DNA from: Arthrobacter caoxuetaonis
GTDB lineage: Bacteria > Actinomycetota > Actinomycetes > Actinomycetales > Micrococcaceae
Reading direction: 5' to 3'
DNA: 64,000 nucleotides
NCBI RefSeq assembly: GCF_023921125.1
Contig: NZ_CP099466.1
Location: forward strand, 806,001-870,000
Positions 1 to 64,000 of the stretch are shown piece by piece; the first letter of the stretch is position 1; every line of letters begins with the position of its first letter. Made by a program: the position numbers and the translations under genes. A model generated the notes under the pieces. The model had not been told where the DNA came from. It worked only from the letters and a program-made list of their open reading frames with translations, and searched no databases.

Positions 1-1113
1 ACGATCACCAAGTACAAGGCAGCAGTCCAGTCCAACAGCACGCCCAGCATGGTGCAGATCTATGACATCGGCACCCAGTTCATGATCGACTCCGGGGCCG
101 TCATGCCCACGCAGGCCTTCATCGACCGCGACGAGTACGACGTCTCCGACCTGCAGCCCAACATTGCCGGCTACTACTCGATCAACGACGAGCTGTGGTC
201 CATGCCGTTCAACACCTCCATGCCGGTCATGTACTACAACAAGACCCTGTTTGAGGCTGCCGGCCTGGATCCCGAAAAGGCTCCGGAAACCCTCGACGAG
301 GTCGCTGAAGCAGCCAACAAGCTCTCCAAGAAAAACGGCGGCCCGGCCGAGTTCGGCTTCAACGCCGCGATCTACGGCTGGCTCCTGGAGCAGGAAATCG
401 CCGCGAACGGCGCCCTGTACTGCAGCCCGGACAACGGCCGCACCGGTGAGCGCGTCACCGAGTACAGCTTCAACAATGACACCGCAGTGCAGTTCGTCGA
501 CTGGTGGAAGGAACTGGTGAGCACCGGAGTGGCGGGCAACACCGGCCGTGCCACAGCCGATGCGCAGAACGCCTTCAAGTCGGGCACCATCGGCATCACG
601 CTCGAATCCACCGGTGCCCTGGGCGGCATGCAGAAGGCCGCCGAGGAGCAGGGCTTCGAACTGGGTGTTGGCTTCTACCCGAAGATCGAAAAGAACGATT
701 CCGGTCCGATCATCGGCGGTGCCTCGCTCTGGATCTCCGACGAGGGGCACTCGGACGCTGAGAAGGAAGCCACCTGGCAGTTCATGCAGTACCTGGCCGA
801 GCCGGCCACCCAGGCTACCTGGCACGTCGGCACCGGCTACTTCCCGATCTCCAAGGCTGCCCTCGAGGAGCCGGAGGACATCGCCTGGCGCGAACAGTAC
901 CCGCAGTTCGACGTCGCCGTGCAGCAGCTGGAATCCACCGAACTGACTGCCGCCACGCAGGGCTGCTCGGCCGGTTCCATGCCGCAGGCCCGCAAGGCTG
1001 CTGAGGACGCACTCGAAGGTGCGCTGCTCGGCGGAGACAGCAAGGCCGAGCTCACGGAGTCGGTTGAGGAACTCCAGGCCGAAGTGGATAACTACAACAA
1101 CTCGGTTCAGTAA
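1..1113 (+). CDS. Sugar ABC transporter substrate-binding protein (UgpB/MalE-like), 5' end outside window
   Basis: This open frame runs in from the window edge, so the signal peptide, lipobox and true start are missing; 370 codons plus a TAA stop are visible. The protein resembles UgpB-type extracellular binding proteins that deliver a sugar or glycerol phosphoester to an ABC importer. Seen directly: the hinge-like segment WSMPFNTSMPVMYYNK near the start, a mid-protein stretch that includes GTIGITLESTG, and a C-terminal helical tail ending in ELQAEVDNYNNSVQ, all typical of family 1 binding proteins. No permease or ATPase gene follows. A strong hairpin comes directly after the stop, so this is the last gene of its operon and its partners should lie upstream of the window. 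The exact substrate cannot be told. Confidence 0.85.
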   Translation, partial: TITKYKAAVQSNSTPSMVQIYDIGTQFMIDSGAVMPTQAFIDRDEYDVSDLQPNIAGYYSINDELWSMPFNTSMPVMYYNKTLFEAAGLDPEKAPETLDEVAEAANKLSKKNGGPAEFGFNAAIYGWLLEQEIAANGALYCSPDNGRTGERVTEYSFNNDTAVQFVDWWKELVSTGVAGNTGRATADAQNAFKSGTIGITLESTGALGGMQKAAEEQGFELGVGFYPKIEKNDSGPIIGGASLWISDEGHSDAEKEATWQFMQYLAEPATQATWHVGTGYFPISKAALEEPEDIAWREQYPQFDVAVQQLESTELTAATQGCSAGSMPQARKAAEDALEGALLGGDSKAELTESVEELQAEVDNYNNSVQ

Positions 1114-1128
1114 CCCGTCTTCACCTTG

Positions 1129-1180
1129 AGCGCCGGTGCGGCCATGATGGGAGTCCCCGTCATGGAAGCACCGGCGCTTT
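1129..1180 (+). terminator. Compound stem-loop terminator after the binding-protein gene
   Basis: AGCGCCGGTGC (1129-1139) pairs perfectly with GCACCGGCGCT (1168-1178). Inside it CCATGA (1142-1147) pairs with TCATGG, giving a long two-part hairpin. It starts 16 bases after the TAA stop and is followed by TT only, so it is a GC-rich hairpin with a poor U-tract, as is common in actinobacteria. Confidence 0.7.
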
Positions 1181-1291
1181 GCTGTCCGCCGGGACAGTTG
1201 GGGCAGGTTGCCCTCCCGGAAGCCTCGGTTGACCGTCCGGAAACGGGCATGTGAAGGTTGCTTACTATCTGATCACCGAAGAGGAGGACCA

Positions 1292-2443
1292 GTGGAAGCA
1301 ATGGTGTACCGCGGCCCGTACAAGATACGCGTCGAAGAAAAGGACATACCGCGCATAGAGCACCCCAACGACGCGATCATCCGCGTGACGCTGGCGGCGA
1401 TCTGCGGCTCCGACCTGCACCTGTACCACGGGCTGATGCCGGATACCCGGGTCGGCACCACCTTCGGGCACGAGTTCATCGGCGTGGTTGACCAAGTGGG
1501 TTCCTCGGTGCAGAACCTCAGGCCGGGGGACCGGGTGATGGTTCCGGCCAATATCTACTGTGGCTCCTGCTGGTTCTGTGTCCGCGGGCTGTACTCCAAC
1601 TGCCACAACGTGAATCCCAACGCCACCGCCGTCGGTGCGCTCTACGGCTACTCGCACACCACGGGAGGATACGACGGCGGACAGGCCGAGTATGTGCGCG
1701 TGCCGTTTGCCGACGTCGGACCCTCCCTGATTCCGGACTGGATGGCGGATGAGGACGCGCTGATGTGCACCGATGCGCTGGCCACCGGATACTTCGGCGC
1801 CCAGCTGGGCGACATCAAGGAACGCGACACCGTGGTGGTGTTCGGCGCCGGACCGGTGGGACTCTATGCCGCCAAGTCCGCCTGGCTGATGGGCGCCGGG
1901 CGGGTGATGGTGATTGACCATCTGGACTACCGGCTGGAAAAAGCGCGGGACTTCGCGCACGCCGAAACCTACAACTTCACGGAATACGACGACATTGTGG
2001 TCCAGATGAAGAAGGACACCGGATTCCTGGGTGCGGATGTAGCGATCGACGCCGTAGGAGCCGAGGCGGACGGGAACTTCCTGCAGCACGTCACCGGAAC
2101 CAAGCTCAAGCTCCAGGGCGGATCTGCCGTGGCGCTGAACTGGGCGATCGATTCGGTCCGGAAGGGCGGCACCGTGTCCGTCATGGGCGCCTACGGTCCC
2201 ATCTTCAATGCCGTGAAGTTTGGAGACGCCCTCAACAAGGGCCTGACGCTGAACATGAACCAATGCCCAATGAAGCGTCAGTGGCCGCGACTGTTCGAGC
2301 ACATCCGCAACGGGTACCTCGTCCCCAGCGACATCATCACGCACCGGATTCCGCTTGAACACATCGCCGAGGGCTACCACATCTTCTCCTCCAAGCTGGA
2401 TAACTGCATCAAGCCCGTGATCGTCCCCAGCTCCGCAGCCTGA
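1292..2443 (+). CDS. Zinc-dependent alcohol dehydrogenase, formaldehyde-dehydrogenase-like MDR protein
   Basis: Predicted 383-aa medium-chain dehydrogenase that would oxidise an alcohol or aldehyde with NAD(P). Seen: catalytic zinc site with Cys in AAICGSDLH and the GHEFIGVV motif, a four-cysteine structural zinc loop in the stretch CGSCWFCVRGLYSNC, and a Rossmann nucleotide fold with GAGPVG. The insertion GALYGYSHTTGGYDGGQAEYVRVP is typical of the glutathione-independent formaldehyde dehydrogenase branch. I chose GTG at 1292 because GAGGAGG at 1281-1287 is well spaced for it; the ATG at 1301 is the alternative. A small membrane-anchored protein follows after 27 bases and is probably cotranscribed. 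Substrate unknown. Confidence 0.85.
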   Translation: MEAMVYRGPYKIRVEEKDIPRIEHPNDAIIRVTLAAICGSDLHLYHGLMPDTRVGTTFGHEFIGVVDQVGSSVQNLRPGDRVMVPANIYCGSCWFCVRGLYSNCHNVNPNATAVGALYGYSHTTGGYDGGQAEYVRVPFADVGPSLIPDWMADEDALMCTDALATGYFGAQLGDIKERDTVVVFGAGPVGLYAAKSAWLMGAGRVMVIDHLDYRLEKARDFAHAETYNFTEYDDIVVQMKKDTGFLGADVAIDAVGAEADGNFLQHVTGTKLKLQGGSAVALNWAIDSVRKGGTVSVMGAYGPIFNAVKFGDALNKGLTLNMNQCPMKRQWPRLFEHIRNGYLVPSDIITHRIPLEHIAEGYHIFSSKLDNCIKPVIVPSSAA

Positions 2444-2470
2444 CCATAGCGATTCGAAGGAAGAGTCTTC

Positions 2471-3058
2471 ATGGCCTACACCGCCAACAACCCCGTACCC
2501 GTCCCCACTGCCGAGGAACTCCGGGCACGCATCCCCGGGTGGGGCGCGGACCTGGATCCGCTCGACCGTCCCTCCGTTCCCAAGCTGCAGTTCGATCCCG
2601 GGCGCACCGGCGCACACTGGGACTTCCCGGACCGGCAGGAGGAAACGTACCCCCGGGAACGGTCGATGGAGCACGGGATGCTCACCCCGGTCTTCGGCAC
2701 GTCCGTGCCGCTCAAGGGCGTCTCCGGAGTAATGCGCCGCTACGCCTACCGCCGCTACAGCGAAGCCCGGGCAGCGCACTGGCTGATCCTGCTGGCAGCG
2801 GACCGGGTGGACGCCTTCGAAGCCCGGATCTCTGCGCTGGCAACGCTGCGCCCGGATAACCCGGTTACCGAAACCGGTGTCCTCAGTGAGTTCCGGCGCG
2901 GCGGAGTCTCCTCGCGGGCAGGACGGCGCCGGGCGGACGTGAACCACCAGTGGATCGATCCCGTTCTGGTGGGGCTGCCGTGGGTTCTTGCCGGGGGAGC
3001 GGCCTTCGCCGGAGTGCGTGCCGTGCTCAGGCTCAGGCGCCGGGCCCAAGGGCGGTAG
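2471..3058 (+). CDS. Hypothetical protein with one C-terminal membrane segment
   Basis: A 195-aa protein I do not recognise. The N-terminal two-thirds is soluble, proline-rich and charged (for example ELRARIPGWGADLDPLDRPSVPKL). Around residues 170-190 lies one hydrophobic stretch, VLVGLPWVLAGGAAFAGV, followed by a very basic tail LRLRRRAQGR, which suggests a tail-anchored protein facing the cytoplasm. GAAGGAAGAG precedes the ATG at good spacing. It sits 27 bases behind the zinc alcohol dehydrogenase, so a supporting role for that enzyme is possible, but this is inference from position only. Confidence 0.7.
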   Translation: MAYTANNPVPVPTAEELRARIPGWGADLDPLDRPSVPKLQFDPGRTGAHWDFPDRQEETYPRERSMEHGMLTPVFGTSVPLKGVSGVMRRYAYRRYSEARAAHWLILLAADRVDAFEARISALATLRPDNPVTETGVLSEFRRGGVSSRAGRRRADVNHQWIDPVLVGLPWVLAGGAAFAGVRAVLRLRRRAQGR

Positions 3059-3124
3059 CCGTTCCTGCGAAACGGAGACCCATGTGTTCTTCGTTGAGCT
3101 CAAGGACTAGGAAGCTCGAATTCA

Positions 3125-3166
3125 GTAATCCTTGACACCTTTTAGGGATTACGTAATTCTTGACGC
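3125..3166 (+). promoter_or_regulatory. Promoter and palindromic operator for a leaderless ArsR-like gene
   Basis: TTGACA (3132-3137) is a consensus -35 box; TAATTC (3154-3159) fits a -10 at 16-base spacing, placing the start of transcription at or next to the ATG at 3167, with no Shine-Dalgarno sequence. Overlapping it is a perfect palindrome ATTACGTAAT (3148-3157). The 12-base direct repeat GTAATYCTTGAC occurs at 3125 and 3153, and GTAATCC (3125-3131) is inverted to GGATTAC (3146-3152). This looks like an autoregulatory operator. Confidence 0.65.
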
Positions 3167-3697
3167 ATGAGTTCGAATCATGACCGTCTGCAGGCACTCG
3201 AAGAACGGGTTGCTGCCCTGGAGGAACGGCTCCTGGCGGCGCCGCCGGCAGAACACCCGGCACCGGCGCCGGACCGCCCGGAGACCGATGATGTTTTCTG
3301 GGTGCTCAACGGCATCCGCAACCGCTACCCGGATCCCGGGGCCGTCCTGTTCGCCGGAACCGCCGGCACCCCGGCCGGTGAACGGTACGAATACCAGTAC
3401 GGCCTGGAAACAGGACACCTGCTCGACGTCGACTGGGCACCCTTCGCTGAGTCCCTCGCCGCGCTGGGCAACCCCGTGCGGCTCTCCATCCTCCGCGCCG
3501 TCCTGGGCGGAACCGAGACCGTCGCGGCGCTGGCGGAGGAACTGGGCGCCGGCACCGCGGGGCAGATCTACCACCACGTGAACCAGCTCAGCGCCCAGGG
3601 CTGGCTCGCCGCCCACGCCCGCTCCCGCTACCGCGTGCCCCCGGCCCGGGTCATCCCGCTGCTGGCCATCCTTACCGCTGCCGCAGGAGGCAACTGA
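3167..3697 (+). CDS. ArsR-like winged-helix transcriptional regulator
   Basis: A 176-aa DNA-binding protein. Residues 3-25 form a short coiled coil (LQALEERVAALEERLL), residues 45-95 are an uncharacterised segment, and residues 100-165 carry an ArsR-type winged helix: AALGNPVRLSILRAVLG, then TVAALAEELG and a recognition helix in GQIYHHVNQLSAQGWL. No cysteine metal site is present, so it is unlikely to sense metals. The mRNA appears leaderless. The gene ends one base before the ATG of a serine hydrolase, so it is the first gene of a coupled operon and probably controls it and itself. Confidence 0.8.
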   Translation: MSSNHDRLQALEERVAALEERLLAAPPAEHPAPAPDRPETDDVFWVLNGIRNRYPDPGAVLFAGTAGTPAGERYEYQYGLETGHLLDVDWAPFAESLAALGNPVRLSILRAVLGGTETVAALAEELGAGTAGQIYHHVNQLSAQGWLAAHARSRYRVPPARVIPLLAILTAAAGGN

Positions 3698-3698
3698 G

Positions 3699-4802
3699 AT
3701 GCCCGAAACCAAAACCCGCACCAGAAAGCTGACGCCCCGGCTGATCGCGGGAGGTGCTGCCGCCGCCGTCGTCCTGCTCTGCGGCCTGGCAGCCGCCCCC
3801 TGGCCGCCGAAGCTGTCCGGCAACGTCACCGGTGATGCAGCCCTGGCCGAGAGGGTGCGTCCGCTGCTCACCGCTCCAGCGAATCAGGTCAGCGTCGCCT
3901 GGATCGACGGGGACAACGTCCGGTACGCAGGCTTCGGTGCCGATGAGCACACCGAATATGAGATCGGGTCCGTCAGCAAGACCTTCACCGCCTCACTGCT
4001 CGCCGACGCCGTCGAGCGCGGCGAGGTCGCCTTGGAGGCCACCGTCGGGGACATCCTGGGTGACGAACTGCGGGATCCCGACGCCGAGATCGGCACCGTG
4101 ACCCTGGCCGAATTGGCCAGCCACCGTTCCGGTCTTCCCCGGCTGGCAACGGGCCTCGATGCCCTGCCCTCCCTCCTGGCCGGTCAGCTGCTGAACCGGG
4201 ATCCGTATACCGCGGCCCCCGACCAGATCATTGCCCAGGCACAGGCCGCCGGGCTGAACAACCGCGGTTCCGTGGACTACTCGAACCTCGGCTACGCCTT
4301 CCTTGGCCAGCTCCTGGCCAAGGCTGCCGGAACAAGCTGGGAAGAGCTGCTGGCGGACCGGGTACTCACCCCGCTGGCGCTGAAGGAAACCTATGCACCG
4401 GTCACCGCGGAGAACCTTCCGGACGGCGCTCCCACCGGGCGAAGCGCCGCCGGCCGTCCAAAAGGAGCCTGGACGGCGAACGGCACGGCGCCGGCGGGAG
4501 GAATCCGGTCCACCGCGGCTGACCTGGTGCGTTACGCGCAGGCCCAGCTGGACGGAACTGCCCCGGGCGCAGCGGCACTGGAACCTCGGTGGGATGACGG
4601 AAACGGCGGCAGGTACGGACTGGGCTGGGTGACCGAGGAACTAGGAGGCAGGGAGGTCACCTGGCACAACGGGCAGACCGGCGGTTTCTGGTCCATGGTC
4701 GCCCTGGACCGGGAGTCCGGCCGCGCGGTGGTCATGCTCTCCAACGTCTCCGCCGGGCAGGAAGAAGCGGTGTTTGAGCTGCTGGCCGGAGGTCCGGCAT
4801 GA
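3699..4802 (+). CDS. Beta-lactamase-family serine hydrolase (class C / penicillin-binding fold)
   Basis: A 367-aa protein with an N-terminal membrane segment (about residues 14-33, GGAAAAVVLLCGLAAAPW) that should export or anchor it outside the membrane. The catalytic SxxK tetrad is S91-V-S-K94 in EIGSVSKTF; the second motif is Y194-S-N; the third, HNG, lies near residue 325 in TWHNGQTGGFWSM. These match class C-like hydrolases, a group of esterases, D-amino-acid peptidases and beta-lactamases. The start follows the previous stop by one base, with GCAGGAGG upstream. The actual substrate, and any link to antibiotic resistance, cannot be inferred from sequence. Confidence 0.85.
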   Translation: MPETKTRTRKLTPRLIAGGAAAAVVLLCGLAAAPWPPKLSGNVTGDAALAERVRPLLTAPANQVSVAWIDGDNVRYAGFGADEHTEYEIGSVSKTFTASLLADAVERGEVALEATVGDILGDELRDPDAEIGTVTLAELASHRSGLPRLATGLDALPSLLAGQLLNRDPYTAAPDQIIAQAQAAGLNNRGSVDYSNLGYAFLGQLLAKAAGTSWEELLADRVLTPLALKETYAPVTAENLPDGAPTGRSAAGRPKGAWTANGTAPAGGIRSTAADLVRYAQAQLDGTAPGAAALEPRWDDGNGGRYGLGWVTEELGGREVTWHNGQTGGFWSMVALDRESGRAVVMLSNVSAGQEEAVFELLAGGPA

Positions 4803-5257
4803 TGCAGGTGATCATCGGCTGGGTCCTGCCGGCCGTGCTGGCGCTCGCCTGCGGCTGGGTTGCTGCCTCCGCCTGGCAGTCCGACGGGATGGCAGCTGCC
4901 AGGAGCAGGCGTTCGCTGCTCGCGGCCCTGCTGGAGACGGCGTTCGTGGCGCTGGCCCTGCGGCTGGTTGTGGAATGGTCGCCGGTCACCATCTGGTTGT
5001 GGATCCTCTCCGTGGCTGCCCTGGCTGCGGCCACCGCCGGTGCCGTGATCCGCTGGGAATCCCTGCCGAGAACTGCTGCCGGGGCAGACGCGGCGGGCAC
5101 AGCAGGGTCGGCGGCCAGGGCAGGCTCGGCGGACTCCCCGGCAGAATCCAAGCGCGGACGGAGCCGCAGGCAGCCCCGGGAGCCGGGGACAGCGACGCTC
5201 AGTGGCTATGCCGTGCTGCTGGCCGCGGCAGTGGCTGTGTCAATCGCCGCCGGCTGA
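4799..5257 (+). CDS. Small integral membrane protein
   Basis: A 152-aa protein whose ATG overlaps the stop of the serine hydrolase (ATGA at 4799-4802), so the two are translationally coupled. Hydrophobic segments lie near residues 5-24, 42-60, 65-85 and 133-151, separated by an Ala/Gly-rich and then Arg-rich loop (about residues 90-128) probably facing the cytoplasm. I do not recognise a family. Its last 18 bases overlap the convergent esterase gene. Position suggests a membrane partner of the serine hydrolase. Confidence 0.7.
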   Translation: MMQVIIGWVLPAVLALACGWVAASAWQSDGMAAARSRRSLLAALLETAFVALALRLVVEWSPVTIWLWILSVAALAAATAGAVIRWESLPRTAAGADAAGTAGSAARAGSADSPAESKRGRSRRQPREPGTATLSGYAVLLAAAVAVSIAAG

Positions 5258-6232
5258 GCCGCCGGGGCTGACCATAACCCGGCGCAGGAAGGCCACAGCA
5301 GCCACATCGTCCTCGATCCCGCCGGCTTCGTGCCCGTTGAAGGGCCATACCTGAAGCTCCTTGGCTCCGGAGTAGTTGTTGTACGCCGCATAGACGGTGG
5401 ACGGCGGCGTTACTTGATCCATCAAACCCACCGAGAACAGTGCCGGAACCCTGGCCCGCTTGGCGAAGTTGACCGAATCAAAGTACTGCAGCGTCTGGTG
5501 CACCTGCTGGACCCGGGTGCGGTGGATCGCCAGATAATCAACCAGTTCCCGGAACGGGTACGCATCCGTGACCTGCAGCGCCCGGGGGATGTCGGAGAGG
5601 AAGGGCACCTTCGCTACGATGGCCGCCAGCTCCGGTGCCAGCGCTGCGACGGCCACTGCCAGGCCGCCACCCTGGCTCATGCCCACAGCCGCGCAACGGG
5701 CGGGATCTACCCTATCCAATGACCGCAGGGCCTGGACAGCCCGGACGGCGTCCGTGGTCAGCCGCCGGTAATAGTAGGTCCCGGGATCGGTGACGCCGCG
5801 GGTCATCACGCCTTGGCCCTGGGGTCCGGCACTGCCCGCGGCATCCGGGGTGACTCCCGTGCTCCAGCCCGCCCCCTGCCCACGGGTGTCCATCTCCAGG
5901 TGCGCGAAACCGCAGGACGCCCAGAACAGATTCTCGTGCGCATCCCCGCGTCCGCCCCCGTAGCCGACAAACTGCACGACGCCGGGCAGCGGACCGGATG
6001 CTCCGGACGGCACCCGCAGCCAGGCGCGGATTGGTTCACCGCCATAGCCGTTGAATGTCACGTCCCAGACGTCCACTGTGGACAGCACAGTCTCGAATGG
6101 TTCCAGGATCAGGTCCAGCGGATGGGCCTGCGCTTCTTCGAGGGTCTGCGCCCAGAAATCGTCGAACTCCGCGGGGTCGCTTTGGCTTCCCAGATATGTG
6201 GTCAGCTGGTCAGCGGGCAGATCCGTATACAC
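5240..6232 (-). CDS. Acetyl xylan esterase / cephalosporin-C deacetylase family (AXE1)
   Basis: A 330-aa cytoplasmic alpha/beta hydrolase that removes acetyl groups from imported xylo- or other oligosaccharides. Seen: N-terminal AEFDDFWAQTLEEA typical of the family, QFVGYGGGRG oxyanion region, HLEMDTRGQG, nucleophile S186 in GMSQGG, and the acid and histidine in GLMDQVTPP and FNGHEAGG. No signal peptide, so it acts inside the cell. GTG start at 6232 with AGGAGG seven bases upstream; it starts 11 bases after the GH3 gene stop and is the last gene of the LacI-controlled operon. Its 3' end overlaps the convergent membrane protein gene by 18 bases. Confidence 0.9.
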   Translation of the reverse strand: MYTDLPADQLTTYLGSQSDPAEFDDFWAQTLEEAQAHPLDLILEPFETVLSTVDVWDVTFNGYGGEPIRAWLRVPSGASGPLPGVVQFVGYGGGRGDAHENLFWASCGFAHLEMDTRGQGAGWSTGVTPDAAGSAGPQGQGVMTRGVTDPGTYYYRRLTTDAVRAVQALRSLDRVDPARCAAVGMSQGGGLAVAVAALAPELAAIVAKVPFLSDIPRALQVTDAYPFRELVDYLAIHRTRVQQVHQTLQYFDSVNFAKRARVPALFSVGLMDQVTPPSTVYAAYNNYSGAKELQVWPFNGHEAGGIEDDVAAVAFLRRVMVSPGGSAGGD

Positions 6233-6243
6233 GTGAATTCCTC

Positions 6244-8616
6244 CTACGGGGCCATGACATCCGCCCCCGGCCCCACTTCCACTTCACAGTGCAGGCGCCG
6301 GGTGTGGTCCACCGAGCGTACCGGTCCGGTGAGCGTAATTCCGGTGCTCAGCCGTATGTCGGTGCTGGAGGCACCGAACCGCAGTTCCAGGTCCCCGGGT
6401 TCGACGAGCCGCTGCAGGCCAATTCCGGTAAACGAGGCCAGGTCTGCCGGAACGGTGAACCGCACCCGGGCTGATTCCCCGGCCTGCAACGGTACGCGTG
6501 CGTAACCGATAAGCCGCTGCACCGGCCGAACCACGCTGGCCACGGGATCGTGCAGGTACAACTGGACTACCTCCACGCCCCCGCGGTCGCCGGTGTTGGT
6601 GACGGTCAGGGCAGCCTCCGCTTCGCCGTCGGTCCCGATCTGCGTCTGCCCAACGGAGAGGCCGTCCCAGCTGAAGTCCGTGTAGCCCACGCCGTGGCCA
6701 AACCCGAAGGCCGGAGTCGGATCGATGCTGGACACGTCGGTAGGCCCGGCAAGGGGAGCTGCCAGGTAGCTGGCCGGCTGGCTCCCGGGCGTCGCCGGAA
6801 CGCTGATGGGCAGCCGTCCTGAGGGATTGACCGCACCGCTGAGCACCCGGGCCACGGCCGGGCCCCCTTCCTCTCCGGGAAAGAACGCCTGCACGACGGC
6901 GGCGGCCTTGGTAACTGCAGCCCCCAGCGCGTAGGGGCGGCCGGTGAGCAGCACAGTTACTACGGGGGTGCCGGATTCCAGCACCGCATCCAGGAGCTGC
7001 TGCTGGACGCCGGGGAGGACCAGGGACTCCACGTCGCAGCCTTCTCCGCTGGTGCCGCGGCCAAAGAGACCGGCGCGGTCGCCCAGCACCGCGATGACGA
7101 CGTCGGCCTCCCGGGCGGCCGCAACGGCGTCGCCAATTCCCGAGACCGACGGATCATCGATTCCGCAGCCCTGAACGCAGGTGATCTCACTGTTTGGGAA
7201 CTCAGTGCGGAGCGAGGATGCCACCGTGGGCAGGTCGATGCCTGCGGGGATGTCCGGAAACTGCGATCCGACGTGGGCCGGGAACGAATAGCAGCCCAAG
7301 AATGCCAGGGGATTCTCTGCATTGGGGCCAACGACGGCGATGCGGGACGGCGACCTCAGCGGCAGGACCCCGTTGTTGCTGAGCAGCACAATGGACTGCT
7401 CTGCCAGTTCTGCCGCCAGCTGCCGGTTCTCCGCCGGGTCAAGGTTGACGGTTCCCTCGACCGCCTGCAGGTCCAAGGCCTCGGCGGGCAGGACCTCGGG
7501 AACCGGAGTCCAGTCCTCATCGAGCAGGCCGAGGCCGATCTTCTGCACCAGGACCCGATGCGCGGCACGGTCCACCAGCTTCGGGTCGATGCGGCCGGCG
7601 TCCAGTTCTGCCAGCAGATGGTCTCCGTACGCGTCGACCGTGGGCAGCTCAACGTCCACGCCGGCGGAGAGGGCCTCCACTGCCGCTTCGCCGCGGGTTC
7701 CGGCAATGCCGTGCAGTTCCTCGAGGAAACCGATTCCGAAGTAGTCCGCCACAACTGTCCCGCTGAAGCCCCAGGTGTCCCGCAGCAGGCCGGTGAGCAG
7801 CTGCCGGTCAGCCGCCGAGGGCACGCCGTCAGTGTCGGTGTACGCATGCATCACGGACCGCACACCGGACTCCCGGACCGCCATCTCGAACGGCGGCAGG
7901 ACGACGTCGGCGAACTCGCGCGGACCCATCGAGACCGGAGCAAGGTTCCGTCCCGCGCGGGACGCTGCGTAGCCGGCGAAGTGCTTGAGCGTTGCTACGA
8001 TCCCGGCGTCTTCCAACCCCTGGACGTAGGCAGCCCCAATTGAGCCCACTAGGTAGGGATCTTCGCCCATGGTCTCCTCCACCCGTCCCCAGCGGGCGTC
8101 GCGGACAACGTCCAGCACGGGAGCCAGGCCCTGGTGGATTCCGACCCGGCGCAGGTCTGTGCCGATGGCATGGGCCATGCGTTTCACGAGCGCCGGGTTG
8201 AAGGTGGCGCCCCAGGCCAGCGGCACCGGATACGCCGTCGCACCCCAGGCAGCGAACCCGGCCAGGCATTCTTCGTGCGCCATGGCAGGTATTCCGAACC
8301 GGTTGGAGGCGGCGATTCTCTCCTGGGTGCGCATCAGCGACAGGGCGCCGGCACCGGCGTCGACCGGTTTGGTGCCGAAGGGCCGGGTGAGCTGGCCCAG
8401 ACCGTTCGGCAGCAGCGCCTCCAGGTCCGGAGGTTCATTCATCTCATGCTGGTGCGGGGCCACCTCGGCGCCGTCGGCCGAAGCGCCTACCCACACGCCG
8501 AACAGCTGGGCAGTCTTCTCCTCCAGGGTCATTTGGGCCAGCAGGGCGTCCGCGCGTTCGGCGGGGGAGAGGGAGGCATCCCGCCAGGGGACGCGCTTGG
8601 TGGTGGTGTTCGACAT
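6244..8616 (-). CDS. Glycoside hydrolase family 3 beta-glucosidase/beta-xylosidase
   Basis: A 790-aa family 3 glycosidase without a signal peptide, so it should cleave imported oligosaccharides in the cytoplasm. Domains: GH3 N-terminal barrel (about 30-345) with KHFAGYAASRAGRN and nucleophile D291 in TVVADYFGI; GH3 C-terminal sandwich (about 405-630) starting at SIVLLSNNGVLPL; fibronectin III-like domain (about 690-765) with VEVVQLYLHDPVASV. Whether the sugar is xylose or glucose is not certain, but the neighbouring acetyl esterase favours acetylated xylo-oligosaccharides. It starts 3 bases after the permease stop. Confidence 0.9.
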   Translation of the reverse strand: MSNTTTKRVPWRDASLSPAERADALLAQMTLEEKTAQLFGVWVGASADGAEVAPHQHEMNEPPDLEALLPNGLGQLTRPFGTKPVDAGAGALSLMRTQERIAASNRFGIPAMAHEECLAGFAAWGATAYPVPLAWGATFNPALVKRMAHAIGTDLRRVGIHQGLAPVLDVVRDARWGRVEETMGEDPYLVGSIGAAYVQGLEDAGIVATLKHFAGYAASRAGRNLAPVSMGPREFADVVLPPFEMAVRESGVRSVMHAYTDTDGVPSAADRQLLTGLLRDTWGFSGTVVADYFGIGFLEELHGIAGTRGEAAVEALSAGVDVELPTVDAYGDHLLAELDAGRIDPKLVDRAAHRVLVQKIGLGLLDEDWTPVPEVLPAEALDLQAVEGTVNLDPAENRQLAAELAEQSIVLLSNNGVLPLRSPSRIAVVGPNAENPLAFLGCYSFPAHVGSQFPDIPAGIDLPTVASSLRTEFPNSEITCVQGCGIDDPSVSGIGDAVAAAREADVVIAVLGDRAGLFGRGTSGEGCDVESLVLPGVQQQLLDAVLESGTPVVTVLLTGRPYALGAAVTKAAAVVQAFFPGEEGGPAVARVLSGAVNPSGRLPISVPATPGSQPASYLAAPLAGPTDVSSIDPTPAFGFGHGVGYTDFSWDGLSVGQTQIGTDGEAEAALTVTNTGDRGGVEVVQLYLHDPVASVVRPVQRLIGYARVPLQAGESARVRFTVPADLASFTGIGLQRLVEPGDLELRFGASSTDIRLSTGITLTGPVRSVDHTRRLHCEVEVGPGADVMAP

Positions 8617-8619
8617 GGG

Positions 8620-9438
8620 TCACTTTCCGCCAGCGCCCATGAGGCCCTGGACTAGTGCGCGGCGCGCGAAGAGGTACACCAGCAGCACGGGAATCATGGA
8701 GAGCATCACCGCGGCGAGGATGCCGGGGACGTTGATTCCGTACTGGGTCTGGAAGTTGAAGAGGCCAAGGGTGATGACCCGGGTCGATTCCGACTGGGTC
8801 AGGATCAGCGGCAGCAGGAAGCCGTTCCAGCCCTGTAGCGCGGCGAACACGGCGATCGTGGAGATCCCCGGCTTGGACAGCGGCAGCACCAGCCGCACGA
8901 AGGTCCGCCAGGTTCCGGCGCCGTCAACGGCCATGGCCTCGTACAGCTCAGGAGTGATGTCCCGCATGGTTCCGGAGAGAATCAGCGTGCAGATCGGCAG
9001 GGCGAACGCCGCGGTGGGCAGGATGATGCCCAGGAGGGTGTCGTAGAGTCCCACCGTATTGATCAGGTAGAACATCGGAACAATCACCGCCTGGACCGGA
9101 ATCGCCAGGCCCAGCAGGAAGAACCGGAAGATCACGGTGGTGGTGCGGGACTGGTTGCGCACAATCGCGTAGGCCAGCGGCGGCACCACCAGCAGCACGA
9201 TTCCCACCACGCCGCCCGTGACGATCAGGGTGTTCAGGAAGTACAGCCCGAACCCGCTCTGGAAGACCCCGACGTAGTTCTCCAGCGTGAAGCTGGTGGG
9301 GAAGGAGAGCGGGCCGCCGGCGCTGAAGCCGCTGCGGGTCTGCACGCTGGCGGCAATCATGACGTACAGCGGCAGGGCAACGATCAGGAGCCAGACGACG
9401 GCGGCTGCTCCGGCAATGTAATTGGGGCGCGTGCGCAT
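8620..9438 (-). CDS. Carbohydrate ABC transporter permease, MalG/CUT1 type
   Basis: A 272-aa inner-membrane subunit with six predicted helices (the first near residues 8-31, AAAVVWLLIVALPLYVMIAAS). The EAA loop that contacts the ATPase is visible as YEAMAVDGAGTWRTFVRLVLPLSKPG (cited by ends only: EAMAVDGAG to LPLSKPG). It pairs with the adjacent MalF-type permease, whose stop directly abuts this start. No ATPase gene is present, as is usual for CUT1 systems of this group that share a common MsiK-type ATPase encoded elsewhere. Confidence 0.92.
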   Translation of the reverse strand: MRTRPNYIAGAAAVVWLLIVALPLYVMIAASVQTRSGFSAGGPLSFPTSFTLENYVGVFQSGFGLYFLNTLIVTGGVVGIVLLVVPPLAYAIVRNQSRTTTVIFRFFLLGLAIPVQAVIVPMFYLINTVGLYDTLLGIILPTAAFALPICTLILSGTMRDITPELYEAMAVDGAGTWRTFVRLVLPLSKPGISTIAVFAALQGWNGFLLPLILTQSESTRVITLGLFNFQTQYGINVPGILAAVMLSMIPVLLVYLFARRALVQGLMGAGGK

Positions 9439-10392
9439 CTAGACCCCTTCCATGGTGCTGCGCATTTTGTCGTAGCCGGAGACCTTGACCATGATCAGCG
9501 AGACGGTGGTGGCTACGACCACGAGCACCAGGGCCACGGCGGCGCCAATGCCGAAGTCGAAGCGGCGGAAGGCCTGCTCGAACATGTAGAAGGCCGTGAT
9601 GGTGGTGTCCGTGCCCGGCCCTCCGTTGGTGAGGATCAGCACCGTCTCGAAGGTGGTCAGCCCGCCCACCACCATCAGGATCACCGAAGTGATGATGGAG
9701 TTGCGCAGCTGGGGGAGCGTGATGCTGAAGAAGGTCCGTGCCCGTCCCGCGCCGTCGATCTCCGCTGCCTGGTAGAGCACCTGTGGAATAGCCCGCGCGG
9801 CGCCCTGGTAGATCAGTGTGTGGAACGGCGTGAACTGCCACATGCTCACGAAGATGATGACGCCGATCGCAGTGGCCTGGTGGCCAAAAAGGTTGCCGTC
9901 GCCGAAGAGCCAGCGGAACTGTGACGGCACGCCGAAGTTGGGGTCCAGCAGCGCCCGCCACAGCACCGAAATAGCGGCCGAGGAGAGCAGTAGCGGAACG
10001 AAGTAGATGGCGCTGAGGATCGCCCGGTTGCGCTGCGGTCCGGCAGCCCAGACACCCAGCAGCATGCTCACCGGCGTCTGGGTGGCAACACCGAGGACTA
10101 TGAAGAGCAGGGAAAGCCAGAGGCTTTTGAGCATCACCGGGTCTCCGGCGAGTTCCTGCCAGTTCTCCGTGCCGACGAACTTAGGCTCGCCGATGCCGCG
10201 CCAGCTCATGAAGGACAGGACAACGACGGCGATCAGCGGGATCACTGCGAACAGCAGGAAGAACACCGTGGCCGGCAGGGCCCAGGCCAGCCCGGGGCGG
10301 GGTGTGCGGGCCGAGCAGCCGGCGGCTGCCGGACGGACCCGTTCGGATCCGTCCGGCAGCGCCGGCGGCTTGGGAGGAAGCAGCGCAGTCAT
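9439..10392 (-). CDS. Carbohydrate ABC transporter permease, MalF/CUT1 type
   Basis: A 317-aa permease. A proline- and arginine-rich cytoplasmic N-terminus (1-32) precedes the first helix (about 35-58, ALPATVFFLLFAVIPLIAVV). The EAA motif reads YQAAEIDGAGRARTFFSITLP, placing the ATPase contact near residue 210. TAAGGAGGAG precedes its ATG, 12 bases after the binding-protein stop. Together with the MalG-type subunit it forms the membrane channel for the sugar bound by the upstream lipoprotein. Confidence 0.92.
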   Translation of the reverse strand: MTALLPPKPPALPDGSERVRPAAAGCSARTPRPGLAWALPATVFFLLFAVIPLIAVVVLSFMSWRGIGEPKFVGTENWQELAGDPVMLKSLWLSLLFIVLGVATQTPVSMLLGVWAAGPQRNRAILSAIYFVPLLLSSAAISVLWRALLDPNFGVPSQFRWLFGDGNLFGHQATAIGVIIFVSMWQFTPFHTLIYQGAARAIPQVLYQAAEIDGAGRARTFFSITLPQLRNSIITSVILMVVGGLTTFETVLILTNGGPGTDTTITAFYMFEQAFRRFDFGIGAAVALVLVVVATTVSLIMVKVSGYDKMRSTMEGV

Positions 10393-10404
10393 AAGGAGGA
10401 GTTC

Positions 10405-11715
10405 CTAGAGACCCTGCATGGCGGCAATGAAGCCGTCTTCATCGATCCGGCCGCTGAAGAAGTCGGACATGGCGCCGTGGATGGCCGGGGTGGCCGAGGG
10501 CGGGTAGGCCTGGTCCCAGGAAAGCTGGAATGCCGGTGCCTGCTCCACCAGTCCGTACTGGAAGCGGGCGTAGTCCGGATCAGCGGACTGGTCCAGGAAC
10601 TGCTCCGTGTTGGTGGTGGTGGGCAGGTTGCCGATGGCCACGTGCTCCTGGACGAATTCGTCCGAGTACATCAGCTTCAGGAAGTCGCGGACGGTTTCCG
10701 GGTACCGGGTGTTCGCCAGGACGGAGTAGAAGTTGTTGGTGTTGCCCACCAGGTTGGCCGGGTCGCCCTTGCCGCCGTCGATGGTCGGGAACTCGCTGTA
10801 GCCCAGGAGGCCTGCCTCCACGAATTCAGGAGCGGCATCCTGGTGTGTTGAGTACGCCCAGGAGCCCATCAGCTCAAAGCCCGCCTGGCCGCTGGAGAGA
10901 AGCGACGGGGAGCCGCCGTCGGTGAACTTCACGGACTGGAAGTTGGTGCCAAAAGCACCGGTGTCCACCAGCTCGCGCAGCATGCCCAAAGCTTCCCGGC
11001 TTTCGTCGGAGTCCCAGACCTCGGTGTCTCCGGCCAGGGCGCTTTCAAAGAGTTCCGGTCCGGCTACGCGGTCATACACATACTCAACCCACATCAGGGT
11101 GGGCCACTCGTCCGCCCCGCCCAGTGCGATCGGGGTGACCCCGGCCGCCTTGAGCTTCTCCACCGCGTCCAGCAGGTCCTCCCACGTTTCCGGAGCACCG
11201 TCGACGCCGGCGCTGGCCAGGACCTCTTCGTTGCTGAAGAGCATCACCGGCTGGGTGCCGCGCATTGGAATGCCGTATGCCTGGCCATCCACCACAGCGG
11301 TATCGAAGACCGAGGGCAGGAACGCGTCCTTGAGCTGCGGATCCTCCTCGATGAAGTCGTCCAGCGGCATCAGCAGGCCCGCGTCCACGTAGTCGGTGAT
11401 GGATCCGCCGCCCCAGTTGAAGAACACGTCCGGGGCGGAGTCCGTGTCGATGACGGTCTGGAGTTTCTGCTGGTAGTCGGCCCCGGGAATGGTGTCCAGG
11501 ACAACCTTCACGTCCGAGGTTTCGTTGAACTTGTCCACCATGGCGCGTTCAACATCGTTGCCGGCGTCTCCGTAGACCAGGACGTGGATTTCGTTTTCGG
11601 GCCGGTTGCCGGCAGCGGATTCTCCGCTGTTTGAACAGGCGGCCATGGACATGCCGAGTGCCAGCGCACCCGCGGCTGCGGTAGCTGGTTTCAGCCAGCT
11701 GCGGTTGTTCCTCAT
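10405..11715 (-). CDS. Carbohydrate ABC transporter substrate-binding lipoprotein
   Basis: A 436-aa family 1 solute-binding protein. The lipoprotein signal runs MRNNRSW...AGALALGMSMAAC, with the lipobox cysteine near residue 27, so it is anchored outside the membrane. Mature motifs include EIHVLVYGDAGNDVERAMVDKF and FFNWGGGSITDYV. I chose the ATG at 11715 because GAGGAG lies seven bases before it; an upstream in-frame GTG at 11730 has no ribosome site of its own. First gene of the sugar operon, facing the LacI gene. Probable ligand: an oligosaccharide processed by the downstream GH3 and esterase. Confidence 0.9.
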   Translation of the reverse strand: MRNNRSWLKPATAAAGALALGMSMAACSNSGESAAGNRPENEIHVLVYGDAGNDVERAMVDKFNETSDVKVVLDTIPGADYQQKLQTVIDTDSAPDVFFNWGGGSITDYVDAGLLMPLDDFIEEDPQLKDAFLPSVFDTAVVDGQAYGIPMRGTQPVMLFSNEEVLASAGVDGAPETWEDLLDAVEKLKAAGVTPIALGGADEWPTLMWVEYVYDRVAGPELFESALAGDTEVWDSDESREALGMLRELVDTGAFGTNFQSVKFTDGGSPSLLSSGQAGFELMGSWAYSTHQDAAPEFVEAGLLGYSEFPTIDGGKGDPANLVGNTNNFYSVLANTRYPETVRDFLKLMYSDEFVQEHVAIGNLPTTTNTEQFLDQSADPDYARFQYGLVEQAPAFQLSWDQAYPPSATPAIHGAMSDFFSGRIDEDGFIAAMQGL

Positions 11716-11756
11716 TGAACTGCTCCTCACTGGAAGTTCTCCCGGGAAGCTGTGTT

Positions 11757-11786
11757 CCGAAAGTTTCGAAACACTTGCCGAAAGTT
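11757..11786. promoter_or_regulatory. LacI-family operator region between the sugar operon and its regulator
   Basis: GTTTCGAAAC (11763-11772) is a perfect palindrome with a central CG, the usual LacI-family form. CCGAAAGTT occurs as a direct repeat at 11757-11765 and 11778-11786, 21 bases apart, two helical turns. The element lies 42 bases upstream of the binding-protein ATG and about 96 bases upstream of the LacI ATG. Confidence 0.6.
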
Positions 11787-11881
11787 CTGGAATGCGGCTA
11801 GCTTAGGATGCAGGGATGTGATCCGCAACACTTAATTGCTGCGTCTTCACGCCGGCGGCCTTTCGTGTGGAGGAGAAACAG

Positions 11882-12904
11882 ATGGCACAAACGCCTGCAG
11901 CAGGGCGCGTCACGCTCGCGGAGCTGGCGGCGGAGGCGGAGGTTTCGCTCTCGACAATCTCGAAAGTCCTGAACGGCCGGGCCGATGTTTCGCGGAAAAC
12001 CCGCACGAAAGTTGAGGCCCTGCTGGACGGGCACGGGTATCAGCGGCGGGCCAGCCGCAGTTCCAAGTCAGGGCTGCTGGAGCTGGTGTTCCATGAACTG
12101 GAGAGTGCCTGGGCGCTGGAAATCATCCGGGGTGTGGAGAACGTGGCCCGCGAACACGGACTGAGCGTGGTGCTCACCGAAAGCGGCACCCGCCACTCGC
12201 CCGGGCCGGAGTGGGTGGAGGGTGTCATCGCGCGGCGCCCGGCCGGCGTCGTACTGGTCTTTGCTGACCTGGCACACGAATCGCGCCGGCTGCTCGAGTC
12301 CCGCGGCATACCGTTCGCGATCATCGACCCAGCGGGGGACCCGGCTCCGGATGTTCCTTCCGTGGGGTCCGCGAACTGGGCCGGGGGCATGATGGCAACC
12401 CGCCACCTGATCGACCTGGGCCATCAGCGGATTGCTGCCATTACCGGACCGGAGGACCTGATGTGCTCCCTCGCCCGGATCGACGGCTACCGGTCGGCCC
12501 TGAATACAGCCGGGCTCCCGTTTGATCCTGCGCTGGTGCGTTACGGAAACTTCCACGTCGACGGCGGCCGGGACCATGCGCTCGAGCTGCTCGCCCAGCC
12601 GGACCGTCCCACCGCGGTGTTTGCCGGCAGCGACCTGCAGGCACTGGGCGTCCTGGACGCGGCCCGGCAGCTGGGCATCAGCGTTCCGGACGAGCTCTCG
12701 TTAGTTGGCTACGACGACCTGCAGGTGGCCCGCTGGTCCTCGCCCGCGCTCACCACCGTGCATCAGCCGTTGATCGAAATGGCCGAGGAAGCGGCGCGGA
12801 TGGTGCTGATGCTGCGCGACGGCGAACAGCCCAAGAACACGCGCCTGGACCTCTCCACCTCGCTGGTGATCCGGCAGAGCACCGCAGCGCCCCCGGCTGG
12901 CTAG
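11882..12904 (+). CDS. LacI-family transcriptional repressor
   Basis: A 340-aa regulator: N-terminal LacI helix-turn-helix (residues 11-60) VTLAELAAEAEVSLSTISK with the hinge-type segment following, then a periplasmic-binding-protein-like effector domain (about 65-325) with the family motifs HQRIAAITGP, PTAVFAGSDLQALGVL and SLVGYDDLQVARWSSPALTTV. GGAGGAG at 11868-11874 spaces well with ATG 11882; a GTG at 11867 would add five residues but overlaps the ribosome site. Divergent from the transport/GH3/esterase operon and the obvious candidate to repress it until an oligosaccharide or xylose-like inducer binds. Its stop shares CTAG with the convergent exporter gene. Confidence 0.92.
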   Translation: MAQTPAAGRVTLAELAAEAEVSLSTISKVLNGRADVSRKTRTKVEALLDGHGYQRRASRSSKSGLLELVFHELESAWALEIIRGVENVAREHGLSVVLTESGTRHSPGPEWVEGVIARRPAGVVLVFADLAHESRRLLESRGIPFAIIDPAGDPAPDVPSVGSANWAGGMMATRHLIDLGHQRIAAITGPEDLMCSLARIDGYRSALNTAGLPFDPALVRYGNFHVDGGRDHALELLAQPDRPTAVFAGSDLQALGVLDAARQLGISVPDELSLVGYDDLQVARWSSPALTTVHQPLIEMAEEAARMVLMLRDGEQPKNTRLDLSTSLVIRQSTAAPPAG

Positions 12905-14202
12905 CCCGCGGTTCCGCTGGCTTGTGCGGTCGGGTCCCCGGGCTCGGTCCCGTTCGGGGAGGTGCCCAGCCGCAGGCCCCGGCGGCGGTAGGCCGGCGTC
13001 GTTGCCAGGATCAGGTTGATGGCCGCGGCGCAGCCGATGATCACCCCTGCCATCGACAGTGCCGTGCCGCCAAAGACGCCAACCAGCGGACTGATCAGCC
13101 CGGCCAGTCCCACTTGGAGGCAGCCCAGCAGTGCGGCTGCCGTTCCGGCCATGTGCCCGTAACCGTCCAGGGCGAGGGAGGTCGCGTTGGAAAGGGTGAA
13201 GCCCAGCATGCCCAGGACCAGCCACAGGCCGGCCACCAGGCCGATCACACCGCCGAAACCGGTGGCAATGATGATCGGCAGGATCACGGCCAGCAGCAGC
13301 AGTACCGGCGCAGCGACGCGCAGGATTCCCGCGGAGGGGAAGCGGTTGAGCAGGGAAGCGTTCACCTGGGAGGAAATCACCATGGCGACGCCGTTGACCG
13401 CGAAGATGAGCGCGAACGTCGCGGGGGAGAGACCGTACTGCTCCTGCATCACGAACGGGGAACCCACCACGTAGCTCATGATGATGCCCATCGACAGGCC
13501 TGGAATGACGGCGAACGCGAGGAAGCGGCGGTCGCGCAGCAGGATCCGGTAGCCGCCGGGTTCACCGGTTTTTGCGGCACCCTTCACCTTCTTGGGCAGG
13601 CGGCGTTCGGGCGGAAGGGTTTCCGGCATCCAGCGCCAGACGATCACCACCAGGATCACACCGATCAGCGCGAGGGCGTAGAAGACTGCCCGCCAGGCCC
13701 AGATTCCTGCAACCGCCTGGCCCAGCGTCGGGGCCAGCAGTGGAGCGAGGCCGATCATCAGCATCAGGCGGGACAGCAGCTTGGCCGCAGCGGAGCCGGT
13801 GAAGCGGTCGCGGATGACCGCGATGGCCACCACCGAGGCTGCGGCGTTGAAGAATCCCTGCATGATCCGCAGGCCGATCAGGAGCCCGATGTTGGGCGCA
13901 ATGGCGCAGAGCAGCGACGTCACAATGTGCATCGAGATGCCGATCAGCAGCGGCAGCCGCCGCCCGAACCGGTCCGAGAGCGGTCCGATCACCAGCTGTC
14001 CCACAGCCGTTCCCAGCAAGGTGCCGGAAAGCGTGAACTGGGCCGCCGTCGTCGTGGTTGCAAGGTCTTCGGCGACTGCGGGCAGCGCCGGCAGGTACAT
14101 GTCGGTGGTAACCGCAGGCAGGGCAGCCAGGGCGCCGAGCATCAGGATGTACTTCAGGCTGCGGGAACGTGATGAGGTGCGTGCGGCGGGGGATTTGGGC
14201 AC
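12901..14202 (-). CDS. Bcr/CflA-family MFS multidrug exporter
   Basis: A 433-aa major facilitator with 12 predicted helices. The Bcr/CflA signature is visible: ALPAVTTDMYLPALPAVAEDL in the first helix, and the loop 2-3 motif GPLSDRFGRR. The N-terminus is Ser/Arg-rich and the C-terminal tail (about 400-433) is polar. It would export small drugs or metabolites by proton antiport; the substrate is not known. The gene ends in a 4-base overlap with the convergent lacI-type gene. A perfect palindrome covers its likely transcription start. Confidence 0.88.
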   Translation of the reverse strand: MPKSPAARTSSRSRSLKYILMLGALAALPAVTTDMYLPALPAVAEDLATTTTAAQFTLSGTLLGTAVGQLVIGPLSDRFGRRLPLLIGISMHIVTSLLCAIAPNIGLLIGLRIMQGFFNAAASVVAIAVIRDRFTGSAAAKLLSRLMLMIGLAPLLAPTLGQAVAGIWAWRAVFYALALIGVILVVIVWRWMPETLPPERRLPKKVKGAAKTGEPGGYRILLRDRRFLAFAVIPGLSMGIIMSYVVGSPFVMQEQYGLSPATFALIFAVNGVAMVISSQVNASLLNRFPSAGILRVAAPVLLLLAVILPIIIATGFGGVIGLVAGLWLVLGMLGFTLSNATSLALDGYGHMAGTAAALLGCLQVGLAGLISPLVGVFGGTALSMAGVIIGCAAAINLILATTPAYRRRGLRLGTSPNGTEPGDPTAQASGTAG

Positions 14203-14237
14203 CGGGAAAGGCTCCTAGGGAGGGGTTGTGAGGGCTG

Positions 14238-14255
14238 CTGGCCATGGCCAGTATA
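14238..14255 (-). promoter_or_regulatory. Palindromic site at the start of the exporter transcript
   Basis: CTGGCCATGGCCAG (14238-14251) is a perfect 14-base palindrome. On the minus strand it follows and slightly overlaps a -10-like TATACT (14250-14255), so a protein bound here would block transcription of the Bcr/CflA gene. No -35 consensus is evident. Confidence 0.45.
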
Positions 14256-14374
14256 GTCCCGGACGCAGAAGCAGGCCGGGGCGTTGACCGGCACCCGGCC
14301 GGTCTTCACACTTGGAAAACAACCCGCACTCCTGAGTCCCCGCCGCACCGAGCCACCGATTCGAGGCGAAACCC

Positions 14375-15295
14375 ATGGAAAAACGGATTCTCGACTACAC
14401 CGAATGGCAGGACACCGCCGATACCCTCCATCTGTTCCTGCAAATGGCGGGCAAGGTGAAGGTCGAGCGCAGCACCAAGAGGCCCGAGTGGGGCCACGTG
14501 CGCATGCCGCTGACTATCGACGGTATCGGCACCGGGATAATCCCGGGCAACGGATCCAGCTTCGAGATTTACTTCAACCTCCGCCAGCACCATGTGGACG
14601 TGCAGAACACCGACGGCGGCAAGTCCCGGATCCCCATCGAGGACGGACTCAGCGTCGCGGACTTCTACGCCCAGCTCATGAGTGCCCTGGACTACATCGG
14701 CATGGCAACGGAGATCAACACCACCCCGCAGGAGTTCTACGACGAGGCTCCCTTCGAACAGGACAACAAGCACCATTCCTGGGACCGGGAGGCCGTCGCC
14801 GCCTATTTGGAGAACCTGCACTTCGCCCACCGGAGCCTCTCCCGGTTCCTATCGCCTTTCCGGGGCAAGGTGGACATGCCGGAGTTCTTTTTCGGGACCA
14901 TGGACCTCAGCGGTTCGGTCTTTGCCGGACAGGCTGCCCCGTACAGCGGTACGGACATGGTCGGGGTGAACTGCTTCGATGAGAAGTTCGTGGAGTACGG
15001 CTTCTGGCCCGGCGACGTGAGGATGTCCAAGCCGGCGTTCTTCGGGATGCCGTATCCCTTCATCCCGGGAATCGAGAGCTACGCCTCCATGCTCAAGCCG
15101 GACCGCGCAGAATTCCGGACGCAGATGAGCGAGTTCATCCTCACCCTGGAGGACGCCTTCTCCTATCCGGATCCGGAGCAGGCCGTGGTGGACATGTGCC
15201 GGAGCAGCTTCGAGATTGTGCAGCGGATGGACCGGTGGGCGGACCTGGACTGGATCACCGAGCCGCTGACCTATCCGGCTTCGCCTCGGGGGTAG
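14375..15295 (+). CDS. DUF5996 family protein
   Basis: A 306-aa protein matching, from memory of the family, DUF5996, a conserved cytoplasmic family of unknown function. Seen: N-terminal EWQDTADTLHLFLQMAGKVK, a beta-rich core with GSSFEIYFNLRQHHVDV, FHxxxR-like LHFAHRSLSRFLSPF, and a C-terminal MPYPFIPGIES/PDPEQAVVDMCRSSFE segment. No membrane segment or signal peptide. GAGGCG precedes the ATG at eight bases. Its 3' end overlaps the convergent TetR gene by 41 bases. It sits alone and context gives no function. Confidence 0.8.
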   Translation: MEKRILDYTEWQDTADTLHLFLQMAGKVKVERSTKRPEWGHVRMPLTIDGIGTGIIPGNGSSFEIYFNLRQHHVDVQNTDGGKSRIPIEDGLSVADFYAQLMSALDYIGMATEINTTPQEFYDEAPFEQDNKHHSWDREAVAAYLENLHFAHRSLSRFLSPFRGKVDMPEFFFGTMDLSGSVFAGQAAPYSGTDMVGVNCFDEKFVEYGFWPGDVRMSKPAFFGMPYPFIPGIESYASMLKPDRAEFRTQMSEFILTLEDAFSYPDPEQAVVDMCRSSFEIVQRMDRWADLDWITEPLTYPASPRG

Positions 15296-15923
15296 GGTCC
15301 GGTTCCGGGCGGGGCAGGGAAGCCAGATAGGCCAGTGCCGCCGAAAGACCTGCTTCAAAGGCGGCATCGGACCTGACGCCAATCGGTTCCCGGCCGGTGG
15401 CCATTGCCCGGTGCAGGACGGGCTCCGTGTCCGGGGTTGCCTGCCAGGCCGCGGAGGGCCCGGCTGTGTCCACGGACGAGCCGAGGCACAGGATGTCCAG
15501 TACGGAGATGCCGAGGATGACCTGCGCGTCGTCGAAACCCGCCCCGGCAAGGAGGGATGCCAGGCGCTCGTAGATCTCCAGCGTGGGGGAGTCTGTCACG
15601 GCTTCTCCCACCAGCAGCGGAATGGCTTTGGCATGCAGGCTCAGGACCCTGCGGTAATTCCTCGTCCAGGCGGCGGCCTGCTCCTGCCAGGACCCCTGTC
15701 CCGGCGGGAAGCCCTCCGAAGCCAGGGCCTGGGCACCGATGATGGACCGCATGCCGTTGATGATCTCCGGGCGGCCCTGCACGTGATGGTAGAGCGAGGA
15801 AGGGCTTACGCCCAGGCGCCGCGCGAGCTGGGGGATCGTGAAATCCCCCAGCTCGTCCACCAGTTCCAGCGCACCCGTGTGGATCTTCTCCAGCGACAGC
15901 AGGGGTGTGCGGGGTCTGGCCAT
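15255..15923 (-). CDS. TetR-family transcriptional regulator
   Basis: A 222-aa regulator. The N-terminal helix-turn-helix covers about residues 10-52 (FTIPQLARRLGVSPSSLYHHVQGR); the remainder is the helical ligand domain, ending in a proline-rich tail (PRPEPDPTPEAKPD). It is the last gene of a minus-strand run: small membrane protein, NCS1 permease, alcohol dehydrogenase, TetR (23-base gap). A perfect 19-base palindrome in the divergent promoter region at 18.7 kb is the likely binding site, so the regulator would control its own operon and the facing amidase. The inducer is unknown. Confidence 0.88.
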   Translation of the reverse strand: MARPRTPLLSLEKIHTGALELVDELGDFTIPQLARRLGVSPSSLYHHVQGRPEIINGMRSIIGAQALASEGFPPGQGSWQEQAAAWTRNYRRVLSLHAKAIPLLVGEAVTDSPTLEIYERLASLLAGAGFDDAQVILGISVLDILCLGSSVDTAGPSAAWQATPDTEPVLHRAMATGREPIGVRSDAAFEAGLSAALAYLASLPRPEPDPTPEAKPDRSAAR

Positions 15924-15946
15924 GGTTCTCCTCGGATTTTGCGGTG

Positions 15947-17056
15947 CTAGTCGAACACGATGACGCTGCGGGCGCGTTCCCCGCGGCGCATGGCGTCAAA
16001 CGCCTCATTGACGTCGTCCAGCTTAATCCGGTTGGAGATCAGCCGGTCCACGGGGAGCTTCCCGGCCAGGTAGAGCTCAGCCAGCCGTGGAAAATCCCGG
16101 CCAGGCACGGTGGAACCGTAGTTGGAACCAATGAGCGACTTGCCGGTTTCCGCCAACGCCAGGGCATCGATGGACACGGGTGCATCCTGCGGGGGCAGGC
16201 CCACCAGCACTGCCTTGCCTCCGGCAGTGATGAGCCAGGGGAGCGACTCGATGGTTTCCACCCGGCCGATCGCTTCGAACGCAAAGTCCGCTCCGGTTCC
16301 GGTGATTTCCTGGACACGGGCGGCCAGGTCGTCGCCGGGCTTGAGCGTGTGGGTGGCGCCGAAGCTGCGGGCCGCCTCGAGTTTGTCGTCGCTTAGGTCC
16401 ACGGCGATGATCGGGTTCGCGCCCACCAGGTTCAGCGCCATGATGATGGACAGCCCCACTCCTCCGGTGCCAACGACGACGGCGGACTGGCCGGCCTGGA
16501 CAGCGGCGTCGTTCACCACGGAACCGTAGCCCGTGGCGATGGAGCAGCCGATCAGGCTGGCGACGTCGAACGGTACCTCCGCGGGAACCTTGATGGCGGC
16601 AGATTCGGGAACCACCGTGTATTCGCTCATCGAACCGACGGAAAGGTACGGGAAGAGCTGCGTCCCGGCATCGCTCAGTGCCGTGCTCCCGTCCGGCAGC
16701 AGGCACTCCTCGGAGCGGCTCCCGGTGCAGACGAAGGAGCGGCCGGAGAGACAGGCGGTGCAGCGCCGGCACGGGTAGAACCAGGACAGGATCACGTGGT
16801 CGCCCGCAGCAACGTCTTCCACTCCGGCGCCGACTGCTTCCACGGTGCCGGCACCCTCATGTCCCATGACGGTGGGGGACGGCAGCTGCCAGTCGCCGTC
16901 GAGCACGTGGCGGTCGGAGCCGCAGACGCCGGAGGCACCCAGGCGAACCAGTACCGTGCCCGGCCCGGGCGGGGCGATCTCCACAGTGCGGATCTCCAGT
17001 GCCGTGGAGGTGCCGTCGTGGACAGCTGCGCGGGTTTTGCGGGGAGAGGGGATCAT
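15947..17056 (-). CDS. Zinc-dependent alcohol dehydrogenase, class III-like MDR
   Basis: A 369-aa medium-chain dehydrogenase. Catalytic zinc ligands are the Cys of ASGVCGSDRH and the His-Glu of VMGHEGAGTV; the structural zinc loop reads PCRRCTACLSGRSFVC; the nucleotide fold has VVGTGGVGLS. The long form with SVGSMSEYTVVPE and IGCSIATGYGSVVN resembles class III and NDMA-type alcohol dehydrogenases. Its ATG overlaps the stop of the NCS1 permease (ATGA), so it probably oxidises an alcohol derived from the compound that permease imports. The cofactor and substrate are not certain. Confidence 0.88.
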   Translation of the reverse strand: MIPSPRKTRAAVHDGTSTALEIRTVEIAPPGPGTVLVRLGASGVCGSDRHVLDGDWQLPSPTVMGHEGAGTVEAVGAGVEDVAAGDHVILSWFYPCRRCTACLSGRSFVCTGSRSEECLLPDGSTALSDAGTQLFPYLSVGSMSEYTVVPESAAIKVPAEVPFDVASLIGCSIATGYGSVVNDAAVQAGQSAVVVGTGGVGLSIIMALNLVGANPIIAVDLSDDKLEAARSFGATHTLKPGDDLAARVQEITGTGADFAFEAIGRVETIESLPWLITAGGKAVLVGLPPQDAPVSIDALALAETGKSLIGSNYGSTVPGRDFPRLAELYLAGKLPVDRLISNRIKLDDVNEAFDAMRRGERARSVIVFD

Positions 17057-18537
17057 GCGGGGTCCTTACTGGGGTGTGTGTCGGTGGAGGCCGGGATCGC
17101 GGGCGTTTCCGGAACGTCCCGGAAGCCGCCCATGCCGCGCCGTCGGTAGGCCAGTGACGCGATCACGTAGTAGACAGCGCCGGCGAGCAGGGCGGCCGGC
17201 AGCGACGCAGTGGTGTAGTTGAAGACCGGAAGGGTTTCCAGCGTGACGGGGTTGTAAATAGTCAGGTAGAAAGCGGCACCGGCGCCGACGGCGGCCAGGC
17301 CGGCCCAGTTGATCCCGCCGGAGAAGTGGTACCGGCTGGCGGAGCCGGGCTTGAAGATATCCGGCAGGTTGATGTGCTGCCTGCGCAGGAAGAAGTAGTC
17401 GGCAATGATCGCACCGCACATTGCGGACAGGAAGGCGCCGCTGATGGTCACGAAGACCATGAACTGGTCGTACATAAAGCCCGGGAAGAAGGCCAGGATG
17501 GCCGGGAGGGTAAAGAATCCCGCGCACAGCAGCGGCCAGGGGGTTCTCGACAGCAGGCTTCCGCTCGCCTGGCGCAGCGCCAGCACGGTGGAATAGACGA
17601 TGGACGAGGTGCTGGTGATGTTCGCGAAGGCGATGAACAGCAGGATGGCTGCGCCCAGGACCGGCCCGCCGAAGGGCAGCATCCACACGGTGGGATCGGA
17701 ATCGCCAAGGGTGAGGGCGGCGCCCATGCCCACCATCTGGGCAATGATAGTGGCGACGAAAAGTCCGCCGTAGGCAGGCCACAGGGCCGCCTTGGGCGAC
17801 TTGGTCAGCCGGGCCAGGGAGCCCATCACCGGGTACCAGGAAACACCCACACCGGCGTTGAATTCCACGGCAAGCATGAAGTTCAGCCGTTCGTCCTCGA
17901 AGGGGGCCAGCGGAGCGGCAGTCAGCAGGGCGTCCCAGGACGTGTTCAGTACAAGGAAAACCATGAGGCCCGCCGTGATGACCACCAGTCCGGGCGCGAT
18001 GAACTTGTTGAACCGGCCGATCATGACCGGCCCGCGGGAGAGGATCCACCAGGCGGCGGCTATCGCCAGCAGCGCCACTACGGTGACCATGACTGACTCG
18101 GGACCGAAGTCGGTGCCCAGCGCTTCGTTGGAAACCTGGGTGACGGCCCGGCCCACCATGATGGAGAGCAGCGAAGACCATCCCATCTCAGTCACCAGGA
18201 TGACCGTGAAGACGAGGACGCCGACACCCACCAGCCCGAACACGGGCCGGAGCATGGTGTACTGCTCCCCGCCGTGGCGCTGGCTCGAAACCACCGATGC
18301 CAGCACCATGAAGGAGAGCCCGATGGCGTTGCCGATGACCATCGCCGCCAGGCCCTGCTGGAAGCCGACGAGCAGGGCGGTGGACCCTCCCACCAGGAAG
18401 GCCCAGGTGGCGATGGCCAGCGAGACGTTCACCCAGGTGAACTCCGCGCCGCTCCAAATCCGTTCGCTCTTCAGCAGCGGAAGGGAGCCCAGGGTGGCGC
18501 TCCGGGACGGGTCGGCCGTCCGCTTGCCGCCGCTCAC
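17053..18537 (-). CDS. NCS1-family purine/cytosine-type permease
   Basis: A 494-aa secondary transporter with about 12 membrane helices. Family features: N-terminal ERIWSGAEFTWVNVSLAIATW, ATWAFLVGG in the first helix, GLSFMVLASVVSS, and the long alternating helices up to AALLAGAVYYVIASLAYRRR. NCS1 members import nucleobases, allantoin, hydantoins or related N-heterocycles with protons or sodium. I chose GTG at 18537, which overlaps the stop of the small upstream membrane protein (GTGA). Downstream dehydrogenase and divergent amidase suggest a nitrogen-containing alcohol or amide as substrate; this is inference. Confidence 0.85.
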   Translation of the reverse strand: MSGGKRTADPSRSATLGSLPLLKSERIWSGAEFTWVNVSLAIATWAFLVGGSTALLVGFQQGLAAMVIGNAIGLSFMVLASVVSSQRHGGEQYTMLRPVFGLVGVGVLVFTVILVTEMGWSSLLSIMVGRAVTQVSNEALGTDFGPESVMVTVVALLAIAAAWWILSRGPVMIGRFNKFIAPGLVVITAGLMVFLVLNTSWDALLTAAPLAPFEDERLNFMLAVEFNAGVGVSWYPVMGSLARLTKSPKAALWPAYGGLFVATIIAQMVGMGAALTLGDSDPTVWMLPFGGPVLGAAILLFIAFANITSTSSIVYSTVLALRQASGSLLSRTPWPLLCAGFFTLPAILAFFPGFMYDQFMVFVTISGAFLSAMCGAIIADYFFLRRQHINLPDIFKPGSASRYHFSGGINWAGLAAVGAGAAFYLTIYNPVTLETLPVFNYTTASLPAALLAGAVYYVIASLAYRRRGMGGFRDVPETPAIPASTDTHPSKDPA

Positions 18538-18704
18538 AGCACCATCACCAGGAGGCCGAGAAGGCACAGGACTGCAGTGGTCCCGACGTAGGCGGCGAGT
18601 TCTCGGTTGGTCAGGGCCCGGCGCGACGGGTCCTGGTGCTCATCTTCACGTATTGCGCGCAGGCGGCCGGCGAGCTCATCGCCGGGCGAAGTAATCGGGT
18701 CCAC
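18534..18704 (-). CDS. Small single-pass membrane protein in front of the NCS1 permease
   Basis: A 56-aa protein. An acidic and basic N-terminal part (DELAGRLRAIREDEHQDPSRR) is followed by one membrane helix at about residues 38-55 (AYVGTTAVLCLLGLLVMVL). Start GTG at 18704 is supported by GAGGAG a few bases upstream; earlier in-frame starts lie inside the operator region. The stop overlaps the permease start, so the two are made together. It looks like a small accessory subunit of the permease, comparable in layout to small subunits of some other secondary transporters, but no family is recognised. Confidence 0.65.
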   Translation of the reverse strand: MDPITSPGDELAGRLRAIREDEHQDPSRRALTNRELAAYVGTTAVLCLLGLLVMVL

Positions 18705-18731
18705 GTGTCTCCTCGGGTTCACAAGACGAAT

Positions 18732-18750
18732 AACCGAATGACATTCGGTT
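18732..18750. promoter_or_regulatory. TetR-type palindromic operator
   Basis: AACCGAATGACATTCGGTT is a perfect inverted repeat, nine-base arms around a single central base. It lies in the 143-base gap between the divergent small membrane protein/NCS1 operon and the amidase gene. The only nearby regulator is the TetR protein at the end of that operon, so it is the likely ligand. Confidence 0.7.
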
Positions 18751-18847
18751 TGGTGAACATGCTTGTGCCTATCATGGAGAGAGTCAACGGTTTTTGTGAT
18801 TGTTACCACCGCATGACGCGGCGGTTCACCCCCGGACAGGAGTAGGA

Positions 18848-19645
18848 ATGGCCCGCATAGCCGTGCTGCAGGCAGAGTCCCGTGTGGGCGAACCCGGGGA
18901 GAACCTGGCCCTGATCCGGAGGGCCGCGGTTCGGGCTGCTGAAGCCGGAGCTGACCTTCTCATTACCCCGGAGCTTTTCCCCACCGGCTATGCGCCGGCC
19001 CTTGCGGCAGGGTCCGACGGCGCGGGGATGCGGAAGGAACTGGCGGCCATCGCGGACGAGGAGGGCATCGGCGTCGTTGCCTCGACCGTGGAGGATGACT
19101 CCGGCACCCGCTTCATCTCTGCCTCTTTCTTTGACGAAACCGGGGCCGAACTCCTGCGCTACCGGAAGGCCCATCTTTTCGGTGACGAGGAAAGGAGTGC
19201 GTTTATGCCCGGCGCCGGAATGCCCAGGACCACGGAGTTCCGCGGCCTCAGCATTGCCCTGGGCATCTGCTATGACATCGAATTCCCCGAGTATGCCCGT
19301 GCCGCGGTCCGGGCAGGGGCGGACTTGCTGTGCATCCCGACGGCGGTTCCCGCCACCGGGGATGTGGGGGGCCCGCGGCCGCTGCACACCTACAACGCCG
19401 AGCGGATCTCCACCCTGCTGGTGCCCGCCCGTGCCCTGGAGAACGGGGTCTACATTGCGTATGCAAATCACGCCGGTGCCGGGTTCACCGGAACCAGTGT
19501 CATCGCCTCGCCGTACGGAACGCTGCTGGCAGAGGCTGCGGACGGGGAGGAGCTGCTGCTGACGGACATCCACCCGGATGAGGTCCAGCGGGCGCGGCGG
19601 CTCAATACCTACGCCCAGGACATCCGTCCGGAGTTGTACCGCTAG
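18848..19645 (+). CDS. Carbon-nitrogen hydrolase (nitrilase superfamily amidase)
   Basis: A 265-aa cytoplasmic hydrolase with the nitrilase-superfamily triad: E42 in TPELFPTGY, K107 in RYRKAHLFG and nucleophile C141 in LGICYDIEFPEY. Length and motifs fit small amidases that hydrolyse linear amides or deaminated compounds rather than true nitrilases. AGGAGTAGGA precedes ATG 18848 directly; earlier in-frame codons lie upstream of that ribosome site. It faces the NCS1/alcohol dehydrogenase operon across the TetR operator, so import, amide hydrolysis and alcohol oxidation may be steps of one pathway. Confidence 0.85.
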   Translation: MARIAVLQAESRVGEPGENLALIRRAAVRAAEAGADLLITPELFPTGYAPALAAGSDGAGMRKELAAIADEEGIGVVASTVEDDSGTRFISASFFDETGAELLRYRKAHLFGDEERSAFMPGAGMPRTTEFRGLSIALGICYDIEFPEYARAAVRAGADLLCIPTAVPATGDVGGPRPLHTYNAERISTLLVPARALENGVYIAYANHAGAGFTGTSVIASPYGTLLAEAADGEELLLTDIHPDEVQRARRLNTYAQDIRPELYR

Positions 19646-19652
19646 GGGTCAG

Positions 19653-19683
19653 CCTGAATAAGGGGCCGCCCTGAATTAGGGGC
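19653..19683 (+). repeat. Two tandem 14-base repeats after the amidase gene
   Basis: CCTGAATAAGGGGC (19653-19666) and CCTGAATTAGGGGC (19670-19683) differ at one base and have a 17-base period. The second contains CCCT-GAATT-AGGG, an inverted repeat. They lie between the amidase stop and the DUF3817 gene and may be a regulatory element or a short slipped-strand duplication. Confidence 0.6.
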
Positions 19684-19741
19684 ACGCGGGGGCATGCTGA
19701 CATAATGTTGGCAAACGCCCTTCGGAAGGTGGCCCAGCTCC

Positions 19742-20197
19742 ATGACTCCACGCAAACTGTTCACCACCTTGGCCTTTGCCGAGGCCGTGACGTGGACTCT
19801 CCTGATCGCGGCCCTGGTGGCCAAGTACGCCTTCGGCAACGAAGCGTTCACGCCCATCGCCGGCGGACTGCACGGCTTTGTGTTCCTCTCCTATGCCGCA
19901 GTGACCGTGTTTGTGTGGGTCAACCAGAAGTGGTCGGCGGCTACCGGCGTGCTGGGCGTTGCGCTCGCCGTCGTTCCCTGGGCCACCATCCCGTTCGAGA
20001 AGTCGCTGGATAAGCGCGGACTGCTCGACGGCGGCTGGCGCCTGGGCCCGGGCGGTGAGGAGCCGAAGAACTTCGTGGACAAGGTTCAGGCACTTGTGCT
20101 GCGCCGCCCCGTGGCTGCTGCCCTGGTTGCCGTTGCCGGAGTCGCCGTCGTCTTTCTAATCCTGCTCTACCTCGGCCCGCCCATTCCCAAGGGCTAG
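19742..20197 (+). CDS. DUF3817 integral membrane protein
   Basis: A 151-aa protein matching DUF3817, an actinobacterial membrane family of unknown role. Helices lie near residues 5-27 (KLFTTLAFAEAVTWTLLIAAL), 42-62 (GGLHGFVFLSYAAVTVFVWV), 66-85 and 124-146. The family motif HGFVFLSYA is present, and a charged loop (KSLDKRGLLDGGWRLGPG) sits between helices 3 and 4. CGGAAGGTGG provides a ribosome site; CATAAT about 40 bases upstream may be a -10 box. Apparently monocistronic. Confidence 0.82.
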   Translation: MTPRKLFTTLAFAEAVTWTLLIAALVAKYAFGNEAFTPIAGGLHGFVFLSYAAVTVFVWVNQKWSAATGVLGVALAVVPWATIPFEKSLDKRGLLDGGWRLGPGGEEPKNFVDKVQALVLRRPVAAALVAVAGVAVVFLILLYLGPPIPKG

Positions 20198-20259
20198 CTC
20201 CGCCGCCCCCGGGCGTCACAACTCCGTGAGCCGGATCCCTGTGCTGGCAGGATGGGCAC

Positions 20260-21174
20260 ATGGCAAAACCGTTTACCCTGGTTCAGCTGCGGTATTTCGC
20301 CGCCGTTGCAGCAGCGGAGAGCATGACTGCGGCGTCGCGTGAACTCAATGTCACCCAGTCGGCGCTGTCGGCGGCGATCTCCCAGCTGGAGAAGGACCTC
20401 GACGTCCAGCTTTTCATCCGGGGCAGGCAGCGCGGAATGCGCCTCACTGCCCCCGGCAGGCAGTTCGCCAAGGACCTGGCGCCATTCCTGGAAGAAGCCG
20501 ATGCACTGTACGAAGCTGCCCGCGGCTACTCGGATGTTCTCACCGGTGAACTGCGCGTCGGAGTCTTCGCTCCGCTGGCGCCCTTCCGTGCGCCGGTGAT
20601 CCTCCAGGCCTTCGAAGCAGCCCACCCCGAGGTGCAGATCTCGTTCCTGGAAGGTGACCAGGAATACCTCCGCCGGTCCCTGCTCGAAGGCGAATGCGAA
20701 CTCGCGCTGATGTACGGCCTCGGGCTGGATGAAGGCTTTACCACCAGGGTGGTGGAACGGATCGCCGCTCACGTGCTCGTGGCCGCAGACCATCCCCTTG
20801 CAGCGAATCCGGACGGGGAAGTGTCCTTGGCGCAGCTCGAAGACGAGCCGTTGATCCTGCTGGACCTTCCGCACACCCGCGAGTACTTCATGAGCCTGTT
20901 CGCCGCAGCCGGGGTTCGCCCGAAAATCCGCCACCGGGCCTCCGGGTATGAGACCGTGCGCTCCTTCGTGGGCCGGGGGCACGGCTACTCCGTCCTGAAC
21001 CAGCGCCTTCATCACGACCAGACCTATGCCGGCGGCCGGGTGGTTCCGCTGCGGCTCACCGATGACGTTCCTGGTATTGAGGTCATGCTGGTGCGTCCCC
21101 GTGGAGTGCGGCCCACGCGCCGCGCCCTCGCGTTTGAGACCGTCTGCGGCCGCCTCTATGGAGCGGGCAGCTGA
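20260..21174 (+). CDS. LysR-family transcriptional regulator
   Basis: A 304-aa LysR regulator. The N-terminal winged helix-turn-helix covers residues 5-63 (TLVQLRYFAAVAAAESMTAAS, NVTQSALSAAISQLEKDL, LFIRG), followed by a LysR substrate-binding domain (about 90-300). It precedes, on the same strand, the transporter/carbamoylase/amidase operon, with 331 intervening bases. LysR proteins usually activate the adjacent catabolic genes in response to a pathway intermediate; here that would be an N-carbamoyl or amide compound. Only a weak ribosome site (AGGAT) precedes the ATG. Confidence 0.9.
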   Translation: MAKPFTLVQLRYFAAVAAAESMTAASRELNVTQSALSAAISQLEKDLDVQLFIRGRQRGMRLTAPGRQFAKDLAPFLEEADALYEAARGYSDVLTGELRVGVFAPLAPFRAPVILQAFEAAHPEVQISFLEGDQEYLRRSLLEGECELALMYGLGLDEGFTTRVVERIAAHVLVAADHPLAANPDGEVSLAQLEDEPLILLDLPHTREYFMSLFAAAGVRPKIRHRASGYETVRSFVGRGHGYSVLNQRLHHDQTYAGGRVVPLRLTDDVPGIEVMLVRPRGVRPTRRALAFETVCGRLYGAGS

Positions 21175-21505
21175 TTCCTCGCATCGAGAAAATCGATCAA
21201 ACACTTCAGAAACATCGACTGGACATCTGTGATGCGGATCACCAGAGTGGAGCCATCATCATCTCTGCCCCGCAGGTGAGCGGCGGGCTTCACCCCCAAA
21301 TGACGCGGAAAATGCGCCCGCCGCCCCGGCACTGACCCCCAGGAGTGCAGTTGGCCAGTCCAGAACCACGTTTCCGCAGCATTACGTACTTCCCGGTCCC
21401 CGGGCCGGCCGCGGGAAATACTGCCGTCACAACGGCCAGCCGAACGTTACTTCCCGGAAACGGCGGGCAACGGCGCCTAAACCCGGTTTGCGTACGGTGG
21501 CATTC
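21175..21505 (+). other. 331-base intergenic region between the LysR gene and its likely target operon
   Basis: No open frame here looks coding. It holds GTGAT-GCGG-ATCAC (21229-21242), a short perfect inverted repeat, and AATCGAT/ACATCGA elements around 21190-21220 that could serve as LysR contacts. TACGGT (21493-21498) lies seven bases before the transporter ATG and would fit a -10 box of a leaderless transcript, but no -35 consensus matches. A promoter must lie here by position. Confidence 0.4.
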
Positions 21506-22840
21506 ATGACTACGAACGAAGCCCCACCGAGTGTCCAGTCCGCTCCGGCGGAAGCAGCCAAACCCCGCATCACCGGCATGCAGAAGCGTGTCCTGGCCGG
21601 CGGCAGTGTTGGCCAGTTCATCGAGTTCTACGACTTCGCCCTGTACGGGCTCTCAGCAGTGGTTCTTTCGCAGCTCTTCTTCCCGAGCGAGAGCGCGTTC
21701 ATCGGGCTGCTGTCCACCTTCGCAACCTTCGGCGTCGCGTTCCTGATCCGGCCGCTCGGCGGACTGTTCTTCGGAGCCCTCGGTGACCGGATCGGCCGCC
21801 GCCGCGTCCTGTACATCACCCTGGTCTCCATCGGAGCAGCAACCGCCGCAATCGGCCTGCTGCCGACCTACGCCACCATCGGTGCCCTGGCCCCGGCACT
21901 GCTGGTGCTCTGCCGCCTGGTCCAGGGCTTCTCGGCCGGCGGCGAATCCGTTGGCGCCCCGTCGTTCGTCTTCGAACACGCTCCGGCGAACCGCCGCGGC
22001 TTCTGGCTGAACATCACCCTCGCCGCCACGGCGCTGCCTTCCGTGGTGGCCGGAACGCTGATCCTGGTGCTGAGCCAGTCGATGAGCGAGGCCGACTTCC
22101 AGAGCTGGGGCTGGCGCATTCCGTTCCTGCTGGCGCTGCCGCTGTCCCTGTTCGGCCTGTGGATCCGGGCCAAGACCGAGGAAAGCGAAGTGTTCAAAGC
22201 CGTCCTGGCCAAGAACCAGACCAAGGAATACAGCCCCATCCGCGAGACATTCCGCACTAACAAGGTCCGCATGCTCCAGGTCATCTTCGTCATGGGCCTG
22301 ACCGCCATGGGCTTCTACTTCCTCTCCGGGTACTTCGTCTCCTACGTCCAGACCACCGGCAACCTCAGCCGCGACCAGTCGCTGCTCGCCAACGCCGCAG
22401 CCATGGCGTTCTACGCACTGCTCCTGCCGCTGGGCGGAATCATCGGCGACCGGGTTGGCCGCAAGCCGATGCTGATCGCCGGTTCGGCAGCACTGGCAGT
22501 CTTCGCGGTTCCCTGCTTCATGCTGGTGACCAGCGGCGTGCTGGGACTGGCCATCCTGGGCCAGCTGCTCTTCGTCATCCCGCTCTGCATCTACGGCGGC
22601 GGCTGCTACACGTTCTTCGTGGAAATCTTCACCACCAAGACCCGCTTCACCTCCGCCGCCATCAGCTACAACGTCGCCTACGCCATCTTCGGCGGCACCG
22701 CTCCGTTCGTCGGCACCGCACTGGTGGCCGCGACGGACGTGGCGTACTCGCCCGGTTTCTACATGAGCGCCGCAGCGGTGATCGTGCTCCTGCTGCTCAC
22801 CCTGACCCGGGTTCCGGAAACCCGCGGACGCATGGGCTAA
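21506..22840 (+). CDS. MHS-family MFS transporter (metabolite:proton symporter)
   Basis: A 444-aa member of the metabolite:H+ symporter branch of MFS, with the hallmark GGSVGQFIEFYDFALYG at the end of the soluble N-terminus, GALGDRIGRRR in loop 2-3 and GDRVGRKP in loop 8-9, and about 12 helices. MHS proteins import organic acids, amino acids or related zwitterions. ATG 21506 has no good Shine-Dalgarno sequence. Two hydrolases follow, so the cargo is likely a carbamoylated or amidated organic acid. Confidence 0.88.
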   Translation: MTTNEAPPSVQSAPAEAAKPRITGMQKRVLAGGSVGQFIEFYDFALYGLSAVVLSQLFFPSESAFIGLLSTFATFGVAFLIRPLGGLFFGALGDRIGRRRVLYITLVSIGAATAAIGLLPTYATIGALAPALLVLCRLVQGFSAGGESVGAPSFVFEHAPANRRGFWLNITLAATALPSVVAGTLILVLSQSMSEADFQSWGWRIPFLLALPLSLFGLWIRAKTEESEVFKAVLAKNQTKEYSPIRETFRTNKVRMLQVIFVMGLTAMGFYFLSGYFVSYVQTTGNLSRDQSLLANAAAMAFYALLLPLGGIIGDRVGRKPMLIAGSAALAVFAVPCFMLVTSGVLGLAILGQLLFVIPLCIYGGGCYTFFVEIFTTKTRFTSAAISYNVAYAIFGGTAPFVGTALVAATDVAYSPGFYMSAAAVIVLLLLTLTRVPETRGRMG

Positions 22841-22894
22841 CACCGCCCGGCGCAGCCGCACGAACCAAGCCCGCCTGAATCAAAGGAAAGAACC

Positions 22895-24154
22895 ATGACT
22901 TCATCCCAGGCATTCCTGAAGGATTTCCACGACGTCGCCGCCATTGGCGCCACACCCGCCAACGGCGTCGACAGGCAAGCAGCAACCCCGGAAGACAAGC
23001 AGACCAGGGACTGGTTCGCCGCCTACGCCGAAGCCCGCGGCTGGGAGGTGCGCGTGGACGGGATCGGCAACATGTTCGCGCTGGTGGAGCTGGTTCCCGG
23101 CGCACCGTACGTCCTGGTCGGATCACACCTGGACAGCCAGCCGCTGGGCGGACGGTTCGACGGCGCGTACGGCGTGATTGCCGGCCTGCACGCAGCTTCC
23201 CGGATCACCGAGCGGCTGGCCGCCAGCGGTGGAACACCGGTCTTCAACCTGGCGGTGGTCAACTGGTTCAACGAGGAAGGCGGGCGGTTCGCCCCGTCCA
23301 TCATGGGCAGTTCCGTATTTGCCGGGCTGATGGATGAGGACGCCATGCTGGCTGTCCAGGACCTCGCCGGTATCTCGGTCCGGGAGGCCCTGGACGGAAT
23401 CGGCTACCTCGGCACGGACCAGCGCCCGGAAGTGGCCAGCTACGCGGAAATCCACATTGAACAGGGACGGATCCTGGAACGCGAACAGCTGCCGCTCGGC
23501 GCCGTCGACTACTCCTGGTACACCCAGAAGCTGGATATTGAAGTGCTCGGTGAACAGTCCCACACCGGGGCAACTGCCATGGCAGACCGCCATGATGCCC
23601 TGGTGGCGGCGTCGAAGGTGGTTTTGCTGGTCCACGACGTGACGAAGAAGTTCACCGAAGAAGCCCTGGTTTCCTCGGTAGGCCGGATGACACTGGAGCC
23701 GAACTCGCCAATCGTCGTCGCGCGCCGGGTCCATCTGGTCGCAGACCTCCGCTCGGCGTCGCCGGAGATCGTCAGCGAGGCCCGTGCCTCTCTGCTCGCC
23801 GATATCGACGCTATTGCCCGGGAACATGACATCACCATCAACGTGAACGATTTCGATATCCGCGGCATCCAGTACTACCCCGAAGAAGGTCTGGAACTGG
23901 CGGAGAAGGTCGCCGCGGAGCTGGGCCTGGGAATCCGGAGAATCCAGACCATGGCCGGGCACGACTCCGTGGCACTAAACCGCATTGCCCCCACGGTCAT
24001 GCTGTTCATTCCTTCGGTGGACGGCGTCTCGCACTGCGAACGCGAATTCACCCGCGACGAAGACATGGTTGCCGGACTGGACGCCCTCACCGAACTGGGC
24101 TGGAAGCTGGTGCACGGTGCCCTCACGGACCAGGCCACGGGGCCGGCGGCATGA
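22895..24154 (+). CDS. M20-family Zn hydrolase, N-carbamoyl-L-amino-acid hydrolase / allantoate amidohydrolase type
   Basis: A 419-aa cytoplasmic metallohydrolase. Metal ligands appear as the His-Asp of VGSHLDSQPLGGRFDG, the Glu-Glu of WFNEEGGRF, the His of IHIEQGRILE and the C-terminal His of AGHDSVALN. The dimerisation domain insertion (about 205-325) with LGEQSHTGATAMADRHD is typical of hydantoinase-pathway carbamoylases and beta-ureidopropionases. It cleaves N-carbamoyl groups to amino acid, CO2 and ammonia. AAAGGAAAG precedes the ATG. Middle gene of the LysR-associated operon; it overlaps the amidase by four bases. Confidence 0.88.
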   Translation: MTSSQAFLKDFHDVAAIGATPANGVDRQAATPEDKQTRDWFAAYAEARGWEVRVDGIGNMFALVELVPGAPYVLVGSHLDSQPLGGRFDGAYGVIAGLHAASRITERLAASGGTPVFNLAVVNWFNEEGGRFAPSIMGSSVFAGLMDEDAMLAVQDLAGISVREALDGIGYLGTDQRPEVASYAEIHIEQGRILEREQLPLGAVDYSWYTQKLDIEVLGEQSHTGATAMADRHDALVAASKVVLLVHDVTKKFTEEALVSSVGRMTLEPNSPIVVARRVHLVADLRSASPEIVSEARASLLADIDAIAREHDITINVNDFDIRGIQYYPEEGLELAEKVAAELGLGIRRIQTMAGHDSVALNRIAPTVMLFIPSVDGVSHCEREFTRDEDMVAGLDALTELGWKLVHGALTDQATGPAA

Positions 24155-25626
24155 GCACACCCACCGGTGAGGCTGCGGGTAGCCGGACTCCGCAGCAGGC
24201 GCCGCTGCACTATTTGGACGCCGTCACGGCACTGAAGCTGTTCCGCTCCCGGGAGCTCTCCCCGGTGGAACTGCTGCAGGCGGTGATTGACCGCGCGGGC
24301 ACCGCGAACGCGTCAGTCAATGCCCTCACCGAGACTCTGTTCGACGACGCCATGGTGCTGGCCCGGGAAGCGGAAGCGCAATACCTGCGCGGTGAAGCCG
24401 GTGCTGCTGACCGGCCGCTGCTCGGACTGCCCGTCGTGGCCAAGGAGAAGCACGCCCTCGCGGGGCGCAGCTTTTCGCAGGGGCTGCTCTCCCATGCCGG
24501 GCGGACGGCAGCGGCAGACCACCCCGTGGTGGAACGCATCCGGGCCGCGGGAGGAATCGTGCACGCACGGAGTACGTCGCCGGAGTTCAGCTGCGCCACC
24601 GTGACCCACAGTCCCATGTGGGGCGTTACACGCAATCCCTGGAATCTTGAGCGGTCACCGGGTGGATCCTCCGGCGGTGCGGGAGCGGCGCTGGCCGCGG
24701 GCCTGGCTCCGTTGGCCACGGCGTCGGACATCGCCGGTTCCACCAGGCTGCCGGCGGCATTTACCGGAACGGTTGGGTACAAGGCCCCCTACGGCAGGAT
24801 TCCCGGGCTGGCGCCGCTGTCCGCTGACTGGTACCGCGGCGACGGTCCCATGGCACGCACCGTTGCGGACACGGCGCTGCTGGCCAACGTCATGTCCGGC
24901 CGGCACCCCGGGGACCACACCTCCCACGGCGGACCGGGAACCCTGCCGCTGGAGTACCCCGGAGCCGGGGACGTCTCCGGGCTTCGGATTGCTCTGTGCC
25001 TGCGGCTCGGGGACTACCCGCTGGACGACGCCGTGGAGGCCAACACCCGGGCCGTTGCCGAAACCCTGCGGGCAGCGGGAGCTGTGGTGGAGGAGGTGGT
25101 CCTGCCGTGGACAAGCGCTGAGATCCGCGACACCATATTCACTCACTTCGGCCACATCCTGGGGCCGGCCATGGAAGCTGCCACCGCCGGGGACCAGGAC
25201 ACACTCGCTGCCTACACCCGGCGGTTTATGGCCGACGCGCGGGCCGCGGCGGAGCGCAGGACGCTGGTCGACGGACTCGGAGCTGAGGCCCGGATCCAGT
25301 CGCAGCTGGCAACCGTGATGGACGGTTTTGATGTGCTGCTCTGCCCGACCTCCGGAGCCGGATCACTGGCCGCTGATGCCGATTACCTCGACGGCATTAC
25401 GGTTGCCGGAACCCGGCTGGAGCACTACTGGGAGGGGCACCTGACAGCGCCGTTCAACATCACCAACCGCTGCCCGGTCCTCGCGGTGCCGTCAGGGTTT
25501 GGTGCTGACGGTGTGCCCACCGGGGTGCAGCTGGTGGGGCACCCGTTTGCGGAGGAATCCGTCTTCCGAGTGGGTGCTGCCATCGAGGTGCTGCGGCCCT
25601 GGGCGGGGCGGTACCCGGACCTGTAG
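24151..25626 (+). CDS. Amidase signature family protein
   Basis: A 491-aa amidase with the Ser-cisSer-Lys triad: Lys in VVAKEKHAL, cis-Ser in SPGGSSGGAGAAL and nucleophile Ser in ATASDIAGSTRLPAAF. The first motif is slightly unusual, EKHA instead of the common KD or KDN. It would hydrolyse a carboxamide to the acid and ammonia. ATGA overlap with the carbamoylase gene implies coupled translation, and the pair would release two ammonia units from one substrate. No signal peptide; cytoplasmic. Confidence 0.88.
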   Translation: MSTPTGEAAGSRTPQQAPLHYLDAVTALKLFRSRELSPVELLQAVIDRAGTANASVNALTETLFDDAMVLAREAEAQYLRGEAGAADRPLLGLPVVAKEKHALAGRSFSQGLLSHAGRTAAADHPVVERIRAAGGIVHARSTSPEFSCATVTHSPMWGVTRNPWNLERSPGGSSGGAGAALAAGLAPLATASDIAGSTRLPAAFTGTVGYKAPYGRIPGLAPLSADWYRGDGPMARTVADTALLANVMSGRHPGDHTSHGGPGTLPLEYPGAGDVSGLRIALCLRLGDYPLDDAVEANTRAVAETLRAAGAVVEEVVLPWTSAEIRDTIFTHFGHILGPAMEAATAGDQDTLAAYTRRFMADARAAAERRTLVDGLGAEARIQSQLATVMDGFDVLLCPTSGAGSLAADADYLDGITVAGTRLEHYWEGHLTAPFNITNRCPVLAVPSGFGADGVPTGVQLVGHPFAEESVFRVGAAIEVLRPWAGRYPDL

Positions 25627-25764
25627 GCGTTCAGCCGTGCCGGCTATGGCGTCCAGTCCTCCGGGCCGGCAATACCCGGCTATACCGCACCGGCTGGTGC
25701 TGCAGTTCGGACCAGGGATGTTCGTGCGCCATCCCGGCTTGTGCCTGCGGGCCCCCGACAGTCT

Positions 25765-26610
25765 TTAGCCGTGCCGGATTCCCTGCCCGGCAAGCACCGC
25801 GCGGTAGCCCTCGCGGTACGTCGGATAGGTGAACTCGAAGCCCGTGCCGCGCAGCCGGGCGTTGGACAGGCGGCGGTTGCCTCCGCGGGTTGAGCTGCGG
25901 GGTTCCTGCGGTGCCAGCAGCGGTTTGCCCAGCTCAGCGGAGAGGAAGGCAAGCACGTCGCGCTGCTCCGCCGGCTCGTCGTCGACCCCCAAATACAAGG
26001 GTGCCGGCTCCGGGACCGCGGTGGTCAGGTGCACGATCGCAGCAGCCGCATCATCCCGGTGGATCCGGTTGGTCAGCTGTCCCGGCCCGGGATCCGGCGC
26101 ACCGGCGCGGACCTGGTCGATCAGCCTGGTACGGCCCGGTCCGTAGATTCCGGCCAGCCGCAGCACCACCGCATCCGGGCGGCGGGAGTGCAGCAGGTCC
26201 TCGGCTTCGCGGATGACGGCGCCGGTCACCGATGCGGGAGCAGTGGGGGAGTCCTCATCCAGCCAGCCGCCGCCGGCGTCGCCGTACACGGCTGTGGAGG
26301 AGACGAACAGGATACGCCGCGGACGCACGCCGTCGCGCTCCAGGGCATCCAGGACGTTCGCGGTGCCGTCCACGTAGGCGGCCCGGTACGCGGCCTCGGT
26401 GCGCTCGGCGGCAGCCACCGAAATGACAACGACGCCGGTGTCCGCCGGAACCTGCGGCAGGGTGCCGGTGAGGTCGGCTGCCTGGCCGGCCAGCGGAGCG
26501 GGAATCTTCTCGGGCGAGCGGCGCCAACCGAGCACGGGAAAGCCGGCCGCGGCGAACCGCAGGCCGGCTTCCGTGCCCAGGTCGCCGCAGCCGGCAATCA
26601 GGACAGTCAT
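25765..26610 (-). CDS. NAD-dependent epimerase/dehydratase-type SDR protein (YeeZ-like)
   Basis: A 281-aa extended/atypical SDR. It begins MTVLIAGCGDLGTEAGLRF with the dinucleotide-binding glycine motif GCGDLG, has RRILFVSSTAVYGD where the active Ser and Tyr would lie, and VVLRLAGIYGPGR further on. YeeZ-like proteins are a poorly characterised group with a Rossmann fold; the substrate is unknown. I chose ATG 26610, directly before the nucleotide-binding strand. It follows the DJ-1/PfpI gene by 28 bases, ending a three-gene carbonyl-related operon. Confidence 0.82.
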   Translation of the reverse strand: MTVLIAGCGDLGTEAGLRFAAAGFPVLGWRRSPEKIPAPLAGQAADLTGTLPQVPADTGVVVISVAAAERTEAAYRAAYVDGTANVLDALERDGVRPRRILFVSSTAVYGDAGGGWLDEDSPTAPASVTGAVIREAEDLLHSRRPDAVVLRLAGIYGPGRTRLIDQVRAGAPDPGPGQLTNRIHRDDAAAAIVHLTTAVPEPAPLYLGVDDEPAEQRDVLAFLSAELGKPLLAPQEPRSSTRGGNRRLSNARLRGTGFEFTYPTYREGYRAVLAGQGIRHG

Positions 26611-26638
26611 GGTTTTAGTCTGCCACCAGTTGATCAGG

Positions 26639-27337
26639 CTAGTCCGGCAGGGAGGCGAGGACCTGGCGGGCCACGTCCACGCTGGACTGCGGATTCTGGC
26701 CGGTGATGAGGTTGCCGTCGGTGACGACAAAGCTCTCCCATGCGGGCCCGGAATCGACCACGGCGCCCTTCTCGGCCAGGGCGTCAGCGACCATCCACGG
26801 TGTGTTTTCGCCGGTGCCGCCGGTCAGCTCCTCCTCGTTGGTGAACACCGTGAGCCGGCGGCCGGAGAAGGCGAATCCAGTCTCGGGGGTTTCGGCGCTG
26901 AGCAGCGCCGCCGGGCCGTGGCAGAACGGGGCAATAACCATTCCGGCGTCGTTCGCGGCGATGAGGATCCGTCCCATGTCCCAGTCCGTGGCCAGGTCCG
27001 CCATCGGGCCGTGCCCGCCCGGGATGACAACGGCGTCGTATTCCAGGGGCACGACGTCGGACAGCGCCATCGGCTTCTCGAGTTCCGGGCGCAGTTCCTC
27101 CAGGTAGGACGTGAGGTGTGCTGCCTTCTCTTCGCCTCCGGCCTGGTCGGGCTGCAGGCTGATCTGGTCCACCGTGGGGGCCTTGGCGCCGGGAGTGGCG
27201 AACGTGATGCGGTGCCCGGCCTCGGCGAGGGTGCGGTGCGCTTCGACCAGTTCCTCGGCCCAGAAGCCGGTGGGGTGCTCGGATCCGTCCTTCATGGTGA
27301 GCGAATCGGCGGCGGAGACAACCATCAGGGTGTTCAT
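26639..27337 (-). CDS. DJ-1/PfpI (Hsp31-like) class I glutamine amidotransferase-fold protein
   Basis: A 232-aa protein of the DJ-1/PfpI superfamily. The nucleophile elbow is C139-H140 in VIAPFCHGPAALL; a conserved glutamate lies in GFWAEELVEAH (residues 24-34), and the late motif TDGNLITGQNPQSS closes the fold. Relatives act as glutathione-independent glyoxalase III, chaperones or deglycation-associated proteins. AAGGACC precedes the ATG. It is flanked by an aldo/keto reductase (47 bases upstream) and an SDR, with an aldehyde dehydrogenase facing away, which fits handling of reactive carbonyls; that role is inferred. Confidence 0.85.
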   Translation of the reverse strand: MNTLMVVSAADSLTMKDGSEHPTGFWAEELVEAHRTLAEAGHRITFATPGAKAPTVDQISLQPDQAGGEEKAAHLTSYLEELRPELEKPMALSDVVPLEYDAVVIPGGHGPMADLATDWDMGRILIAANDAGMVIAPFCHGPAALLSAETPETGFAFSGRRLTVFTNEEELTGGTGENTPWMVADALAEKGAVVDSGPAWESFVVTDGNLITGQNPQSSVDVARQVLASLPD

Positions 27338-27384
27338 GCGGGTCCTTCTTTCGGGGGAGTTTTCGGGGGAGCGGGCGGCCGCTC

Positions 27385-28254
27385 CTAGCGTGCTGCCGCG
27401 TCGATCTCGGCGAAAGCCGCGTCGTCGAGAACCAGGTCCCTGGCGCCCAGGTTCTCTTCCAGGTGGGCTACCGAGCCGGTGCCTGGAATCGGCATCATGA
27501 CCGGTGAGCGCTTCAGCAGCCAGGCCAGGGCGACCTGGGAAGTGGTGGCTCCAAGCTTCTTGGCGGCAACGTCGAGCACGCCTCCGGGCCGGGCCAGTTC
27601 GCCGGCGGAAACCGGGGCCCAGGGGATGAAGCCGATTCCGTTTTCGGTGGCGTACTCGAGGACGTCCTCGGAAGAGCGGTCGGTGAGGTTGTAGCGGTTC
27701 TGCACGGTGGAAACCGTGAAGTACTTCTCCGCCGCCTTCAGCTGTTCCACGCTGACCTGGGACAGGCCAAGGGCCTTGACCTTCCCCTCCTGCTGCAGGT
27801 CCTGCAGCACGGCAAACTGTTCCTCGGCATCGACGGTCGGGTCAATCCGGTGCAGCTGGAACAGGTCCAGCGAGTCCACCTTGAGTTTGCGCAGGCTCAG
27901 CTCGGCCTGCTGGCGAAGGTACTCGGGGCGGCCCAGCGGAATCCATTCGTCCGGACCGGTACGCACGAACCCGGCCTTGGTCGCGATCCGCACGCCTTCG
28001 GGGTAGGGGTAGAGCGCCTCGGCAATGATCTCTTCACTGATGTTGGGTCCGTAGGAATCGGCGGTGTCAATGAAATCGACGCCCAGTTCGACGGCGCGGC
28101 GCACCACCTCGACGGCGGTTCCGCGGCTCTGCGGCTCACCCCAGACGCCGGGGCCGACAATGCGCATGGCGCCGAAGCCCAGGCGGTTCACGGTGCCGAG
28201 GTCCTTGAGGTCGATGGTCGGGGACAAATTGGGTTCTACAGTCTGCTCGGTCAT
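27385..28254 (-). CDS. Aldo/keto reductase
   Basis: A 289-aa (beta/alpha)8 oxidoreductase. Seen: LGFGAMRI near the N-terminus, catalytic Asp and Tyr in DFIDTADSYGPN, Lys in RIATKAGFV, His in LFQLHRIDP, and the cofactor segment near the C-terminus with MPIPGTGSVAHLEEN. It would reduce aldehydes or ketones with NADPH in the cytoplasm. First gene of the minus-strand trio AKR, DJ-1/PfpI, SDR, and divergent from an aldehyde dehydrogenase across 161 bases. No Shine-Dalgarno sequence is evident before its ATG. Confidence 0.9.
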   Translation of the reverse strand: MTEQTVEPNLSPTIDLKDLGTVNRLGFGAMRIVGPGVWGEPQSRGTAVEVVRRAVELGVDFIDTADSYGPNISEEIIAEALYPYPEGVRIATKAGFVRTGPDEWIPLGRPEYLRQQAELSLRKLKVDSLDLFQLHRIDPTVDAEEQFAVLQDLQQEGKVKALGLSQVSVEQLKAAEKYFTVSTVQNRYNLTDRSSEDVLEYATENGIGFIPWAPVSAGELARPGGVLDVAAKKLGATTSQVALAWLLKRSPVMMPIPGTGSVAHLEENLGARDLVLDDAAFAEIDAAAR

Positions 28255-28415
28255 ATAGGCGGCAACAGCGTGCCCCCAAGGGCTTATTCCTCAGCACCCT
28301 GATATTTCCGCCGCAATCAAGGTACGTTGTGCCCTGTTGCTGCCGGGATCCGGCGTGCATTCTGTAGTTTCCGGGAGAAACCGAGAAGACAGCTATGGCT
28401 GAAGGAGTGTTTGCG

Positions 28416-29894
28416 ATGACGGAAACTACTTCCACCGAGGTGGTGACAGGGCTCTACATCGGGGGTGAGGCGCGGGCCGGTGAGGACATGCTGGAGGTCG
28501 CTGACCCGGCCCGGCCCGGGGCGCCTGCAGGTTATGCGGCCGCGGCATCTGCCCGGGACGTCGCAGACGCCGTGGAGGCGGCGAAGGCAGCGTTCCCGGC
28601 TTGGGCTGCGCTGAGCCCGCAGGAGCGGGCGGCGCAGATGGCCGAAGCGATCGCCGGCATAGCCGACCTGCGGGATGAGGACGCCGCCATCCTCACGCGT
28701 GAAAACGGCAAGATCGTCAGCGAAAGCTGGGTTGATGCGCTTGTCTTCGAGATCCGTTGGCAGCTCGCCCTGGCCCTGGCCGGGGACGTCGAGCGCGAGG
28801 AGATCCTCGAAACTGCTCCGGGGATTCCGGTGCGGACCAGTGTGACGTATCAGCCGCTGGGCGTGGTGACGGTGATCGTCCCGTTCAACTGGCCCGTGGC
28901 CATCCTGGGAGCGTCCCTGCCCCACGCGCTGCTCGCCGGCAACACCGCGATCGTCAAGCCGCCGCCCACCGCCCCGCTGGCCACCACCCGGATTGTGCAG
29001 AGGGTGGCCGAGAAGCTGCCGCCCGGAGTGATCAACGTGGTCACCGGCCGGGACGAGGAAATGTCCGGACTGATCCGGAACGACGACGTCGCCAAGGTCT
29101 GTTTCACCGGAAGCGTCGGAGGCGGAAAACGAATCATGGAAGCAGCCTCCGGGACGTTGACCCGGGTGACCCTGGAACTGGGCGGCAATGACGCGGCAAT
29201 TATCCTGGACGATGCGCTGCTCGACGAGACCCGCCTCGACCGCTTGTACGCAGCGGTGTTCGATACCACCGGCCAGATCTGCATGAATGCCAAACGCATC
29301 TATGTGCATCGCTCCCGCATGGAGGAACTGGTGGCCGGGCTCTCCAGCCGCCTGGAAAAGGTGGTCATCGGGTACGGCCTGGAGGAAGGGGTCACCATGG
29401 GGCCCCTGCATTCTCCGGCCCAGCGCACCTTCGTGCGTGAGCTGATCGAGGAGGCAAGGCAGGCAGGCGCCGAGGTCCGCGAGTTCGGACAGCTGCCGGA
29501 GGAACCGGAGATCCGGCAGGGCAACTTCCTGAAGCCGGCACTTGTCCTCAACCCCTCCCCGGACCTGCGGGTGGTAACCCAGGAGCAGTTCGGGCCCGTC
29601 ATTCCGATCATGGCGTTCGACAGCGACGACGAAGCTGTGGCCGCCGCCAACGACAGCTGGGCGGGCCTTTGCGGGTCCGTTTGGACCGAGGACACGGCCC
29701 GGGCGAACGCCGTTGGCAGCCGGATGGAGTGCGGCTACGTCTGGGTGAATGACCACGGCGCCACCAGGCTGGACCTTCGCGCACCGTTCGGCGGAATGAA
29801 GCAGTCGGGCATGGGCCGCGAACAGGGAATCCACGGCGTCCGGGCCTTCCAGGACACCCGTTCCATTGCCCATCTGGATGAGGGTGCACTGTGA
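28416..29894 (+). CDS. NAD(P)-dependent aldehyde dehydrogenase
   Basis: A 492-aa aldehyde dehydrogenase. Catalytic residues are visible: N158 in VPFNWPVA, E254 in TLELGGND and the nucleophile C289 in TGQICMNAKR; the cofactor loop reads FTGSVGGGK. It oxidises an aldehyde to the acid; the specific aldehyde is unknown. I chose ATG 28416 because AAGGAG lies eight bases before it; the in-frame ATG at 28395 would place that ribosome site inside the gene. GTTTC-CGGGA-GAAAC upstream (about 28365-28380) is a short inverted repeat in the shared promoter region. Confidence 0.9.
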   Translation: MTETTSTEVVTGLYIGGEARAGEDMLEVADPARPGAPAGYAAAASARDVADAVEAAKAAFPAWAALSPQERAAQMAEAIAGIADLRDEDAAILTRENGKIVSESWVDALVFEIRWQLALALAGDVEREEILETAPGIPVRTSVTYQPLGVVTVIVPFNWPVAILGASLPHALLAGNTAIVKPPPTAPLATTRIVQRVAEKLPPGVINVVTGRDEEMSGLIRNDDVAKVCFTGSVGGGKRIMEAASGTLTRVTLELGGNDAAIILDDALLDETRLDRLYAAVFDTTGQICMNAKRIYVHRSRMEELVAGLSSRLEKVVIGYGLEEGVTMGPLHSPAQRTFVRELIEEARQAGAEVREFGQLPEEPEIRQGNFLKPALVLNPSPDLRVVTQEQFGPVIPIMAFDSDDEAVAAANDSWAGLCGSVWTEDTARANAVGSRMECGYVWVNDHGATRLDLRAPFGGMKQSGMGREQGIHGVRAFQDTRSIAHLDEGAL

Positions 29895-29969
29895 GGGGAA
29901 ACCGGGGATGACGCATACTTCTTTGGCGGAAATCGGCGGGAGTCCAGCCGACCGCCATGGGCCGGGCGG

Positions 29970-30034
29970 TTAGCGGACTGAACCTGTCCGCTAATCGGTT
30001 GGACCCGGGAAGGGGAGGGCGTACGCTCGCGGCC
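29970..30034 (+). promoter_or_regulatory. Promoter and long inverted-repeat operator of the VOC gene
   Basis: TTAGCGGAC (29970-29978) and GTCCGCTAA (29986-29994) are perfect nine-base arms around a seven-base spacer. Five bases further on, TTGGAC (29999-30004) and TACGCT (30022-30027) form a promoter with 17-base spacing. Transcription would begin at the ATG at 30035, so the mRNA should be leaderless. The form fits a TetR- or MarR-type operator, but no such regulator gene is adjacent. Confidence 0.65.
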
Positions 30035-30409
30035 ATGGACTGGAAAATAGAACTCGTGCCCGTGCCGGTGTCCGACGTCGACGCAGCCAAGAACTTCTAC
30101 GTGAACCAGGTGGGTTTCGCGGACGACTTCGACCAGCGGGTCGATGAGAACCTGAGGTTCGTCCAGCTGACCCCGCCCGGTTCCGCCTGTTCGGTGGTGA
30201 TCGGCGAGGGGACCACGGACATGCTCCCCGGCAGCCAGCGGATCCAGATCGTTGTGCCCAGCGCTGCGGACGCGCGGCAGCATCTGGTGGACCACGGCGT
30301 GGAGACCAGCGAGATTACGCCGCTGGACTGGGGTACCTTCGTGTACTTCAGTGATCCGGACGGCAACCAGTGGTCGCTGCAGGAACTGCCTGCCCTTCCT
30401 GACCAGTAG
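30035..30409 (+). CDS. VOC superfamily (glyoxalase/bleomycin resistance-like) protein
   Basis: A 124-aa protein with the paired beta-alpha-beta3 modules of the VOC fold: VPVPVSDVDAAKNFYVNQVGF (module 1, ends cited) and VPSAADARQHLVDHGVE (module 2), closing with YFSDPDGNQWSLQELP. The C-terminal SDPDGN and Glu are typical of the metal-site side. Function could be a glyoxalase, dioxygenase-like or drug-binding protein; sequence alone does not decide. A leaderless promoter with a strong palindrome lies directly upstream, so it is tightly regulated. Confidence 0.85.
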   Translation: MDWKIELVPVPVSDVDAAKNFYVNQVGFADDFDQRVDENLRFVQLTPPGSACSVVIGEGTTDMLPGSQRIQIVVPSAADARQHLVDHGVETSEITPLDWGTFVYFSDPDGNQWSLQELPALPDQ

Positions 30410-30419
30410 GAGGGCAGGC
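30388..30419. terminator. Bidirectional stem-loop between convergent VOC and NagB genes
   Basis: GCCTGCCCT (30388-30396) pairs perfectly with AGGGCAGGC (30411-30419), with further CCT/AGG pairing inside the 14-base loop. The left arm lies in the last codons of the VOC gene. It fills most of the gap between two convergent genes and may end both transcripts; no long U-tract is present. Confidence 0.55.
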
Positions 30420-30433
30420 GTGGTGTGTCCGAA

Positions 30434-31201
30434 TTAGTGCCGCTCGGCGCGTGCTGCCCGGACCAGGCTGTACTCCGCGGGATCCAGTGCCGCTTCGGCA
30501 CCGCCGGACAGCAGGACTGTCACGTCAGGATGCAGCTGCAGGACAGAGGCCGGCACATCCGGAGTGACCGGGCCCGTCAACGCCGCTGCAATGGCTTGTG
30601 CCTTGCGGGGCCCTGAGGCCAGGAGGACCAGCGACCGGGCCTCACGGATGGTGCCCAGCCCCTGGGTCAGCGCGTGGGTGGGGACATCCCGCAGCGACGG
30701 GAAGAACCGGGCATTCGCTTCCCGGGTACTGGCTGTCAGCGCCACGACCCGGGTGCGGGAATCCAGCGCCGACCCCGGCTCGTTGAACGCCAGATGCCCG
30801 TTGCTGCCAATCCCCAGCACCTGTACATCGATGCCGCCTGCGGTCCGGATGGCGGCCTCGTAGCGGTCGGCGGCGAGATCCGGATCCGCCGCCGCGCCGT
30901 CGGGCACCCGTACAGCCGCCGGATCCAGGCCCAGCGGATCAATGACTTCGCGCCGGACCACCGCGTGGTAACTCTGGGGGTGCGCAGGCGGCAGCCCGAG
31001 GTATTCGTCCAGGGCGAAGCCGCGCAGCGGAGACAGGTCCCCGGCCCGGCGTGCCAGCTGCTCATAGAGCGGCAGCGGCGAAGATCCGGTGGCAATGCCC
31101 AGGACCGGGTTTCTGCGTGCGGCCAGGCGCGCCAGGACTACATTCGCTGCCGTCAGGCCCAGGTCCCGGGGGGACGCGGCGGCAAGCACCTGAACGCTCA
31201 T
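30434..31201 (-). CDS. nagB: Glucosamine-6-phosphate deaminase family protein
   Basis: A 255-aa NagB-type enzyme, converting glucosamine 6-phosphate to fructose 6-phosphate and ammonia. Key features are all present: phosphate loop LGIATGSSP, catalytic D65 in FALDEYLGLP, HPQSYHAVV, then GIGSNGHLAFNEPGS with H136 and E141, and SRTRVV. ATG 31201 overlaps the amidohydrolase stop (ATGA). Last gene of the long ROK-headed operon, so the operon's sugar should enter glycolysis as an amino-sugar phosphate. It lies apart from any N-acetylglucosamine deacetylase (NagA) or PTS gene. Confidence 0.88.
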   Translation of the reverse strand: MSVQVLAAASPRDLGLTAANVVLARLAARRNPVLGIATGSSPLPLYEQLARRAGDLSPLRGFALDEYLGLPPAHPQSYHAVVRREVIDPLGLDPAAVRVPDGAAADPDLAADRYEAAIRTAGGIDVQVLGIGSNGHLAFNEPGSALDSRTRVVALTASTREANARFFPSLRDVPTHALTQGLGTIREARSLVLLASGPRKAQAIAAALTGPVTPDVPASVLQLHPDVTVLLSGGAEAALDPAEYSLVRAARAERH

Positions 31202-32241
31202 GCCTGCGCCGCGTTCGAGGAGAGCGAGGCGGCCAGAGCGGGATCCGCCGGCGCCCATTCCGCGAGTCCGAGCAGCCCGGCCGCATTGGCTCCGAAGATC
31301 CGCTGTACGTCAGCCGCCGGCATGCCCATCTCCCAGCAGATCCGCAGCTGGTCCACCAGGTAACGCCGGGCGTAGCCCCGCGGGAACCAGGAGGAGTCGG
31401 TGCCGAAGACGATCCGCTCCGGGCCATGGGTTTCGTAGAATCGGCGGAAAACATCCTCCAGGGTCAGTTTCTGCGCCATGAACCGCACCCACTGGTTGGA
31501 GCCGGAGGTGTCCACCAGAACGTTGGGGCAGGCCCACATCAGGAACAGCACCTGCTGCACGTGCTGGATTCCGAAGTGCGGCACCACAAACGTCACATCA
31601 GGGTGGCGTTTGGCCACGGCTTCCAGCCAGGCGGGTTCAATCATCGCGTTGTGCGCAATACCTCCGGCAGAGCCGCAGTGGCCAAAGTGGATCAGCACGG
31701 GAACCTGGTACTCGGCGGCCACGCGCCACACCGCATCCGCGCCCGGGTCATCGATGCGGGAGGACATCAGCGGGGCGAACAGCTTCAGCCCGCGCAGCCC
31801 GTGGTCGCGAACTGCCCGCCGGAAATCTTCGGCGGCCCCGGGGAGAAAAGGATCCGCCATGGCGGCCAAGCCCAGGAATCGCCCGGCGCCGTGCTGCACC
31901 AGTGCGGCCATCTCCTTGTCACCGCCGGCGGTGACGAAGGCCGCGTGCTCAACGTGGTGCTCGTCCAGTTCGGTGATCCAGCGGTCAGCTTCCGCCTCCC
32001 AGCCGGCGTCCTGTCCTGTGCTTTCCGGGTCTGCGAAATCCCAGCTGCGCCGCCACTGGGCGGACATGCCGGCTACCTTCGCGGCGCGGGCCGCAGCAGC
32101 CGGGCCGGATTCCTCACAAGCGAACTGGCCGCCGGACAGGGACCGGGTGAGCGGGTCGAACGGCATCCGGAAATGCAGGTGGAAATCGATGATGGAGATG
32201 CCCTGCACCACAGGGCGGTTTCCGATTCGGGCGACGTGCAC
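31198..32241 (-). CDS. Amidohydrolase-2 family metal-dependent hydrolase
   Basis: A 347-aa TIM-barrel amidohydrolase of the ACMSD-like branch. Metal-binding H21-x-H23 is in IIDFHLHFRMPFD; later ligands are suggested by VLIHFGHCG, FVVPHFGIQH and the terminal aspartate in IVFGTDSSWFPRG. Members are decarboxylases, lactonases or hydrolases. GTG start with AGGAG eight bases upstream; it follows the PfkB gene by 11 bases and overlaps nagB. In this operon it could open a lactone, remove an acyl group or decarboxylate an intermediate; the sequence does not decide. Confidence 0.85.
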   Translation of the reverse strand: MHVARIGNRPVVQGISIIDFHLHFRMPFDPLTRSLSGGQFACEESGPAAAARAAKVAGMSAQWRRSWDFADPESTGQDAGWEAEADRWITELDEHHVEHAAFVTAGGDKEMAALVQHGAGRFLGLAAMADPFLPGAAEDFRRAVRDHGLRGLKLFAPLMSSRIDDPGADAVWRVAAEYQVPVLIHFGHCGSAGGIAHNAMIEPAWLEAVAKRHPDVTFVVPHFGIQHVQQVLFLMWACPNVLVDTSGSNQWVRFMAQKLTLEDVFRRFYETHGPERIVFGTDSSWFPRGYARRYLVDQLRICWEMGMPAADVQRIFGANAAGLLGLAEWAPADPALAASLSSNAAQA

Positions 32242-32252
32242 GGTGTGGTCTC

Positions 32253-33188
32253 CTACAGGGGCAGCGGCTCGGGCAGTACGACGGCGCCGCGGTGGTCCGG
32301 AGCGGTTGCCACCAGATCGGTGGCATAGCGGACGGCGGCAGCCAGCGCTTGGCCGGGTTCATCTCCGCGCGCGAGGCAGGCAAGGAAAGCGGCGTTAAAA
32401 CCGTCCCCGGCGCCGGTGCTGTCCACCGGTGTCACCGGGCGGGCCGGTGTGTGCAGCCAGGTCCCGTCCGGCAGGGCAAGGCCGGCCCCGCCGGCGCCCA
32501 GTTTTGCGGCCACCATGGTGGAGGTCTGCTCAGCCAGCAGCAGGGCGGCGGCCCGCGGATCCGGGTTCCCGGTGAGGCCAGCCAGCTCGTCGCTGTTTGG
32601 CAGGAACAGGTCCACTGAGCCCAGTACGCTGCGGACCTCCGCCCGGATATCTTCGGTCCAGCCCTCAGAAGGCCAGCCGGTGTCCAGCACGGTAAGGGCG
32701 CCGTTCGCATGCGCTGAAGCGAACAGCTCGCAGGCGGCCTGCCCGCGCAGCTTGGGCAGCAGGAAGTAGCCGGCCAGCACCAGGGTGCCGGTGTTCAGGG
32801 CGCCGGCAGGAACGTCCTGCGGTGTCAGTTCAGCCATGGCTCCCAGGGAGGAGATGAAGGCACGGTCCCGGCCGGGCGCCTCAACTGCCACAGTGATGCC
32901 GCTGGGCTGCCCGGCGTCCCGCACCAGCACTGCCTGAAGCCCGGGCAGCGCGAGCTCCTGCTCCACCAGGCGGGTGGAGGCGTCTTCTCCGACCTTGCTG
33001 ACCAGGATGGTTTGCTGTCCCAGCCCGGCACAGCGCACGGCGAGGTTCCCCGCGGATCCGCCCAGCCGGATGTCGATGCCAGGCACAATCGCTTCCGTGC
33101 CGGGCTCCGGCAGGGCCGCAGCTCCGGACACCATGATGTCCAGGTTGGTGTTCCCTGCAACGGTGATGGTGGCCTTTGCACCGCTCAT
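32253..33188 (-). CDS. PfkB-family carbohydrate kinase
   Basis: A 311-aa ribokinase-fold sugar kinase. The N-terminal substrate segment reads VAGNTNLDIMVSG, followed by RLGGSAGNLAVRCAGLG; the anion hole and catalytic base are in DSTGAGDGF (GAGD at 259-262, D262 the base). It would phosphorylate a sugar or amino sugar with ATP. The ATG overlaps the upstream lyase stop by four bases. Placed between a lyase and a NagB-type deaminase, the likely product is a hexosamine or fructosamine 6-phosphate. FrlD-type fructoselysine kinases belong to the same family. Confidence 0.88.
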   Translation of the reverse strand: MSGAKATITVAGNTNLDIMVSGAAALPEPGTEAIVPGIDIRLGGSAGNLAVRCAGLGQQTILVSKVGEDASTRLVEQELALPGLQAVLVRDAGQPSGITVAVEAPGRDRAFISSLGAMAELTPQDVPAGALNTGTLVLAGYFLLPKLRGQAACELFASAHANGALTVLDTGWPSEGWTEDIRAEVRSVLGSVDLFLPNSDELAGLTGNPDPRAAALLLAEQTSTMVAAKLGAGGAGLALPDGTWLHTPARPVTPVDSTGAGDGFNAAFLACLARGDEPGQALAAAVRYATDLVATAPDHRGAVVLPEPLPL

Positions 33189-34675
33189 GCCGCGGCCGCC
33201 AGGGCCTGCGCGCGTTCCAGCAGGGCAGCGCGGGCAGCATCGATGCCGGTGCGCAGTTCCGCGGCGCGGACGGCAAGGGTACGGGCGGCTTCCGTCGCAC
33301 GGTCCGCGGTGGCAGTAACAGCCTTGATGCCGGGGCTGCCTGCCTGCGGCCGGTCCAGGATCCGTCCCGGATCAGTTCCGGCGGCAAGCACGAGGTCAGC
33401 CAGGTCCGTGCTGATGTTCCCGGCGGACAGGGCCCCGGTCACCTGCTCCCGCGACCACGCTGTGGGGTCAGCGGACTTGAACAGCCGCCCGACGACGTCG
33501 TGCGCGCCCCGCCAGGGCACGCCGGCGACTGCCAGGGCTTCTGCCACGGACGTGGTGGTGGCACCGGAGCGGACGATCTCCGCCTTGTCCGGAAGCCGCA
33601 GCACGGTGAATTCGTTCAGCAGCCCGTCCAGCATGCGCACAAACCGGATCACCCGGTCCGAGGCACGCCAGAGGTGCTTCTGCACATCTGTGGTGGCGTT
33701 GTTGGAATCCTCGTACCAGCCGGAGTTGATGTTCGCGTAGGTGGCGGACATGTCTGCGGCAGCGGCGCCGGCCATGGACACCATGTGTTCCAGCACCACC
33801 GGGTTCTTCTTCTGCGGCATGATCGAGGAGCCCTGGGTGTAGGCGTCCGGGGTGGCCACCCAGCCGAAAGTCATCCATTCCAGCAGTACCCGGGAGAAGC
33901 GTGCGCCGGTGGCACAGATCCGCGCCTGCGCTGCGGCCAGGCGCATAAAGTGCTCCGCGCCGGCCACCGCCTCATAGCTGGACGTGAACGTTGACTCAAA
34001 GCCCAGCAGGTCAGCGACGGTCTGCGGGTTGATCGGCACGTCGGATCCGGTAAACGCCGCGGAGCCCAGCGGGGAAACGTTCATCTCCGCGTAGATGTCA
34101 AGCAGCTCCCGTCCCTGGCTCAGCAGGGCTTCGGCCAGGCCCCCCAGAACATGGCCGATGGTGGTGGGCTGGGCAGGACGCCGATGGGTGAAACCGATGA
34201 TCAGCGCGTCGGCATGCCGGCGTGCCAGTTCGGCGGCGTCCGCGGCGCTCTGGAGCACCAGGTCCGCCTGGTCCAGGATCTGGCGGCGCAGCACCATCCG
34301 GAAGGCCCCGGCGTCAAGGTCGTTGCGGCTGCGGGCCAGCTGAACGTCCAGCTCCGAGGTGGAGATGCCGCAGGCTGCGGCGAGCTGCTGTTCCATGAAG
34401 TAGTACGGGTCTTCCACGGAGCCGTCGAAGCTGTATTCCTGCCGGTCGTCGGTGATCCGCTCCCACAGTTCCAGCAGGCCCTTCTCCAGCCGGGCGGAAC
34501 GCTCCCGCGGAAGGATGCCTTCGTCGTCGAGCATCCAGACATGGGCCAGGGAAGCTTCCACCATGGGCGGGTAGATGTTCGCGGCAGCTTCCTCGAACGC
34601 GTCGCGCAGGTGGTTGTCCCAGTAGACGGACAGATCCGGGCGGTCGGTCAGGAGCGTACGGGAGGGGGTGTTCAT
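33185..34675 (-). CDS. Argininosuccinate-lyase-like fumarate lyase (ASL/fumarase superfamily)
   Basis: A 496-aa member of the aspartase/fumarase superfamily. The three conserved regions are present: RSRNDLDAG (about 115-123), GFTHRRPAQPTTIGH (161-175) and the signature GSSIMPQKKNP (282-292) that carries the catalytic serine loop. It differs from true argininosuccinate lyase at normally fixed positions (SRNDQ is SRNDL, YTHLQRAQP is FTHRRPAQP). No other arginine genes are nearby. It therefore probably eliminates fumarate from a different N- or O-succinyl/malyl compound, as EDDS lyase does. Tight operon spacing: two bases after the permease gene. Confidence 0.85.
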   Translation of the reverse strand: MNTPSRTLLTDRPDLSVYWDNHLRDAFEEAAANIYPPMVEASLAHVWMLDDEGILPRERSARLEKGLLELWERITDDRQEYSFDGSVEDPYYFMEQQLAAACGISTSELDVQLARSRNDLDAGAFRMVLRRQILDQADLVLQSAADAAELARRHADALIIGFTHRRPAQPTTIGHVLGGLAEALLSQGRELLDIYAEMNVSPLGSAAFTGSDVPINPQTVADLLGFESTFTSSYEAVAGAEHFMRLAAAQARICATGARFSRVLLEWMTFGWVATPDAYTQGSSIMPQKKNPVVLEHMVSMAGAAAADMSATYANINSGWYEDSNNATTDVQKHLWRASDRVIRFVRMLDGLLNEFTVLRLPDKAEIVRSGATTTSVAEALAVAGVPWRGAHDVVGRLFKSADPTAWSREQVTGALSAGNISTDLADLVLAAGTDPGRILDRPQAGSPGIKAVTATADRATEAARTLAVRAAELRTGIDAARAALLERAQALAAAA

Positions 34676-34677
34676 GC

Positions 34678-36489
34678 TTATTTCACCGGCTTCAGGTCGG
34701 GGGAGGCGGAAGAGGGAATCGGCAGCGGGGAGGCGGCGGCGGGGATGGGACCCGCCAGCGGTGTCTCCACGGTGGGACGGCGGCGCCGCAGCATCTTGGC
34801 GATGCCTCCGCTGCCCGGGTTTTCAAGCCGCTGGGAGATGATCAGGACAATCAGGATCAGGCCCATCTGCAGGGTGCCGTACGCCGCGGCGGTGCCGAAC
34901 TCGTTGGAGTAGATCCGGTTGTAGATCTCAACGGACAGCGGAGCGAACCGCGCCGGGTAAATCACCACGGAGGCCACGTACTCGCCGAAGCCCTGGATAA
35001 AGGCCATCAGGGCGCCGGCAAGGATGCCCCGGTACATCAGCGGCACTGTCACGGTGCGCAGCACCCGCCAGTGGCCGGCACCGAGGTTGCGGGCAGCTTC
35101 TTCCACAGAGGGATCGATCTGGGCCAGGGCGGCGTTGGCTGAGCGGAAGACCAGGGGAAGGAACCGCACAAAGTAGGCAACCGGGAGGATCCACAGCGAA
35201 CCGATCAGGACCTGGCCCAGGTTGAAGGGCGAGGGGCTGGCGAACGCGGTCACCAGGTTGACGCCGACGACGGTGCCGGGCAGCGCCCAGGGAATCATGA
35301 CCATCACGTCCAGCAGTCCCTTGCCCGGGCCCTTCCACCGGGTGACCACCCAGGAGGCAATAACACCGACCACGGTGCACGCGATCATGGCGATGAAGGC
35401 CATCTGGCTGCTCACCAGAATGGGTCGCAGGGTCGCCGGATCGGTGAAGATCCGGGAGAAGTTCCCCAACGTGTACTGGCTGGGCAGGATCTGTACGGTC
35501 CAGGAGCCGTCCACGGTGAAGGCCAGCAGCACGATCACGGCTGCCGGTGCCATCAGGATCAGCACCAGGACGGCGGAGCCGAGGCCTGCGCCGAGCCGGG
35601 GGAGCGTTCCGTGGATGACCTTCACGGCCTGCGGGGTGCCCTTGGACGCGCTGCGGTGAACCCGCCGGTTCTGGTACCAGCGCATCGCCAGCAGGAAGAG
35701 GATGGAGACGATGGACAGCACGGTGGACTGGGCCGCCGCCAGTTCGTAGGCGCCGGAGGTACGGGAGGCCACAATCTGCATGGTCAGGGTCTGCACGTTG
35801 TAGAACTGCGGTGCGGTAAAGGAAGCCATGGAGACCATAAAGGTCAGCAGGGCGCCGGAAACCAGGGCCGGGGTCAGCATGGGCAGCAGCACGGTGCGCC
35901 ACATGGTGAAGCGGCTGGCCCCCAGGTTCAGGGCGGCTTCTTCCATGGAAGAATCGGACCCGGCCAGGCCGGAGGAGACCGCGAGGTAGAAGTACGGGTA
36001 CATGGTCATGGTGTGGACCAGAAGCACACCCAGGACGCCGTTGGCGGAGACTGCCCCCGGGTCGGCGCCGAAGTACTGTGCCAGGAACCGCGGCAGGATC
36101 CCGCTCTCGGCGTAGAGGAAGTAGAAGGAGACGGCGCCGATCAGCGGCGGCAGTGCCATGGGCAGCATCGCGAACAGCCGCAGCACGTTGCGGCCGGGGA
36201 AATCGAAGCGGGTCAGGAGCACGGCCAGCGCCGTGCCAATGACACCGGTGGTGATTACGGAGACCACCGAGATGCCTACGGAGAGGCCCAGCGCCCGGCC
36301 GGAGTTTCCGCCGAAGAAGCCGCTGTAATTGCCCATTCCGCCGTCGACGCTGGTGCGTGCCGTGGCGAACATCGGAATCACGATGTACAGCAGCAGGACC
36401 AGGACCAGGGGAATGGCCAGCCAGTAGATGAACCGGTCCGAGGACGTGGTTCCGCTGCGGTTTCGCAGTCTTGCGGCGAGGCCGGTCAC
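34678..36489 (-). CDS. Fused ABC transporter permease (iron/sugar-phosphate/AEP-type)
   Basis: A 603-aa protein with two permease halves and about 12 helices, as in FbpB, ThiP or AfuB. Each half has its EAA loop: SMEEAALNLGASRFTMWRTV in the first (about residue 185) and SVEEAARNLGAGHWRVLRTV in the second (about 475). The C-terminal 45 residues are basic then proline/serine-rich. It pairs with the adjacent ATPase, whose stop it overlaps. This class moves Fe(III), thiamine, aminoethylphosphonate or, in AfuABC, hexose phosphates; the operon content argues for a sugar derivative. Confidence 0.9.
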   Translation of the reverse strand: MTGLAARLRNRSGTTSSDRFIYWLAIPLVLVLLLYIVIPMFATARTSVDGGMGNYSGFFGGNSGRALGLSVGISVVSVITTGVIGTALAVLLTRFDFPGRNVLRLFAMLPMALPPLIGAVSFYFLYAESGILPRFLAQYFGADPGAVSANGVLGVLLVHTMTMYPYFYLAVSSGLAGSDSSMEEAALNLGASRFTMWRTVLLPMLTPALVSGALLTFMVSMASFTAPQFYNVQTLTMQIVASRTSGAYELAAAQSTVLSIVSILFLLAMRWYQNRRVHRSASKGTPQAVKVIHGTLPRLGAGLGSAVLVLILMAPAAVIVLLAFTVDGSWTVQILPSQYTLGNFSRIFTDPATLRPILVSSQMAFIAMIACTVVGVIASWVVTRWKGPGKGLLDVMVMIPWALPGTVVGVNLVTAFASPSPFNLGQVLIGSLWILPVAYFVRFLPLVFRSANAALAQIDPSVEEAARNLGAGHWRVLRTVTVPLMYRGILAGALMAFIQGFGEYVASVVIYPARFAPLSVEIYNRIYSNEFGTAAAYGTLQMGLILIVLIISQRLENPGSGGIAKMLRRRRPTVETPLAGPIPAAASPLPIPSSASPDLKPVK

Positions 36490-37574
36490 GGCGCTACCAG
36501 CCAGACCCGGTCCGGATGCGGGAACAGGGTGACCCGGTCCCCGGGCTGCGCCCGGTCCTCTGAGTCAGGGACGGAAACCACAAGTTCCTTGCCGTTCCAG
36601 TCCACTTCGTAAACGTTGACGGCACCGGTGAACTCAGCCGTCTTGACCGTGCCCCGCAGCGTGCCCGGTCGGCTCTGGCCGCCGGTGTCCGTGTGCATGG
36701 TGAAGGATTCAGGGCGCAGGCTCACCGCTGCCGTGTCGCCGGCGGCGGCGTTGCCGGATACTGTTCCGGCCACCCGCGGGGCGCGCAGCACCGAACCGTC
36801 GGCCAGCTTGAGATGCACGGTGTCGGTTGAGGACTCCAGCACGGTGCACTCCAACACGTTGGAACGTCCGATGAACCGTGCCACGAAGGACGTGGCCGGC
36901 CGGTGGTAGACCTCCCGGGGCGGGGCAACCTGGTGCAGCCGCCCGGACTCCAGGATGGCCACGCGGTCGCTCATTGCCATTGCCTCGGCCTGGTCATGGG
37001 TGACATAGATGCTCGTGATTCCTGCAGCCTTCTGGGTGCCGCGGATTTCTGCACGGGTTTCCTCGCGCAGCTTGGCATCCAGATTGGAAAGCGGCTCATC
37101 AAGCAGCAGCACCGAAGGCTGGATGACCAGGGCCCGTGCCAGCGCCACACGCTGCTGCTGTCCGCCGGAGAGCATGTCGATGCGGCGGTCAGCGTAGCTC
37201 TCAAGGCCAACCTGCTGCAGTGCGCGGTCCACGCGCTTGTTCTTCTCAGCCCTGGCGGTGCGGCGGACGCTGAGGCCGTAGCCCACGTTGGCACGCACGG
37301 TCATGTGCGGGAACAGGGCGTAGTTTTGGAACACCATGCCGGTGTCGCGGCGGTTGGGGGCAGTGTTTGTGACGTCGCGGTCATTAAAGAGGATCCGTCC
37401 GCGGGAGGGCTGGATGAACCCCGCAACCATGCGCAGGGTGGTGGACTTGCCGCACCCGGACGGGCCCAGAAGGGTGAAGAACTCTCCGTCTTCGATGGTG
37501 AGGTTGAGGTCTGCCACAGAAGGCGCGGAACCCGGGTACCGTTTTTCGATCGATTCGAGGAAGACTCGTGTCAT
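36486..37574 (-). CDS. ABC transporter ATP-binding protein with TOBE domain
   Basis: A 362-aa ATPase. Walker A GPSGCGKST at about 36-44, Q-loop around VFQNYALFPHM, signature LSGGQQQR, Walker B VLLLDEPLSNLD and the H-loop in YVTHDQAEAMA. The C-terminal TOBE region covers about 275-355. I chose ATG 37574 because a conserved start MTRVFLESIEKRYPG follows; upstream in-frame codons translate the hairpin and are not family-like. It powers the fused permease and works with the binding protein encoded just upstream. Confidence 0.92.
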   Translation of the reverse strand: MTRVFLESIEKRYPGSAPSVADLNLTIEDGEFFTLLGPSGCGKSTTLRMVAGFIQPSRGRILFNDRDVTNTAPNRRDTGMVFQNYALFPHMTVRANVGYGLSVRRTARAEKNKRVDRALQQVGLESYADRRIDMLSGGQQQRVALARALVIQPSVLLLDEPLSNLDAKLREETRAEIRGTQKAAGITSIYVTHDQAEAMAMSDRVAILESGRLHQVAPPREVYHRPATSFVARFIGRSNVLECTVLESSTDTVHLKLADGSVLRAPRVAGTVSGNAAAGDTAAVSLRPESFTMHTDTGGQSRPGTLRGTVKTAEFTGAVNVYEVDWNGKELVVSVPDSEDRAQPGDRVTLFPHPDRVWLVAP

Positions 37575-37613
37575 GGCTGCTCTCCGCAGGGGATAGTGGG
37601 TGGAAGGTTCAGG

Positions 37614-37644
37614 AGGCGGCCGGCGCCCAGGGCGCCGGCCGCCT
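37614..37644 (-). terminator. Very stable intercistronic stem-loop between binding-protein and ATPase genes
   Basis: AGGCGGCCGGCGCC (37614-37627) pairs perfectly with GGCGCCGGCCGCCT (37631-37644) around a three-base loop. It lies 13 bases after the binding-protein stop. No U-tract follows on the minus strand, so it is more likely an mRNA-stabilising or partial terminator that keeps binding-protein output above that of the other subunits. Confidence 0.7.
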
Positions 37645-37656
37645 GTCCGGGTTTGG

Positions 37657-38721
37657 TTAGCCCTTGCCCTTGATGTTCTCGGCCCAGTAGCCGATCCATT
37701 CGGACTCGTTATCGCCGATCCGGTCCCAGTCAACGTCCATCTCCACCAGGTCCAGCTCTGTCAGCCAGGACGGGGTTTCGCTCATCTCGATTGACGGAAT
37801 CTGGTAGTAGGTTTCGGAGAGGTCCTTCTGGGTCTCTTCGCTGAAGAGGAACTCGAGGAAGGCGTCAGCAGCTTCGCTGGACGGTCCGTTCTTGATCTTG
37901 GCCACCCCGTCCACCAGCATCGGGGCACCCGATTCGGGGATCACGGGGGTGTAGGGGGCGTTCTGGTTCTCGATCTGCAGCATGACGTCCTGCAGGTTCC
38001 AGGCGCTGGCTGCGGCTTCCTGGCGGGTCACGCGCAGGTACAGGTCAGTGGGGTTGGCTGCGTAGACCTTGGTGTTGGCGTCGAGCTTGCGCAGCCAGTC
38101 GTACCCTGCCTCCGGTGAACCGGCGGCGTCGTACTGGCGGTCAATCATGGCGGAGTAGATGCTGCGCATGGTTCCGGAGGCCTCGACGTCGCGGATAGCC
38201 AGTTTGTCGGCCATCTCCGGAGCCACCAGGTCGTCCCAGTCCTTGGGCGCTTCTTCTTCGCTGAGCATGTCGTGGTTGTAGAAGATGACCTCGGCCAGCT
38301 GCATTTCGCCGACCCACAAGCCGTTCGGATCACGCAGGTCCTCGGGAACGGCGTCAATCACGGCGTCCGGGGCGGGGGCAAGGACGTCGTCGCCGGCGGC
38401 CTGCTTCATCTGCTGGCCGGTGCCGCCCCACCAGATGTCACCCTGCGGGTTGGCCTTCTCCGCGCGGATGCGTTCCAGTGCTTCCTGCGCGCCGAGGGTG
38501 AGGATTTCCACCTTGCCGGCGTAGTCCGGATTGGCTGCCTCGAAGTCGGCCACGACTGCTTCGGCGAGGCCCTTGTCCCGGGCGGTGTAGATGGTGAGGG
38601 TGCCGCCGTCGGACCCCTCGGCTCCGGCGGACGAGTCGTCCAGGCCGCAGGACGAGAGAGCCAGCATCAGCGCGAGGCCGCCGGCAACGGTGCCGAGCGG
38701 TTTGCGGAAAGTGCGTTTCAT
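37657..38721 (-). CDS. ABC transporter substrate-binding lipoprotein (Fbp/AfuA/PotD-like)
   Basis: A 354-aa binding protein with a lipoprotein signal (GGLALMLALSSCGLDD, lipobox Cys about residue 27). The mature part begins TLTIYTARDKGLAEAVVADFE and contains GDIWWGGTGQQMKQA and TKVYAANPTDLYLRV, like the group that binds Fe(III), polyamines, aminoethylphosphonate or hexose phosphates. The pairing with sugar kinase and deaminase genes favours an organic, probably anionic, amino-sugar ligand. It follows the ROK gene by 42 bases and precedes the ATPase. Confidence 0.88.
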   Translation of the reverse strand: MKRTFRKPLGTVAGGLALMLALSSCGLDDSSAGAEGSDGGTLTIYTARDKGLAEAVVADFEAANPDYAGKVEILTLGAQEALERIRAEKANPQGDIWWGGTGQQMKQAAGDDVLAPAPDAVIDAVPEDLRDPNGLWVGEMQLAEVIFYNHDMLSEEEAPKDWDDLVAPEMADKLAIRDVEASGTMRSIYSAMIDRQYDAAGSPEAGYDWLRKLDANTKVYAANPTDLYLRVTRQEAAASAWNLQDVMLQIENQNAPYTPVIPESGAPMLVDGVAKIKNGPSSEAADAFLEFLFSEETQKDLSETYYQIPSIEMSETPSWLTELDLVEMDVDWDRIGDNESEWIGYWAENIKGKG

Positions 38722-38763
38722 GTACTTCTCCTAGGGTGTGGGTGGAACGGGGTAAACGGGGGA

Positions 38764-39900
38764 CTAATCAGCGGGGGAGATAAGGGCAGAGGGGTCTTCC
38801 AGGACCCGGGCCACGGCACCGTGGAGGATGCCGGTGGTGCCCAGGGACGCGAAGGCAACATTCGGAGCCGACGGCGCCGCGGCGCGGATCCGGCTGGCCA
38901 GTGCGCTCCGGGCCGGGTCATCGAGGTCGACGGCGTCTCCGGAGAAGACCACAAGGGCAGGATTCAGGACGCAGGCGCAGACGACGGCGGCCCAGGCCCA
39001 GGCGTCCAGCACGTCGTCGCGCAGCCGCTGGGTACGCTCGTCAGCGCACATCCGCGCGATCACCGGCCCGTCGCCGTCGAGCCCTGCTGACTGGGCGGCG
39101 GCAGCGATCGCCGGTGTGCTCCAGGCTGCTTCGAAGGGTCCGCGGTTGCCGTGGGGGAGTGGGCGGGGTGCCACCGGCAGGAAACCGACCTCGCCGGCTG
39201 AGCGGGTGGCGCCGTGAAGGATCCGGCCGCCGCTGAGGATGGTGGCACCGATGCCTTCGGCGACGTGGATCAGCACGAGGTCATCGACGCCGGCTGCGGC
39301 ACCGGCGCTGCGCTCGCCGAGGGCAACAAGGTTGACGTCGTTTTCAAGAGTCACCTTCAGGCCGGTCCGGCGGTTCAGCTCCCCGGCCAGCTCGGAGCCG
39401 CTTGCCGCGGCGAAGTCGGGGGCCAGGCTGACAGTGCCGTCGTTTCCGACGACTCCGGGCAGTGCCAGCACCAGCCGGGCCGGGCTGCGGGGTGCGGCGG
39501 CAGTGAGTTCGGAAACGGCCCGCGCCGTGGATGCCACCGGATCTTCGGCGTCGAAGACGGATTCGCGGGTTTCCAGGACGCTGGCATCGAGGTCCACAAG
39601 GCTGGCACGGACGCTGCCGCGGCTGATTTCGGCGACCACCAGCACCACTGCCGACCGGTCTATTTCCATCAGGGTTCGGCGCCGTCCACCGGTGGACTCG
39701 CGCTGGCCCACCTCATGCAGGTAACCCAGTTCCTGCAGCTCGTGCACGATTCCAGTCACGGTGGAGGGACTGTAGCCGGTGGCGGCTGCGAGGTCGGTGC
39801 GGGAGATGGGGCCCTGTGAAAGGAGGGCTCCCACAACGGACTCCACCCGGATCCGGCGCAGTTCCCGGCGTCCAGTTGGTGCGTGTGAGGTGGATAACAT
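38764..39900 (-). CDS. ROK-family transcriptional regulator
   Basis: A 378-aa regulator. Residues 14-65 are a winged helix: VESVVGALLSQGPISRTDLA and SPSTVTGIVHELQELGY. The ROK effector domain follows (about 80-370). The zinc motif CxCGxxGCxE of ROK kinases and NagC is absent; the corresponding region reads FLPVAPRPLPHGNRGPFE, so it is a divergent, probably zinc-free member. ATG 39900 lies inside a 35-base inverted repeat, with no Shine-Dalgarno sequence. First gene of the eight-gene operon running to 30.4 kb, so it should control its own transcription and the whole pathway. Confidence 0.88.
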   Translation of the reverse strand: MLSTSHAPTGRRELRRIRVESVVGALLSQGPISRTDLAAATGYSPSTVTGIVHELQELGYLHEVGQRESTGGRRRTLMEIDRSAVVLVVAEISRGSVRASLVDLDASVLETRESVFDAEDPVASTARAVSELTAAAPRSPARLVLALPGVVGNDGTVSLAPDFAAASGSELAGELNRRTGLKVTLENDVNLVALGERSAGAAAGVDDLVLIHVAEGIGATILSGGRILHGATRSAGEVGFLPVAPRPLPHGNRGPFEAAWSTPAIAAAAQSAGLDGDGPVIARMCADERTQRLRDDVLDAWAWAAVVCACVLNPALVVFSGDAVDLDDPARSALASRIRAAAPSAPNVAFASLGTTGILHGAVARVLEDPSALISPAD

Positions 39901-39935
39901 TCTTACTTTATACGGTGAAGAAAGTAAGAATGCAA
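39898..39935 (-). promoter_or_regulatory. Leaderless promoter buried in a 12-base-arm operator of the ROK operon
   Basis: CATTCTTACTTT (39898-39909) and AAAGTAAGAATG (39921-39932) are perfect 12-base arms with an 11-base spacer. On the minus strand TTGCAT (39930-39935) and TATAAA (39907-39912) form a promoter with exactly 17-base spacing, and the ROK start codon is the end of the arm, six bases after the -10. Binding here would fully block the promoter. Confidence 0.75.
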
Positions 39936-40024
39936 GGCTTTCCAAGCCTCACTCGAGCGGACAGAACCTATCTGCACCCAAGTGGAGTATCGCCGGAACG
40001 TGCGGGCCGGTGTCGCCAAGGCAG

Positions 40025-40037
40025 GACAAATGTCGCG
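40025..40037. promoter_or_regulatory. Shared 13-base element upstream of the ligAB operon
   Basis: GACAAATGTCGCG, containing the palindrome GACA-AA-TGTC. It begins 58 bases before a -10-like TAGGCT (40083-40088), with TGACGG (40061-40066) as a possible -35. An identical 13-mer lies upstream of the metF-purU-ligM operon at 46890. It is the likely site of the NarL-type regulator encoded at 46.2 kb. Confidence 0.6.
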
Positions 40038-40128
40038 TGCCGGACGCGTCGCGGCGCCGATGACGGGACCTCCGGCAGCTCCTAGGCTCGCGGTGAGTAA
40101 CACCACCACGGCAAAAGGAGGAGACACC

Positions 40129-40485
40129 GTGCCGTCCCACACCCCGCGCATTGAGGGAACACACATTTATGACACCCGGTCCAGCAGCCGGGGACGTGCC
40201 CTGAACAAAATGCTGTTCTCGCTGAAGGAAGCAAAGAACCGTGACCGGTTCAGCTCCGACGAGGCCGCTTATTGCGACGAATACCACCTCAATGCGGAAC
40301 AGAAACGGGCAATCCTGGAGCGCAATTGGAAGGCCATGACGGACATTGGAGCTTCCATCTTTTATGTCATCAAACTTGCGGCCGTCGACCGCAAATCGGT
40401 TCAGGACCTCGGTGCCGCTTTTACCGGTCTGAGCACCGAGGAATTCATCGCAGCGCTGAGATCAGGAGGGCGGAAGTTTGGCTGA
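40129..40485 (+). CDS. ligA: Extradiol (protocatechuate 4,5-type) dioxygenase alpha subunit, LigA-like
   Basis: A 118-aa small helical subunit of the LigAB family: KMLFSLKEAKNRDRFSSDE, EQKRAILERNWKAMTDIGASIFY and SVQDLGAAFTGLSTEEF are the recognisable stretches. It caps the catalytic LigB subunit and shapes the aromatic site; it has no iron site. GTG at 40129 is chosen because AAAGGAGGAG lies six to ten bases before it. It overlaps the ligB start by eight bases. Ring cleavage by this family acts on protocatechuate, gallate or 3-O-methylgallate; which one cannot be read from sequence. Confidence 0.9.
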   Translation: MPSHTPRIEGTHIYDTRSSSRGRALNKMLFSLKEAKNRDRFSSDEAAYCDEYHLNAEQKRAILERNWKAMTDIGASIFYVIKLAAVDRKSVQDLGAAFTGLSTEEFIAALRSGGRKFG

Positions 40486-41359
40486 CATCGTTTGGGGGCT
40501 GGCAACTTCGCACGTTCCATCCATCGGGGCAGCCATGGATAACGGCAAGACTTCGGACGAGTACTGGAAACCCCTTTTTGATGGCTATGCTCCGGCCCGG
40601 GAGTGGATGGCGGAGCACCGGCCCGACGTCGCAATTGTTGTGTACAACGACCATGCGAATGCCTTGGACATGTCGATCATTCCCACGTTCGCCATAGGAA
40701 CCGCGGACCATTACCGGGTTGCTGACGAAGGCTATGGGCCACGGCGCGTCCCCGATGTTGTGGGTGCGCCCGACCTCTCCGAGCACCTGCTGGTGGAAAT
40801 GATGGACGCGGGATTTGATCTGACCGTGTTCCAGGAACTCGACGTGGACCACGGCCTCACCGTCCCGCTGTCCGTGTACACCCCGGAGCCGGGGGAAGCC
40901 TGGCCATGCTCTGTGGTGCCGATCCTGGTAAACGTCCTGCACTATCCGCAGCCAACAGCGCAACGCTGCCTGGATTTTGGCGAGGCACTGGGACGAGCAA
41001 TCCGTTCCTTCCCCGAGGACATCAAGGTTGCCGTCTTTGGCACCGGGGGGATGTCCCACCAGCTTTCCGGCGAACGCGCCGGACTGATCAACGAGGACTT
41101 CGACCGGAACTTCCTCGCCAAGATTGAAACAGATCCGCAGAGCCTCGCGCAGATCTCCCGCGCGGAGTACATCCGCGAAGCGGGGTCCGAAGGCATCGAG
41201 ATGATCATGTGGCTGATCATGCGTGGCGCTCTGGGCGATGACCTTCGGCGTGTCCATGACACCTACCACGTTCCGGCGTCCAACACAGCGGCTGCACTGG
41301 CCCTGTTCGCTGCTGAAACGAGCAGCGTCCCCAGGGTGGAGGCGGGCGCAAATGGCTGA
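40478..41359 (+). CDS. ligB: Extradiol dioxygenase catalytic beta subunit, LigB-like
   Basis: A 293-aa class III extradiol dioxygenase. The Fe(II) ligands and base align with LigAB: H12 in ATSHVPS, H59 in VYNDHANAL, E241 in EGIEMIMW and the catalytic H194 in GTGGMSHQLSGERAG. It opens the ring of a catechol-type acid with O2. The start is an unusual TTG at 40478, supported by AGGAGGG at 40464-40470 and an eight-base overlap with ligA. It overlaps the transporter gene by eight bases too. Gram-positive hosts more often use 3,4-cleavage, so a meta-cleavage LigAB is notable. Confidence 0.9.
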   Translation: MADIVWGLATSHVPSIGAAMDNGKTSDEYWKPLFDGYAPAREWMAEHRPDVAIVVYNDHANALDMSIIPTFAIGTADHYRVADEGYGPRRVPDVVGAPDLSEHLLVEMMDAGFDLTVFQELDVDHGLTVPLSVYTPEPGEAWPCSVVPILVNVLHYPQPTAQRCLDFGEALGRAIRSFPEDIKVAVFGTGGMSHQLSGERAGLINEDFDRNFLAKIETDPQSLAQISRAEYIREAGSEGIEMIMWLIMRGALGDDLRRVHDTYHVPASNTAAALALFAAETSSVPRVEAGANG

Positions 41360-42728
41360 GCAGACCCCAGCGTCCACCGTTCCGGGCAGTGCGCTGCCCT
41401 CGGCTAAAAAACGCCGGCAGGTGCTTGGAGCCAGCCTGGTAGGCACCGCAATCGAGTGGTACGACTTTTTCATCTACGGTTCGGCAGCCGCCCTGATTTT
41501 CGGCCCGCAGTTCTTTCCGACAGATGACCCTACGGCCGGAACACTCGCTGCGTTTGCTTCCTTCGCTGTCGGTTTCCTGGCACGCCCGCTGGGTGGCCTG
41601 CTGATGGGGCACTTCGGCGACCGGGTCGGACGCAAGTCAATGCTGTTGTTCTCCATGCTGCTGATGGGCGCGGCCACCGTTGCCATCGGACTGCTGCCGA
41701 ACTACGCAACAATAGGCATTTGGGCGCCCATCCTGCTGGTGACTCTCCGGCTGCTCCAAGGCATCGGAGTGGGCGGTGAGTGGGGTGGAGCCGTGCTCAT
41801 GGCCGTGGAATACTCTCCCAGCAAGCGCCGTGCCTTTTATGGTTCATTCCCTCAGATGGGCCTTCCCATCGGCATCATCGGCGCGAACGTCGTGTTCGTG
41901 ATTGTCACGAATATCCTGGCACCGGAGGCATTTGAAGCGTGGGGCTGGCGTGTGCCGTTCCTCTTCAGCGCGGTCCTGATCCTCATCGCCCTGTGGATGC
42001 GCCTGAGGATCGAAGACTCGCCGGCGTTCAAGGCGGTCAAACGGGACAACAGGGAAGTGAAGGCGCCGATCCTGGACCTGTTCCGCCATCACACAGGTAC
42101 CGTGCTGCTGGCGGGAATTGTCTCGATAGCTGCCCCTGCGATCGGATATTTGTACTCGGTTTACATGCTGTCCTACGGAACCGGAACGCTGGGGCTGGAG
42201 CGGAACACCATGCTGCTGCTCATCATCTTCGGTGCTGTCTGCCATTTGGTGACGATTGCATTTGGAGCGCTGCTTGCGGACCGGTTCGCGCAGAAACCCG
42301 TCTTCCTTTGGGGTGCCGCGCTGCTCACCGCGTGGGCCTTCCCGTTCTTCTGGCTGGTGGACACGGCAAACCCGGTCAATATTGCTATTGCGTTCGCCGT
42401 GATCCTGCTGGGCCAGTCGCTGATGGCAGGGCCGCAGGCTGCCCTGATCGCCGAGCTGTTCCCCACGGAAGTCCGCTACAGCGGCGCCTCAACCGCCTAC
42501 CAGATCGGTTCCATCCTTGGCGGAGGATTCATGCCGCTGATCGCGACGGGTCTTTATGCGGCCTTTAATTCCTCCGCGCCGATCGCCGTCTACCTGCTCC
42601 TGATGGGCCTGGTCAGCTTTGCGGCCATGGCGGTGCTGAAGGTTGGGCGGTACCAGGCCTCCGCGGACGCAGGAGAGCAATCCGGCCCGGAACAGTCCGG
42701 AGTTCCGGGGCAGGGAGGAGCGGCATGA
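41352..42728 (+). CDS. MHS-family MFS transporter, probably for the aromatic acid
   Basis: A 458-aa metabolite:H+ symporter: GTAIEWYDFFIYGSAAAL opens the first helix, GHFGDRVGRKSM lies in loop 2-3, GGEWGGAVLMAVEYSP is the family helix 5 motif, and about 12 helices follow. ATG 41352 overlaps ligB by eight bases, with GGAGG upstream. Its position inside the ring-cleavage operon makes it the likely importer of protocatechuate, gallate, vanillate or syringate-like acids. A different MHS protein at 21.5 kb serves the LysR operon. Confidence 0.88.
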   Translation: MAEQTPASTVPGSALPSAKKRRQVLGASLVGTAIEWYDFFIYGSAAALIFGPQFFPTDDPTAGTLAAFASFAVGFLARPLGGLLMGHFGDRVGRKSMLLFSMLLMGAATVAIGLLPNYATIGIWAPILLVTLRLLQGIGVGGEWGGAVLMAVEYSPSKRRAFYGSFPQMGLPIGIIGANVVFVIVTNILAPEAFEAWGWRVPFLFSAVLILIALWMRLRIEDSPAFKAVKRDNREVKAPILDLFRHHTGTVLLAGIVSIAAPAIGYLYSVYMLSYGTGTLGLERNTMLLLIIFGAVCHLVTIAFGALLADRFAQKPVFLWGAALLTAWAFPFFWLVDTANPVNIAIAFAVILLGQSLMAGPQAALIAELFPTEVRYSGASTAYQIGSILGGGFMPLIATGLYAAFNSSAPIAVYLLLMGLVSFAAMAVLKVGRYQASADAGEQSGPEQSGVPGQGGAA

Positions 42729-43426
42729 GCACCATTGTCCTGGTACACGGAGCCTGGCACGGAGGATGGTGCTGGCAGCGGGTGGTGCCCGTGCTGGAAC
42801 AAGCGGGGCACAGGGTCCTGACGCCCACGCTGTCCGGCATTTCGGACCGGTCGCATTTGATGAGCCCGGCCGTTGGGCTGGATACCCACATCGAAGACCT
42901 GGTGCAGCTGGTGCAGGCCTACGACTTGGACGAGGTCACGCTGGTTGGTCACAGCTACGCAGGTCAGGTGATCACCGGCGCCGCCGATCGGCTGTCCGGC
43001 CGCACCGCCCGCCGGGTGTACCTGGACGGATTCATCGGTGATGGACGGCCCGCCATTGAGTTGCTGCCCGAAACCGTGGCGCGGCATTATCGCGAATCCG
43101 TCGAGCAGTCGGGGTTCGGCTGGCTCATCCCGCCCCGCCCACTGGAAAAACTCGGAATCAGCGATCCCGCGGACAAGGAATGGCTGCTTCCGCGGCTGAC
43201 TCCGCATCCGTGGAAAACATACACCGATCCGCTGCCCCTCACCGGTGCCTACCGGGATGTGCCGGGCGTTTTCGTCGAATGCGTTGATTGGATGCGGGTT
43301 TTCCGGACGTTCGCCGAACAGGCGGCTGCGGACGGCTGGGAGACGCATGACGTCAACAGCGGGCATGAGGCGATGGTGACGGCACCCGAGGAACTCGCCG
43401 CGGTCCTGCTGAAGGTTGTTGGCTGA
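42725..43426 (+). CDS. Alpha/beta hydrolase (hydroxynitrile lyase/methylesterase-like)
   Basis: A 233-aa hydrolase that starts MSTIVLVHGAWHGGWCW, the HGxxHGxWxW oxyanion motif of plant-type methylesterases and hydroxynitrile lyases. The nucleophile Ser lies in LVGHSYAGQV, Asp in VDWMR (near 178) and His in VNSGHEAM. ATGA overlap with the transporter. In a LigAB operon with methoxyl chemistry next door, a reasonable role is cleaving a methyl ester, such as that formed when 3-O-methylgallate is ring-opened, or a lactone intermediate. That role is inferred; a general esterase remains possible. Confidence 0.85.
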   Translation: MSTIVLVHGAWHGGWCWQRVVPVLEQAGHRVLTPTLSGISDRSHLMSPAVGLDTHIEDLVQLVQAYDLDEVTLVGHSYAGQVITGAADRLSGRTARRVYLDGFIGDGRPAIELLPETVARHYRESVEQSGFGWLIPPRPLEKLGISDPADKEWLLPRLTPHPWKTYTDPLPLTGAYRDVPGVFVECVDWMRVFRTFAEQAAADGWETHDVNSGHEAMVTAPEELAAVLLKVVG

Positions 43427-43464
43427 GACCGGCGTTGCCGGCCCGGAAGAGAGGTAAGGCAGTC

Positions 43465-43740
43465 ATGGAGTTTTTAGTGCGGTTTGAAACAGCGTTGCCG
43501 GATTCGCTCAGCGAGGAACAGGTGGCGGACCTCTTGGTCCGGGAACGGGCCAGGGCCACGGAACTGCGCGGGAGCGGGGTACTGAAGCGGCTTTGGAGGA
43601 TTCCGGGACGCCGCGGCGTCGTCGGCCTCTGGGAGGCAGCGGACGCCACGGAACTCCACGATGCGCTTTCCTCGTTGCCGCAGTTCCCCTGGATGGATGT
43701 CAGGATTGAGCCGCTGGCTACCCATCCCCAGGAACAGTGA
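43465..43740 (+). CDS. Muconolactone delta-isomerase-like protein
   Basis: A 91-aa protein of the CatC fold: MEFLVRFETALPD, VRERARATELRGSG, LKRLWRIPGRRGVVGLW and LPQFPWMDVRIEPLATHP line up along the whole length with muconolactone isomerases. No catB or catA is nearby. In a meta-cleavage operon it may instead shift a double bond in an oxalomesaconate- or pyrone-type intermediate. ATG at 43465 follows AGAGAGGTAAGG. Downstream lies the remnant of an SDR gene. Confidence 0.85.
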   Translation: MEFLVRFETALPDSLSEEQVADLLVRERARATELRGSGVLKRLWRIPGRRGVVGLWEAADATELHDALSSLPQFPWMDVRIEPLATHPQEQ

Positions 43741-43747
43741 GGGCGGC

Positions 43748-43873
43748 AGGAACCGGGCGGCTGCAGGCTCCAAGGGTGCGCTCCTCGGCCTGACCCGCGT
43801 CCTGGCCAATGAACTGGGCCAGGACGTCTTCGCAGCGACGATGGCAAAACAGGTTGGAAGGGAACTGGTATGA
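43748..43873 (+). pseudogene. Remnant of a short-chain dehydrogenase gene
   Basis: No full gene fits in the gap between the isomerase and aldolase genes, but one frame reads GSKGALLGLTRVLANELGQD and then FAATMAKQVGREL before a TGA. The first segment is the classical SDR active-site helix (Y-x-x-x-K then GALLGLTRxLAxELG); the catalytic Tyr is replaced by Ala and everything before it is gone. The second segment resembles the C-terminal part of SDRs, so about 30 or more codons between them are also lost. The stop still overlaps the next start as ATGA, showing an old coupled gene. Confidence 0.65.
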
Positions 43874-44550
43874 GCTACAAGATAGTACGTACGACGGCGG
43901 GACCGGACCCGGATGTGCTGGCCACCTTCCAGCGGCTGGGAGTCTCGACGGTTCACGAAGCGATGGGAAGGCGGGGGCTGGCAGAACCTGTGCTTCGGCC
44001 AATCTACCCCGGCACCCGGATTGCCGGCCGGGCCGTGACAGTGCTGAGTCATCCCGGCGACAACCTCATGATCCACGCGGCCATAGAACAATGCGGCGCA
44101 GGGGATGTCCTCGTGGTGACTACAACATCCCCATCCACCGACGGAATGTTCGGCGATCTGTTTGCCACCGCTCTCAAGGCCCGCGGCACGCTGGGACTGA
44201 TCATCAACGCCGGCGTTCGCGACGTAGCCGACCTGACAGCAATGGGATTCCCGGTGTGGTCGAAAGCAGTCCACGCACAGGGCACCAACAAGCTGAATCC
44301 GGGGTCAATCAACGTCCCGATAATGCTCCCCGGCGTTAGCGTCCTGCCCGGCGATGCGGTGCTGGCCGACGACGACGGTGTCCTGGTTGTGCCCCAGGGC
44401 GAGGCAAAGGAAGCTGCCCGTAAAGCGCAGCAGCGCGAGGACCTGGAGGCTGAAAAGCGCGAACAGTTCAAAGCCGGGGTGCTGGGCCTGGACCTGTACA
44501 ACCTGCGGCCGAAACTGAAGGAACTGGGGATCGAGTACGTGGACGGCTGA
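43870..44550 (+). CDS. ligK: RraA-like 4-carboxy-4-hydroxy-2-oxoadipate aldolase
   Basis: A 226-aa class II pyruvate aldolase of the RraA fold, splitting 4-carboxy-4-hydroxy-2-oxoadipate into pyruvate and oxaloacetate, the last step of protocatechuate or gallate meta-cleavage. Family motifs: LGVSTVHEAMGRRG, MFGDLFATALKARG, and the Arg-Asp metal/substrate pair in NAGVRDVADL. The C-terminal charged helix (KEAARKAQQREDLEAEKREQF, cited by ends KEAARK/EKREQF) is typical of aldolases rather than RraA itself. It still overlaps the stop of the SDR remnant. Confidence 0.88.
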   Translation: MSYKIVRTTAGPDPDVLATFQRLGVSTVHEAMGRRGLAEPVLRPIYPGTRIAGRAVTVLSHPGDNLMIHAAIEQCGAGDVLVVTTTSPSTDGMFGDLFATALKARGTLGLIINAGVRDVADLTAMGFPVWSKAVHAQGTNKLNPGSINVPIMLPGVSVLPGDAVLADDDGVLVVPQGEAKEAARKAQQREDLEAEKREQFKAGVLGLDLYNLRPKLKELGIEYVDG

Positions 44551-44694
44551 CGCACTGCAGCCGCCAGGCACTTCGCCTGCTCAATCCCGGTGTGCCTCCA
44601 GGTTTGTCCCGGAACGGAAGGAGTACGCTGGCGTCAATGCGACGCAGGTCACAGTGGAGGACGCATTGGAGGGCAGAGGCTAAGAAGGAGAAAC

Positions 44695-46200
44695 GTGCCG
44701 TTCAGCGAATGGGATGACTGGCCGGTGGGTCTGGCGCACGTCGATGACGACGGACGGATACTGAAGGCCAACACCACGGCCATGGATATCCTCGGCAAGG
44801 ATGATGGTTTGGAAACGTTTCAGGGCCTGCTATCCCGAGGCACGCTGAGTAATGACGGCTCTGCGCCCGGCAACGCATGGAGCACAGCCTGGATCGAAGC
44901 CGGTGGCAATCCCGTAGAGCTTGCATACCGTCACCGGCCGTCCGAAGGGAAATTCGCCGTTGCGTTCTACGATGTGACCGCTCGCCGGCAGCGGGAGCGG
45001 CGTGCCGCCGCAGTAGCCCGGACCGCCGCGCGGGTGGCTTCCGAACGGTCCCTGCCTGCAACGCTCAACGCCCTGGCCCATGAGATCCTGCAGGCGGATG
45101 GCCTGGCCGGAGTGCAGGTACTTACAAATGAGCACTCCGGCGACAAGCTCCACATGCTGGGCATGGCAGGGTTCCCGGCGTCCCGAAGCAGCTCTTTCTT
45201 CTCGCTCCTCATGGAATGCCAGCGCTTGGGAGCGGACCTAAGGATGCTCGACTCCCTGGAATCTGCCGCTCCGGTGGTGATTCCACACCGCTACGCTGCC
45301 GTGATGTCTAACCCGGCGTGGAAACCGCTGCACGAATTCCATCGCTATCCGGAGTGGGATGCCTTCGCATCCCTCCCGATCAAGGTTCGGGATAACACCA
45401 TCGGCGTCCTCAATGTCTTCCTGAAACCCGGACAGGAAGTCGACGGGGAAGCCATGGAATTCCTCGCCTCCATGGCAGAACAGGCAGCGCTGGCCATCGA
45501 CTACGCTTCACTGCTTGAAGAAGAACGCAGTGCAGCCCATCGCGAGGAACGGCAGCGGCTGGCCCGTGACCTCCACGATTCCGTCGTCCAGCAGATTTTC
45601 TCGATGGGCATGCTGAGCCAGACGCTCAGTATTCTGGCAGCCGCACCCCACGGGCAGGACAATCAACGGATCCAGACGATCGCGGCGGAGCTGGAAGGGA
45701 TCACGGGTTCCGTGTTGAAGGACCTGCGCGGCCTCGTAGCCCAGCTGCGGCCCAGCGCCATCGAAGGTGTGGGGCTTCGCGGGGCCTTGTCCCGGCTTGC
45801 CGCCGCCACCCACCGGCAAACCGGGGTGCGATTCGACCTGCACCTCGATGCGGCCCTCGGACGCCTGGATGACGAACTGGGCGAAGACCTCTACTACGTA
45901 GCCGCTGAGGCTGTGCACAATGCCGTCAAGCACTCGCCTGCCGACCTCATCAGCATTAGCTGCTCCGTGGAGGACGGGCGCATCCTGTTGGTGGTCCGAG
46001 ACAACGGAGGCGCGTCAAGCGTGGAGGGGTCCGCCCTCTCCGCAGCGGAGCAGGACGAACATGGTCTGTCCTTCATGCGGCAGCGCATCGAGCGCTGGCA
46101 CGGAAGATTCACCGTGAGCCTCAAATTCGGCGGAGCCGGCACTGTGGTCCGAGCCGACGTTCCTTACCTCGTCAACACCCGGCTTCCAGGAGAGAACTGA
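44695..46200 (+). CDS. Soluble PAS-GAF sensor histidine kinase (NarL/DesK-type)
   Basis: A 501-aa kinase without membrane segments. Order: PAS-like domain (about 3-95: WPVGLAHVDDDGRILKANTTA), GAF-like domain (about 100-270: SLPATLNALAHEILQADGLAG and IGVLNVFLKPGQEVDG), HisKA_3 phospho-acceptor in RQRLARDLHDSVVQQIFSMGM, then an HATPase domain with AAEAVHNAVKHSPA and VVRDNGG. The GAF/PAS part suggests sensing of a small cytoplasmic molecule, probably an aromatic acid. GTG 44695 is supported by AAGGAG. Its stop overlaps the regulator start by one base. Confidence 0.88.
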   Translation: MPFSEWDDWPVGLAHVDDDGRILKANTTAMDILGKDDGLETFQGLLSRGTLSNDGSAPGNAWSTAWIEAGGNPVELAYRHRPSEGKFAVAFYDVTARRQRERRAAAVARTAARVASERSLPATLNALAHEILQADGLAGVQVLTNEHSGDKLHMLGMAGFPASRSSSFFSLLMECQRLGADLRMLDSLESAAPVVIPHRYAAVMSNPAWKPLHEFHRYPEWDAFASLPIKVRDNTIGVLNVFLKPGQEVDGEAMEFLASMAEQAALAIDYASLLEEERSAAHREERQRLARDLHDSVVQQIFSMGMLSQTLSILAAAPHGQDNQRIQTIAAELEGITGSVLKDLRGLVAQLRPSAIEGVGLRGALSRLAAATHRQTGVRFDLHLDAALGRLDDELGEDLYYVAAEAVHNAVKHSPADLISISCSVEDGRILLVVRDNGGASSVEGSALSAAEQDEHGLSFMRQRIERWHGRFTVSLKFGGAGTVVRADVPYLVNTRLPGEN

Positions 46201-46871
46201 TGACCTCAACCGCCCCAGGCACGCTGAAAGTCTTGATTGTCGATGATCATGCGGTTGCCCGGCACGGCATTTCCGCGTACATCGATGTCCTTGAGGACAT
46301 CGTGGCGGTCGGACAGGCGGTTGACGGCCAAGACGCGCTGGAGCAGCTGGCAGCGCTTGCGGTCTACGGTGGGCTGCCCGACGTCGTCCTTCTGGACCTC
46401 ATGATGCCGAGGATGGACGGAACCACGGCACTGCGCGAAATCCGGCGTAAATACCCGGAAGTCAAGGTCGTCGTCCTGACGAGCTTTGGTGAGACCGAGC
46501 GAATGAACATGGTGATGCAGCTTGGTGCCTCCGGCTATCTGCTCAAGGATGCGGGGGCACAGGAAGTTGCAGCGGCTATCCGTGCCGCGGCGCGGGACGA
46601 AGTGTTCATCGATACGACCATGGCCAGGAAATTCACGCAGATCATGAGCTCTCCGGGGGTTGGGGTCTCCTCCCTGACTGAACGCGAGCGGACCGTGCTT
46701 CAACTCGTGGGAACCGGAAAGTCCAACCGGGAGATTGCCAAGGAACTGCAGATCAGTGAGCGCACGGCGCGGACCCATGTCTCCAACGTGCTGGGCAAGC
46801 TCAACCTCTCTTCCAGGACCCAGGCTGCGCTGCTGGCCGTCAACGTGGGACTGACCGCACCTACGTTCTGA
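46200..46871 (+). CDS. NarL/FixJ-family response regulator
   Basis: A 223-aa regulator. Receiver domain 10-125: LIVDDHAVARHG with the acidic pair, phospho-acceptor Asp in VVLLDLMMPRMDG, Thr/Ser and Lys in VVVLTSFGE and GYLLKDAG. LuxR-type helix-turn-helix at about 155-215: LTERERTVLQLVGTGKSNREIA and SERTARTHVSNVLGKL. Coupled to the PAS-GAF kinase (TGATG). The repeated 13-base element upstream of both flanking operons is its likely binding site. Confidence 0.92.
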   Translation: MTSTAPGTLKVLIVDDHAVARHGISAYIDVLEDIVAVGQAVDGQDALEQLAALAVYGGLPDVVLLDLMMPRMDGTTALREIRRKYPEVKVVVLTSFGETERMNMVMQLGASGYLLKDAGAQEVAAAIRAAARDEVFIDTTMARKFTQIMSSPGVGVSSLTERERTVLQLVGTGKSNREIAKELQISERTARTHVSNVLGKLNLSSRTQAALLAVNVGLTAPTF

Positions 46872-46889
46872 AGGACAGGCGTCTCCCGA

Positions 46890-46954
46890 GACAAATGTCG
46901 CGGGGATAGTAGGGACACTTACCTTACGGACAGCACGAATGCCGGCCCTAGAGT
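46890..46954 (+). promoter_or_regulatory. Shared 13-base element and promoter of the metF-purU-ligM operon
   Basis: GACAAATGTCGCG (46890-46902) is identical to the element at 40025. It begins 59 bases before a -10-like TAGAGT (46949-46954), with TTACGG (46925-46930) as a possible -35. In the ligAB promoter the matching distances are 58 and 36, here 59 and 35, which argues for a true activator site. Confidence 0.6.
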
Positions 46955-47002
46955 GAAACCGTCTGGCTCCCCGGGACCGGGGACCATCGTCTAGGAGGAC
47001 AC

Positions 47003-47869
47003 ATGGCACCGCGGCTGTTGGCAGCAACGGACGATCAGCGGAACACACTTGCGTCGCTGCTGGACAATATCGGTTACGAGATCATGCCCTTCAAAACAGC
47101 GAAGGAGAAGGTCCTGGCCGAGGTGCCTGTGAGCATCCCGCTGACCATAACGGCAACCGGCGGTAAGGGACTCGAACCCACTCTGGAAACCGCGGTGTAC
47201 CTCCGCGGACGGGGCTATTCCGTTGCACCCCACCTTCCAGCCCGGCTGGTGCGGGATGCTGATGAACTGGACGCAGTGGTCCGCCGGCTCGAAGCAGCCG
47301 AGATTGATCGGGTGTTCGTGATCGGCGGCGACGCGGAAGAAGCAGCAGGTGATTTCCCGGACGCTTACAGCCTGCTAACAGCCCTGACCCGGCGCGGGCA
47401 CCACTTCACGGACGTAGGCATCGGAGGATACCCCGAGGGGCACTCCTCCTTCAGCCGCGACGTCATGAACAGCGCCCTCCGGGAGAAGGCACCCTTGGCG
47501 ACCCGCGTGCTGACGCAAATCTGTTTTGACCCGAAGACCTTCCTGGAATGGGGGGAAAAAATTGGCCGGGAAGGGGTGTCGCTGCCGGTTTACGCCGGAA
47601 TGCCAGGCCCTGTCAGCCGGCAGAAACTCCTCAGGGTCTCTGCCGGGCTCGGGCTGGGGCAGTCAGCCAACTTCCTCAAGAAGCAGCAGAACATGTTCTG
47701 GCGCTTTTTCAGCCCGTCGGGCTACGAACCGACCCAGCTGATCCGGGGACTGGTCCAGGCCCTGCCGGCCAGCGATGCTGCGATCAAGGGCTTCCACATT
47801 TTCACGTTCAACGACCTGGCTCAGACCGAAGCCTGGCGGCAGGGCATGCTCAAACAGGCTCACGGCTAA
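47003..47869 (+). CDS. metF: Methylenetetrahydrofolate reductase family protein
   Basis: A 288-aa MetF-type flavoprotein. Beta/alpha barrel motifs: SIPLTITATGGKGLEPT near the start (normally the Glu/Asp-bearing folate strand), DRVFVIGGDAEEAAGDFPDAYSLLTAL (ends DRVFVIGGD/SLLTAL), VGIGGYPEGHSS and TQICFDPKTFLEWG. In an operon with PurU and LigM it would run in the oxidative direction, turning the 5-methyl-THF made by O-demethylation into 5,10-methylene-THF. AGGAGG spaces well with ATG 47003. It differs from a biosynthetic MetF by context only. Confidence 0.88.
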   Translation: MAPRLLAATDDQRNTLASLLDNIGYEIMPFKTAKEKVLAEVPVSIPLTITATGGKGLEPTLETAVYLRGRGYSVAPHLPARLVRDADELDAVVRRLEAAEIDRVFVIGGDAEEAAGDFPDAYSLLTALTRRGHHFTDVGIGGYPEGHSSFSRDVMNSALREKAPLATRVLTQICFDPKTFLEWGEKIGREGVSLPVYAGMPGPVSRQKLLRVSAGLGLGQSANFLKKQQNMFWRFFSPSGYEPTQLIRGLVQALPASDAAIKGFHIFTFNDLAQTEAWRQGMLKQAHG

Positions 47870-47884
47870 TCGATAGGAGTATCA

Positions 47885-48790
47885 GTGGAAACATCCACCG
47901 CAAACCTCCCGCAGAGGCCACCGGCAGCGGACCCGGGCCAGGACAACGTTGCCCGGCTGGTGCTCAAGGGGACAGATCAATCAGGCATCGTGGCCGCCAC
48001 CACCGATGAACTCGCACGCTTCGGCGCCAACATCGTCTCCCTGGACCAGCACACATCGGATCCGGCGGGGGGCCGCTTCTTTCAGCGAACGGTCTTCACA
48101 CTGCCGAACCTCTCCGCGGTCATCGAGGACCTTCGCGGAGCGCTCGGTACGCGTCTTGCCAACTTCGGCCTGGAATGGGAGCTAATCGAGGCCAGGAAGC
48201 AGAAACGGGTGGCAGTGTTCGTTTCCAAGTCGGACCACTGCCTGTTGGATCTGCTGTGGCGCCAGCGCCGCGGCGAGCTTCCGGTCAACATCACAATGGT
48301 GGTCTCAAACCACCCTGACCTAAGCGAAGACGTGCGGGCGTTTGGCATTCCCTACTTCTACATTCCGGCTGACAGATCCAGGCGGACGGAAGCAGAAGCA
48401 CGGGAGCTGGAACTCGTGCAGGGAAACGTGGACCTGATTGTCCTGGCGCGCTACATGCAGATCATTACCGAGGATTTTATTGAGCAGGCCGGTGTTCCCA
48501 TCATTAACATCCACCATTCCTTCCTTCCGGCCTTCATCGGTGCAGGTCCCTACCGCAAAGCCAAGGAGCGGGGAGTGAAACTCATCGGCGCAACTGCCCA
48601 CTACGTGACGAAGGACTTGGATGAAGGGCCGATCATCACCCAGGACGTCATCAACGTCAGCCACCGCGAGTCCGTCACTGACCTGCAGCGCCGCGGAGCC
48701 GACGTCGAGCGCCGGGTGCTCTCAACTGCGGTGGAAGCACATTGTGAAGACCGGGTCATACGCGACGGCAACGTGACGATCGTCTTCTAA
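47885..48790 (+). CDS. purU: Formyltetrahydrofolate deformylase
   Basis: A 301-aa enzyme that hydrolyses 10-formyl-THF to THF and formate. N-terminal ACT domain (about 20-95: ARLVLKGTDQSGIVAATTDEL), then a formyltransferase-like domain: RVAVFVSKSDHCLLDLLWR, NITMVVSNHPDL, YMQIITEDF, the catalytic Asn-His in INIHHSFLPAFIGA and Asp in KDLDEGPIITQDV. GTG start with TAGGAG upstream, 16 bases after metF. It releases the methoxyl carbon as formate and regenerates THF for LigM. Confidence 0.92.
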   Translation: METSTANLPQRPPAADPGQDNVARLVLKGTDQSGIVAATTDELARFGANIVSLDQHTSDPAGGRFFQRTVFTLPNLSAVIEDLRGALGTRLANFGLEWELIEARKQKRVAVFVSKSDHCLLDLLWRQRRGELPVNITMVVSNHPDLSEDVRAFGIPYFYIPADRSRRTEAEARELELVQGNVDLIVLARYMQIITEDFIEQAGVPIINIHHSFLPAFIGAGPYRKAKERGVKLIGATAHYVTKDLDEGPIITQDVINVSHRESVTDLQRRGADVERRVLSTAVEAHCEDRVIRDGNVTIVF

Positions 48791-50227
<1,437 letters not shown>

Positions 50228-50251
50228 GCTCCAGATACCGGCTCAAGACTC

Positions 50252-50292
50252 GGGCAGCACGGGCTGGCCCCAGCCCGTGCTGCCCCTTTGGG
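50252..50292 (+). terminator. Strong stem-loop terminator of the ligM operon
   Basis: GGGCAGCACGGGCTGG (50252-50267) pairs perfectly with CCAGCCCGTGCTGCCC (50270-50285), 25 bases after the ligM stop, followed by CTTTGGG. The arms are 16 bases, so the apical pairs must open into a small loop. It also separates the convergent D-lactate dehydrogenase gene. Confidence 0.82.
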
Positions 50293-50323
50293 TTGATTGA
50301 GGGCCGGTTCGGCAGGCTGCCGG

Positions 50324-53134
50324 TCAGCGCGTCGCTTCCGCCAGGTACTCCAGGATGTGGCGGTATGTCTGGCCCGTCGCCTTGCTCATGCCGATCTCGC
50401 ACGTGCGGTTCACCGAGGCATAGCCGTCGAAGGTCCGCGAGTTGATTTCCGCAGCCTGCTTTTGTGTGGCGGAGGCGGTCAGCTCGGGGTGCAGCAGGCC
50501 GCGGTCACCGGCAAAGGCGCAGCAGCCCCAGCTCGGCGGAACGAACACCTCGGAACTGATGGCCCCGGCAATCTGCGTCAGTGCGTCATTGGCACCGAGC
50601 TGGGTGGAGGAGCAGGTGGGGTGCAGCGCCAGTGAGCCGAGTTTCCGGGTCACTTCCAGCCGCGGCAGGACGGTGTCCCGGACAAAGTCCACGGAATCCA
50701 CAAACCGCAGGCCGGGGTAGACGGGGCTTTCACCGGCGAGCCGCTTCATGGTGTCCAGGCCCTCCGTGCAGGAGGCGGCGTCGCACACCACCGGCAGTTC
50801 TCCGCCGCCGGTGGCAACCCACAGGTTCGCAAGGACCTTTTCCGTCATCACCTCATAGCCGGATGTGAAGCCCTTGGACTTCCAGGGCGTTCCGCAGCAG
50901 AGGTTCTCGATGCCCTTGGGAATGCGGACCCCGACGCCGGCACGGTCACACAGTTCCAGGAACGCCGGGGCAGAGCCTTCCCCGCCGGAAGCCGGGCCGA
51001 ACATCGTACCGATGCAGGCTGGGAAGAAGACGGCTACTGCATCCGGGTCTTCACGCGGGGTGCGGCGGGTTCCGCCGGCGGGCAGGACTGTTTCGTAGGA
51101 CTGGATGTTGTCCGCTCCGAGGAGCGCACGGCCGACGGCGGTGGCCAGCTTGGGCAGCGGCGAGGGGACGGCCTTGGCGAACGTCAGGGCCTTTCCGCCC
51201 ACTGACGTCATGGCGCCCCAGCGCCCGGCGGCAGCCTTCCAGCCGGCGTCGGCCACGGGGTTGGTGTTTTCCGCGCGCAGCCGGCGGACCAGGTCACCGG
51301 TATTGATAAGCACCGGGCAGGCCGTGCCGCACATGCCGTCCACCGCGCAGGTCTGCACGGCGTCGTAGTCGTAGTCCGCACGCAGGGTCGCCGCCAGGAC
51401 GGAGTCTCCGCGGGCCTCGGCGTCGGCGATCTCGCGGCGCAGCACGATCCGCTGGCGTGGCGTGGTGGTCAGGTCCTTACTGGGGCACACCGGCTCGCAG
51501 TACCCGCACTCGACGCAGCGGTCCACTTCGGGCTCAACCGTGGGGGCGATCTTCAGGTTCTCCACATAGGAGCGCGGATCCTCGTTGATCAGGACTCCGG
51601 GGTTGAGCAGGTTGGGCGGGTCGATAAGCCGTTTAACCTCGCACATGATCTCGTAAAGTTCGTCGCCGTACTGCCGGCGGACGTAGGGTGCCATGATCCG
51701 GCCGGTACCGTGTTCGGCTTTCAGCGAGCCGCCTTCGCCCAGCACCAGGTCCACCATTTCCTCGGTGAACGCCTCGTAACGGGCCAGCTCCGCCGGGTCG
51801 CTGAAGTTCTCGTTCAGCATGAAGTGGATGTTGCCGTCCTTGGCGTGCCCAAAGATGACCGAATCCTTGTAATGGTGGTCCGAGAAGAGGACGTGCAGCT
51901 CGGCGCACGTCCGCGCCAGCGACGGCACGGGAACAACGATGTCTTCCAGCAGGGCGTTGGTTCCGGACGGCCGGGCCCCGGCAACAGTCGTGTAAAGGCC
52001 CTTGCGCAGGTGCCACATCCCCGCCCGGTCACGGGCGTTGGTGGTCATGGCGAACGGTGCGGCCAGGCGCAGCGACTCGAAGAGCGGACGCGATGCCTCA
52101 CGCTTGGCTTCGAGCTCTTCGACACTGGCGGCCTGATGCTCCACCAGCAGCGCGGCATGGTCCTGGACAGCCAGGCCCCGCAGCTCGGCCGGCGCGTCGG
52201 CCGCGAGCTGGGCGACACGAAGGGACGTGGCGTCCATCAGTTCCACCGTGGCCAGCCCGGTGGCGGTGAGTTCGGGCAGGGCGGTGGCAGCGGCGTCGAG
52301 CGATTCGAAGAACATCAGGCCCGTGGCGACCTTCGGCAGCGCCGGAATGGTCCGGAACGTCGCCTGGGCGACGAAGCCCAGGGTGCCTTCGCTGCCGATC
52401 ATGAGGTGCGCGAGGATGTCCGCGGGGTTCTCATAGTCCAGGAAGGAGTTCAGGCCGTAGCCCATGGTGTTCTTCATCGAGAACAGCCGGGTGATGGTCG
52501 CGACGGAATCCGGGTTCGCCACGATGCGTCCGCGCAGCCGCAGCAGGCCCTCGAAAAGTTCCGGTTCCAGGGTGCGGAGCTTCTCTTCAGCGTCCGGAGC
52601 CCCGGTGTCCAGCACGGTGCCGCTGGCCAGGACCAGGACCATCGATTCCAGGGTCCGGTAGGTGTTGAACTCGGTGCCGCAGGCCATGCCGGAAGAGTTG
52701 TTGGCCACCACGCCGCCGATGGTGCAGGCGATCTCGCTGGCGGGGTCCGGTCCCAGCTTGCGGCCGTGTGCAGCCAGGCGGGAGTTGACGGCCCGCACCG
52801 TAGCACCGGGTGCCACGCGGACGCGTGCACCGCCGTCGAGCACTTCGATGTCCCGGAAATGGTGCCGCGTGTCAATCAGGAGGCTGTCGCTGACCCCCTG
52901 GCCGGAGAGCGAGGTGCCGCCGGACCGGAAGGTCGCCGGGATGCCCAGTTCGCGGCTGCGGCGCATCAACTGGGCCACTTCGGCGGTGGTCGACGGCGTG
53001 GCAACGGCCTGCGGAATGAGCAGGTAGTGCGAGGCATCGTGCGCCATTTTCCGGCGGTCGATTTCCCGTGTGCTGATACCGGCGGTACCAAGGGCACTGA
53101 TTGCGGTGGCGGCTGACTCTGCTGTGGCTGACAT
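50324..53134 (-). CDS. FAD-linked D-lactate dehydrogenase fused to an Fe-S subunit (Dld-II/GlcDF-like)
   Basis: A 936-aa fusion. N-terminal FAD-binding PCMH domain (about 35-230: FRSGGTSLSGQGVSDSLLID and CTIGGVVANNSSGM), FAD-oxidase C-terminal domain (to about 510, with GHAKDGNIHFML), then a ferredoxin-like part with CVECGYCEPVC and CAVDGMCGTACP, and CCG-type heterodisulphide-reductase-like domains (CCGTPWKSKG, CCAFAGDRG). Such proteins oxidise D-lactate or another 2-hydroxy acid and pass electrons to the quinone pool. I chose ATG 53134 (AGGAT upstream); 53149 is an alternative. It belongs functionally with the lactate genes beyond. Confidence 0.85.
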   Translation of the reverse strand: MSATAESAATAISALGTAGISTREIDRRKMAHDASHYLLIPQAVATPSTTAEVAQLMRRSRELGIPATFRSGGTSLSGQGVSDSLLIDTRHHFRDIEVLDGGARVRVAPGATVRAVNSRLAAHGRKLGPDPASEIACTIGGVVANNSSGMACGTEFNTYRTLESMVLVLASGTVLDTGAPDAEEKLRTLEPELFEGLLRLRGRIVANPDSVATITRLFSMKNTMGYGLNSFLDYENPADILAHLMIGSEGTLGFVAQATFRTIPALPKVATGLMFFESLDAAATALPELTATGLATVELMDATSLRVAQLAADAPAELRGLAVQDHAALLVEHQAASVEELEAKREASRPLFESLRLAAPFAMTTNARDRAGMWHLRKGLYTTVAGARPSGTNALLEDIVVPVPSLARTCAELHVLFSDHHYKDSVIFGHAKDGNIHFMLNENFSDPAELARYEAFTEEMVDLVLGEGGSLKAEHGTGRIMAPYVRRQYGDELYEIMCEVKRLIDPPNLLNPGVLINEDPRSYVENLKIAPTVEPEVDRCVECGYCEPVCPSKDLTTTPRQRIVLRREIADAEARGDSVLAATLRADYDYDAVQTCAVDGMCGTACPVLINTGDLVRRLRAENTNPVADAGWKAAAGRWGAMTSVGGKALTFAKAVPSPLPKLATAVGRALLGADNIQSYETVLPAGGTRRTPREDPDAVAVFFPACIGTMFGPASGGEGSAPAFLELCDRAGVGVRIPKGIENLCCGTPWKSKGFTSGYEVMTEKVLANLWVATGGGELPVVCDAASCTEGLDTMKRLAGESPVYPGLRFVDSVDFVRDTVLPRLEVTRKLGSLALHPTCSSTQLGANDALTQIAGAISSEVFVPPSWGCCAFAGDRGLLHPELTASATQKQAAEINSRTFDGYASVNRTCEIGMSKATGQTYRHILEYLAEATR

Positions 53135-53217
53135 ACGATCCTGATCCATGACATCGGCGGGATACGAAGGTGTTCCCGGATCAAATCTAGGCCCGCGGGA
53201 CGCCTTCGGCGAAATGG

Positions 53218-53877
53218 TCAGGCCACACCGGGCGGTGCGGCCTCGAGATAGTGCAGCACGGCCAGGACCCGCCGGTGGTCCGCAGCTGCGGGAAGCAGGT
53301 CCAGCTTGCCGAAAATCGAAGTGATGTGCTTCTCCACCGCTCCGGCGGAGAGGAACAGTTCAGCACAGATGCCGGCATTTGTCCGTCCCTGGGCCATCAG
53401 CTCCAGCACTTCCTGTTCCCGGGGCGTCAGCGAAGCGAGTCCGGCGGGTTTCCCGGCCCCCATCAGCGCCCGGACCACCTCGGGATCCAGCACGGTTTCG
53501 CCGGCACGGATGCGTTCCAGGGCCTGGAGGAAAGCGCCGACGTCGGCCACCCGGTCCTTCAGCAGGTAACCGGTGCCGCTGGGCTGGCCGGCGAAAAGCT
53601 GCGTGGCATAGCGCGTCTCCACGTACTGGGAAAGCAGCAGGACGCCGATTTCCGGGCGGGTTTGGCGGAGCAGCAGCGCAGCGCGGATCCCTTCGCTGGT
53701 GTGGGTGGGCGGCATGCGGTTGTCCAGGATCACGACGTCGGGCTCCACGGTTTCCAGTGCAGCGAACAAATCCTCCGCGTTGCCGGCAGCGGCGAGAACC
53801 TGATGACCCCGCCCGCTGAGCAGTTCCACCAGGCCTTCGCGCAGCAGCGCCGAATCCTCGGCTATCGCAATCTTCAT
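53218..53877 (-). CDS. LuxR-type response regulator
   Basis: A 219-aa NarL-family regulator. Receiver: MKIAIAEDSALLREGL, phospho-Asp in VVILDNRMPPTHT, Lys in YLLKDRV; C-terminal helix-turn-helix in LTPREQEVLELMAQGRTNAGI and AVEKHITSIFGKL. I chose ATG 53877, where the receiver begins; a GTG at 53946 that overlaps the kinase stop (GTGA) would add 23 low-complexity residues. It pairs with the membrane kinase upstream and lies between lactate genes, but a link to lactate is not shown. Confidence 0.88.
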   Translation of the reverse strand: MKIAIAEDSALLREGLVELLSGRGHQVLAAAGNAEDLFAALETVEPDVVILDNRMPPTHTSEGIRAALLLRQTRPEIGVLLLSQYVETRYATQLFAGQPSGTGYLLKDRVADVGAFLQALERIRAGETVLDPEVVRALMGAGKPAGLASLTPREQEVLELMAQGRTNAGICAELFLSAGAVEKHITSIFGKLDLLPAAADHRRVLAVLHYLEAAPPGVA

Positions 53878-53942
53878 TCCTGAAGCTTGCACCATGGTTC
53901 CGTGCTCGGGAACCGTCCCGGGGGACGTTGCCGGGGGAGCCG

Positions 53943-55283
53943 TCACGAGAGTGGAAGCCGGACCGTGACGGTGGTGGGCCCGCCCAGCGGCGAAGAGACG
54001 GCCAGGGCGCCGTCGACGGTCCGTACCCGTTCTGCGAGCCCGGCCAGTCCGGTGCCTGCTTCGGGGTTGGCGCCGCCCACTCCGTCATCCACGACCTCAA
54101 GGAGGAGGTGGCTATCCTCGCCGGCCACGCAGATGCGCAGCTGTGTCCCGCGCGAATGCTTCACGGCGTTGGTCACCAGTTCCGCGGCACAGTAGTAGGC
54201 GATCGCTTCAACTGCCGGGGACGGACGGACCGTCAGCCGGTAGGTCAGTTCCACGGGGACGGGTGCTGTGGCAGCCAGGGATTCCAGTGCTGCATCGAGT
54301 CCGTCGCTCAGGACCGCCGGCCGGATGCCGCGGGCGATTCCGCGCAGGTCCGCGAGGGCGTCCTTGGCCGTACCGTGGGCGCTGTCCAGCAGATGCTGCA
54401 GGTCGGCGGCGGCTTCAGCGGAGGCGAGGCGTTCCTTGGCATCTCCGAGTTTCATGGCGATCGCCACCAGCTGCGCCTGGGTACCGTCATGGAGGTCGCG
54501 CTCAATCTGGGCCAGCCGCGCATCGGCGGTGTTGACTGAGCTGCTTCGGCTGGCCTCCAGGTCCTGCACCCGGCGCTGGGCTGCCGTGGGGCCAAGCAGG
54601 GCAGCTGAGAGGGCTGCCTGCAGCCGGGCGGAACCGTTGTTGACAGCGGGCCAGAGGACGAAGGTCATGAGGACGCCGACCGCTGCGTAGGCAGCCTGCC
54701 ACCAGAATCCATCCAGGAACACGTCGGGGGCGATCATGGTGCCGCGGTGCCAGGTACCGTCCGAGGCCTGCATGGGTGGAAGCCACTGCGACCAGTACCA
54801 GTGGGTCATGCAGCCCAGCCCTGTGACGAGGAAGGTGATGCTGAGTATTGCTGCGGTGGTGGCGGTCACGAAGCTGACGGCCATGTGCGCCACCGCCCTC
54901 CATCCGGCGGTGTCAGCAAGGCCCGACCGCAGATAGCCGAAGAACCCCGGACGGGGAGTGAACGGCGGCGGGGCTTCGATGTTCCGGTGCAGCAGGGCTG
55001 AGGTGAGGGACCGGTTGACCGTTCCCCAGTACCGCGCTGCGACGACCATCGCCGCAGTGACGATCAGCCCTACGACCGTGACAAGCAGGGTGGACCCCAG
55101 CACCACGGTGCTCACCGCGTAGGCCAGCGCCAGGGGAGCCAGCAGGAGGGTAATGGCGTGATAGCCAAACGCGCGCCAGGTGGTGCTGCGGAAAAACGCC
55201 GGGCGGCGGATAGACGCCGGGTCCGCAGCAGTTGCCAGCGGCTGAGCTGCGGCGCCGGGTTCTGGGAGATAGGTGTTGGTCAT
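53943..55283 (-). CDS. Membrane sensor histidine kinase (NarL/DesK-type)
   Basis: A 446-aa kinase. Residues 1-30 are polar, then a sensor region with four predicted helices in two pairs (about 38-85 and 125-215, the last near AAYAAVGVLMTFVLWPAV), HisKA_3 phospho-acceptor in AQIERDLHDGTQAQLVAIAMK (cited as ERDLHDGTQAQL), then the HATPase with ELVTNAVKHSRGT and EVVDDGVGG. The signal is unknown. GCTACG (55295-55300) and CGTAGC (55311-55316) form a short inverted repeat just upstream of its start, possibly a self-regulation site. Confidence 0.88.
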   Translation of the reverse strand: MTNTYLPEPGAAAQPLATAADPASIRRPAFFRSTTWRAFGYHAITLLLAPLALAYAVSTVVLGSTLLVTVVGLIVTAAMVVAARYWGTVNRSLTSALLHRNIEAPPPFTPRPGFFGYLRSGLADTAGWRAVAHMAVSFVTATTAAILSITFLVTGLGCMTHWYWSQWLPPMQASDGTWHRGTMIAPDVFLDGFWWQAAYAAVGVLMTFVLWPAVNNGSARLQAALSAALLGPTAAQRRVQDLEASRSSSVNTADARLAQIERDLHDGTQAQLVAIAMKLGDAKERLASAEAAADLQHLLDSAHGTAKDALADLRGIARGIRPAVLSDGLDAALESLAATAPVPVELTYRLTVRPSPAVEAIAYYCAAELVTNAVKHSRGTQLRICVAGEDSHLLLEVVDDGVGGANPEAGTGLAGLAERVRTVDGALAVSSPLGGPTTVTVRLPLS

Positions 55284-55378
55284 GGCTCCAGCTTGCTACG
55301 TCGAAACGTGCGTAGCCATGGGGTTTTCCCCCGGTTTTCGGGGAGGGTCCCCCTAGGACCGCGAAGGCCGTCTCCAGG

Positions 55379-56137
55379 TTACCCGGGGTTCCGGGCCTGG
55401 CCCTCCGCCGCCGGGATTTGGGCGTAGAACCACGTGATGTGCTCACGCAGCCTGTCAGCGGCCAGCGCACCGTTCCGGCCGGCGACGGCGTCGAATATAC
55501 CGTGGTGCTGTTGCCGCAGGGCTGTGAGGATGCGCGGCCAGTCGTCGAAGTTGTCCATCGCTTCTTTGACATAGCCGCGGATGGCGCCGCTCAGCGAGTC
55601 CATCATGGTCTCGATGACTGAGTTGCCGGCCAGCGAGCTGAGCTCAACATGGAACCGGGCGTCCAGGGTGTGGAAGGTGTCCCGGTCCAGGTCCGGGCGG
55701 TCCATGGCCTCCAGCAGGGACCCGGCCCGTTCCAGTGCTTCCTGTTTTTCCGGAGTATCCGGGGAAGTGGCGGCGGCCTGGGCGGCCCAGGTCTCCAGCA
55801 GCACCCGGGTCTCCACAATGTCCGCGACCGAAAGCCGGCTGCTGGCCATGTGCAGGCGCAGTGCGGAGGAAAGCCCGGCGGAGGGCTCGGAAACGATGAT
55901 GGCGCCTGACTTCGGGCCGGACCCGGAGGAGCTGCGCAGCACGCCCATGGCGTCCAGGATCCGGATGCCTTCCCGAACGGAGGCCCGGGAAATGCCGTAG
56001 GTCTCTGCGAGGGTGCGTTCCCCGGGAAGCTGGTCGCCGAGCTTGATGGCACCCGAGCGCAGATCCGCTTCGATGTTCTCCAGCAGCAGGTCGTAGCTGC
56101 GGCGGGGCGGCAGGGGGCTGGAATCCGTAACAGTCAC
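55379..56137 (-). CDS. lldR: GntR-family FCD-domain regulator, LldR/LutR-like
   Basis: A 252-aa FadR-subfamily regulator. Winged helix 10-78: YDLLLENIEADLRSGAIKLGDQLP (ends YDLLLEN/LGDQLP), ERTLAETYGISRASVREGIRIL; FCD effector domain about 95-235 with ADIVETRVLLETWAA and LDARFHVELSSLAGN carrying metal-type Asp/His. GTG start with AAGGA upstream. Three copies of TGGTCAGACCA in the lctP-lutA gap match the TNGTNNNACNA site known for actinobacterial LldR, so this is the probable lactate-responsive repressor. Confidence 0.85.
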   Translation of the reverse strand: MTVTDSSPLPPRRSYDLLLENIEADLRSGAIKLGDQLPGERTLAETYGISRASVREGIRILDAMGVLRSSSGSGPKSGAIIVSEPSAGLSSALRLHMASSRLSVADIVETRVLLETWAAQAAATSPDTPEKQEALERAGSLLEAMDRPDLDRDTFHTLDARFHVELSSLAGNSVIETMMDSLSGAIRGYVKEAMDNFDDWPRILTALRQQHHGIFDAVAGRNGALAADRLREHITWFYAQIPAAEGQARNPG

Positions 56138-56219
56138 GTCAATATCCTTGCATGCCCATGGGCCCGGACAAGGGTGCCTGCGCGAAGGGCGCGGCGGGCG
56201 GTTTTTGGCCCCCTTTAAC

Positions 56220-56259
56220 GCGCTGGGAGGCGTGCCTGCAACGGCACGCCTCCCAGCGC
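56220..56259 (-). terminator. Perfect stem-loop after the lactate permease gene
   Basis: GCGCTGGGAGGCGTGCC (56220-56236) and GGCACGCCTCCCAGCGC (56243-56259) are perfect 17-base arms with a six-base loop. It sits 20 bases beyond the lctP stop and before the GntR gene, separating the two transcripts. The U-tract is weak. Confidence 0.8.
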
Positions 56260-56278
56260 ATTTAAGCAGGACCGGTTC

Positions 56279-57997
56279 CTACGGCAGCATCCAGCCGAGC
56301 ACCGGCGTGGACTGCAGGAAGACCACGGTGCACAGCACCAGCAGCAGTGCAACGCTCCAGCCGACCACCTTGCGCAGGAGCACCGATTCCTGGCCGTCCA
56401 GCTTCACGGCGGTCACGGCGATCGCCAGGTTCTGCGGGCTGATCAGCTTGCCGACGACGCCGCCGGTGGTGTTGGCAGCCACCAGGAGGTTCGGATCGAT
56501 GCCGGCTTCGAGGCCGGCGGTCTGCTGCAGCCGGGCGAAGAGTGCGTTGGCGGAGGTGTCCGAACCCGTTACGGCGGTGCCCACCCAGCCCAGCACGGGG
56601 GAGAGGAAAGCGAAGAATGCGCCGGTGCCGGCCAGCCAGGTGCCGATTGAGACGGTCTGCCCGGAGAAGTTCATGACGTAGGCCAGGGACAGGACCGAAA
56701 GGATGGTCAGTCCGGCCCAGCGCATGTTCCAGACGGTCCGGCCGATTTCCGCTATGCCGTTGCCTACGGTCATCCGGTAGCGGCCGCCGTCGTCGTACTT
56801 GGAGTAGACGAAGGAGACGATCAGGCCCGTGATGAGCAGCAGTGTGCCCGGGGTGGACAGCCAGTTGAACGTGTAGATGGTCGAGGACACGGGTTCACCG
56901 GCTGCATCTACCAGCCGTTCGTGCAGGATCGGCCACGGGACCTTGATGTCCGTGGAGGCAAGGAAGGCGGGGATGTCCACACCGATCTTCCACAGCTTGG
57001 CGATGCCGAAGATGATGATCACCAGGAAGTACGGGAACAGTGCCAGCCAGGTGCGGGATGCGGTCAGCGAGTTTTCGTCGCGGACGGCGACGGAACCGCC
57101 GGCCGAGCCGGGCTTCCGGTTGCCGGCGACGGCCATTTCCGAAAGACCCATGCGAACACGCGCACCTTCGATGCCGCGCGGCTGCCAGAAACGCAGGAAG
57201 ACGACGGCGGCACCCAGGCCGGCAAGCGCGGCCACGATGTCGGTGAGTTCGTAGGAGAAGAACGTGGAGCACAGCACCTGCGCGCCGGCGAAGGCGACGC
57301 CGGTGACGAGGGCAGCCGGCCAGGTTTCCTTGATGCCGCGGAAGCCGTCCAGGATGAAGATGAGGATCAGCGGGACAATGACAGCCAGCAGCGGAGCCTG
57401 GCGGCCGACGACGGCGCCCAGGTGGTCCGCATCGAGTCCGGTGAGGTTGGCTGCCGTGGTGATCGGGATGGCCATGGCGCCGAAGGCAACCGGAGCGGTG
57501 TTGGCCACCAGGACAGCTGCCGCTGCCTTCATCGGCTTCAGGCCGAGCGCCACGAGCATGGTTGCGGTGATGGCCACCGGGGCGCCGAAGCCGGCCAGGG
57601 CCTCAAGGAGTCCACCGAAGCAGAACGCCACCAGGATCGCCTGGATACGGACGTCGCCGCCGCCGATCGCGTCAAAAACCCTGCGCAGGTCCTCAAACCG
57701 TCCGCTGACCACAGTGATCTGGTACAGCCAGATGGCCATGATGACGATCCAGACCACCGGGAACGCGCCGAAGACGGCGCCCTGCGTCGCGGAGAGCAGC
57801 GCCAGTCCGGCAGGCATCTTGAACGCCCAAATCGCGACGGCGATGGCCACGAGCAGCGAGATGCCGCCGGCAAAGTGCGCCTTGACTTTCAGAAACGCCA
57901 GAAGGACGAAGAAGGTGAGCAGGGGGATGAGCGCCACGATGGCGGAAACGGCAACGCTGCCGAATACCGGATCGGTGGTGGCGGTGAAGTGATCCAC
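56279..57997 (-). CDS. lctP: L-lactate permease
   Basis: A 572-aa LctP-family transporter with about 13 helices. Family stretches: FPVVWIVIMAIWLYQITVVSG, FCFGGLLEALAGFGAPVAITA, and near the end GSDTSANALFARLQQTAG and NTTGGVVGKLISPQNLAIA. It imports L-lactate, D-lactate or glycolate with protons. GTG start with GGAGG upstream. It is divergent from lutABC across 198 bases holding three LldR-type sites. Length agrees with the family. Confidence 0.92.
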   Translation of the reverse strand: MDHFTATTDPVFGSVAVSAIVALIPLLTFFVLLAFLKVKAHFAGGISLLVAIAVAIWAFKMPAGLALLSATQGAVFGAFPVVWIVIMAIWLYQITVVSGRFEDLRRVFDAIGGGDVRIQAILVAFCFGGLLEALAGFGAPVAITATMLVALGLKPMKAAAAVLVANTAPVAFGAMAIPITTAANLTGLDADHLGAVVGRQAPLLAVIVPLILIFILDGFRGIKETWPAALVTGVAFAGAQVLCSTFFSYELTDIVAALAGLGAAVVFLRFWQPRGIEGARVRMGLSEMAVAGNRKPGSAGGSVAVRDENSLTASRTWLALFPYFLVIIIFGIAKLWKIGVDIPAFLASTDIKVPWPILHERLVDAAGEPVSSTIYTFNWLSTPGTLLLITGLIVSFVYSKYDDGGRYRMTVGNGIAEIGRTVWNMRWAGLTILSVLSLAYVMNFSGQTVSIGTWLAGTGAFFAFLSPVLGWVGTAVTGSDTSANALFARLQQTAGLEAGIDPNLLVAANTTGGVVGKLISPQNLAIAVTAVKLDGQESVLLRKVVGWSVALLLVLCTVVFLQSTPVLGWMLP

Positions 57998-58030
57998 GGG
58001 GGACCTCCGGGCTGGACGAATGGGGACGGG

Positions 58031-58161
58031 GTGGTCAGACCACTATGGTCAGACCAAGGAAGCTTACCCCATTTTGCCGGCCTACCTGTGATCGCAGTCA
58101 CCGGTTGGGGGTAGGGTCTCTGGATGTGTCGGGGACAACGTGATCTACTATGGTCAGACCA
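58031..58161. promoter_or_regulatory. Three LldR-type operators between lctP and lutA
   Basis: TGGTCAGACCA occurs at 58032-58042, 58046-58056 and 58151-58161. The first two are 14 bases apart, centre to centre, close to the lctP side. The third overlaps a -10-like TACTAT (58146-58151) in front of lutA. Each is a perfect palindrome around one base and fits the TNGTNNNACNA consensus. Confidence 0.8.
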
Positions 58162-58195
58162 CATGACCCCGGGGTTTTCCCGTCGAGAGGCAGCC

Positions 58196-58996
58196 ATGAG
58201 AATCGCACTATTCGCCACCTGCATCGTCGATGCCATGTATCCGCGGACAGCACGGGCCACCGTCGCCATCCTTGAGCGGTTGGGCCACGAGGTCGTGTTC
58301 CCTGCGGGTCAGGCCTGCTGCGGCCAGATGCACGTCAACTCCGGCTACCTGCCCGAGGCCGTGCCCGTGGTCCGCAACCATGTGGCGGCCTTCGACCCCG
58401 CGAACTACGACGTCGCCGTCGCGCCTTCAGGCTCCTGCGTCGGATCCGTGAAGCACCAGCATCCGATGGTCGCCCGTTCGGCCGGGGACAAGGAACTTGA
58501 GGCCCGGGCCGAGGCCGTTGGAGCCAAGACCTACGAACTCTCCGAGCTGCTGACCGACGTCCTGGGCGTCACCAACGCGGCCGAGCAGCTAGGCTCCTGG
58601 TTCCCGCACACCGTCACCTACCACCCCAGCTGCCACGGCATGCGACTGCTGCGCCTGGGCGACCGCCAGCTGAACCTGCTCTCCAGCGTCGGCGGAATCG
58701 AGGTGGCGGAGCTTCCCCAGGCTGACCAGTGCTGCGGTTTCGGCGGAACGTTCTCGCTGAAGAATGCCGATGTCTCCTCGGCGATGCTCGCGGACAAGGC
58801 CGCCAACATCAAGGCCACCGGCGCCTCGCTCTGTTCCGGCGGCGACGCGTCCTGCCTGCTGCACATCGGCGGCGGGCTTTCCCGCGAAGGCAGCGATGTG
58901 ACCACGCTGCACTTCGCCGAAATCCTGGCCAGTACCCGGGAGAATCCGATATCCGTCACCGGCGACGTCCTGGTCAGCGGAAAGGCTGCACGATGA
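58196..58996 (+). CDS. lutA: L-lactate utilisation protein LutA (CCG-domain subunit)
   Basis: A 266-aa subunit of the LutABC L-lactate oxidase. It has two cysteine-rich CCG domains: QACCGQMHVNSGY and ADQCCGFGGTFSL, with GSCVGSVKHQHP and PSCHGMRLLR supplying further ligands. It starts at ATG 58196 (RIALFATCIVDAMYP), preceded by GAGGCAG. First gene of lutABC; the ATGA overlap with lutB couples them. It probably binds an unusual Fe-S cluster and passes electrons from lactate. Confidence 0.92.
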   Translation: MRIALFATCIVDAMYPRTARATVAILERLGHEVVFPAGQACCGQMHVNSGYLPEAVPVVRNHVAAFDPANYDVAVAPSGSCVGSVKHQHPMVARSAGDKELEARAEAVGAKTYELSELLTDVLGVTNAAEQLGSWFPHTVTYHPSCHGMRLLRLGDRQLNLLSSVGGIEVAELPQADQCCGFGGTFSLKNADVSSAMLADKAANIKATGASLCSGGDASCLLHIGGGLSREGSDVTTLHFAEILASTRENPISVTGDVLVSGKAAR

Positions 58997-60504
58997 GCAC
59001 CTACCTGGGCATGCCCACGCTTCCCGCCTACGGCCGGGGGAACCTGAACGCCGTCGAATCCTTCCCCTCGGCGGCCCGGAGGGAACTGGCCAACGAACAG
59101 CTCCGCGCCAATCTGGGCCACGCCACCCACACCATCCGGGACAAGCGGCTGCGGGTTGTGGGGGAACTGCCGGACTGGGAGGAACTGCGCAGCGCCGGCA
59201 GCGCCGTCAAGGAGACGGTGATGGCCCGGCTGCCCGAACTGCTGGAGCAGTTCGAAGCCAACTTCACGGCACGCGGCGGCGTGATCCACTGGGCACGCGA
59301 CGCCGCCGAAGCCAACCGGATTGTCCGCGACCTGATCCGTGCCGAGGGCGTGGACGAGGTCGTGAAGGTCAAGTCCATGGCCACGCAGGAAATCGGCCTG
59401 AACGAATACCTCGAAGAGCAGGGCATCGCCGCGTACGAGACCGACCTCGCGGAACTAATTGTCCAGCTCGACCATGACAAGCCCAGCCACATCCTGGTCC
59501 CGGCCATCCACAAGAACCGCACCCAGGTGCGGGACATCTTCCTGCGCGAAATGCCCGGAGTCGACCCGGAGCTCACCAACGAGCCGGCCAAGCTGGCTGA
59601 GGCGGCGCGGTCCCACCTGCGCCGGAAGTTCCTCTCCGCCAAGGTGGCAGTTTCCGGCGCCAACTTCGCCATTGCCGACGCCGGGACGCTCGCCGTCGTC
59701 GAATCCGAAGGCAACGGGCGCATGTGCCTGACGCTGCCGGAAACGCTGATCACCGTAATGGGCGTGGAGAAGCTGCTTCCGACGTGGCAGGACCTGGAAG
59801 TCTTTATGCAGCTGCTGCCGCGGTCCTCCACCGGCGAGCGGATGAATCCCTATACCTCACTCTGGACCGGCGTCACCGAGGGCGACGGACCGCAGAACGT
59901 GCACCTGGTCCTGGTGGACAACGGGCGCAGTGCTGCGCTGGCGGATGAGATGGGACGCTCGGCACTGCACTGCATCCGCTGCAGTGCCTGCATGAACGTC
60001 TGCCCGGTATATGAGCGCACCGGCGGCCACGCGTACGGTTCCACCTACCCGGGTCCGATCGGTGCCATCCTCTCGCCGCTGATGACCGGCATTAAGTCCG
60101 AGGAAAACAACTCGCTGCCTTATGCTTCGTCGCTGTGCGGCGCCTGTTACGACGCCTGCCCGGTGAAGATCAACATTCCGGAGATCCTGGTTCACCTGCG
60201 CTCAGTGGATGTGGAGAGCAAGCGGGGAACCACAAAGCTCCCCACCCAGATGGACCTGCTCATGAAGGGCGCCTCCTGGGCGTTTTCCCGCGGGCGGAAC
60301 CTGGGCCTGCTGGAAAAGGGCCTGCCGCTGGGCAAACTGGCCGCCGGCAGGAAGCACAAAATCACCAAACTGCCCGGCATCGCCGCCGGCTGGACCCAAA
60401 GCAGGGACATCCCTGCACCGCCGTCGCAGTCCTTCCGTGACTGGTGGGCGAAAGAACACGAAGCTCCGTCAGCGGACGCAGCACAGGGGGAGAAGCAGGC
60501 ATGA
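58993..60504 (+). CDS. lutB: L-lactate utilisation iron-sulfur protein LutB
   Basis: A 503-aa protein. N-terminal LUD domain (about 60-290: GGVIHWARDAAEANRIV, VAVSGANFAIADAGTLAVVESEGNG cited by ends VAVSGANF/ESEGNG), followed by two 4Fe-4S motifs, CIRCSACMNVCPVY and CGACYDACPVKI, and a C-terminal tail with FRDWWAKEHE. It is the electron-transfer subunit of L-lactate oxidation to pyruvate. Overlaps lutA and lutC by ATGA, so the three are coupled. Confidence 0.93.
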   Translation: MSTYLGMPTLPAYGRGNLNAVESFPSAARRELANEQLRANLGHATHTIRDKRLRVVGELPDWEELRSAGSAVKETVMARLPELLEQFEANFTARGGVIHWARDAAEANRIVRDLIRAEGVDEVVKVKSMATQEIGLNEYLEEQGIAAYETDLAELIVQLDHDKPSHILVPAIHKNRTQVRDIFLREMPGVDPELTNEPAKLAEAARSHLRRKFLSAKVAVSGANFAIADAGTLAVVESEGNGRMCLTLPETLITVMGVEKLLPTWQDLEVFMQLLPRSSTGERMNPYTSLWTGVTEGDGPQNVHLVLVDNGRSAALADEMGRSALHCIRCSACMNVCPVYERTGGHAYGSTYPGPIGAILSPLMTGIKSEENNSLPYASSLCGACYDACPVKINIPEILVHLRSVDVESKRGTTKLPTQMDLLMKGASWAFSRGRNLGLLEKGLPLGKLAAGRKHKITKLPGIAAGWTQSRDIPAPPSQSFRDWWAKEHEAPSADAAQGEKQA

Positions 60505-61139
60505 GCGCACGCGAAGAGATCCTGGAACGGCTGCGCAGTGCCCTCAGTGACGGACCCTCGGCCCCCGAGGTGCCGCGGAACTACCGCACGGCCGTGGATG
60601 CCCCGGAGGAGGAACGCATTTCCCTGCTGGTGGACCGCCTCGAAGACTACAAGGCAGGGGTCACCGTCCTTCCCGAAACAGGCGTGGCTTCCCGCATCGC
60701 CGAACTGCTCAGCGACGCCGGCAGCTACGTGGTGCCGGCCGGCATCAACGAGGCGTGGCTGGCTGCAGCCGACAGCGCTGCACCCGGCCGCCGCCGGACT
60801 GATTCCAGGCAGGCACCGCTGAGCGTCTCCGAGCTGGACGCCACCGCCGCCGTCGTTACCGGAAGCGCCGTGGCTGTCGCGGAAACCGGCACGATCATCC
60901 TGGACGGCAGCGAGGGGCAGGGCAGGCGCGCCATCTCGCTGATCCCCGACCACCATGTCTGCGTGGTCAATGCGGCGGACATCACGATGATCCTCCCGGA
61001 AGCGCTGCGCCGGCTGGACGGCACCCGGCCGCTGACCTGGATCAGCGGTCCGAGTGCCACCAGCGACATTGAACTCGAACGCGTGGAAGGCGTGCACGGA
61101 CCGCGCACGCTGGACATCATCATCGTCCGCAGCGCATAG
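60501..61139 (+). CDS. lutC: L-lactate utilisation protein LutC
   Basis: A 212-aa LUD-domain protein: SAREEILERLRSAL at the start, then ATAAVVTGSAVAVAETGTI and PDHHVCVVNAADI, ending SDIELERVEGVHGPRTLDI. It completes LutABC. The start overlaps the lutB stop (ATGA). It lies 22 bases from the convergent second ligM gene. Confidence 0.92.
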   Translation: MSAREEILERLRSALSDGPSAPEVPRNYRTAVDAPEEERISLLVDRLEDYKAGVTVLPETGVASRIAELLSDAGSYVVPAGINEAWLAAADSAAPGRRRTDSRQAPLSVSELDATAAVVTGSAVAVAETGTIILDGSEGQGRRAISLIPDHHVCVVNAADITMILPEALRRLDGTRPLTWISGPSATSDIELERVEGVHGPRTLDIIIVRSA

Positions 61140-61161
61140 CGGCCGGGCACAGGGCGAACGG

Positions 61162-62673
<1,512 letters not shown>

Positions 62674-62680
62674 TCAATGC

Positions 62681-62697
62681 CTATCCGGATAGATAAT
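62681..62697 (+). promoter_or_regulatory. Second CTATNCGNATAG operator, at the divergent binding-protein promoter
   Basis: CTATCCGGATAG (62681-62692) is a perfect palindrome abutting a -10-like GATAAT (62692-62697). It shares the form CTATNCGNATAG with the site at 62631, exactly 50 bases away. The same unseen regulator probably controls both divergent genes. Confidence 0.6.
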
Positions 62698-62752
62698 GTG
62701 TGCTGTGTCACATCCTGCGGCGCGAAAGTCCGCGCCTTATCGAGGAGATCAC

Positions 62753-63736
62753 ATGAAAAAACTGCTCGCAGCAGCGGCAATGACGGCGCTGCTCGGCCTG
62801 ACGGCGTGCGGATCCGGTTCGCTCTCAGATTCCGAGGAGACGGAAGCCTCCGGAGCCGCGGCGGAAGGGACCACCGCCATCGAGGTGGGTGTCATCCCCA
62901 TCGTCGACGTGGCACCGATCTACCTCGGTGTGGAGGAAGGGCTCTTCGAAGACGAGGGCCTGGATGTCACCCTGACCCTGGCACAGGGCGGAGCAGCCAT
63001 TGTTCCCGCCGTGACGTCCGGACAGATGGACTTTGGCTTTTCCAACATCACGTCCATGATCGTCGGGCGCTCGAAGGGACTGCCTGTGCACATGGTCGCG
63101 GCGGGGCCGTCCTCCACTGGAAATACGGAGGAGGACTTCGCAGCCGTCATGACCATGCCGGAGAGCGGAATCAAGACCACAGCGGATCTGGCAGGCAAGA
63201 AAATCGGCGTGAACACGCTGAACAATATTTCAGATTCGACCATCTCGGAAGCCGTGAAGGAAGCCGGCGGGGACTACGAGAGCATCGAGTTCGTCGAGAT
63301 TCCCTTCCCGGAGCTCGCCGGCCAGCTCGCGGCCGGAACCGTGGACGCGATTGCCGCCGTCGAGCCCTTCGTCACCATTGCCGAGGCCGAAGGTGCCGTG
63401 CCCGTGTTTTCCAACTACGCCGAACCGGTGGATGACCTGACTGTGGCGGTGTACTTCGCCTCGGACCAGTACGCCCAGGAAAACCCGGAGATTGTCGAGA
63501 AGTTCGTCCGTGCCATCAAGGCCTCGCAGGAGTTCGCGGAGCAGAACCCGGACAAAATCCGTGCGATCCTTCCCACGTACACCTCGCTGAAGCCGGAGGT
63601 CATCGAACAGCTGACCCTGCCGAAGTACGGCACCGAGGTGAACCGCGCTTCCGTCGAGGAGGTGGCGCAGATTTCCCTGGACCGCGGACTGGTCGAGGAG
63701 ATCCCTTCAATGGATGAGCTGCTGCCGGCCAACTAG
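62753..63736 (+). CDS. ABC transporter substrate-binding lipoprotein, NMT1/SsuA-like
   Basis: A 327-aa binding protein. Lipoprotein signal KKLLAAAAMTALLGLTAC with lipobox C19. Mature features: VGVIPIVDVAPIYLGVEEGLF, VTLTLAQGGAAIVPAVTSGQMDF (ends VTLTLAQGG/GQMDF), TTADLAGKKIGVNTLNN and VDAIAAVEPFVTIAEAEG, as in proteins that bind sulfonates, thiamine precursors, nitrate or aromatic acids. GAGGAG precedes ATG 62753. Divergent from the second ligM and under matching operators, so its ligand may be a methoxylated aromatic acid; this is inferred. No permease or ATPase is visible in the window. Confidence 0.87.
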   Translation: MKKLLAAAAMTALLGLTACGSGSLSDSEETEASGAAAEGTTAIEVGVIPIVDVAPIYLGVEEGLFEDEGLDVTLTLAQGGAAIVPAVTSGQMDFGFSNITSMIVGRSKGLPVHMVAAGPSSTGNTEEDFAAVMTMPESGIKTTADLAGKKIGVNTLNNISDSTISEAVKEAGGDYESIEFVEIPFPELAGQLAAGTVDAIAAVEPFVTIAEAEGAVPVFSNYAEPVDDLTVAVYFASDQYAQENPEIVEKFVRAIKASQEFAEQNPDKIRAILPTYTSLKPEVIEQLTLPKYGTEVNRASVEEVAQISLDRGLVEEIPSMDELLPAN

Positions 63737-63765
63737 TTCCCCGGCGGTGTCCGGGACTTTCGGGG

Positions 63766-64000
63766 CTAGGCTCCCTGGAAGTCCCGGACCCATTCCGCGG
63801 TGGCCCGCAGGCCGCCAAAGGTATAGAAGTGCAGCTGGACCACGCCGTGGCGTGCCGGATCATACGCCGCACCAAGGTCATTGATGAAGCGGTCCGGCCC
63901 GGCTGTACCCAGCAGGTTGGCCAGGGAGAACCCGTATTTTTGGGCAATTCCGGCGGAGGTGCCGACACCAAACCGCCGGGCATAGCCCAGGAGCCGCTTG
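63766..64000 (-). CDS. metF: Methylenetetrahydrofolate reductase family protein, C-terminal part
   Basis: The last 77 codons and TAG stop of a gene that continues beyond the window. The reading KRLLGYARRFGVGTSAGI, KYGFSLANLLGTAGPDRF and LHFYTFGGLRATAEWV is the C-terminal barrel and tail of MetF-type proteins, here of the class with HFYTFGG before the last helix. It converges with the binding-protein gene, 29 bases apart. It differs strongly from the MetF at 47.0 kb, whose end reads GFHIFTFNDLAQTEAW. Placed near the second ligM, it suggests a second O-demethylation set. Confidence 0.75.
   Translation of the reverse strand, partial: KRLLGYARRFGVGTSAGIAQKYGFSLANLLGTAGPDRFINDLGAAYDPARHGVVQLHFYTFGGLRATAEWVRDFQGA

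What the first reader, a model, noticed from the sequence alone, without database searches (positions are those of the whole stretch)
30434..39932. Undescribed eight-gene operon for an amino-sugar conjugate
Seen: a minus-strand run with gaps or overlaps of a few bases encoding ROK regulator, binding lipoprotein, ABC ATPase, fused permease, argininosuccinate-lyase-like enzyme, PfkB kinase, amidohydrolase and NagB-type deaminase. Known: ASL-family enzymes release fumarate from N-succinyl groups (EDDS lyase is a non-arginine case), PfkB kinases include fructosamine-type kinases, NagB forms fructose 6-phosphate plus ammonia, and an AfuABC-type importer can carry sugar phosphates. Inferred: the substrate is a sugar joined to an aspartate- or malate-like moiety, such as fructosyl-aspartate or a glucosaminyl-malate. 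The lyase frees fumarate, the kinase phosphorylates the sugar and NagB deaminates it. I know of no named pathway with this set.
Basis: partly seen in the sequence, partly recalled or inferred. Interest (0 to 1): 0.82.

Follow-up and report, generated by a model that had tools for sequence, protein, structure and literature searches.

The report
Operon predicted to eat bacillithiol fragments
An Arthrobacter-type bacterium carries an unstudied gene set that probably imports a glucosamine-malate compound, a piece of the protective thiol bacillithiol made by other bacteria, and splits it into fumarate and glucosamine for food; the substrate is inferred and not yet tested.

Summary
The eight-gene minus-strand operon is real. 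Its lyase scores below the argH cut-off (216 of 279.5), while a true argH (583 bits) lies elsewhere; its NagB is 62% identical to the genome's own NagB.

Relatives change the picture. In 17 of 20 fetched actinobacterial loci the order ROK, binding protein, ATPase, permease, lyase, PfkB is kept. Lyase and PfkB are fused in 10 loci. NagB is in only 7 of 20. In 9 of 10 fused loci a divergent PIG-L de-N-acylase with a Tat-like N-terminus sits beside rok. Lyase relatives in alphaproteobacteria and Deinococcus sit with PIG-L (10 of 16 inspected), a PfkB or ROK kinase (12 of 16) and sometimes NagB or a NagB-II-like protein (3 of 16).

PIG-L enzymes act on N-acylglucosamine, the lyase keeps the fumarate-releasing residues, NagB makes fructose 6-phosphate. 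Best reading: catabolism of glucosaminyl-malate, from bacillithiol or GlcNAc-malate; lyase gives fumarate and glucosamine, kinase traps glucosamine. Against: some lyase relatives pass the argH cut-off, the window lacks PIG-L, and the amidohydrolase is unexplained. Ten paper searches listed no such pathway.

The parts
38764..39900 (-). rok: ROK-family transcription regulator, NagC-like
   Evidence: PF00480 96.5 bits with an HTH; best curated model NagC 108.9 bits, far below its cut-off of 650
37657..38721 (-). sbp: binding lipoprotein of the AfuA/P5PA/FutA fold group
   Evidence: phmmer to PDB: P5PA 80.6, AfuA 73.9, VcA0625 72.2 bits; AF2 model pLDDT 76.6; Foldseek top FutA1, then AfuA
36486..37574 (-). 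atp: ABC transporter ATPase with TOBE domain
   Evidence: PF00005 135.3, PF08402 46 bits
34678..36489 (-). perm: fused two-domain ABC permease
   Evidence: PF00528 92.6 bits; NCBIfam models match both halves
33185..34675 (-). asl: argininosuccinate-lyase-family lyase, predicted to release fumarate from a glucosamine conjugate
   Evidence: PF00206 109 bits; TIGR00838 216 bits, cut-off 279.5; catalytic residues invariant in 20 rows
32253..33188 (-). pfkB: PfkB-family sugar kinase, predicted glucosamine kinase; fused to the lyase in a sister lineage
   Evidence: PF00294 130.9 bits; fusion in 10 of 10 frames checked
31198..32241 (-). amh: Amidohydro_2 protein of unknown role
   Evidence: PF04909 119 bits; no NCBIfam match; Foldseek top 5-carboxyvanillate decarboxylase, TM 0.58-0.60
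30434..31201 (-). nagB2: glucosamine-6-phosphate deaminase, second copy
   Evidence: 62% identical to the NagB of the nagB-nagA pair in the same genome; TIGR00502 212.9 bits, cut-off 236.9, housekeeping copy 215.9

Best explanation
The operon imports and breaks down a glucosamine conjugate whose partner leaves as fumarate; the likeliest substrate is alpha-glucosaminyl-L-malate, set free from bacillithiol (Cys-GlcN-malate), its conjugates or GlcNAc-malate. In the PIG-L-carrying actinobacterial relatives a probably exported de-N-acylase would first free the amine; in the window's lineage this gene is absent, so either the free-amine compound is taken up or the amidohydrolase does an equivalent job. 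The ABC importer brings the compound in. The ASL-like lyase takes a proton from the malyl CH2 and expels the glycosidic oxygen, giving fumarate and glucosamine. The PfkB kinase makes glucosamine 6-phosphate; NagB (this copy, or a housekeeping one where the operon lacks it) makes fructose 6-phosphate and ammonia. The NagC-like ROK protein represses until an amino sugar or its phosphate appears. Shown: genes, order, fusion, conserved residues, neighbours. Inferred: substrate, order of steps, regulation, the amidohydrolase's role.
For: Operon conserved in order in 17 of 20 loci. Lyase and kinase fused in 10 of 10 fused-type frames, each with both matches and no stop. PIG-L with NEW3 and CBM9 domains beside rok in 9 of 10 fused loci and in G232; genome-wide in 6 of 23 genomes searched, all six with the operon. 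Lyase relatives with PIG-L in 7 of 12 alphaproteobacterial and 3 of 4 Deinococcus loci inspected, kinase in 9 of 12 and 3 of 4, NagB or NagB-II-like protein in 3 of 12. Loktanella and Paroceanicella NagB pass the equivalog cut-off (250.9 and 242.1 of 236.9). Lyase residues R117, N118, T163, H164, S283, K289, N291, E296 invariant (roles recalled from ASL). A review states that all LmbE-like enzymes known by 2014 act on N-acetyl- or N-acylglucosamine cores (PMC4101496, passages). Bacillithiol is Cys-GlcN-malate (PMC3896406, passages) and is widespread (PMC6282198, passages).
Against: No ligand or product was measured. The window, like the 13 other amidohydrolase-type loci in view, lacks PIG-L. 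The Loktanella lyase passes the curated argH cut-off (299.9 of 279.5) and the two Deinococcus ones scored lie just under it (276.5 and 264.1). The large PIG-L is far below the BshB, Mca and MshB cut-offs and its only solved relative by sequence is LnmX, so its substrate is open; its NEW3 and CBM9 domains may mean a larger glycan. Elimination of a glycosidic C-O bond is not known for this family (recalled). L043, L077 and L080 have lyase and importer without PIG-L, kinase or deaminase in view; L041 likewise. Nonomuraea has a related PIG-L with kinase and permease but no lyase in 22 kb. The link between window-type and alpha/Deinococcus lyases has only 85/87 support on long branches. The amidohydrolase is unexplained.
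Confidence: 0.48

Rival explanations
1. The substrate is a sugar joined through nitrogen to aspartate: a Heyns compound (N-(2-deoxyglucos-2-yl)-aspartate, giving glucosamine and fumarate) or an Amadori compound such as fructosyl-aspartate. The lyase does its usual C-N elimination, the kinase phosphorylates the sugar, NagB deaminates.
For: C-N elimination is the normal reaction of ASL and EDDS lyase; EDDS lyase, the closest solved lyase by sequence (125.5 bits; identified through PDB 6G3H, PMC12363623 passages), handles many N-substituted aspartates. A more distant lyase on a Cereibacter plasmid stands with a SIS protein nearest to the fructoselysine 6-phosphate deglycase model (79.7 of 430 bits). 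The Heyns form would give glucosamine and so fits NagB.
Against: An N-linked aspartate has no amide for the PIG-L enzymes that accompany the lyase. The deaminases are NagB or NagB-II-like (313.4 bits against 26.9 for the deglycase model). An Amadori compound would give 1-amino-1-deoxyfructose, which is not a NagB substrate (recalled).
Confidence: 0.2
2. The substrate is a larger or different N-acylglucosamine glycan or glycolipid carrying a dicarboxylate part; bacillithiol plays no role.
For: The large PIG-L proteins carry NEW3 and CBM9 domains and look exported in actinobacteria (RR motifs in 7 of 7 N-termini read by eye); PIG-L plus kinase plus permease without a lyase in Nonomuraea.
Against: I know of no common glycan with such a part; the set keeps a small-molecule importer, a kinase and a lyase and in the window no glycosidase.
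Confidence: 0.17
3. The lyase is a diverged argininosuccinate, adenylosuccinate or other fumarase-superfamily enzyme with no sugar substrate, and the kinase and NagB handle an unrelated sugar.
For: Best curated model is argH (216 bits); the Loktanella relative passes the argH cut-off (299.9) and public records call many relatives argH.
Against: Window lyase below the argH cut-off, ArgH motif AYNRDLQED replaced by WYEDSNNATTDVQ, true argH next to an argG-like ORF elsewhere. The lyase is fused to the sugar kinase in 10 loci and keeps sugar genes as neighbours in three phyla.
Confidence: 0.1

Closest known systems
Argininosuccinate lyase / EDDS lyase (fumarase-aspartase superfamily)
   Same: Fold family, signature loop SSIMPQKKNP, fumarate-binding residues; EDDS lyase entries are the best PDB sequence match (125.5 bits)
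   Different: Below the argH cut-off; ArgH arginine-side motif replaced; sits in a sugar operon; fused to a kinase in one lineage; NPVxxE instead of NPDxxE
Bacillithiol and mycothiol enzymes of the PIG-L/LmbE family (BshB, Bca, MshB, Mca)
   Same: PIG-L domain proteins stand beside the lyase in relatives; the small Deinococcus PIG-L scores 145-147 bits to MshB (cut-off 224)
   Different: None in the window operon; large forms have NEW3 and CBM9 domains; all are below the equivalog cut-offs; context looks catabolic, not biosynthetic
Amadori operons (fructoselysine frl, fructose-asparagine fra; recalled)
   Same: Importer, sugar kinase of PfkB type and a final enzyme that frees the nitrogen
   Different: A lyase of the ASL family instead of a SIS deglycase; NagB; PIG-L in relatives
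nagBA amino-sugar operon
   Same: NagB 62% identical to the housekeeping copy; NagC-like regulator
   Different: No NagA; lyase and PfkB kinase in front
AfuABC sugar-phosphate importer
   Same: Binding protein in the same fold group
   Different: About 25% identity; ligand untested; alphaproteobacterial and Deinococcus relatives of the set use another importer family

Membership tests
Argininosuccinate lyase (ArgH) | Score over the curated equivalog cut-off TIGR00838 (279.5) | tested here: not met
   Window lyase 216 bits; true argH of the genome 583.3. Relative in Loktanella passes with 299.9
Argininosuccinate lyase (ArgH) | Fumarate-binding and catalytic residues of the superfamily | tested here: met
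   R117, N118, T163, H164, S283, K289, N291, E296 invariant in 20 of 20 rows; roles recalled
Argininosuccinate lyase (ArgH) | Arginine-side motif AYNRDLQED as in the genome's own ArgH | tested here: not met
   WYEDSNNATTDVQ in 13 of 14 window-clade rows, WWEDSNNATTDVQ in L033
Argininosuccinate lyase (ArgH) | Turnover of argininosuccinate | not testable with these tools
   Needs an assay
Glucosamine-6-phosphate deaminase (NagB) | Catalytic motifs LDEY, NGHxAFNEP and phosphate-binding Lys | tested here: met
   LDEYLGL, GIGSNGHLAFNEPG, SGPRKAQA aligned with B. subtilis NagB and with operon NagBs; roles recalled
Glucosamine-6-phosphate deaminase (NagB) | Score over TIGR00502 cut-off (236.9) | tested here: not met
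   212.9; the genome's housekeeping NagB, between a GntR-type gene and nagA, also falls short at 215.9, so the miss is weak evidence
Bacillithiol / glucosaminyl-malate catabolic pathway (proposed here) | De-N-acylase of PIG-L type in the same locus | tested here: not met
   Absent from the window and from 14 of 14 amidohydrolase-type loci; present in 9 of 10 fused loci, G232 and 10 of 16 relatives inspected
Bacillithiol / glucosaminyl-malate catabolic pathway (proposed here) | Binds and cleaves glucosaminyl-malate | not testable with these tools
   Needs compounds and assays
Amadori (frl/fra) operons | SIS-family deglycase | tested here: not met
   No SIS gene among the eight genes; the SIS protein in relative L079 is NagB-II-like
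AfuABC sugar-phosphate importer | Binds hexose phosphates | not testable with these tools
   Fold group shared; ligand needs an experiment
Ferric-binding protein (FbpA/FutA) | Iron-binding tyrosine cluster | tested here: not met
   FutA2 YYY aligns to Leu-Gln-Asp; W241-D245 (WNLQD) invariant in 18 rows; one pairwise alignment only, although FutA1 is the top fold match

The most novel reading that the evidence does not exclude
A bacillithiol-scavenging pathway found in three phyla: a PIG-L amidase strips the cysteine or acetyl group, and a new ASL-family enzyme cleaves the malyl glycoside by beta-elimination (a fumarate-releasing 'glycosidase' with a C-O leaving group), in one lineage fused to a glucosamine kinase, feeding fumarate and GlcN6P to central metabolism. 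It would be the first catabolic route for one of the most widespread bacterial thiols, run in part by bacteria that do not make it.
Probability: 0.4. Interest if true: 0.85.

Novelty: new variant of a known kind. Interest (0 to 1): 0.71.

Why it matters
Bacillithiol-type thiols have been called the most broadly distributed low-molecular-weight thiols in biology (PMC6282198, passages), yet I know of no route by which they are broken down for food, and the ten listings seen here showed none. If right, many genes now named argininosuccinate lyase in sugar operons are wrongly annotated, a new type of glycoside cleavage exists in the fumarase/ASL superfamily, and the fate of released bacillithiol becomes testable with one gene set. 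Even if the malate part is wrong, the lyase-kinase fusion with PIG-L and NagB neighbours points to an undescribed amino-sugar conjugate pathway.

Tried and rejected
Argininosuccinate lyase proper: set aside for the window protein on score, motif and the argG-argH pair elsewhere (argG recognised by eye). It is not excluded for relatives, one of which passes the argH cut-off.

I first noted the PF01182 hit at C1:1826417 as the canonical NagB; it scores 62-83-bit-type Pgl neighbours only by family and lies between ORFs that I take by eye for opcA and tpi, so I read it as a 6-phosphogluconolactonase (no model was run on it). The housekeeping nagB is at C1:301283, between a GntR-type regulator and a nagA-like gene. 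The first notebook entry still carries the wrong wording.

Ferric importer: disfavoured by the missing Tyr cluster. Amidohydrolase as a plain stand-in for PIG-L: the two never stand together in 24 window-clade loci (14 with amidohydrolase only, 9 with PIG-L only, L063 with neither), but the deepest-branching relative, G232, has both, so a few gains or losses explain the pattern and it is weak evidence. Structure search for the amidohydrolase gave decarboxylase-type folds at modest TM; it has no relative in the plasmid collection at 1e-15. The lyase relatives L040, L042, L044, L045 and L046 lie in other contexts with no PIG-L in view (0 of 5). Phyllobacterium L087 has ROK, importer, SIS and a PfkB (37%) without lyase or PIG-L; its SIS protein fits no model well.

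Paper searches (open-licence PMC only; listings, up to 20 rows each) showed no described pathway; nothing wider is claimed.

Rows dropped or doubled: L062, L065, L067, L070 and L071 were taken as repeats of L026, L017, L016, L015 and L023 on contig length and not counted again. L066 and L016 are 99.1% identical over 18 kb, so the 14 amidohydrolase-type loci are 13 distinct ones. L007, L013 and L015 are left out of the PIG-L count (flank cut or operon incomplete). L083 was fetched for its PIG-L and has no lyase in view. Of 27 records with the alpha-type lyase I inspected 12, picked by hand; of Deinococcus, 4 with the lyase. The plasmid gene tables are incomplete; the stretches were therefore also searched by six-frame phmmer. 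The pattern scan finds close relatives only, and searches scored only the first candidates of each genome.
Full report
OBSERVATION. The eight genes are present as described, on the minus strand. ROK 39900-38764, binding lipoprotein 38721-37657, ATPase 37574-36486, permease 36489-34678, lyase 34675-33185, PfkB 33188-32253, amidohydrolase 32241-31198, NagB 31201-30434, with gaps of 42, 82, -4, 2, -4, 11 and -4 bases. The genome has 3.93 Mb in two contigs; the window is C1:806001-870000. The nearest lyases in the first scan are in Arthrobacter citreus, A. koreensis and A. gandavensis (96-97% identity).

DISTRIBUTION. A pattern scan of the genome collection, which finds close relatives only, gave 20 loci, all actinobacterial. 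The six core genes stand in order in 17 of 20 (kinase of L018 cut by the contig end); L007 and L013 begin at contig ends inside the operon and L015 keeps only a pfkB remnant. The amidohydrolase is in 12 of 20, NagB in 7 of 20, all 7 with the amidohydrolase. Samples: 7 of 29 genomes of the genus, 13 of 295 of the family, 8 of 396 of the order; 3 of 396 of the phylum, of which G334 groups with ArgH. So the core is fixed and NagB is an add-on of Arthrobacter operons.

FUSION. In 7 of the 20 loci (three Brachybacterium, Tessaracoccus, a Propionibacteriaceae MAG, Galactobacter, Helcobacillus) and in L061, L063 and L064 from the order search, lyase and PfkB form one open frame: 10 of 10 frames carry both matches and no stop. 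Lyase and kinase therefore act in one pathway, probably one after the other.

PIG-L. Divergent from rok and directly beside it, 9 of 10 fused loci carry a protein of about 925 aa related to a Deinococcus PIG-L (in L026 it lies in two frames); the two actinobacterial ones scanned (L019, G232) have PIG-L, NEW3 and CBM9 domains. Seven of seven N-termini read by eye show a twin-arginine motif before a hydrophobic stretch (no predictor was run). The exception is L063 (genome G714), which has none genome-wide. G232, the deepest branch of the clade, has PIG-L, amidohydrolase, lyase and a ROK kinase. In 14 amidohydrolase-type loci with the flank in view, the window included, there is none (13 distinct loci). 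Genome-wide this PIG-L was found in 6 of 23 genomes searched, five fused-type and G232; it was missing in 13 other operon genomes and in 4 operon-free ones of the genus. Eight genomes hold 3 to 5 PIG-L genes each, so adjacency by chance is unlikely, though the loci share ancestry.

OTHER PHYLA. The plasmid collection holds 185 records with a lyase relative at 1e-20. Of the alphaproteobacterial type (27 records) I inspected 12: L035-L038, L043, L047, L076-L081. Seven have PIG-L (L035-L038, L047, L078, L081); nine a sugar kinase (PfkB in L036-L038, L047, L078, L081; ROK kinase in L035, L076, L079); three a deaminase (NagB in L035 and L076, a NagB-II-like SIS protein in L079); L043, L077 and L080 show none of these. 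Of four Deinococcus loci with the lyase (L039, L041, L082, L085), three have PIG-L and a PfkB kinase; the small PIG-L scores 146.9 and 145 bits to MshB in L039 and L085 (cut-off 224). Five more distant lyase relatives show no PIG-L. The window kinase is 35% identical to that of D. wulumuqiensis. The six unsplit actinobacterial PIG-L proteins match the Deinococcus one at 268-289 bits. The tree puts window, alpha and Deinococcus lyases on one side of a branch against ArgH and the rest at 85/87 support, on long branches, so common descent is likely but not shown.

THE LYASE. It falls below the argH cut-off (216 of 279.5); the genome's argH (583.3 bits, next to an argG-like ORF) is elsewhere. Against this, the Loktanella relative passes the argH cut-off (299.9) and two Deinococcus ones nearly do (276.5, 264.1). 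Residues R117, N118, T163, H164, S283, K289, N291 and E296, equivalent to the fumarate-binding and catalytic set of ASL (roles recalled), are invariant in 20 rows. The stretch that in the genome's ArgH reads AYNRDLQED is WYEDSNNATTDVQ in 13 of 14 window-clade rows (WWEDSNNATTDVQ in L033), PFTDMNDSEGETQ-like in alpha and PFGDINDPGPDMQ-like in Deinococcus rows.

KINASE, DEAMINASE, REGULATOR. The kinase place is filled by PfkB or by ROK kinases. NagB of the window is 62% identical to the genome's other NagB, which lies between a GntR-type regulator and a nagA-like gene. In Loktanella and Paroceanicella NagB passes the equivalog cut-off; in Roseomonas a SIS protein is NagB-II-like (313.4 bits, cut-off 430) and not deglycase-like (26.9). 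Two unrelated deaminase families beside the same lyase make GlcN6P the likely product of the kinase step. The regulator is closest to NagC among curated models, far below its cut-off.

IMPORTER. The binding protein matches P5PA, AfuA and VcA0625 by sequence and FutA1 and AfuA by fold (model pLDDT 76.6). The Tyr triplet of FutA2 aligns to Leu-Gln-Asp, and WNLQD is invariant in 18 rows, so an organic ligand is likelier than iron.

INFERENCE. PIG-L/LmbE enzymes known by 2014 work on N-acyl- or N-acetylglucosamine cores (PMC4101496, passages). A lyase of this family releases fumarate. A sugar kinase and NagB follow. The known compound with a GlcN core, an N-acyl group and a part that can leave as fumarate is glucosaminyl-malate in bacillithiol and its precursor (Cys-GlcN-malate, PMC3896406, passages). 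Elimination of a glycosidic oxygen would be new for the family; fumarase eliminates a hydroxyl from malate (recalled). Bacillithiol-type thiols are widespread, and mycothiol genes are the actinobacterial ones (PMC6282198, passages), so the window's bacterium would be scavenging.

WHAT DOES NOT FIT. The amidohydrolase has no role in the model: by fold it is nearest to decarboxylases. The window lineage lacks PIG-L. The large PIG-L is far below the BshB, Mca and MshB cut-offs and its only solved relative by sequence is LnmX; NEW3 and CBM9 domains may mean a larger glycan. Nonomuraea has a similar PIG-L with kinase and permease but no lyase in the 22 kb seen. Some lyase loci have only the importer (L041, L043, L077, L080).

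LITERATURE. Ten searches of the open-licence library, seen as listings, showed no pathway of this kind. Papers used were seen as passages only: PMC4101496, PMC3896406, PMC6282198, PMC12363623.

VERDICT. A real, conserved and, as far as searched, undescribed amino-sugar-conjugate operon.

Noticed in passing
window 40478-44550, + strand: Aromatic ring-cleavage cluster divergent from rok: class III extradiol dioxygenase (388 bits, cut-off 317), an MFS-like ORF, an alpha/beta-hydrolase-like ORF and a CHA/oxaloacetate aldolase (317.8 bits, cut-off 179) (the two middle ORFs judged by eye).
   Followed up: partly
window 28395-29894, + strand: Aldehyde dehydrogenase-family gene convergent with the operon's end; no curated model reached its cut-off among the best 25.
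   Followed up: partly
L045 7956-10562 (Cereibacter sphaeroides plasmid pB): Distant lyase relative beside a SIS protein nearest to fructoselysine 6-phosphate deglycase, a UTRA regulator and an amino-acid-type ABC importer: maybe an Amadori-type variant.
   Followed up: partly
L036 1058-1942, L047 94-978, L081 610-1521: A DMT/EamA-type exporter gene lies next to the PIG-L gene in three of the twelve alphaproteobacterial loci; it could export the acyl part, e.g. cysteine (function recalled).
   Followed up: no
L087 2406-9997 (Phyllobacterium zundukense): ROK, importer, SIS protein and a PfkB 37% identical to the window kinase, without lyase or PIG-L; the SIS protein fits no curated model well.
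   Followed up: partly
L084 5264-12706 (Nonomuraea gerenzanensis): Related PIG-L (42%) next to PfkB- and permease-like frames but no lyase in the stretch.
   Followed up: partly
L040 1-10500 (Streptomyces sp. NBC_01707 plasmid): Distant lyase relative inside a cluster with adenylation-domain, ATP-grasp and PLP enzymes, maybe a biosynthetic use of a fumarate lyase.
   Followed up: no
L080 8447-15601 (Terrarubrum flagellatum): Lyase-importer set followed by nadA, L-aspartate oxidase and nadC, an odd neighbour for a fumarate-releasing enzyme.
   Followed up: no
L026 1830-4621 (Helcobacillus massiliensis): The PIG-L gene is spread over two overlapping frames, a frameshift or sequencing error.
   Followed up: no
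L015 11431-11715 (Arthrobacter sp. AQ5-06): Operon ends in a short pfkB remnant; amidohydrolase not found downstream.
   Followed up: no
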